Made by a program: the position numbers and the translations under genes. A stretch of DNA of 28,194 nt from a virus: positions 1 through 28,194 of IMG/VR virus record IMGVR_UViG_3300010354_000467; one strand, 5' to 3'. The notes beneath the pieces are model-generated. The model was not told where the DNA came from and did not search any database. It was given only the letters and a program-made list of their open reading frames with translations. Of the stretch, positions 1-28,194 are shown piece by piece; the first letter of the stretch is position 1, and each line of letters opens with the position of its first letter.

Positions 1-1083
1 AAATAGATTTTGATCTCTCAATTCAGAAACAATTGCGCTAATATTAACATCCATGTTAATAGGAACGTCAATTACTCTAGCGAAACCAAATGTATTACCA
101 AGTCTTTGTAGAATTGTTCTGCTGAGTGGCAATGTGAAACTAAATGATTGAACGTGAGCGTCTGTAAGATTTGTTAGACCTTCAGAAGTTGGAAGAGTTA
201 ATACAATATCACCGGGTCTCAAAGCGCTTACAGAACTAGTTCCAGTTGTAAATCCAGTGAAATTTACGCCAGCACTATCTTTAATAGCAGTACCTGTAAA
301 TTGTCTAGAATAATCAAGTTTATAACTAGTACCTACTGATGTAAATTTGGTAGCTGGTTGAGCTAAAATATTAATAGCTGGACTAAATCCAGTCATAGTA
401 ACTATGTCTGCTCCAACTACTGAATTTTGAGGAGCCGATCCTGAAGCTATAGAAACTGGAAGTTCAGTTGCGTCAGATTTAATATTAAAAGCTTCTACTG
501 TTATACTAGCAGTGGGAACTGCGCCAACAGCGGCTTCAAAAGCATATTCAGTTACGAAACCATTACCAATTCCAACTACTGTTGAACTTGGAGCTAATGT
601 TCCACCTACTACATCTTCGCCTTCATCTACAGTCAAAATATAGAAATTATTTCCTTGTAAATCAGCTAAAAGACCAGAAATAGCTTGAGCGCCATTTATA
701 GTGGTAGTATCTATTAATGCTCCAGCCCCGGCGTCTCCTGTGATGTTAAACCCTAACAATCTTTCATTATAACCATCTGTTACATAATAACTGAAATCCA
801 AACCAACTGTTGGGGATTCCATAACGATAGAATCAAGACGAGCTAGTTTGCCGAACTCGTTGATATCTTGTCTATTGATTGTAAAGTTGAAATTACAACT
901 TTGAATACGATCTAGTTTCTTAAGTAATGAAATACCAGAAGCTAGTGAACCTGTGCTAACAGGGGTAAATGGTGATGCAGTTGCTGATAAGCCATCTGCT
1001 GATACACCACTAACTTGTACTCCTGTAGAGCTAGGAGCTATAAATAAAGCCTGACTTTGGTAAATTACACGATTTCTTGCCAT
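1..1083 (-). CDS. Tail-tube-like structural protein (major tail protein candidate), C-terminus beyond the left edge
   Basis: Reading from the ATG at 1083 to the left edge gives 361 codons without a stop, so the gene is cut by the window. It starts MARNRVIYQSQALF and is rich in Thr, Ser, Gly and Val with almost no helix-forming stretches, as in beta-sandwich virion proteins. Three segments look like strands of a tube domain: residues 60-101 (IQSCNFNF to FSYYV), 178-200 (TEYAFEAAVGAVP to VEAFN) and 311-351 (VQSFSFTL to DVNISAIV). The first and third resemble each other, and all three have counterparts in the proteins at 13431 and 16073. It is the last visible gene of a leftward neck-to-tail series, the usual place for the major tail protein. 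No Shine-Dalgarno precedes the start. The tube role is inferred from fold-like pattern and gene order. A decoration or other virion protein is possible. Confidence 0.6.
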   Translation of the reverse strand, partial: MARNRVIYQSQALFIAPSSTGVQVSGVSADGLSATASPFTPVSTGSLASGISLLKKLDRIQSCNFNFTINRQDINEFGKLARLDSIVMESPTVGLDFSYYVTDGYNERLLGFNITGDAGAGALIDTTTINGAQAISGLLADLQGNNFYILTVDEGEDVVGGTLAPSSTVVGIGNGFVTEYAFEAAVGAVPTASITVEAFNIKSDATELPVSIASGSAPQNSVVGADIVTMTGFSPAINILAQPATKFTSVGTSYKLDYSRQFTGTAIKDSAGVNFTGFTTGTSSVSALRPGDIVLTLPTSEGLTNLTDAHVQSFSFTLPLSRTILQRLGNTFGFARVIDVPINMDVNISAIVSELRDQNLF

Positions 1084-1142
1084 ATGTTTTGTTTGTTAAA
1101 AAATGTTAATTATTTTTACAGTGTATAGGGAATATTGGGAAA
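1084..1142 (-). promoter_or_regulatory. Leader of the tail-tube-like gene with a TGTAAAAATA element
   Basis: This 59-bp gap lies between two minus-strand genes and has no ORF. On the minus strand it carries TGTAAAAATA (plus-strand positions 1111-1120), close to the T[AG]TAAATA element seen in the other larger gaps of the window. A run of T follows on the minus strand and then an A-rich segment up to the ATG, with no Shine-Dalgarno. Separate transcription of an abundant tail protein would make sense, but promoter function is inferred from position and resemblance only. Confidence 0.28.
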
Positions 1143-2003
1143 TTATAATCTTGGGTATCTATAAGTTTTTATGTTGAAATCTAAAAATCCGATGTGCAAA
1201 GTTGGATTCAATTCTTTAAGAACACTATCTCTAATTTTAGAGGTAACAACATGATCAATAAATAAAGTTTGATCACTATATTGTTTATTTACTACATTAT
1301 AATCATATCCAGTGGGATATAAACCTGTTTTTATTTCCCCGAATTCACCCAATGGATGTTTGGTCATAGGAACGACGCTAAAAACTTCATTATAACTATC
1401 TGCAAATATACTTAATAAACCATCTAATTGATATAGAGTTTCGCAAAATGCTACTAATTTTATATTACAATTTGTTTCATCTTCGCCGCCAAAAGCAAAT
1501 GCAGTATTATGAGTGTTTTCAATCGAAGCAAATATTGCTGGAGTTACTGGGTTGTATGGAGGAATATAATTTTCTGTAACAGTGTAGCGGCTATTGGTTA
1601 CATATTTATTTTCAATTATTAAATTATCTTCTGGTTGATCTGTTACATAACTATTTATTTCTTTAACTGTATATAGTCCGCTTACATTTAAAGTAGTGGA
1701 AACATTAGAGTCAAAGATCGCTCTTCCATTATCAAAATCTATAGCTAAACCGCTTGTTCCGGTTACTACGAAAGCGTTATCTATAGTGAGACCGCTTGGT
1801 ATTTGTGCGCCATTAATATTGTTGTCGTAAACCCATTGTTTATATGGCGATCCATATACGACTTTGTTTCCTCCAAGTCTAGGATCTGTATAGTTATAAA
1901 GCTTAGTATTTTTTATACTATATGCTTCTCCTTTGGTCATGACATAATTATCAAACCATAGAAAAAAACTATTTATAACATTATGCGAAAAATTTGGTTT
2001 CAT
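1143..2003 (-). CDS. Putative neck / tail-terminator region protein
   Basis: A 286-aa protein (MKPNFSHNVINSFF...) separated by one base from the gene upstream of it. The middle has a beta-rich stretch, GLAIDFDNGRAIFDSNVSTT, with the feel of a strand-turn-strand virion domain. The second half contains LVAFCETLYQLDGLLSIFAD, which looks helical and amphipathic, followed by a short beta-rich tail ending TYRYPRL. I do not recognise a named family with certainty. The third position of a head-closure, completion, terminator, tube series suggests a tail terminator or neck component. The length is above that of classical terminators (roughly 130-160 aa in lambda gpU and similar), so an added domain would be needed. 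Start chosen as the first ATG. The mRNA upstream of it is A/T-only (TTTAAATTAAA), with no ribosome-binding purine box. Confidence 0.42.
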   Translation of the reverse strand: MKPNFSHNVINSFFLWFDNYVMTKGEAYSIKNTKLYNYTDPRLGGNKVVYGSPYKQWVYDNNINGAQIPSGLTIDNAFVVTGTSGLAIDFDNGRAIFDSNVSTTLNVSGLYTVKEINSYVTDQPEDNLIIENKYVTNSRYTVTENYIPPYNPVTPAIFASIENTHNTAFAFGGEDETNCNIKLVAFCETLYQLDGLLSIFADSYNEVFSVVPMTKHPLGEFGEIKTGLYPTGYDYNVVNKQYSDQTLFIDHVVTSKIRDSVLKELNPTLHIGFLDFNIKTYRYPRL

Positions 2004-2004
2004 T

Positions 2005-2583
2005 TTAATTTAAATCTTTAAGTCTGCTTTCAAATCTACGAATAAGATCTGATATATATTTTGTGTTCCTAAATACCGCTCCGCTTCTTACTTTAGAAGT
2101 CGAACTTTGAACTCCCAATCCAGAGCGGCTATTTTTAACTTTTTTAAGATAATAACCTAATCCAGATATTCCAGATTCTATACCTCTAGCCCAACTTCTT
2201 CCTGTAGCCCAAGGCATAGGTGTTACATCGAATATCTCTTTAGTTGTTGGTATTTCAAACATCACTTGCGAAGAAACTCCGTTACTTGAATTTATTATTC
2301 TATATTTAGAAGATAATAATAATTCTCTAATTGGAGCGGTTGGATCGGTATTTTCGTCAAATCCTATGAATGAATATAAATTAGTAATACCTCCTAAAGT
2401 GCCAGAAATATTTTCGGCATATATGCCTCCTTTTATTTCTACAGTTACAGGATGTTCATCGAATTCTTTTATAATATCATCCTTGATTTTCTCAAAACGC
2501 TCTTTGATATAATCATTTTGGGTTTTGAGATATGTTGGATCTTTTTGCAATTGTTTAAGTAATTCGTAATAAGCTTTGTCCAT
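2005..2583 (-). CDS. Putative tail completion protein (HK97 gp10-like position)
   Basis: A 192-aa protein. Residues 1-45 form a charged helix-rich start (YYELLKQLQKDPTYLK...) ending in DDIIKEFDEHPVTVEI. Then comes GTLGGITNLYSFIGF, a Gly-rich turn typical of a beta domain, and a Trp-containing loop PMPWATGRSWARGIESG. The C-terminus is basic, with Arg/Lys-rich helix residues (SDLIRRFESRLKDLN). Small basic proteins of this length between a head-closure gene and a tube gene are usually tail completion or neck proteins of the gp10 type. The family assignment is from size, order and general composition, not from a diagnostic motif. It is one base away from the genes on both sides, which points to co-transcription and translational coupling in a leftward operon. 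Confidence 0.45.
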   Translation of the reverse strand: MDKAYYELLKQLQKDPTYLKTQNDYIKERFEKIKDDIIKEFDEHPVTVEIKGGIYAENISGTLGGITNLYSFIGFDENTDPTAPIRELLLSSKYRIINSSNGVSSQVMFEIPTTKEIFDVTPMPWATGRSWARGIESGISGLGYYLKKVKNSRSGLGVQSSTSKVRSGAVFRNTKYISDLIRRFESRLKDLN

Positions 2584-2584
2584 A

Positions 2585-3040
2585 TTATGGATCAGGTTTT
2601 AGATAAAGAGTGTAAAATTGATTATCAAATAGTCCATGACCTCTAAAAGCTGAATTGAGAACGAATCTCTTACCGTCTAAATCTATTCTTTTAGCATCTT
2701 TTATATATTCATAATCTGCGGCAGTTATTTTTAATCTAACACTGCCAACTACAGCTTCAAGCTTGATTTGTGTATTTAATTGGCCTTCGCTCCAATATTG
2801 TTTTTGGAAATCGTTGTTGTATAAAATTCTAGCTTTGAACGTCTGATAAACAGGTGTATTTATATATGAAGTCGTTTGACCAGCAGTATTATATAATGGA
2901 TTGAAGTTGGGATCTGTGATAATAACTACTTTAGATGCATCTTTAAAAACCGTGATGTCGCGAGCAAAAGTCTCATGAACATCCGCAATAACTGCGTTTA
3001 AAGCAGTTTTTTCAGAAGCAGTTAATAAACTCGTAGCCAT
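2585..3040 (-). CDS. Putative head-closure / head-tail adaptor protein
   Basis: A 151-aa protein, first gene of the leftward operon. Residues 1-45 look helical (LTASEKTALNAVIADVHETF), and the rest alternates hydrophobic and polar residues as in a small beta-barrel. Recognisable pieces are PVYQTFKARILYNN (67 onward), LEAVVGSVRLKITAADYEYI and KRIDLDGKRFVLNSAFRG. This layout matches head-closure proteins (SPP1 gp16 and head-tail adaptor types): a short helix and a barrel that turns a property of the input data into an oligomeric collar. The role in joining portal or adaptor to the tail is inferred from gene order with the completion, neck and tube-like genes after it. The mRNA upstream of the ATG is GTGTAAATATATTT, with no Shine-Dalgarno. 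The same sequence, bar one base, precedes the tape measure gene. Confidence 0.5.
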   Translation of the reverse strand: MATSLLTASEKTALNAVIADVHETFARDITVFKDASKVVIITDPNFNPLYNTAGQTTSYINTPVYQTFKARILYNNDFQKQYWSEGQLNTQIKLEAVVGSVRLKITAADYEYIKDAKRIDLDGKRFVLNSAFRGHGLFDNQFYTLYLKPDP

Positions 3041-3095
3041 AAATATATTTACACTAGTTGAAAAACGATAGAATATATATTATTATTTATAAAGT
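3041..3095. promoter_or_regulatory. Divergent promoter region between leftward neck genes and rightward tail genes
   Basis: These 55 bp lie between two genes reading away from each other, so promoters for both directions are expected here or in the gene ends. On the minus strand there is TATAAATA (plus positions 3084-3091) and TGTAAATA (plus positions 3046-3053), the latter ending five bases before the ATG at 3040. On the plus strand the sequence before the ATG at 3096 is TTATAAAGT. TATAAATA equals the T4 late promoter -10 element, but in DNA this AT-rich such octamers arise often, and they also occur inside genes here. Neither TAnnTTTG (the Bacteroidota -7 element) nor a clear sigma70 -35 is visible. 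Confidence 0.4.
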
Positions 3096-3875
3096 ATGGC
3101 TAAAGTTCTATATAGTTTTACAATTAAAAAGATTACAGAAGTAGAAGAGGAAAAGCAAGAAATCGTAAAAAACGATAATGGCGAAGACGTAACTAGAACT
3201 TATAAAGAGAAGATTAAGAAAGAAGTTCCAGTAGAAATTATAATCAATCAGCCAAACAGAAAACAAATGCAAGAAGCCGACATGGAATTCAGCGTTGAGA
3301 TGAGCCGCTGTATTAGAAATGGCGTATTGACAAAAGCTATGTTGCTCAATAAATATAATGATACAGGCGGATTGATCAGCGAGGCTGATGCAAAGACAAT
3401 GGTAAATTCAGCAGATGATATTCGCGAACTTCAAGCCAAACTAAGCATTCTTAATCTAAAGCCAGAATCAGAAAGAGATGAAGAAGATAAGTTGAAGATT
3501 GATACCATTACTTCTCAAATTCTACAACGTAGAAAAACTCTTATAGAAAAAGAAACTAGTTATTTAACTCTATTTAATCATACAGCAGATATCAAGGCTC
3601 AAAACAGAGCTATTTTGTGGTATGTATTGCATTTAAGTTATTATAAAGATTCTTCAAAAAAGAGTGCAGAACTTGAGCCACTTTTCCCCGGTAAAACTTT
3701 TGAACAAAAAGAAGCCACAATGTTTGATCATGAAGAAAATAAGCATGAAATTTATGAAAAGTGTTATAGCAAGTTAGCTAGTATTATTAGTTATTGGTTC
3801 TTCACCAGCAATCAAGATAAAGACGAATTCGATAGAATTGTGGGAGAAATAGATGGAACAATCCCAACAGAATAA
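3096..3875 (+). CDS. Putative tail assembly chaperone (G-like position)
   Basis: A 259-aa, strongly charged protein. Residues 1-53 alternate Lys/Glu-rich beta segments (KEKIKKEVPVEIIINQP). The remainder is helical: ADMEFSVEMSRCIRNGVLTK (62-81), then a long Glu/Lys helical region (110-165), then NHTADIKAQNRAILWYVLHL (172-191) and an acidic C-terminal tail. Tail assembly chaperones bind major tail protein and the tape measure during tube assembly and are not kept in the virion. They are placed just before the tape measure gene, as here. The assignment rests on this position, the following overlapping gene, and the charged helical composition. It is the first gene of the rightward operon. No Shine-Dalgarno is present before the start. 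Confidence 0.55.
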   Translation: MAKVLYSFTIKKITEVEEEKQEIVKNDNGEDVTRTYKEKIKKEVPVEIIINQPNRKQMQEADMEFSVEMSRCIRNGVLTKAMLLNKYNDTGGLISEADAKTMVNSADDIRELQAKLSILNLKPESERDEEDKLKIDTITSQILQRRKTLIEKETSYLTLFNHTADIKAQNRAILWYVLHLSYYKDSSKKSAELEPLFPGKTFEQKEATMFDHEENKHEIYEKCYSKLASIISYWFFTSNQDKDEFDRIVGEIDGTIPTE

Positions 3876-4848
3876 TTTTAAAAGGATATTTCGGGATATT
3901 AAAAATGGATTCTCTGAGATAAAGATCTTGGAGAATCTTTTTTATTTAAAGCATATGTCTTTCGAAGATCAAGTTGATATTGACTTGGTTTATGATAGAT
4001 ATTTAAGTCAAGCTATTAGTAAAGGCGTTCCAACGCATAAAGAAACTCTTGAAAGATTGATCGAAGAAGGCGAATGGTCCAAAAGAAAAGAAACGGAAAT
4101 AGCTCAACAAGAAGATTTTATTAAAAATCTTTTAAATCAAAAAAAATCATTATATTTGAAAGCAGAAATTTTGCGCCTCAACAAAGATATTGAAGAAGGC
4201 CAAAATAAATTAAATAGTTTGAAAAATGCTAGAGCTATGTTTTTTTCTAGAACTGCGGAATCTTATGCTGAAGAAAGATTAAATGATCATTATATTTTGA
4301 AGTGTTTATATAAGAATAAAAAATTAGAAGAACCAGTATATTCTGAAGAACAATTTGATGAAGTAGATTCTGAAAATCTATTTTTTATAATGAAAGAGTA
4401 TACCCGCGTTTACAAAGAAATAAATGATGACAATATTCAACGAATTGTATTGCAAGATTTTTATAATTTATATTTACCATTTGCAGAGAGTCCTACAGAG
4501 TTTTATGGAAAACCTATTTGTGATTTATCTTATAATCAGTTAAAGTTATTAGTATATTCGCGATTCTTTAAAAATATATTTCAGCAGAATCAAAACATGC
4601 CTCAAGATATTAAAAATGATCCTGATAAAATCATGGATTATGTTAATGCTAATGAGAATGTTAAAAAAGTGAGAGAAAGAAATAGCAATAAAGAAAACTC
4701 CGCTGAATCTATTGTTGGAGCTACTAGAGAAGACCTTGAATATCTAAATATAGCCAAGCCGGGGCAAAAAACTCTATCGTTAGCTGAAGAAGCGAAGAAA
4801 AAAGGCGGCTCTCTTTCTATGGACGACATGATGAAATTATTCGGATAA
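3853..4848 (+). CDS. Putative second tail assembly chaperone / pre-tape-measure protein
   Basis: A 331-aa, mostly helical protein that begins inside the last 23 bases of the previous gene. A stop (TAG) abuts its ATG, so the frame is not open further upstream. Residues 80-135 form a probable coiled coil (QQEDFIKNLLNQKKSLYLKA and the segment after it). Residues 160-245 are helix-rich with many aromatic residues. The C-terminus is KKGGSLSMDDMMKLFG. In lambda and many siphophages the second chaperone is made by ribosomal frameshifting from the first. Here this frame is +1 (or -2) relative to the first, and I find no -1 slippery heptamer in the overlap, so independent initiation is more likely. 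GGGAG sits seven bases before the ATG, the only Shine-Dalgarno-like sequence in the window. It is inside the upstream coding sequence, so it may be chance. Confidence 0.5.
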   Translation: MEQSQQNNFKRIFRDIKNGFSEIKILENLFYLKHMSFEDQVDIDLVYDRYLSQAISKGVPTHKETLERLIEEGEWSKRKETEIAQQEDFIKNLLNQKKSLYLKAEILRLNKDIEEGQNKLNSLKNARAMFFSRTAESYAEERLNDHYILKCLYKNKKLEEPVYSEEQFDEVDSENLFFIMKEYTRVYKEINDDNIQRIVLQDFYNLYLPFAESPTEFYGKPICDLSYNQLKLLVYSRFFKNIFQQNQNMPQDIKNDPDKIMDYVNANENVKKVRERNSNKENSAESIVGATREDLEYLNIAKPGQKTLSLAEEAKKKGGSLSMDDMMKLFG

Positions 4849-4876
4849 TGTCGTATTTAAGGTGTAAATATTATTT
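4849..4876 (+). promoter_or_regulatory. Tape measure gene leader with TGTAAATA element
   Basis: This 28-bp gap precedes the tape measure ATG. It contains TGTAAATA at 4863-4870, six bases before the start codon, and no Shine-Dalgarno. The stretch GTGTAAATATTATTTATGGC matches the sequence before the head-closure gene on the other strand except for one inserted T. If the octamer is a promoter -10 element, the transcript would begin at or next to the ATG and be leaderless. It could equally be a conserved translation-initiation context. Confidence 0.33.
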
Positions 4877-7800
4877 ATGGCGGGACCACAAATCAACGTT
4901 CAAGCTAATCAAGCAGCTTTAGTATCCTCTATTCAAGCGGGAATTACTGCTTATAACCAGCGTTTTGCGAATCAAAATCAAATCAATTTACAAGTAAATG
5001 CCAGAGGATTTTCCCAACCATTGGGAAGAATAACTGGTGATGTAAAAGATTTCGAATCCGCATTGGCCGCGTCTAACGCTCGCGTAGTTGCATTCGGAGC
5101 TTCTACAGCCGTACTTGGTGGTGTAATAAGAAGTTTCAAAGAAATAGTAAATGTTACTATTGAAGTAGAAAAGAATCTAGCAGATATTAATCGCGTATTC
5201 GGTTTAAGTACCGCTCAGTTGCAAAAATTTAGTTCTGCGCTTTTTGAAGTTAGTAAAGCCACATCGTCTTCATTTGGGGAAGCTTCAAAAGCCGCTCTTG
5301 AGTTCTCTCGTCAAGGTATCAAGGCTGAAGAAGTTCTTCAAAGAACAACTGATGCTCTTTTATTAGCAAAATTAGGCGGACTAAGTACTGCAAACGCTAT
5401 TGATGCTTTGACCGCTTCTGTAAATGGATTTAAAAATACAGGTATAACTACTACTCAAATTTTAAATAAGTTAGTAGCAGTAGAACAAAACTACGCTGTT
5501 GGTGCTGGTGACCTTGCTGAAGCTCTATCTCGTACAGGTCAGGCTGCGCAAGAAGCTGGAGTTAATATTGATCAATTGAATGCCTTAGTTACAGCAGCTC
5601 AAGAAAAAACCGCTCGCGGTGGTGCTGTAATTGGTAACGCTTTAAAAACAATTTTTACTCGTTTACAACGTCCAGAAACTTTAGATCAATTAGAAACGTT
5701 TAATATTAAAGTTCGTGACATTGAAGGAAATGTATTGCCAGCTATTACAATACTTAAAAACTTTTCAAGTGTTTATGGAGAATTAGCTGATACACAACGC
5801 GCTGCGCTTTCAGAACAAGTTGCTGGTGTTTATCAAGTTAACATTCTTAAAGCTATAGTAGGTGATTTGAATAGCGAACAAAGTGCGTACAATGGAGCAT
5901 TAAGAGATGGAACTAATGCTACAAATGAAGCTCAAGTAGCTGCCGCTAAACTTAATCAGACTTTAGATGCCTTAGTATCTCAAACGGGAACTGCTGCACA
6001 ACAGTTTGCTAATAATATTGGTCAAGTAACTTTTGAACCATTAGCTAAATATACCGCTCAGACATTTAAATCAATTTTTGAAAATTTAAACGATCTATTA
6101 GAAGGCGAAGGAATTGGATCTGTATTTGCTAATGGATTTTTGAAAGGAATCAGAAATATAATTGCTGGTCCCGGCGCAATTGCTGCATTCTATACATTAT
6201 TTAAGTTAATACAAAACTCTTTTAACTTCTTGACTCAGGCTTTGCCTCAAATTGCAGGTATTACTACAGAGTCTCAAAAAAGAAAAGATATTGAGGCTAG
6301 TGTTTTAAGAATATTACAACAAGAAGGTCCGTTAAGACAAGCTTTATTGGGTTATACTGGTAATCAGGCTGCACAAGCTCAATTATTATTAAATGCTGCT
6401 AAAGCTCAAACAGCAGAATATCAACAACAATTACAAATTGCTCAAAGATTAGCTCCATTGTTGGCTACTAAAGGCATTGTTGTTAATCCAAAATCTGGAC
6501 AAAAAGGACTTGCTGCGACAAGAAGTTCTGGATATATACCAAAAATTACTAAGATGGCTGAAACTATCGGCGCACAAGCTGGTGGTTATTCTCCCGGTCA
6601 AGTTGTTCGTTCTCCTGTTGGTGGAGTAATGAATACCGCAGAAGATGTAAAGTATATTCCCGGTTTTGCTCAACCTTTTATTAATCCTCCTGCTGGATCA
6701 AAAGCTGGTCGCGCTCATAGACAAAGATCAATACAACAAACTGGTGTTGATCCATATATGGCGGCTAAAGGATTTATTCCTAATTTTGCTTATAAAAATT
6801 TTGGATTTAAAAATAATTTATTAAATTTAAACGAACAATCGATAGCAGATTTTAGTTATCCTGCTTATTTTGAAAATAAAAATTTAGCAGACGGAGGTTT
6901 AGATAAAAAGGGGAATAGAAATAATATTTATGATTCTGTATCAGGAGTTGTTGAAAGAATTCCTTTTATTAATAAAGAAAGACTTAATCGACAATCTAAA
7001 AAATATTTTGAAGATTATTTAAATAATAAACAAGTTCCTACAATAGTTAAAAACTCTTATGATAGAGCTTTTAATAAAATTAAAACCTTTTATGGAGGAT
7101 TAGATGAAAAAAGTGTTAAACTGCAAATGTTTGATAAATTTAAGAAAGGTAATAATGGAGATTTTTATAATTTTAGAGGTTCTTTGTATGAATCTTTAGT
7201 TACTAAAAAAGTTGGAAATAATTATAATCTTTCTAATTCAGAATATTCTAGATCTGATTTATTACCAATAAACGCAGAAGATGCAAGTTTATTTACAGGT
7301 ATCGAAGCTAAATCAGGAGGTACAGGAGGAAATTGGAAAATATTACAAAAAGCAATTGAAACTGCGGTAAAACAAAAACAAACTCAATTCAATGATGATG
7401 GTTATGATGATATTGATATAGGTAGATATGCATTATATCAAACTTATAATAAAGGTTATATACCAAATTTTGCCGATATGTCTATGTCTCAAATTGCCGC
7501 CGCCGTTCGTTTGGGAAAAATGAGCGAAGCCGATGCAAGAGCAATGGGTTGGAAGCCCACTTCAGAAAAAATTGCTGAAAGAAAAGGAAGAGTCGCGCAA
7601 GAAAAAGCTGATAAATTAGCAGGTATTTCTTATAAGAATATCGACGTTCCTTGGAAGACTTATGATGAGTTTGGCGGAACAAATTATGATTATGGCGCTG
7701 CTTATGAAAAGCATGCTTTAAGCGTTTTAAAAGCAAAATATCCTACAATTCAGGACGCTATTTCTGCTGGTATTCCCGGTGGTCCAAGTTCAAGAGTTGA

Positions 7801-10800
7801 CGCTTTAGATAAAACAACAAAAACATTTTTTGAGTTCAAAGGCGGCGATCCAACAACTCCTGCCGAATTGATGGCTAAATTTAAAGGAGTAAGAGTTCAG
7901 CTTGTTGACAAATATCGAAAAGAATTAGATACATGGAATGATGTATTAGTCTCTAATCCTAATTGGGGATACTCACAGGGATTTATTCCTAACTTTGCTG
8001 ATTTAGATAGTGGCGCTCGTAGTATGCTTGTTAGTTCTGGAATAGTTCCTTTTGTTGTAGATCTACAAAGAAAAACAATGGCCGCTAGTTCTGCTGGCGA
8101 TGACATGTTTCATTCTCAAATTGTAAATAAAAAATTTATTGATCCAGTATCAGGAAAACCTATTTATCCAAAATTGTACGGTGATGACATTCATAGTGCC
8201 GCTTGGAAAGATATTTTTGTTAGAGGATTTGTAGATTCAAGTACTGGTAAAGTTAATTTTGATTTGACTGCTCCACAAAAAGCAGACAAACAATTTTTAT
8301 CTAAGCACTCTGTTTTATTAGAAAAAGTAAAACAAAAATATGCTGAAAAATTCAAATCAGCTATTCAGGTAAAACCAAGAAGAGTTTCTCCATTAGCTGC
8401 GTTTAGAAGTGGTGGCTTTATTCCTAATTTTAATTATCAAAAATCCGTAATGGGATTAGAAGAAAGATTAAGTGGTAATAAAGCTATATTAGATACTAGC
8501 AGCGGACCTTTTCCATTTATAAGAAATAGTGGTCAGCCTAATTTTGCTGCTGCCGTTGCAGATCATGGAGGCTTGACTCAAGCTTTGAACGATTCAATGA
8601 CAGGACAAAAAGCTGCTGGTTTGATGTATAAAGGATATGTTCCTAATTTTGCAGATTTTGACATAAGAGGAACTCCGTTGCAATCACAAAAAGGAGGAGC
8701 AGTAAGTTATAATAAAATAAATGCAACTATAAATAAATATGTCGATGATCTAAAAAAATCAGGCGATTTAGTTAATAAAACTAATATTGAATTTGCAGCA
8801 GAAATTAAAGCATTATTACCATCGTTAAAACTTAATCAAAAAAGTTTTAATGAAGTTCAGAGAGCGGCTATTGATTATGCGAAAGCAGAAAAACAGGCAA
8901 CAATTCAAAGAAATGCGGAAAGAGATGCGAGATATCAAAGAAGATTTGGTCCACAAACTGGCACTGTATTTGAAAGAATTGGAGGAAGTATTGGTGGAAT
9001 TCGCGGTAGACGAAATGCAGGAAATTTAGAAAGAAGACTTGGAGGATTAAGTAATAATGTTGGTTTTCAATTAGGCGCTCCAATTGTTGGAGGTGTTTTA
9101 GAAGAAGCGATAACTGGTGGCAAAGACAGATCTCAATTATCTACTGCACAAAGATTTGCAGGAAATGCGGCTAGTTCTGTGATAACTGGTATTAGTACAG
9201 GTGCCGCATTAGGAACCGCTTTCGGTGGACCGGGAATAGGAACTGCTGTAGGAGCAGTCATTGGATTAGGAAATGCTGCGCTTCAAGCTCAAGAAAGCGT
9301 TCAAGATTTAGCAAATGCCGCAGATCAATATAAAGCTCAAACAACAGCTACAATGGATGCTGGTAAATCTTATATTGAGCAACTAAATCAATTATCTAAC
9401 ATATCTGATCCTTCTTTATTGAATCAAGCTTTATATAAATTAGGAGAAACATTTGATGATATAAATAAAAATTCTCCAGAATTAGGTCGTAAATTTTATG
9501 AAGCTGGTGGAGATGTTGAAAAAATGCAAAAAGCTATTCAAGATTTTAATAAAGAAACAGTTACGGTATTATCAGCAAAAAGATTATCTGCCGCTTTATC
9601 TCAATTAGAAATTTCTATTTTTACCGGTAGTTCTAAAACATTGAAAAATCTTAAAAAGAGTGGTTATGATACAGTTGAAAATAAAATTTCAAATTTTGGT
9701 AAAGATGAAATCATTAAAACCGAAGGAAGCCTACAAACATCTTTTGTTAGATTTCAAGGTTTTTTTGAACTTTTAAAAGAAGGTGGATTGACAGCAGAAA
9801 ATTCTGCAAAATTTATTGAAGAATTTCAAAAAGAATTACAAGGAGCCACAAGCGAATCTGATCTGAAAGCTATTGCTGAAAAATATAATATAACAGAAAC
9901 TGTAGCAACAGAACTTGCAAAACTATCTGATAATGTTATAGATGAAATGGGTCCAGAAGGAAAATTTTTTATTCAAAATAGCGTTGAATTGGTGAAGAGA
10001 TTTTATAATGAAACAGATAAAAAGTTTAAAACAGCTACTCAACAAGCTAAAGAACTACAATTTAATTCACGCGAATTGTTGCGTAAATTGCGCGATGGTA
10101 TAGATAATTACGTCTTTAACATAGCAAAACAAATTCAACAAAAAGAGTTTGAAGCATCACGTTTAAATGTTTTAGACAATGCGGCAAGTGAATTTATAGA
10201 TAAATTAGTTACTCCTCTTCAAGCTGGAGCTAGACAAGCTGAAGCAAAAATACGTCAAACTTCTATTTCTCAAGAAACAGAAAGAATGCGTTTATCTTCC
10301 GATATAGCTGGAGCTTCAGGAAAACAAATTTTCGAAACATTAGGAGGAGGAAACAAAGAAATTATCGAAGGGCTACAAAAAACGGTTGATAATTTACAAG
10401 ATCCAAATCTTTTAGAAAATACATTAAGATCTTTAGTACAACAAACTTCTTCTGCACAAGCTGCTAAAGAAGCTGGTTTTAAAATTGGTGATCCAGAAAA
10501 ATTAGCGACATTTAATGCCCAATTAAAACAACAGTTGCAAAATACTATAATGTTGTCTGATAAACAGAAACAGCAGAATCAATTAGTTGAATTAGAAATA
10601 ACATTACTTCAAAGAAGATCTGAAGCCGCTCAGATTATGCTTGATTTAGAATATCAATTGATGGAATCAGAGTTGGCAAGAAATGTTCAATTAAATAAAT
10701 CAGCTTCAGATAGAGAAATACAAACAGCAAGAGAAAAAGCTATTTTTGAAAGACCGGGATATGGATTTGGTATGTCTCCTCAACGCATTCAAGCTGAAAA

Positions 10801-13429
10801 GGCTACATCTCAAAAAACTGAATTGCAAAGAAATCAACAAACAGCAAGAGAAAATATTTTTGCTGGTGGTGCTGATTTTCTTAGAAGTCAAACTACAAAA
10901 TTATCAGTTGATTTAAAAAATTCTTTGCAGACTCAATTAGATCAATTATCTTTAGCTAATCCAAATTTTGAAGGATCTATACAAGATATAGCTTTGCGTC
11001 CCGATTTATTTTCTAATTTAATACCTGAGAGTTTTGATAAAGAACTTTATAATAGAACTTCTGCCGCTTTAAGTGGATTAAGTCAGATTTCTATAACAAA
11101 TTTTGACTCAATCAAAGATTATGAGCAAAAGCTTTTAGAAGTAAAAGGGGTTTTAGGTCCTATTTCTGAACAAAATAAAGGCATTTATGATTCAATAAAT
11201 AAACAATTAGAATCTGTTTCTAGATTAAATATTTTACAATCCAAAGAATCTTTCGAATTAGAAATTAGCCTTGAAACTCAGAAATTAATCGCTGAACAAG
11301 CTGGAAAAACTAATGAATTTTATAATCAAAGATTACAAACTCTTTTAGAGACCGCTGATGCTGAACAAAAAGCCGCTGATGCTTTGGAAGTAAGTTTACA
11401 AGCTTTAGATACAAGACAATCTAGAGAATCTAATTTTTATGGTCTTGGAGTAATGGGTAAGGCTGCAAGTCAAGTAGATCTTAATAATCAAAGACTTGCA
11501 ATACGTCAACAACAAACAGCCCAACAAAATCTTTCAGGAGCGAGAGGTGCAGTAAATGAGTTTGCAACATATCAAAATGAAATAGCAAATTTAAAAGGTC
11601 CTATAAGTTTAGATAGAGTAAAAGCAAAAAATGCTATTGCTAATATTAATACTGAAATAAAAAATCTTGATGATGCTAAAGCTTTTGCTGATAATCTAGC
11701 TAAAGCGAGAAATTCTTTAGATTCTAGCTCTGAAGATGCTAAAAAACTTGCTGGTTTTGAAAATCAAGTAAGAGGAATTTTACAGAAAAATACTTCTGAA
11801 CTCGAAAAACAAAAAGCAATTCAAGATCTTATCAATAAAGGAGTAGCAGATGAAGCTAGTGATAGAACTTCGATGTATCAAGGTTTTAGATCAGGCTTTG
11901 ATGATTTAATTACACAAGGTGACGAAATAGGGCATAAGTTAGGCAAAGAAATTCCCGGTATGTTTGCTGATGGTATGACGAATGCATTAATGGATGTTGC
12001 TAGAGGAACAAAATCAATAGGTGACGCTTTCAAAGATGTTGCTATTAATTTTGGTCAAACTTTGATGCAAGAAGTGATGAGAGCAGCTATTGGTAAAGCA
12101 TTGGGAACCGTTGGTATGGGCTTATTTGGTGGAAATCAAAAAGGCGGTTTGATTCATGCTCAAAATGGTATGTACATAAGCGGAGGAAGAAATGGCGACC
12201 GTAATCTTGCGTTATTAGAAGATGGTGAATATGTATTAAATAGAAACGCTGTAGAATCTTTTGGTGGCCCCGGCGTATTGGATAAAATTAATTATGATAT
12301 GGCTCCAAGATTTGGCAGTAAAATGCAGGGCGGTGGATCTTTTGAATTGGCTCCAGAAATGCAGTATAATAAAGATCAAGAATTTGATTATACTGGTAAT
12401 CTAATGAGTGGCGCTACTAATGTTGGACAAATTGATCAAGCTAATTATACAGCTTATGCATTTGCTGAAGATGCGTATTTCAAAAAAATGCGTGAAAAAG
12501 CAGTTCAAGATGAACAAGAAAGAGTACAAAAAGAATTCGCTAAAAAACAAAAGAACGCTCAATTGATTAGTAGTATAGTTGGTGCTGTTGGAAGCATAGC
12601 ATTAGCTGGTGGTATGGGCATGGTAGCTGCTAAATCAGCCGCAAGTGCTGGTGCTGAAGGTTTAAAACAGGCAGGTGCAGCGTCTGTTAGTTCGTCAGCA
12701 TCTGTCGCTACGAAAGAAGCGTTTGCAAAAGCTCAAGAAGCTGGAGGTAAAACTTTTGCTGAATTTTTAAAAGCTAATCCTAATGATGTTTTAATAAATG
12801 GTAAATTATTAGCTAATCTTAATGTTGCTAATCAAATGGCAAGTGGTGTAAATCCTTTGAAAATATCTGGTGGATTTGGAAGATTTGGCGGTGATGCACA
12901 ATTGAGCAATATATTGACTCAACAAGGTTTTGGTCCAGTAAAATCCGCAACTTCTGGTTTATTTGGTAATATATTTACAACAGGAGCGGGAGTTGTCGGA
13001 AGTAATGTAAGAAGAGGTCGTCAAACTGGTGGTTTGGTTGGATTTAATAGTGGTGGATTTGTTCCTTATGGTTCTAGATTATCAGATACAATTCCAGCGT
13101 TGTTAACCGGAGGTGAATATGTAATGAATAATTCAGCGGTTAAAAAATATGGATTGTCTACAATGAATTCTATGAATTCTGGATCGTATCAAGACGGAGG
13201 TTCAACTGCAACTACAAATAATAGTACAAATAATAATGCTACAAATATTTCTATCAATATTGATAAATCAGGTAAATCTGTTTATGGCGCAGATAGTTCT
13301 AGTTATGAAAAACAAGATATTGTATTGAGCAAACAAATGGCTAAACAAATCAATTCTGTTGTATTGAAAACTATGTCCAATGAAAAACGTTACGGTGGTG
13401 AATTATATAAAAATCCATTAAGAAGCTAA
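4877..13429 (+). CDS. Giant tape measure protein with inserted nuclease-like modules
   Basis: A 2850-aa protein that would set tail length. Residues 1-430 match the PhageMin_Tail/TP901 tape measure domain in style (VAFGASTAVLGGVI, SFGEASKAALEFSRQG, AQEKTARGGAVIGNALKTIF). A hydrophobic stretch follows (427-465). Residues 552-1259 are modular, with five copies of [KQG]G[FY][IV]PNF starting at 631, 859, 1034, 1179 and 1252 and weaker forms at 552 and 592. Modules at 640-858 and 867-1033 look like PD-(D/E)XK nucleases. A glycine-rich hydrophobic segment (about 1399-1470) could span a membrane. Residues 1480-2330 are Gln/Glu/Lys-rich predicted coiled coil. The C-terminus has two ALLxxGEYVxNxxAV motifs (2445 and 2741), common in tape measure C-termini, and an Asn/Thr-rich tail. 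At about 1.5 angstrom per helical residue the whole chain would correspond to roughly 430 nm, an upper limit because the modules are folded. Confidence 0.93.
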   Translation: MAGPQINVQANQAALVSSIQAGITAYNQRFANQNQINLQVNARGFSQPLGRITGDVKDFESALAASNARVVAFGASTAVLGGVIRSFKEIVNVTIEVEKNLADINRVFGLSTAQLQKFSSALFEVSKATSSSFGEASKAALEFSRQGIKAEEVLQRTTDALLLAKLGGLSTANAIDALTASVNGFKNTGITTTQILNKLVAVEQNYAVGAGDLAEALSRTGQAAQEAGVNIDQLNALVTAAQEKTARGGAVIGNALKTIFTRLQRPETLDQLETFNIKVRDIEGNVLPAITILKNFSSVYGELADTQRAALSEQVAGVYQVNILKAIVGDLNSEQSAYNGALRDGTNATNEAQVAAAKLNQTLDALVSQTGTAAQQFANNIGQVTFEPLAKYTAQTFKSIFENLNDLLEGEGIGSVFANGFLKGIRNIIAGPGAIAAFYTLFKLIQNSFNFLTQALPQIAGITTESQKRKDIEASVLRILQQEGPLRQALLGYTGNQAAQAQLLLNAAKAQTAEYQQQLQIAQRLAPLLATKGIVVNPKSGQKGLAATRSSGYIPKITKMAETIGAQAGGYSPGQVVRSPVGGVMNTAEDVKYIPGFAQPFINPPAGSKAGRAHRQRSIQQTGVDPYMAAKGFIPNFAYKNFGFKNNLLNLNEQSIADFSYPAYFENKNLADGGLDKKGNRNNIYDSVSGVVERIPFINKERLNRQSKKYFEDYLNNKQVPTIVKNSYDRAFNKIKTFYGGLDEKSVKLQMFDKFKKGNNGDFYNFRGSLYESLVTKKVGNNYNLSNSEYSRSDLLPINAEDASLFTGIEAKSGGTGGNWKILQKAIETAVKQKQTQFNDDGYDDIDIGRYALYQTYNKGYIPNFADMSMSQIAAAVRLGKMSEADARAMGWKPTSEKIAERKGRVAQEKADKLAGISYKNIDVPWKTYDEFGGTNYDYGAAYEKHALSVLKAKYPTIQDAISAGIPGGPSSRVDALDKTTKTFFEFKGGDPTTPAELMAKFKGVRVQLVDKYRKELDTWNDVLVSNPNWGYSQGFIPNFADLDSGARSMLVSSGIVPFVVDLQRKTMAASSAGDDMFHSQIVNKKFIDPVSGKPIYPKLYGDDIHSAAWKDIFVRGFVDSSTGKVNFDLTAPQKADKQFLSKHSVLLEKVKQKYAEKFKSAIQVKPRRVSPLAAFRSGGFIPNFNYQKSVMGLEERLSGNKAILDTSSGPFPFIRNSGQPNFAAAVADHGGLTQALNDSMTGQKAAGLMYKGYVPNFADFDIRGTPLQSQKGGAVSYNKINATINKYVDDLKKSGDLVNKTNIEFAAEIKALLPSLKLNQKSFNEVQRAAIDYAKAEKQATIQRNAERDARYQRRFGPQTGTVFERIGGSIGGIRGRRNAGNLERRLGGLSNNVGFQLGAPIVGGVLEEAITGGKDRSQLSTAQRFAGNAASSVITGISTGAALGTAFGGPGIGTAVGAVIGLGNAALQAQESVQDLANAADQYKAQTTATMDAGKSYIEQLNQLSNISDPSLLNQALYKLGETFDDINKNSPELGRKFYEAGGDVEKMQKAIQDFNKETVTVLSAKRLSAALSQLEISIFTGSSKTLKNLKKSGYDTVENKISNFGKDEIIKTEGSLQTSFVRFQGFFELLKEGGLTAENSAKFIEEFQKELQGATSESDLKAIAEKYNITETVATELAKLSDNVIDEMGPEGKFFIQNSVELVKRFYNETDKKFKTATQQAKELQFNSRELLRKLRDGIDNYVFNIAKQIQQKEFEASRLNVLDNAASEFIDKLVTPLQAGARQAEAKIRQTSISQETERMRLSSDIAGASGKQIFETLGGGNKEIIEGLQKTVDNLQDPNLLENTLRSLVQQTSSAQAAKEAGFKIGDPEKLATFNAQLKQQLQNTIMLSDKQKQQNQLVELEITLLQRRSEAAQIMLDLEYQLMESELARNVQLNKSASDREIQTAREKAIFERPGYGFGMSPQRIQAEKATSQKTELQRNQQTARENIFAGGADFLRSQTTKLSVDLKNSLQTQLDQLSLANPNFEGSIQDIALRPDLFSNLIPESFDKELYNRTSAALSGLSQISITNFDSIKDYEQKLLEVKGVLGPISEQNKGIYDSINKQLESVSRLNILQSKESFELEISLETQKLIAEQAGKTNEFYNQRLQTLLETADAEQKAADALEVSLQALDTRQSRESNFYGLGVMGKAASQVDLNNQRLAIRQQQTAQQNLSGARGAVNEFATYQNEIANLKGPISLDRVKAKNAIANINTEIKNLDDAKAFADNLAKARNSLDSSSEDAKKLAGFENQVRGILQKNTSELEKQKAIQDLINKGVADEASDRTSMYQGFRSGFDDLITQGDEIGHKLGKEIPGMFADGMTNALMDVARGTKSIGDAFKDVAINFGQTLMQEVMRAAIGKALGTVGMGLFGGNQKGGLIHAQNGMYISGGRNGDRNLALLEDGEYVLNRNAVESFGGPGVLDKINYDMAPRFGSKMQGGGSFELAPEMQYNKDQEFDYTGNLMSGATNVGQIDQANYTAYAFAEDAYFKKMREKAVQDEQERVQKEFAKKQKNAQLISSIVGAVGSIALAGGMGMVAAKSAASAGAEGLKQAGAASVSSSASVATKEAFAKAQEAGGKTFAEFLKANPNDVLINGKLLANLNVANQMASGVNPLKISGGFGRFGGDAQLSNILTQQGFGPVKSATSGLFGNIFTTGAGVVGSNVRRGRQTGGLVGFNSGGFVPYGSRLSDTIPALLTGGEYVMNNSAVKKYGLSTMNSMNSGSYQDGGSTATTNNSTNNNATNISINIDKSGKSVYGADSSSYEKQDIVLSKQMAKQINSVVLKTMSNEKRYGGELYKNPLRS
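6794..7450 (+). other. Tape measure module 1: PD-(D/E)XK nuclease-like domain
   Basis: Residues 640-858 of the tape measure protein, between the first and second IPNF motifs. The pattern is RGSLYESL with Glu772, then SRSDLL with Asp794, then GIEAKSG with Glu810 and Lys812, giving D-x15-E-x-K. A Gln/Lys helix follows (ILQKAIETAVKQKQ), as in many members of this fold where a Gln lies in the helix after the catalytic strand. The DNA is about 25% G+C by my hand count, against about 39% for the next module, which fits separate origins. Catalytic activity is inferred from these residues only. Confidence 0.55.
7475..7975 (+). other. Tape measure module 2: PD-(D/E)XK nuclease-like domain
   Basis: Residues 867-1033 of the tape measure protein, between the second and third IPNF motifs. 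After a short helical region the module shows GAAYEKHALSVL with Glu944, SSRVDAL with Asp975, and FFEFKGG with Glu986 and Lys988, giving D-x10-E-x-K. The following helix has VRVQLVDKYRKEL with a Gln in the expected position. This is the cleaner of the two nuclease signatures: the Glu helix, Val-Asp strand, ExK strand and Gln helix are all present and in order. Enzymatic activity and target are not shown by the sequence. Confidence 0.6.
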
Positions 13430-13430
13430 A

Positions 13431-14339
13431 ATGAAAGGCGCAATTACAAATTACGAGAATACCTTCTATTTAGGAGGTACTGCATTATCTGGAGTTTTAT
13501 CAGTAGATGGCTCTTATAATATTGATTATAAACCAATTAATGTTATCGGTCAAGGATTTACTAAACAAGTTGTAGCTTCTATTCCTACAGCGCAATTATC
13601 TTTATCAAGATATTTAGTTAATAATGATCCAGTTTTAGATTTAACTGGGCAGCAGAGAAATTTTTCTGCTGTTCCTATTAATGGTGGTTTATATTATAAA
13701 AATAAATATTTTGCTTTCGAAAATGGATATTTAAACTCTATAGGCATAAGTTGTTCTGTTGGAGAAATACCACAAATACAATCGTCATTTGATGTATATG
13801 GAAATATTGGTCCTAATTTTAATCCTTCTGGTAATAATTATGCGGGTTCAGTTTTTGTACCTCAAGTTAAAAATATAACTATTGCTTGTAGAAATTCTTC
13901 TACAAATAGAGTTAAAGATTTCAATATTGATTTTAATAATAAAAATTTAGCAATTTATGCGTTAAGAGCAAACGATTCTAATTTACCAGTTGAGGTCAAT
14001 CAAGTTGGACCAATCGAAGTTACAACATCTTTTACATTGGATGTTGATGATTATGAAACAAAACAATTGTTTGATGATTTGAGCAGTAACGGCACAACTA
14101 ATTTTACTATAAGAGTTAGCGGAACAATATTAAAAGATATGCCTTTAACTACAGCAGATGGACAAATTTTACAAGAAGCCGCTGGAATGCAAGATTTATA
14201 TTCATTTTTAACTATAGAAGACGCAACTCCATTATTTAATTTTACTAATTCTGATGCTATAATAAATTCAGAGCAAGTTAGTTCTACCGCTGAAGATGTT
14301 GTTAGTGTAAAACTATCATATAAAACATATTTAAACTAA
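13431..14339 (+). CDS. Tail-tube-like structural protein, paralog A
   Basis: A 302-aa beta-rich protein starting one base after the tape measure stop at a TAAAATG junction. It carries three tube-type segments. The first runs from VLSVDGSYNIDYKPINVIGQ to LSLSRYLVN (about 21-64). The second is SIGISCSVGEIPQIQSSFDV followed by YGN (103-125). The third is EVTTSFTLDVDDYETKQL (around 196-213), running on into FTIRVSGTI. The protein at 16073 and the minus-strand gene at 1-1083 have counterparts in the same order. A second tube-type protein after the tape measure gene is commonly a distal or tail-tip tube ring rather than the main tube. That role is inferred. It has no signal peptide or membrane segment, and no enzymatic motif. 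Confidence 0.55.
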   Translation: MKGAITNYENTFYLGGTALSGVLSVDGSYNIDYKPINVIGQGFTKQVVASIPTAQLSLSRYLVNNDPVLDLTGQQRNFSAVPINGGLYYKNKYFAFENGYLNSIGISCSVGEIPQIQSSFDVYGNIGPNFNPSGNNYAGSVFVPQVKNITIACRNSSTNRVKDFNIDFNNKNLAIYALRANDSNLPVEVNQVGPIEVTTSFTLDVDDYETKQLFDDLSSNGTTNFTIRVSGTILKDMPLTTADGQILQEAAGMQDLYSFLTIEDATPLFNFTNSDAIINSEQVSSTAEDVVSVKLSYKTYLN

Positions 14340-14340
14340 A

Positions 14341-16071
14341 ATGGCTATATTTACAGATTTACCAGTCATAACGAGCGCGACCATTACTGATTCACATGTA
14401 TTTGCTGTTGCGACATTAAATACTACCGATCAGTTAACATTAAATGAATTGCAAAAGTCATTTACTGGTTTAAAAGCTCGTTCATCCGCACTAAGTATAG
14501 TTGGATATACTGTTCCAAGCGGAATTACGGTTGCTGCAAATGGTTATGTTGGCGTAGATAATTTTAGTCCATCTGTTTCTTTAGATATTGGAGATCAAGG
14601 TCTTACATCTCCTGAAGTTAGATTGAGAACAAGAACATCAGCAAGACAAGCTTCTTATTCTTTATATGCTCCAGATGTTATTTGGAGAGGAGTAAAAAAA
14701 TCTAGCGATACAGATTATTATATACAAGCTTCTACAGACGGTTCGAATTATACAGGCGTTTTTAATATAGATATTAGCGGTAGAGTAGGTGTTTTTGATG
14801 GAAGCACAGCTTTGACTGATAAGTTTTATGTGTCAGGAGGAACAGTAAAGTTCGAAAATGAAGCTAGTGGTATTTCTTTTGATCCGCAAAATGCTGATAT
14901 TAGTTCTAGTTCATCGAATGATCCTTTGACATTTAATTATAATAGTCAGAATGATGTAATTTTAGGAACTAATGTATTATATATAGAAAATGGAGCAAAT
15001 TCTTATGTTGGAATTAATAATATTACTCCAGCATATGCTTTAGATATAAGTGGCGCGGGATTAACAAAGAGAATCAGATCTTCTACATCTTCTGTATCAG
15101 AAGCGTTAGCCAATACGACAACAACAGGATATATAAATTTAAATGGTAATAATTTATCTTTTGGAAGAATAAATGGTTTAAGTACACAAAATTTAGTTTA
15201 TGATATCTCCGCAAAACGTTTGGGTATTGGTCAAACTTCAATGTCTGCAACATTGCATGTTAAATCGACAGACTATACAACAAGCATATTTGAATCGGAT
15301 GGAAGAACTTTTACTGAAGTATTAAGTATAAATACTTATACAACTGGACCTGTTGGAGGTATTTTTAATACTTACGCTACAGGATCAATCTCTTATCCAA
15401 CTAAAAAATGGTCTGCTGGATATTATAATTCAGGTTCTTTTGCTGATTCATACGCTTTGTTATATGGTGGCGGAACTAATAATTCAGCAGTTCAATTAGC
15501 TATAAATTCAGACGGTGATGTCACTGCTAAAGGCAGTTATACAACTAATAGTGAATATTGTAAAGGAAAATTTATACAAGTTTATCATACCAGAGTAACT
15601 GGTAACTGTATTTATTTTAATCCTTTTGAATTTTATAGCGGAAGCTGCAATACAAATCCAAGCGGTCATAATGATTTTTATTCTCCATTTAGTATAGTTC
15701 CATATGGAGGAACAATTGAAGAAATACAATTAATATCATCTGATAATCAAGTTGGTAATGTTAATAGATTAGAAATAGCTTCTGTTTTGCCAGTATATAG
15801 TTCAGCTATTCCTGATGGATTTGTTTCAGGATTTTTTATAAGTCCTCCAAGCAATCCTGTTACATTCCCTACGAGTGGAATAATTGGATATGCCGATATT
15901 TCATCGATGTCAAAAAATACTGTTAAACGAATTACTAAAAATCTATTTCAAGGATCAACAGCATTTTTATCAGGAAGATTATTGCAATACAGAATATGTG
16001 AAACTAATGGAGGTAAAACATCTCCAGTTGATTTTACTGTAGTTTCTAAAATATCATATACTGTAACATAA
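14341..16071 (+). CDS. Putative tail fibre with four ~75-residue repeats
   Basis: A 576-aa protein starting one base after the previous stop. Four repeats have the pattern G.VG+....ps..L.+.G: GYVGVDNFSPSVSLDIG (68-84), GRVGVFDGSTALTDKFYVSG (147-166), SYVGINNITPAYALDISG (221-238) and RLGIGQTSMSATLHVKS (293-309). They resemble the VGIGTTSPSxxLxV repeats common in phage tail fibres and in Bacteroidota surface proteins, where they form elongated trimeric beta shafts. Residues about 395-576 are a distinct C-terminal domain with five Cys (EYCKGKF, GNCIYF, GSCNTN, YRICETNGG among them) and many aromatic residues, and could bind the receptor. Lying between two tube-like genes is unusual for a fibre. 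Receptor binding is inferred. Confidence 0.6.
   Translation: MAIFTDLPVITSATITDSHVFAVATLNTTDQLTLNELQKSFTGLKARSSALSIVGYTVPSGITVAANGYVGVDNFSPSVSLDIGDQGLTSPEVRLRTRTSARQASYSLYAPDVIWRGVKKSSDTDYYIQASTDGSNYTGVFNIDISGRVGVFDGSTALTDKFYVSGGTVKFENEASGISFDPQNADISSSSSNDPLTFNYNSQNDVILGTNVLYIENGANSYVGINNITPAYALDISGAGLTKRIRSSTSSVSEALANTTTTGYINLNGNNLSFGRINGLSTQNLVYDISAKRLGIGQTSMSATLHVKSTDYTTSIFESDGRTFTEVLSINTYTTGPVGGIFNTYATGSISYPTKKWSAGYYNSGSFADSYALLYGGGTNNSAVQLAINSDGDVTAKGSYTTNSEYCKGKFIQVYHTRVTGNCIYFNPFEFYSGSCNTNPSGHNDFYSPFSIVPYGGTIEEIQLISSDNQVGNVNRLEIASVLPVYSSAIPDGFVSGFFISPPSNPVTFPTSGIIGYADISSMSKNTVKRITKNLFQGSTAFLSGRLLQYRICETNGGKTSPVDFTVVSKISYTVT
14542..15267 (+). repeat. Four VGI-type repeats in the fibre protein
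   Basis: Repeat units begin at residues 68, 147, 221 and 293 of the protein, a spacing of 79, 74 and 72 residues. Only the core of about 17 residues is well conserved at protein level. DNA identity between units is low, so they are old duplications. Regular spacing supports a rod-like shaft with one turn or bulge per unit. Confidence 0.55.
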
Positions 16072-16072
16072 A

Positions 16073-16867
16073 ATGTCTAATTTTTTAAGTTATCAAAATA
16101 TTGATTTTAGATTTGGAAGCCAAAATTACTATGCAAATAGAGTAAGTTTGTCAGCACAAGCTTCGATTAATCCTGTATTATTGAATGATGGTTCATTGTT
16201 GAATTATGCGCCTGAAGGCGCTGTGGTTGGAAGTCTATCTACTGAGTTTTATTTAACAGGAGCTTTGCCAAGTTTTTTAAATATTACAGGTGTAGATGAA
16301 TCAGCAGTTATGGCTTCTTTCGCTGGTGTTGCTATAACTGGTTTGTATCCAAAATCTGTATCATTTTCAGTTGAGCCTTTTCAGCCAATTGTTATTTCTG
16401 CTGAATTTGACTGGTATGGAAATGTTGCATTAGAAAATTTCGATGAACAAAGAGATTCTGTTTTATCTACAAAATTAGTTCCTGATTATATTGCAAATGG
16501 CTATAAATCTTATATGACTACAAGTAGCATAGAAGGTGCTGGATATATTGTGTCTTTTAATTATAGTATGACTTGTGATAGACCAGCATTCTTCAATGTT
16601 GATGAAAAATATCCATTCAGAGTTGCAAAATTGAATAAAAAAGCTGATGTATCAATTAAGTCTAATACATTGGGTCAACTTCTTGAAACAAGCGGAAAAT
16701 ACGCTTATACAAATATAACAATAAAAGATACATATTCTACTACCTTAGATACTTTTAGAATTAGCGGAGTATTATCAAGTCAAAGCTATGAAATTTCTGA
16801 AGGTCAATATTTATTAGCTTCTGCGGATATTTCACAAACTGTTCCTGAGCTTAAAACTTTAATATAA
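16073..16867 (+). CDS. Tail-tube-like structural protein, paralog B
   Basis: A 264-aa beta-rich protein starting at a TAAAATG junction. Its segments align by eye with those of the paralog at 13431. RVSLSAQASINPVLLNDGSL to LSTEFYLTG is the first. YPKSVSFSVEPFQPIVISAE followed by FDWYGN is the second. IVSFNYSMTCDRPAFFNVDE followed by FRVAKLNKKADVSIKSNTL is the third. The third also matches the minus-strand protein (VQSFSFTL to DVNISAIV) in spacing. Two tube-type proteins separated by a fibre gene suggest a stacked distal tail, with the fibre attached between two rings, but that is inference. No catalytic motif is visible. Alternative: a tail-tip adaptor of the distal tail protein class. Confidence 0.52.
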   Translation: MSNFLSYQNIDFRFGSQNYYANRVSLSAQASINPVLLNDGSLLNYAPEGAVVGSLSTEFYLTGALPSFLNITGVDESAVMASFAGVAITGLYPKSVSFSVEPFQPIVISAEFDWYGNVALENFDEQRDSVLSTKLVPDYIANGYKSYMTTSSIEGAGYIVSFNYSMTCDRPAFFNVDEKYPFRVAKLNKKADVSIKSNTLGQLLETSGKYAYTNITIKDTYSTTLDTFRISGVLSSQSYEISEGQYLLASADISQTVPELKTLI

Positions 16868-16868
16868 A

Positions 16869-18737
16869 ATGAGTTCAATTATTTCAGGTTTAAATATAAA
16901 AAATATTTATGAGTATGATTCGACATTATCATATAATAAATTTGATGTAGTTGATTATGAGCTTGTAACTGGTATATCTGTATATCCTAGTTATACAGGT
17001 CTTGGAAATAGTGGATTAATTGCTTGGTTTAATAATGATTATTTAGAAGATTTTAATACTGACGGAAGTTTTAATATAACTGGATGGAAAAATAAAGTCG
17101 TTGGAAGTGGAGATTTAATTCAGTTATCTTCTGATGCTAATGTTAGGCCAGATATACAATTTGATCAGAATTACATAACATTAAAAGATCTTGAATTTTT
17201 AAGTGGTACTGGTTTTGATTATACCAATAGAACTTTTTTTCTTGCGGTAGATGTAATAGAACCAGAAAAAAAGGTGGAACAAAAAATTATTAAATTTGGT
17301 ACAGATGTTTCACTTGGATCTTTAAAAATAAATGGCAATAATACTGAATCTAGCGCAAGTGTTTTATTGGATGCTGATTCTTTTTACGCTGTATCGCCTA
17401 TTTATAATCATAAAAATATATTTACTATCATACAAAATTCCACAGCTTCGACATTAACTATTAGGCAAAATGGTTTCAATATTGGACAAGCCGCTTCGTA
17501 TGATTCACAATGGAATTCTAATTATTTTGAATTAGGAAATAATCCTAAAAATTCAGGCATAAAGTATTATGATTTATTTTATTTTTCTGGAATATTATCT
17601 GAGACTGAAATTGATTATTATGAAAAATATCTTTTTGAAAAGTATTTTTCTGATTATGAAGGATTGTTTTTTGCTAAAAAGAATGTTCCAGTTGGAGAGG
17701 CTTATTCACCAATAACTTATACTGGTAAAAATTATTGGACAAGAGATATTGATGATTTATTTAAATTAAGTTACGGCTCATCTGTTAATTTTAGCGCTAA
17801 GCTATCACCTTTAACTATGGGTGATGGATACAGAACAAATACAGCAAATAATGTCAACACATTAAATGCTACTTTTGATTTAAATTATGATGGATTAACA
17901 GACGCGCAATCTAAATGTTTAATAGCATATTTTGAAAATACTCCAGAAGCTCCTGAAAAAAGTTTATATGAAGGTTTTAAAGGTGTTGATATAAATCTTT
18001 TTACTCCATATAAATTAAATGCTGAAGTTTATTTTAAAACAATAAATCATAATTCTTCATATAATAATTTAAATAAAATAACCATTAGTGCTGAATCTTT
18101 GTTTGATAGTTCGCTTGATTATAAAGGAATGTTCGTCGTGCTGGATGAAAAAAATATAAAAACATATAATAGTTATGTTGACTATTTATTGACTAACGAT
18201 GTTTTTTATTTTAATTCTGATTCTTATGCAGAAAGAGGATATTATTTTTATACAGGCGCAAATATAAATCCTCCAAGTTCGTCAACTGGACCAAGCAGTA
18301 AAATTTATATAGCACCAAATAATAGTCCTACTGGTATAAATTCTTGGTTTACAAAAGATTTTTATTTCAAAGGAGATTTAGAATACGAAGTAAATGAAAA
18401 TATAAGATTGCTATCTAACGATATGAAAAATTCTACTATAGAGTATTCTAAAGATGGAATTAATTATAATTTATTAGAATTCAATGTAGGATTTAAAAAA
18501 CGCATTACTCAAGAGGCTAGAGCTATATTGAAATTTTTAGATGATAAAGCTGGCTTCAAAACTTTTAAATATACATTACCGCAACCATATAATAAAATAA
18601 TTGATGTTTATTGTCCAGAATGGAATCATACTTATAATTTTGAAAATAATCATGACATAAGTGTAAAATTTATAGAGTTCAAAAATCCTTTTAATGCGAT
18701 TTCAGTTTTTAATACAAACATAACATTAGTCGAATGA
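16869..18737 (+). CDS. Tail-tip protein: lectin-like domain fused to duplicated gpM-like domains
   Basis: A 622-aa protein. Residues 12-32 (IYEYDSTLSYNKFDVVDY core) resemble a small chitin-binding-like (CBM5/12) motif. Residues 44-262 look like a concanavalin A/LamG-type lectin: GLIAWF start, and the ending SGILSETEIDYYEKYLFEKY, a common LamG end signature. Residues 275-415 and 505-621 each resemble lambda gpM-type minor tail protein (Phage_min_tail). Copy 1 has MGDGYRTNTANNVNTLNATF (317 onward) and a Leu-Phe-Thr-Pro-Tyr turn. Copy 2 has GFKTFKYTLPQPYNKIIDVY, then CPEWNHTYNF and a terminal IEFKNPF. The position before the L-like gene agrees with gpM. It overlaps the next gene by ATGA. The role is tail-tip assembly plus likely glycan binding, the latter inferred from the lectin fold only. 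Confidence 0.65.
   Translation: MSSIISGLNIKNIYEYDSTLSYNKFDVVDYELVTGISVYPSYTGLGNSGLIAWFNNDYLEDFNTDGSFNITGWKNKVVGSGDLIQLSSDANVRPDIQFDQNYITLKDLEFLSGTGFDYTNRTFFLAVDVIEPEKKVEQKIIKFGTDVSLGSLKINGNNTESSASVLLDADSFYAVSPIYNHKNIFTIIQNSTASTLTIRQNGFNIGQAASYDSQWNSNYFELGNNPKNSGIKYYDLFYFSGILSETEIDYYEKYLFEKYFSDYEGLFFAKKNVPVGEAYSPITYTGKNYWTRDIDDLFKLSYGSSVNFSAKLSPLTMGDGYRTNTANNVNTLNATFDLNYDGLTDAQSKCLIAYFENTPEAPEKSLYEGFKGVDINLFTPYKLNAEVYFKTINHNSSYNNLNKITISAESLFDSSLDYKGMFVVLDEKNIKTYNSYVDYLLTNDVFYFNSDSYAERGYYFYTGANINPPSSSTGPSSKIYIAPNNSPTGINSWFTKDFYFKGDLEYEVNENIRLLSNDMKNSTIEYSKDGINYNLLEFNVGFKKRITQEARAILKFLDDKAGFKTFKYTLPQPYNKIIDVYCPEWNHTYNFENNHDISVKFIEFKNPFNAISVFNTNITLVE
17691..18113 (+). repeat. First gpM-like copy within the tail-tip protein
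   Basis: Residues 275-415. The order GDGY, then a TLNATFDLNYDGLT beta segment, then AQSKCLIAYFEN helix, then LFTPYK turn, then KITISAESLFD corresponds to the GDGY, strand, FLEEHGG helix, WTPP turn and terminal strand of lambda gpM. The second copy (505-621, 18381-18731) has the helix, FKYTLPQP turn, CPEW and terminal strand, but no GDGY start. The pairing suggests an ancient tandem duplication in one chain. Confidence 0.5.
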
Positions 18738-20161
18738 GCGTATATTATACAGGTTTTTATTTGAATAAAGTGCCAACTGGTTTTGGCATTTATACGGGTA
18801 TTTCTTTGACTAATAGCGGAAATTTTCCTGTTGAATATACAGCAACCATTTCTGATACTACATTAATTGGTTTATCTTCGTCAAGTAGCGCAGATGGTTT
18901 TTTGCCTAATACAATGTTTATTTCTAACGATTTAAATACATATGATCCGCAAAGTCAACAAGCGGTACAAATAGTTAATCCAAGTCAATCAGGAATTTTT
19001 TATGTGTTGCATAAACCGTTCACTAATTTTGCCGCTGGACAAGAAGCAACTGGTTATGAAAAAACTAGATTAACTATAGAAACAGTATCTTCTGCTGGTG
19101 GTACAGACGCTGCGATTTCAATAGATATTACTGGTCAAAGAGTATTTGCTCAACCAACTCCAAAAAGAGTAGGTAAATTTTATGCTGTTAAAGATTATAT
19201 TCCCGGCTATAATGTCAATTTGCAATTTAATTGGGGAGTAATAGATTTAGATAATTATATAACAGGATTTAAAATACAAACTGCTACTGATACTTCTTTT
19301 TCTAGTATTATAGATACATTAGAATATCCTATACAATTGAATAGTAATAGTGATGAACCTGTATATGGAAGCTTTGATTGTTTAAGAAATGATGTTTTTC
19401 AAGCCAATGTAAGAAATTTAGCAATATCTACGAATTACTATTCAAGAATTCAGCCTTTGAATGTAAATGGTGTCGGTCCATATAGTTATGCTACAGGATT
19501 CTTAGATTATTATCCAACTTTAAATGAAACTGGTTATAGCGGCTTGGTTCCTTCTCCCGGTAGTAATTTAAAATATGATCCAACTGGTTTATATCTAACT
19601 AAAATTTCAGATAATGAAACTGATTTTGATCTGTTTGATTTTTTATATAAAGCTAATAATAATTCTACAGATTTTACAAAATACACAGGCGTGATTGTGA
19701 AATTTTATCCAGACAAATCTTCTATGGCCGTATATAAAGCTTCTTCAATAGATAAAGGAGCTATAAATTTTATAGAACCAAATGATAAACAATTGACATT
19801 TAGCGTTGATGTAAATAATACATTTAGAGTTCAATTGGAATTTGAAAATATCAGTTTATATGGATATGGTGGAGCAGGATTAAGTTGGAGATCAGATGGT
19901 ACTTTTACTAATCCACAAGCTGGGGGTCCAGTATTTAATATAGATAATGTCGCTTATATAGATTCAACAAATGTGGAAAGAAAATTTAATTATTATATTT
20001 ATAAAGATGTTGATAGTGTTTTTTATGCTGGTGCGGCAGGTAGTAAAGGTTGGTTAATAACTGAAAATACAAATGAAACTGAAAATAAAGTAAAAATAGC
20101 AGGAAGTCAAATAACACATTTGTTAGATTATAATCTTATAAATACAATAACTAAACCATAA
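18734..20161 (+). CDS. Ig/FN3-like tail-tip protein
   Basis: A 475-aa protein starting in the ATGA overlap with the M-like gene. Residues 1-115 are an Ig-like beta sandwich (ISLTNSGNFPVEYTATISD). Residues about 155-258 have a fibronectin type III shape, with Asn-Tyr-Tyr-Ser-Arg-Ile then YYSRIQPLNVNGVGPYS as the final strands. The C-terminal part contains a glycine-rich stretch (SLYGYGGAGLSWRSDG) and a jelly-roll-like region with many Asp/Asn. These are adhesion-type modules common on phage tips and fibres. There is no enzymatic motif, signal peptide or membrane segment. The exact role is unknown. A structural or carbohydrate-contacting component of the tip complex is the best guess. Confidence 0.45.
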   Translation: MSVYYTGFYLNKVPTGFGIYTGISLTNSGNFPVEYTATISDTTLIGLSSSSSADGFLPNTMFISNDLNTYDPQSQQAVQIVNPSQSGIFYVLHKPFTNFAAGQEATGYEKTRLTIETVSSAGGTDAAISIDITGQRVFAQPTPKRVGKFYAVKDYIPGYNVNLQFNWGVIDLDNYITGFKIQTATDTSFSSIIDTLEYPIQLNSNSDEPVYGSFDCLRNDVFQANVRNLAISTNYYSRIQPLNVNGVGPYSYATGFLDYYPTLNETGYSGLVPSPGSNLKYDPTGLYLTKISDNETDFDLFDFLYKANNNSTDFTKYTGVIVKFYPDKSSMAVYKASSIDKGAINFIEPNDKQLTFSVDVNNTFRVQLEFENISLYGYGGAGLSWRSDGTFTNPQAGGPVFNIDNVAYIDSTNVERKFNYYIYKDVDSVFYAGAAGSKGWLITENTNETENKVKIAGSQITHLLDYNLINTITKP

Positions 20162-20165
20162 TAAA

Positions 20166-21662
20166 ATGGGACTAAATAACAAAATTATCAAAGATGAGCC
20201 AGTTGAAGAAATAAATATTTCCGATAATGATATAACTGGAGATGTTGCGGTTTTTATTCCTGAAACATCTACATTAACAAATTCTAATAATAATGCCGCT
20301 ACGGTTGGAAATAATTCTGCTCAATTACCCCCTAAACTAACTACAACATCTGCATTAGATGCTGTTTCGACTTCTAATACAGTATCTTCTACAGGAGGAA
20401 GTACGCTTCAATTTGTAACAGTTGGAGATACAGCAACTGGAGGATCTTTTACGCCTATAAAACAAGGAGAGTTGCCGACAGTTTATTTCAATTTCAAAGA
20501 AAATGCATTTTATGATGGTGATTTGATTTTTAGATTTAAAACGAATAATTTAACAAGCACTGATTTTACTGGTAGCACAATATCTACTTGGAATAGTGAT
20601 TCTACAATAAGATCTGGATTAACTTTAACTGGAACTAACAAATTAAAAGTTGTAAAAGCTTATGATAAATATTTTTACGAGTTAAGCGGTAATTCGGAGA
20701 TAACAAATTCTGCAATTAATTTACCAGTTAAAACTAATCCTTCATATACTATTTTAGTTTTTGCTTTAGGAGCGGATAATTTATCTGCTAACGATGATTA
20801 TTTAACTATTTTTGACATGTTTAATAGAACTAATGTTATTCATAAATTTGTTCATAATTATACGGGAAGTTCTTACTTTAATCCAGCTTCAGAAATTTTA
20901 AATATAGGTAAACAATTATCTGGTAATAATATTAGAGGATCAAATCCAAATCAAAATTATTTTGGTAATTTTGTTGGCGGTACATTAAATAGTTTCAAGT
21001 ATTTACAAACTAATGGAAACTTATATACTAATTATGTATGGAATAATCCAACCGATTTATTTTGGGATAATTTTGCGACTTATTCTAATCGAATGCCAGA
21101 TAGCGTAAAATATAATAGTTTTAACGCTTTTAATATTAGAAATCTGAGAAATGATATAATTAATCCTACTGCTGTTCAAGATTTTCAATTATATACTCAT
21201 CCAAGTAATCCAGTAACAAATATGCAAATGTTTTCATTATTTTTTGTTGAGATGTTCACTTATATAACTGATGATGCTGTTGGATCAAATTATGTAACTT
21301 TAAATTTTGAAACATATATAAATGGTCAAAAAACTTTTGCTGGTAAACAATACATGAATAATGCTATTACTATTGATAATACTAATAACTATTTAATTAC
21401 ATTGAGTAATAAAAATAACGTTAGTTCCGCAACAACATCTAGAATGTTTTTATTTGATTATATGCATGGTTCTGCAACATCGATATCAAATATGAGAACT
21501 AATTCTAAAAAGATTATTGAATCTTTGTGTTATGATTATAAAAATATATTCCTTAAAAAGACAACAGATTTACAAATAAGTGATGGGAAAAAATCATTGC
21601 TGTTTGCTCCTAAAATACCACATCCATACTTAAACATGTATTTCACAAGCGCATCCACTTAA
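20166..21662 (+). CDS. Lectin-like tail-tip protein
   Basis: A 498-aa protein. Residues 1-108 are a low-complexity Asn/Thr/Ser-rich linker (SNTVSSTGGSTLQFVTVGDT). From 109 onward the chain is beta-rich. LIFRFKTNNLTSTDFTG, STISTWNSD and NPSYTILVFALG match the spacing of the LamG-like domains in the genes at 16869 and 21696, so I read it as a concanavalin A-like domain, less certain than in those two. The C-terminus has few recognisable features (SRMFLFDYMHGSATSISNMR, FAPKIPHPYLNMYF). The gene opens with TAATAAAATG and is followed by the window's fourth larger gap. Alternative: a generic virion beta protein unrelated to lectins. Confidence 0.4.
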   Translation: MGLNNKIIKDEPVEEINISDNDITGDVAVFIPETSTLTNSNNNAATVGNNSAQLPPKLTTTSALDAVSTSNTVSSTGGSTLQFVTVGDTATGGSFTPIKQGELPTVYFNFKENAFYDGDLIFRFKTNNLTSTDFTGSTISTWNSDSTIRSGLTLTGTNKLKVVKAYDKYFYELSGNSEITNSAINLPVKTNPSYTILVFALGADNLSANDDYLTIFDMFNRTNVIHKFVHNYTGSSYFNPASEILNIGKQLSGNNIRGSNPNQNYFGNFVGGTLNSFKYLQTNGNLYTNYVWNNPTDLFWDNFATYSNRMPDSVKYNSFNAFNIRNLRNDIINPTAVQDFQLYTHPSNPVTNMQMFSLFFVEMFTYITDDAVGSNYVTLNFETYINGQKTFAGKQYMNNAITIDNTNNYLITLSNKNNVSSATTSRMFLFDYMHGSATSISNMRTNSKKIIESLCYDYKNIFLKKTTDLQISDGKKSLLFAPKIPHPYLNMYFTSAST

Positions 21663-21695
21663 TTAGAAATAAAACTATAAATACTGATAATAAAT
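21663..21695 (+). promoter_or_regulatory. Leader of the L-like gene with a TATAAATA element
   Basis: This 33-bp gap contains TATAAATA at 21676-21683, identical to the T4 late promoter -10 element and twelve bases before the ATG. No Shine-Dalgarno and no terminator hairpin are visible. It is one of only four gaps longer than 20 bp in the window. All four contain this element or a close form. Promoter function is unproven. Confidence 0.33.
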
Positions 21696-23573
21696 ATGTC
21701 TGATCTATTCTTATTAAAAAATACAGAGATAATAGATTTGTTTGAAATCAAGATTAATGATTATGAGGGTTATTTACGCTTTCATGGATCTAAAAATTTT
21801 GATAAAGATATTGTCTTCAAAGGTCAGACTTATTTATTTATACCGTCAGAAATTTCAAATTTAGAATATACTTCAGAAGGCAAACAAAGTCGCCCAACTT
21901 TGTTAATTTCTAATGTTAATAATTTTATAACTAATTTTATAAAAGATCGTAACGATCTATTGGGTTGTAGGTTTTTTAGAAAAAAGATTTTAGCGAAAGA
22001 TTTAGATGATATAAATTTTGGAGGATCTAATAAAAATACTTTGGGGCAAAATACTTTTACGTCTTTTATATCTAATGATACTTTTATAATTCAAAAGAAG
22101 AATTACGAACAAAAAGACAAAGTAGAATTCGTTTTAGCTAATATTTTAGATATAGATGGATTAACAGTTCCAACTAGAAAAGTATATAATGATTCTTGTC
22201 AATGGCAGTATAGAGGTTGTGGTTGTAATTATGGTAAAATAAATGGTTATAAAGGTCCTTCTGTTGCAATAGGTTCATATACATATACAGCTTTAGAAAC
22301 AGTAAATAGCGATTATTCTTTAACGTCTAATTTAGTAGGATGGTTTAAGCCAAACGATTCTACAAATCCAAGCGTTCAGACTTTTAGTGGAACGGTTTCA
22401 GTTAAAGAGTATCCTAACAATAAAGATTTAATATTCGATAAGTTAACTGCTTGGGCGACTGCTGCTGGTTCAGCAACTGTTACTTTAACAAATAGTCCTA
22501 AAAAATATGTAAACGTCAATAGACTAAATAATAATACTGGAATATTATTTACTCAAAATTGGCCCCAAAATCTTTGGGACACAATGCAGATAAATTTGGA
22601 TTTTCAAACTACTCCACAAAATTGCACTATCTTTTATGTATCAGAGTTAGTCAATAAAGTTTTCAAAACTAAAAAGGGAAATGATGGATTATGTGCAAAT
22701 GGAGGTATAGCTAGAAGAGGTTTGACGACTAATGGGGCAAGTGGTAATAATTTTTTATTAGGTTGGCATGCTGGATATGAGGATGTTTTATATGTAAACA
22801 AATGGATTACGCCTGTTAAGGCTATTACTTCTTGCCCATTCATAAATATTCCTAGAGTATATGGAGCTGTTTTACCTACATCAGCGACTGAAAAAACTAT
22901 TTTTTATAGAGATGGAAATAAAATTATTGAACAAACGGGGGTGACTGGAAGACCTAAAAATTTTGGTATTAATCTATGTTCTAACGAGCAAAGTGAAATT
23001 GTTGTATATGAAGTCATTGTTTACAACACTATTTTAACTGGTGATCAAGTTAAAGCTGTAAGTTCTTATTTGGCATCAAAGTATAAAACTCCGATTTCTT
23101 ATAATATAATAAAAACAATTAATAAACAGAGCATTGATTATTTTACTGGTTATGATGATGGAAACTTGGGTGTTCCAATGGCAGATGAAAATAATAAAGT
23201 GTTTTTGAAAAATCAACCTTCTACTTTTATTAATTATGAATCTTATGAATTGACTGACCTAGTATATAAGGGCGATTATGATAATACAATTCCTTATACT
23301 CAAGGAGATTTTGTTAAAATAGATCCATCTTTGGATTATGATTTCAATGAAAAAGTTATATTTAATAATTTAGAAATACCATCTAAATTCTTTGTTTGTG
23401 TAGGGCCATCTGCAAGTGGTCAGCATCCATTTCAATACACAAACATTTGGAAAGAAGATAAATGCTCCAAAAATTTAAATGGTTGTTCTTTAAGATTTAA
23501 AGATCCTAATGTTAATGTTCCTTTTGGAGGATTTCCCGGCACAATTGGTTATGACTACAGACTTCCCGGTTAA
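21696..23573 (+). CDS. L: gpL-like tail-tip protein with lectin domain inserted in its cysteine domain
   Basis: A 625-aa protein. Residues 1-165 follow the lambda gpL N-terminal pattern (VEFVLANILDIDGLTVPTRK before the first cysteines). C168, C175 and C177 (CQWQYRGCGCNYG) and C590 and C597 (KCSKNLNGCSLRF), with terminal VPFGGFPG, are the gpL C-terminal signature. Lambda gpL is known to carry an iron-sulfur cluster on conserved cysteines. Here these two halves are about 410 residues apart. The insert contains a LamG-like lectin (208-464: NLVGWFKPND start and VYNTILTGDQVKAVSSYLAS end) and then a small CBM-like motif (YDNTIPYTQGDFVKI). Lambda gpL has 232 aa, so the excess is the insertion. It overlaps the K-like gene by 23 bases at its end. 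Fe-S binding is inferred from the conserved cysteines. Confidence 0.78.
   Translation: MSDLFLLKNTEIIDLFEIKINDYEGYLRFHGSKNFDKDIVFKGQTYLFIPSEISNLEYTSEGKQSRPTLLISNVNNFITNFIKDRNDLLGCRFFRKKILAKDLDDINFGGSNKNTLGQNTFTSFISNDTFIIQKKNYEQKDKVEFVLANILDIDGLTVPTRKVYNDSCQWQYRGCGCNYGKINGYKGPSVAIGSYTYTALETVNSDYSLTSNLVGWFKPNDSTNPSVQTFSGTVSVKEYPNNKDLIFDKLTAWATAAGSATVTLTNSPKKYVNVNRLNNNTGILFTQNWPQNLWDTMQINLDFQTTPQNCTIFYVSELVNKVFKTKKGNDGLCANGGIARRGLTTNGASGNNFLLGWHAGYEDVLYVNKWITPVKAITSCPFINIPRVYGAVLPTSATEKTIFYRDGNKIIEQTGVTGRPKNFGINLCSNEQSEIVVYEVIVYNTILTGDQVKAVSSYLASKYKTPISYNIIKTINKQSIDYFTGYDDGNLGVPMADENNKVFLKNQPSTFINYESYELTDLVYKGDYDNTIPYTQGDFVKIDPSLDYDFNEKVIFNNLEIPSKFFVCVGPSASGQHPFQYTNIWKEDKCSKNLNGCSLRFKDPNVNVPFGGFPGTIGYDYRLPG
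22317..23087 (+). other. LamG-like lectin insertion in the gpL-like protein
   Basis: Residues 208-464. The start YSLTSNLVGWFKP and the end VIVYNTILTGDQVKAV with SSYLASKYK match the typical edges of phage-encoded LamG domains. The same edges appear in the M-like protein (GLIAWF; LSETEIDYYEKYLFEKY). The insert sits between the CNYG and KCSKN halves of the cysteine domain, so the two halves must be brought together in the fold. The inserted module would sit on the outside of the tail tip. Confidence 0.55.
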
Positions 23574-23889
23574 TAATGATATCTTAGATCTATTGATATA
23601 TAAATCAGCGAATTCAATAAATGAAATTTGCGGATTTTTGATTAAAAAAAATGGAGTCTATGACTCTTTCAAAGAATGCTCTAATATACATCCTGATCCG
23701 CAGAATTATTTTTTGATATCTCCAAAAGAATGTATTTTTGATGGCGATCCTATATTATTTCATAGTCATCCAATAAGTTCAGATTTGGAAGGATTTTCAG
23801 AATGGGATTTGGAAAATCAACAATACTTTTATTTACAAATGCTAGTCTATAGTGTAAAGAATAATAAGTTTTATTATAAATCGATATGA
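23551..23889 (+). CDS. K: K-like JAMM (JAB/MPN) metalloprotease, short form
   Basis: A 112-aa protein. Glu25 in NEICGF, His71 and His73 in HSHP, and Ser83 and Asp86 in FSEWD form the zinc-site pattern of the JAMM family. Lambda gpK has this domain followed by an NlpC/P60 peptidase domain. Here the gene ends straight after the JAMM part. The spacing between the second His and the Ser is nine residues, where seven is usual. The first ATG of this frame is at 23509, but the JAMM domain starts at about residue 7 from the ATG at 23551, so I prefer that start. It overlaps the end of the L-like gene by 23 bases and shares ATGA with the next gene. The role is tail-tip maturation or cell-wall entry, inferred from lambda. 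Confidence 0.75.
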   Translation: MTTDFPVNNDILDLLIYKSANSINEICGFLIKKNGVYDSFKECSNIHPDPQNYFLISPKECIFDGDPILFHSHPISSDLEGFSEWDLENQQYFYLQMLVYSVKNNKFYYKSI

Positions 23890-24446
23890 TCGACATCACA
23901 TTACATGGAATTCTAGGTAAAAAACTAGGAAAGAATTGGCAATTGAATGTCGATTCAGTTTATGAAATATTCGAAGCCGTAGAAGCTAATAATCAAAAAA
24001 TTAATAAATATTTTTCTGATTTTAAAAAGTTCGTTACTCATTTTGTGGTTTATATTGATGGTAAAATATTGCCAGCGCATTTATTAAAAAGCAAGATTTT
24101 AGAAAATGGAAATAAAGTTGAAATTGTGCCAATTGTTCAAGGAGCGGGAGTAGAATTAATTATAATAGGTATTTTATTAATAGTTTTATCTATCATTTTG
24201 GCAGTTGTTTTAAGTCCTAAAGCTCCGAAAGATGTAAAAACAAATTCTACTGTTCTTGGTGGAATAAGAAACGTTTTAAATAGAAATATACCAGTTCCTA
24301 TAGGATATGGTAGATTAAGAATAGGAAGTGCGGTTATATCTAATACCATATCTATTTCACCAATACCTGCCAATTCTGCATATACAGCAGGAGGAATATT
24401 ATCTTCTATATCTGATAATCCTAATTTAGCTCTAAAATTAAATTAA
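23886..24446 (+). CDS. I: gpI-like tail assembly protein
   Basis: A 186-aa protein. Residues 1-85 look like a beta-grasp (ubiquitin-like) domain (VDSVYEIFEAVEANNQK, then VVYIDGKILPAHLL, then NGNKVEIVPIVQGAG). A single hydrophobic segment, 89-110 (VELIIIGILLIVLSIILAVV), follows. The C-terminal part has NRNIPVPIGYGRLRIGSAVI, the signature of lambda gpI, where a similar VLPVLYGEMRVGSRVVS occurs. It sits between the K-like and J-like genes in lambda order, overlapping the first (ATGA) and separated from the second by three bases. In lambda, gpI is needed to assemble the tip and is not a major virion part. Membrane insertion here is inferred from the hydrophobic run. Confidence 0.75.
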   Translation: MIDITLHGILGKKLGKNWQLNVDSVYEIFEAVEANNQKINKYFSDFKKFVTHFVVYIDGKILPAHLLKSKILENGNKVEIVPIVQGAGVELIIIGILLIVLSIILAVVLSPKAPKDVKTNSTVLGGIRNVLNRNIPVPIGYGRLRIGSAVISNTISISPIPANSAYTAGGILSSISDNPNLALKLN

Positions 24447-24449
24447 TAT

Positions 24450-27400
24450 ATGACTGAAAAACCTTTTTTTGTTAATGAAGTTTCATCAAGCGTTTTAAAA
24501 GCGTTTCAATACGCAGATAAAGATCCAGACAGAAAACTAGAATCTGATGAAAGATTGATTTGTACTGATTTGGTATGTGAAGGGCCGATAGAAGGACTGG
24601 TCGATAAGCAAGGAAATCTTTTAAAATATATTTCTGATACAAATAATACTCAAATTGAAAATATAATTTTAGGAAGAGGTGTTTATTATAACGACGTTCC
24701 TTTAATAGATGATAAATTAGATAAGTTTAATTTTGTTACTTTGGGTTTTGACATAAGATATGGAGAAGAGTTTAATAACTATTCTTATGAAGTTCCTGCA
24801 ACAGTCCATAGATATTCTCAAAAAATATATTTGAATGATTCAGAATCTTTTGAAAAAGATCTTTCATCAAATGCGGTGCCTTATCCTAATGGTATTTATT
24901 GTTTTAAAAATATTTTCGTCAATGGTAAGGCTCAGGCGCAAGAAATAAAATCAGAATCTACAAATAATGCTTTCGCTTCAGAAATAAGTAAAAAATACTC
25001 ATCTAATCTATCAAGTTTAGTTGCATTAATGGATTCTGCAAAAGCTAATTGCCAAGAATTTAATCATAAGATATTAAATAAATATTGTGATCAAATAAGT
25101 GTACAGTTACGCGCAGATCAGTTATTTAAAACTCAAGATGGAAATGTTATAGTAAATACAATATATGTAGGTATAGAAATTAGCGAAGATAATAGCGCAA
25201 ATAGATTTTTTACTATAGTCGCTTTATCTGGAGTTTCTAAAGCTGGATATGTTATTGATATTCCAATTAATTTGAGTTTAGATTCTTTGAATAAGAATTC
25301 CTATTATGTAAAAATATTTAGTTTATCGGCAAAAATATCTCCCACTAATGGTACAATATTCAAAGATTTGAGTGTTGCAGCTATTGTAGAAAAAGTCATG
25401 ACTAGAGGTAATTTTGCGTATCCTTTTAGCGCTATTGTTAGATCAGCGGTTAGTTCGCGACATTTTAATCAAGATCCAAGTAGAACTTTTGATCTTAAAA
25501 TGTTAAAGATTAAAGTTCCAAAAAATTATGATCCAGAAGCTCATGAGTATTCTGGAGATTGGGATGGTAATTTTGATTCATTTTTGAGATGGACAGACAA
25601 TCCAGCTTGGATATTTTATGATATATGTACAAATACAAGATATGGTGTTGGTAATGGAAAAATTTATGATAAAGATTTAAATAAATGGGAGTTATATAAA
25701 ATATCAAAATATTGTGATGAATTAGTTAGAGTAACTAGTCCGCATGCTTATGCTGAAGATGTTTTTCAAATTAGCAATGAAAACAAAAATAATATTTTGA
25801 TCAAAAAAACTTCGTCTGATTCTAATGTGAGAAGTTTGGATGAATTCAGAAAACAATACCCACCAATTGTAGGGAATAGCTCTTATGCAAGTGCGAACGG
25901 TGGATTTAATAATTCTATAATTTATCTTTATAATTTGAAAAATGATGATGGCTCAATTGATAAAAATTACAAAAAAATAATTTGGGCGGTTGATGAAATA
26001 GGTATGGATGAGAATGGAAAAGAAATAGTTGTGCCAGAAGGTCAAGGCTCATTTTTCAGAATTCAATTAATGAATGATTTTGGTCCTAGAAGAGCCTTCG
26101 AAAATGGTGGCGCAGCTACTCTTTTATCTGATTTTACTAAAGATAAAGTTTTTCCTATCAATAATAATTTAAATATTAAAGAAAGAATTGCTAAGAATAA
26201 AGATAACACAGAATCAGGAGCAAAATCTTATATTTTATCTTGGTATGCCAATCATATAAACGATTCTAATGGATTTGCGGCAACAATAGTTAATAAAGCG
26301 TGTTTTTCTGATGATATTTTTTCAGGAACTGTAACAGGAACCTGTTTGCCTAGAACTCAGTATTATAGAGATCCGTTAGAGCCTAGATTTAGTTGTAATG
26401 TTTATATAGATAATGAAACAGAGTGTTTAAAGATATTGAATGACTTAGCTTCTGTATTCAGAGGTTTAACATATTATAAAAATAATTTTATTACTGCAAC
26501 TATTGACGTTGAGAAGCCGGTTTCTTATTTATTTAATAATACTAATGTTAAAAATGGCGCTTTTATATATTCAAGCGGCAGTTTAGATGGTAACTATACT
26601 GTTGCAAAAGTTTTATTTAGAGATAAATATGAAAATTATGATCAGCAGGTAGAGATCGTTGAAGATTCGTATTTAATGAAACAGTATGGTATTGTCACAA
26701 AAGAAATTTTAGGTTTTGGAATAACATCAAGAGATCAGGCAAGAAGAATTGGACAATGGTTATTAACTACAAATCGTTTTGAGAACCAAACGATTACTTT
26801 TGCTACAGATCTTCAAGGTATAATTTTAAAACCAAGCGATGTGATTCAGATTGAAGATCAAAATAAAAATGATTCTATTTTACAAGGAAGAGTTGCGGAA
26901 GTAAATATGGCCGATAAATATATCGTAATTGATCGCAAGCTTAATCTTAATTCTACAGGTCAAGTCATAAAATTTATAGCAGATTTACAGAATAAAACAA
27001 TTGAATCTTTAAATTCTCAATCTTCAGTTAGTAATTCTGATATAGCAAAATTAAATCGTGATGATGTTATAGAATTAAAAATAGATCGTATTGAAAATAA
27101 TACGAACAGAGTTTATATTGACCAAAGTTATAACTTTAAAGATTTTAATAAAATAATTTCTTCTACTCCTTTTATTGTAGAAAATTCTAGAAGTAATAGT
27201 TCTAAGAATTTATATAAAATTATTTCAATAAGCGAAACCGATAATAATGAATATGCTATTTTTTGTATAAAACATGATCCATCGAAGTATCAAGCTTTGA
27301 CAAATAATAGTTTTACTGACACTACAACTTTTGTTGATAATGCAATAGCTTATGCCGATTCGGACGTTTTGAAAGAAATAGATTTATCGGGATTATATAC

Positions 27401-27836
27401 GTTAGTAGATGGAGTAAAGACTGCTAATTATTACTCTATAAATCCATATACAATCAATCAGATTAATTCTCAACCTATAGATTATAGTTTCAATGAAATT
27501 CAATCATCTTTAATATATAAATCGCAAGCTGATTATTATGTTTTGACAATTAACTTCGATCAAATATTCTCTTATATTTTAAATAAAAGCACTAGCGGAA
27601 GTGCTTCAGAAATCTCTTATTTTAGCTACATAAACGAAGTATTGCAAAAGAAAGGCGGATTACTATGCAAAGTAACACTAAGAAATCAATCTTTAAAATT
27701 TAAAATACAAAATGATAATATAAGTAATAAACGTATATTTTTAGGAAAATTTGGTAGTAATAGTTCGATTGTATCAGCAAATTCTGGTTTAAGAATATAT
27801 CTTTATGACAGAGAAAACAAGATTATAGAAGTGTAA
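24450..27836 (+). CDS. J: gpJ-like tail-tip / host-specificity protein
   Basis: A 1128-aa protein (lambda gpJ has 1132). The start RLICTDLVCEGPIEGLVD (35-52) is the family signature. Residues about 350-400 have VPKNYDPEAHEYSGDW and WTDNPAWIFYDICTNTRYG, and about 640-690 have RFSCNVYIDNETECL and ASVFRGLTYYKNNFI. Residues 700-790 include GFGITSRDQARRIGQWLLTT and TDLQGIILKPSDVIQIED, as in Phage-tail_3. Between about 440 and 640 there is extra sequence containing Gly/Asn-rich loops (GNSSYASANGGFNNS). The final 200 residues are beta-rich and end YLYDRENKIIEV. The role is the central tip complex that contacts the host and guides DNA entry. Receptor specificity usually resides in the C-terminal part, and that part is the least conserved here. 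Confidence 0.82.
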   Translation: MTEKPFFVNEVSSSVLKAFQYADKDPDRKLESDERLICTDLVCEGPIEGLVDKQGNLLKYISDTNNTQIENIILGRGVYYNDVPLIDDKLDKFNFVTLGFDIRYGEEFNNYSYEVPATVHRYSQKIYLNDSESFEKDLSSNAVPYPNGIYCFKNIFVNGKAQAQEIKSESTNNAFASEISKKYSSNLSSLVALMDSAKANCQEFNHKILNKYCDQISVQLRADQLFKTQDGNVIVNTIYVGIEISEDNSANRFFTIVALSGVSKAGYVIDIPINLSLDSLNKNSYYVKIFSLSAKISPTNGTIFKDLSVAAIVEKVMTRGNFAYPFSAIVRSAVSSRHFNQDPSRTFDLKMLKIKVPKNYDPEAHEYSGDWDGNFDSFLRWTDNPAWIFYDICTNTRYGVGNGKIYDKDLNKWELYKISKYCDELVRVTSPHAYAEDVFQISNENKNNILIKKTSSDSNVRSLDEFRKQYPPIVGNSSYASANGGFNNSIIYLYNLKNDDGSIDKNYKKIIWAVDEIGMDENGKEIVVPEGQGSFFRIQLMNDFGPRRAFENGGAATLLSDFTKDKVFPINNNLNIKERIAKNKDNTESGAKSYILSWYANHINDSNGFAATIVNKACFSDDIFSGTVTGTCLPRTQYYRDPLEPRFSCNVYIDNETECLKILNDLASVFRGLTYYKNNFITATIDVEKPVSYLFNNTNVKNGAFIYSSGSLDGNYTVAKVLFRDKYENYDQQVEIVEDSYLMKQYGIVTKEILGFGITSRDQARRIGQWLLTTNRFENQTITFATDLQGIILKPSDVIQIEDQNKNDSILQGRVAEVNMADKYIVIDRKLNLNSTGQVIKFIADLQNKTIESLNSQSSVSNSDIAKLNRDDVIELKIDRIENNTNRVYIDQSYNFKDFNKIISSTPFIVENSRSNSSKNLYKIISISETDNNEYAIFCIKHDPSKYQALTNNSFTDTTTFVDNAIAYADSDVLKEIDLSGLYTLVDGVKTANYYSINPYTINQINSQPIDYSFNEIQSSLIYKSQADYYVLTINFDQIFSYILNKSTSGSASEISYFSYINEVLQKKGGLLCKVTLRNQSLKFKIQNDNISNKRIFLGKFGSNSSIVSANSGLRIYLYDRENKIIEV

Positions 27837-27844
27837 TATAAGAT

Positions 27845-28194
27845 ATGCCAATTATTACTGGTGCATCAACGACTAGTTTCGGTAAATTTTCAATAGAAAA
27901 TCTGCAAATTAATAATTTAAGCAGTTTTTCTAGCTTAGACTATTATGTTAACCCATTAATATATGGCTTAGATCCAGAGTCTAAATTCGTTTCGGGTCAA
28001 ATAAATCAATCAACGCTTAATTTCGGATTAGCGGTTAAAGACCCAGAAACTTTGATAATCACTACAGATGGGTCAATCGCTTCTAAATCTTTTTCTGGAA
28101 TAACCGTAGATCTTTATACAACTGGCAGACAATTTATAGATAATTTGCTAAACAATGGAACTCAAGCTTCTATTAATTTTCAAAGTTTAGATTT
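27845..28194 (+). CDS. Start of a further tail gene, runs off the right edge
   Basis: Starts MPIITGASTTSFGKF eight bases after the J-like stop. 116 complete codons are visible and no stop appears before the right edge. The visible part is rich in Ser, Asn, Thr and aromatic residues (LQINNLSSFSSLDYYVNP, LIITTDGSIASKSFSG), like an extended beta protein. A fibre, lectin or other receptor-binding gene commonly follows J in this type of cluster, so that is the likely class, but I see no diagnostic motif. The sequence before the ATG is TATAAGAT with no Shine-Dalgarno. Confidence 0.6.
   Translation, partial: MPIITGASTTSFGKFSIENLQINNLSSFSSLDYYVNPLIYGLDPESKFVSGQINQSTLNFGLAVKDPETLIITTDGSIASKSFSGITVDLYTTGRQFIDNLLNNGTQASINFQSLD

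Follow-up and report, generated by a model that had tools for sequence, protein, structure and literature searches.

What would two nuclease-like modules be doing inside a phage tape measure protein (TMP)? The question is raised by the TMP gene of a viral contig, IMG/VR record IMGVR_UViG_3300010354_000467, which was analysed as one stretch of 28,194 nucleotides (the window). An earlier note on this DNA had described two PD-(D/E)XK-like modules and had considered either cargo acting in the host or inactive structural inserts. We think it probable (roughly 0.6) that modules 1 and 2 are PD-(D/E)XK nucleases that form a standard part of a swappable, virion-borne effector array and would be delivered to the host. 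Within this reading the nuclease assignment is likely, and delivery and target are the parts that we infer.

The tape measure protein and its heptapeptide array

The gene (Table 1) was assigned as a TMP from its N-terminal family and its tail gene neighbourhood; besides the Pfam domain it matched phrog_4211 (4.6e-47), and 5 of 10 scanned neighbours match tail families. A conserved N-terminal part of about 530-650 aa is followed by an array divided into modules by the heptapeptide G[FY][IV]PNFA, present in 5 copies in the window TMP, and the array in turn by a long C-terminal part. The copies at aa 632, 860 and 1035, which the earlier note did not mention, set the limits of modules 1 and 2.

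Table 1. Coordinates in the window of the TMP gene and the parts of its array
Feature	Position	Strand	Remark
TMP ORF, 2850 aa	4877..13429	+	Pfam and PHROG matches
PhageMin_Tail domain, aa 124-317	5246..5827	+	E 3.9e-26
Heptapeptide copy 1, GFIPNFA, aa 632-638	6770..6790	+	L001 DNA homology stops at 6790
Module 1 (N1 type, PD-(D/E)XK-like), aa 638-859	6788..7453	+	No DNA match at the corresponding place in L001
Module 1 residues E772; D794; E810; K812	7190-7192; 7256-7258; 7304-7306; 7310-7312	+	
Heptapeptide copy 2, GYIPNFA, aa 860-866	7454..7474	+	L001 homology resumes at 7454
Module 2 (N2 type, PD-(D/E)XK-like), aa 866-1034	7472..7978	+	
Module 2 residues E944; D975; E986; K988	7706-7708; 7799-7801; 7832-7834; 7838-7840	+	
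Heptapeptide copy 3, GFIPNFA, aa 1035-1041	7979..7999	+	L001 homology stops at 7996
Module 3, aa 1041-1179	7997..8413	+	Relatives in L042 and L069
Heptapeptide copy 4, GFIPNFN, aa 1180-1186	8414..8434	+	L001 homology resumes at 8413
Short array-closing segment	8432..8632	+	42 other modules in its cluster
Heptapeptide copy 5, GYVPNFA, aa 1253-1259	8633..8653	+	L001 alignment ends at 8659

From IMG/VR contigs 185 ORFs or ORF pieces with at least two heptapeptides were collected, some of them possibly pieces of one gene (L156 and L181 share a contig), and these held 483 distinct modules. The set leaves out loci L130-L140, gaps outside 26-520 aa, contained ORFs (230 reduced to 199) and 14 single-motif ORFs, 4 of them complete, including L229 (2226 aa) and L080 (1699 aa). 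Long single-motif ORFs thus occur outside the 55 complete ORFs of the set. The N-terminal part of the window TMP was matched by 142 of the 185 array ORFs, including all 55 complete ones. Full-length TMPs compared with a phage collection gave matches to the N-terminal part (among the best 40 of 144 and the best 15 of 157 matches). Five queries found no match in the phage collection, and on this result the array as a feature of cultured phages was rejected.

Chance occurrence of the heptapeptide was rejected, as the K-prefixed pattern was found in 113 stretches of viral contigs versus 11 in a genome collection of 257 billion bases, where the motif lay inside an ORF of at least 100 aa at 4 of the 11 loci and always as a single copy. 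Its codons vary at synonymous sites, and it looks to be selected as a peptide and not as a DNA site. It may serve as a linker, possibly as a processing or docking site.

Conservation and predicted fold of modules 1 and 2

The candidate catalytic residues, E772, D794 and E810-x-K812 in module 1 and E944, D975 and E986-x-K988 in module 2, lie at the positions first given for them. The residue pattern alone is weak evidence, because a loose E/D/ExK-type regular expression matches 212 of the 483 modules. Conservation among homologs is stronger evidence. Module 2 retained the motif at all four sites in 9/9 sequences, and the four residues are all among the 14 invariant columns of 173 (hypergeometric 2.8e-5), several of the nine being near-duplicates and the more distant sharing 32-36% identity with the window. 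The profile family built for module 1 comprises 124 modules. It was grown iteratively by a method that favours motif matches and has 11% as its lowest and 19% as its median identity to the window. The four motif positions rank among its most conserved columns: D794 was found in 124/124, K812 in 120/124 (4 rows are without Lys), E or D at 772 in 117 and 7, and D or E at 810 in 76 and 47, making 123 acidic residues there. A separate alignment of a BLAST-linked cluster of 83 modules gave D 83/83, K 83/83 and E 79/83. The dN/dS was 0.35 for module 1 and 0.11 and 0.18 for module 2, and in one pair the N-terminal part was constrained more strongly than module 2 (0.03 vs 0.11); the N-part value for L003, a self-comparison, is left out. 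The observation of two modules with nuclease-type residue patterns inside a TMP was upheld. Its "Gln helix" was not, as helix conservation falls on K/Q825 in module 1 (K in 102 and Q in 19 of 124) and on K1001 in module 2, where Gln at 1008 occurs in 3/9.

In module 2 the alpha-beta-beta-beta-alpha-beta order was found by structure prediction only, with block pLDDT of 56-80 and a first strand of two residues: helix 939-954 (with E944), strand 959-960, strand 976-978 adjoining D975, strand 983-988 (with E986 and K988), helix 995-1013 and strand 1021-1026. With VIA the best row was a protein of uncharacterised function (Z 6.0), rows 2-7 were Holliday junction resolvases and a VRR_NUC domain (Z 5.5-4.6, no PD-(D/E)XK row exceeding 5.5), and later rows included Vsr and R.BspD6I, with unrelated folds from row 8 on. 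We take these resolvases, VRR_NUC, Vsr and R.BspD6I to be members of the PD-(D/E)XK superfamily. Module 1 predicted alone from 69 rows reached a mean pLDDT of 62, with helices and two strands and the ExK strand not formed; this was only in part better than a joint model of modules 1 and 2 (mean pLDDT 48), in which module 1 was poor. Its sole VIA row was a cap-snatching endonuclease (Z 2.8).

No Pfam or PHROG family had E < 0.1 on module 1 or 2, the PDB sequence search gave no convincing match (a lectin and a ribosomal protein were judged chance matches), and Foldseek against PDB gave E 0.64 or worse. A viral structure library gave no match at E under 1e-3, and its nuclease-like rows (TnsA, a restriction enzyme, DUF559 and Vsr) are suggestive only. 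Together the conservation, the predicted order of elements and the weak structural matches support a nuclease-like module 2. For module 1, whose predicted fold is of low confidence, it is conservation at the sequence level and an array slot common with SNase-type modules that support a nuclease-like character.

Could the modules be inactive, as structural or DNA-binding inserts that, for example, anchor the leading end of the genome in the tail? In favour are the lack of a known activity and the deviation of some modules from the motif (x11 modules have DAH or DAY instead of DxK, read by eye). However, in three module families the positions of catalytic type belong to the best-conserved ones, which makes the inactive inserts of the earlier note less likely. 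A structural insert is also at odds with array length, which varied from 244 to 1063 aa in 54/55 complete ORFs (2307 in L115) without compensation in the C-terminal part (Spearman +0.26, p 0.054); a length ruler was rejected on this basis, and the array apparently lies outside the ruler because its length varies in this way. We regard inactive inserts as unlikely.

Module kinds, proposed delivery and exchange

A PD-(D/E)XK-type module was found in 55/55 complete ORFs with at least two motifs and in 63/65 3'-complete ORFs gathered by N-part homology without use of the motif, a set that overlaps the first (49/73 loci identical to or nested with its ORFs). Twenty of the 24 N-part loci new to the first set were labelled, the other 4 being cut at the 3' end. 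The profiles hit 0/2243 motif-free ORFs and 0/4830 shuffled modules. A third type, N4, carried E, D, E or D before xK, and K, each in 24/24. In 17 complete ORFs the first pair of large modules ends in N2 or N4; slot 1 of these held N1 in 8, an SNase-type cluster in 5 and x11 in 4. SNase (PF00565) was above the cut-off in L123 (1.9e-9) and L122 (1.8e-9) and below it in cluster members L005 and L202. SNase stands beside N2 in L123, and a P-loop-cluster module beside N1 in L012. Apart from the SNase and P-loop examples, most module kinds rest on weak matches or reading by eye, among them HAD-like and ART-like modules assigned by eye. A module of L077 matched GNAT (22.8 bits, cut-off 20.7); the P-loop match itself (AAA_30, 3.3e-4) was below the cut-off. 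The cofactors of the GNAT and P-loop families are cytosolic.

The modules would most likely travel into the host because the TMP is the virion part that leaves the tail. The lambda TMP is reported to leave the tail at infection and to touch inner-membrane proteins. In PMC13190303 it was labelled by TurboID-ManZ during injection. Modules carried along in this way would most likely work in the cytoplasm of the host while the genome enters. Targets of the nuclease modules would be host DNA, competitor DNA or nucleic acid used in defence, and those of the remaining modules host proteins or metabolites. Cargo acting in the host, as first proposed, would be consistent with the array. Alternatively the modules could be late enzymes or regulators that act in the producing cell and are merely made as part of a TMP polyprotein. 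Late expression can be inferred because 5 of the 10 scanned neighbours match tail families, and processing might take place at the heptapeptide. A nuclease active in the producing cell would, however, endanger the phage's own DNA, and a location in a protein that exits the tail on infection would be hard to explain otherwise, so that we judge action in the producing cell improbable.

Comparison of the window with L001 demonstrated 97.5% DNA identity before the array, inside which the two differ by whole modules with homology ending at the heptapeptide. Alignments of 490 gene pairs had 1017 ends, of which 903 lay within 9 nt of a heptapeptide versus 102 expected, and 244 of 311 versus 31 expected when binned by query, the ends not being independent and alignments of <80% identity or <200 nt having been dropped. 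As judged from these DNA alignments, whole modules are shown to be exchanged among phages by recombination at heptapeptide boundaries. Also unlikely is a reading of the nuclease modules as selfish elements of homing type, in frame in the TMP gene, that cut module-free alleles and spread by repair while other modules hitchhike: exchange ends coincide with module borders, a module of nuclease type is present in almost all arrays examined, and homing endonuclease genes are reported to interrupt phage TMP genes and to sit at exchange boundaries (PMC10448857), but here the modules form one continuous open frame under purifying selection, SNase, P-loop and GNAT modules (and HAD-like and ART-like ones by eye) use the same borders, and the heptapeptide is not an obvious cut site because its synonymous sites vary.

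Beyond virion-borne nucleases in one array, a broader and tentative reading is that the TMP may be a polymorphic effector carrier in a large, metagenome-known phage group. Its array, always with at least one nuclease and with modules traded at the heptapeptide, would be threaded into the host before the genome or together with it and would settle the initial encounter with resident phages or the defences of the host.

Relation to known systems

TMPs have so far been treated as rulers and channels with an occasional cell-wall hydrolase. Piuri and Hatfull reportedly described in 2006 a TMP with a peptidoglycan hydrolase-type enzymatic domain. A catalytic domain within the TMP is common to both cases, but those domains are cell-wall hydrolases, not nucleases, and are not known to stand in an exchangeable array. 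In CDI and Rhs toxins domains are swapped beside a short conserved peptide. The TMP array combines a constant carrier with exchangeable effector-like modules, the criterion of polymorphic toxins. Polymorphic toxins, including the MuF toxins of temperate phages, join a constant delivery part to highly variable effector domains (PMC5576092), whereas here the carrier is a TMP, the cassettes are internal with several per protein, and the source is IMG/VR contigs. A possible parallel is offered by the polyvalent proteins found in phages and in conjugative elements, which join several disparate enzyme domains in one chain with predicted host entry with the DNA. The passages of PMC5512222 consulted connect them with conjugation or with the head of the phage, and the word "tape" is absent from its text. 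Closest in carrier are the Sle1-type effectors of contractile injection systems, which are TMP-related with a diverse functional domain, one of them presumably acting on nucleic acids; in the available text of PMC13277306 these have a C-terminal domain, belong to a bacterial nanomachine and are reported with no heptapeptide array. No description of a swappable nuclease array in a TMP was found in the literature searched.

If the delivery reading is true, the TMP would be a delivery platform for effectors into bacteria and would offer a direct route to asking what phages do to the cell in the first seconds. It would also give access to about 100 clusters of modules (98 of them including one of at least 100 aa), nearly all without known function. 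Matches of the modules in PADLOC were weak (best 7.5e-4), NCBIfam gave a calcium-activated nuclease in one module (6.5e-5) with others scattered, and PHROGs gave one endonuclease (3.8e-4) and two description-less families (8.4e-12 and 2.2e-7).

Heptapeptide copies in the tape measure protein

The window (28,194 bases, the entire virus record) encodes a tape measure protein recognized by family matches, and five of the ten neighbouring ORFs scanned had tail-family matches, tail fibre J included. The earlier note had proposed two PD-(D/E)XK nuclease-like modules in this protein, and the residues it named for both were confirmed at their positions in the ORF. Both modules are bounded by copies of a heptapeptide, G[FY][IV]PNFA, a feature that note did not describe. 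Five copies lie within aa 632-1259, one of them ending in N.

Coordinates of features in the window and in related IMG/VR contig loci
Feature	Location	Description
Tape measure ORF	4877-13429
Module 1 (N1 type)	aa 638-859	E772, D794, E810, K812
Module 2 (N2 type)	aa 866-1034	E944, D975, E986, K988
Module 3	7997-8413 (aa 1041-1179)
Block aligned to L001, upstream	293-6790	97.5% DNA identity
Block aligned to L001, module 2	7454-7996	95.4% DNA identity
Realignment to L001	8413
Second variable zone against L001	8660-11311	no alignment 8660-8929; 79.5% at 8930-10879; none until 11312
Small tail protein gene	23509-23889	start overlaps 3' end of ORF 21696-23573
x11 module	L061:5310-5846
P-loop module	L104:3065-3613
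Array in contig of about 71 kb	L125:5406-16307
Array in contig of about 164 kb	L018:1-6138

Viral contigs contained 113 stretches matching a back-translated pattern with K before the motif, and a second pattern matched at least 120, partly overlapping the first 113. Of the 454 motif copies found in ORFs of at least 150 aa at the loci of the first pattern, 448 shared their ORF with at least one other copy. After contained ORFs were removed, 199 motif-bearing ORFs or pieces remained, of which 185 had at least two copies (maximum 11); the 483 distinct modules that they held fell into between 90 and 113 clusters under different linkage rules. The part of the window protein before the array (N-part) was matched by 142 of these 185, and by 123 of the 126 with at least 300 aa before the motif. 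Fifty-nine ORFs were complete; 55 carried at least two copies, the first at about aa 531-650, and the remaining four were set aside. Because all four Gly, all four Pro and both Asn codons occur among 725 motif copies, the heptapeptide is, judged by codon use, conserved at the peptide level. Literature searching with heptapeptide-derived text strings found no paper. Two longer contigs also carried arrays, there in other or larger tape measure-like ORFs, and the trait may therefore extend across phage lineages.

Exchange of whole modules at the heptapeptide

Alignment of the window to the related locus L001 ended on the final base of motif copy 1, found no counterpart for module 1 DNA, resumed exactly where copy 2 begins and continued into copy 3. 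Module 3 DNA again had no match, and alignment returned one base ahead of copy 4. The L001 array has six segments, two of them common to the window (protein identity 98% for module 2 and 92% for the closing segment between copies 4 and 5). Across 490 tape measure gene pairs, 903 of 1017 internal alignment ends lay within 9 nt of a motif compared to 102 expected from random array positions (244 of 311 compared to 31 when binned by query), although ends may overrun the true junction by up to 21 nt because the motif itself is conserved. These alignments demonstrate, at the level of sequence, that modules are exchanged whole at the heptapeptide. The dN/dS of modules was 0.11-0.35, and in one pair the N-part gave 0.03; by these comparisons the array, its swapping, its conservation and purifying selection are all demonstrated. 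Mosaic tape measure proteins have been flagged earlier, with recent exchange not confirmed (PMC10684548). Among the literature matches listed from the journals and preprints covered, none described tape measure proteins with nuclease modules or heptapeptide arrays.

Relatives of module 3 occur in L042 and L069, and profile comparison placed relatives among L069 and L001 modules; a family search of 7976-8430 gave no match. Window and L001, otherwise 97.5-97.7% identical, also differ in a second variable zone of the tape measure gene, 3' of the array.

Nuclease-like modules and their slots

The four residues of module 1 were kept in all three of its members (identity of the other two to the window: 76% and 27%). 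An iterative profile search from module 1 gathered 124 modules in 20 clusters, with D794 and G768 in 124/124, K812 in 120/124, E772 as E in 117 and D in 7, and D or E at position 810 in 123. Since this expansion favours motif matches, the largest BLAST-linked cluster was aligned alone, giving D in 83/83, K in 83/83 and E in 79/83. The profiles matched 0/2243 motif-free ORFs and 0/4830 shuffled modules. The proposal for module 1 held for its residues, and its predicted model (mean pLDDT 62) was too low in confidence to settle the fold.

In module 2 all four residues were invariant in nine sequences, some near-duplicates, as were D978, G990, K1001 and F1002. A joint AlphaFold2 model (block pLDDT 56-80) gave helix, two-residue strand, two strands, helix and strand, the PD-(D/E)XK order; its first helix holds E944 and its third strand E986/K988. 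Foldseek found no significant match with this model. VIA-align, run over 240 chains ranked by Foldseek, placed a protein of unknown function first (Z 6.0), followed by six rows (Z 5.5 to 4.6) taken up by Holliday junction resolvases plus a VRR_NUC domain, and then a mixture of Vsr, R.BspD6I, DdmD, phage exonuclease, cap-snatching endonucleases and unrelated proteins. As middling Z scores are common, these matches to a predicted model support a nuclease fold, short of proof. Residue conservation, element order and these weak structural matches support the earlier proposal for module 2. A PD-(D/E)XK fold and catalysis of the modules are likely.

Seventeen complete ORFs have arrays whose first two large modules are a pair ending in N2 or N4, which with N1 are the types classed as PD-(D/E)XK-like; L001 and L128 carry N2 in a different arrangement. 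Slot 1 of the 17 held N1 (8), an SNase-cluster module (5) or x11 (4). SNase is a curated nuclease family, and the slot of module 1 is thus, going by cluster membership, common to a known nuclease type. SNase matches exceeded the cut-off in L123 and L122 (E about 2e-9) and fell below it in L202 (0.014); L005, also of this cluster, had none. N1, N2 or N4 was present in 55/55 complete ORFs with at least two motif copies, which form 15 groups at 70% identity and as related sequences are not independent draws. To avoid selecting on the motif, 73 loci were gathered by the N-part alone. At least two motifs were found in 71, the other two being cut by a contig end, and N1, N2 or N4 in 67, including 63 of the 65 with a 3' end. 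The exceptions, L291 and L293, show by eye E, D and ExK in two modules each. Forty-nine of the 73 repeat first-set ORFs; of the 24 new loci 20 had N1, N2 or N4 and four were cut at the 3' end. By eye, the x11 module of L061 and five relatives resemble N1 with D-A-H or D-A-Y replacing DxK, and x11 is perhaps a variant or inactive form of N1.

Other cargo and a proposed role at genome entry

Pfam searches of 119 module representatives found SNase (1.9e-9), GNAT (7.2e-5) and weak P-loop matches. HAD-like, ART-like and metallopeptidase-like modules were assigned by eye, and scanned examples matched no such Pfam family. GNAT and P-loop enzyme cofactors are cytosolic, which argues for module action in a cytoplasm. 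We suggest that the array would exit the tail together with the tape measure protein and act at genome entry. Among the literature matches listed, polyvalent proteins and MuF toxins are closest to it in logic and Sle1-type effectors in carrier. A nuclease that is nearly obligatory and changes in type would point to an arms race sooner than to housekeeping, although the nuclease modules could serve a core role. In lambda, the tape measure protein is reported to contact inner-membrane proteins during injection (PMC13190303).

One cluster of 24 modules, including the L104 module and module 1 of L012, conserves the P, G, G and K of a nucleotide-binding loop in 24/24. The small tail protein, which matches PHROG tail families, carries HSHP then S..D and by eye resembles a JAMM-type peptidase, making it a possible candidate for an array-processing enzyme.
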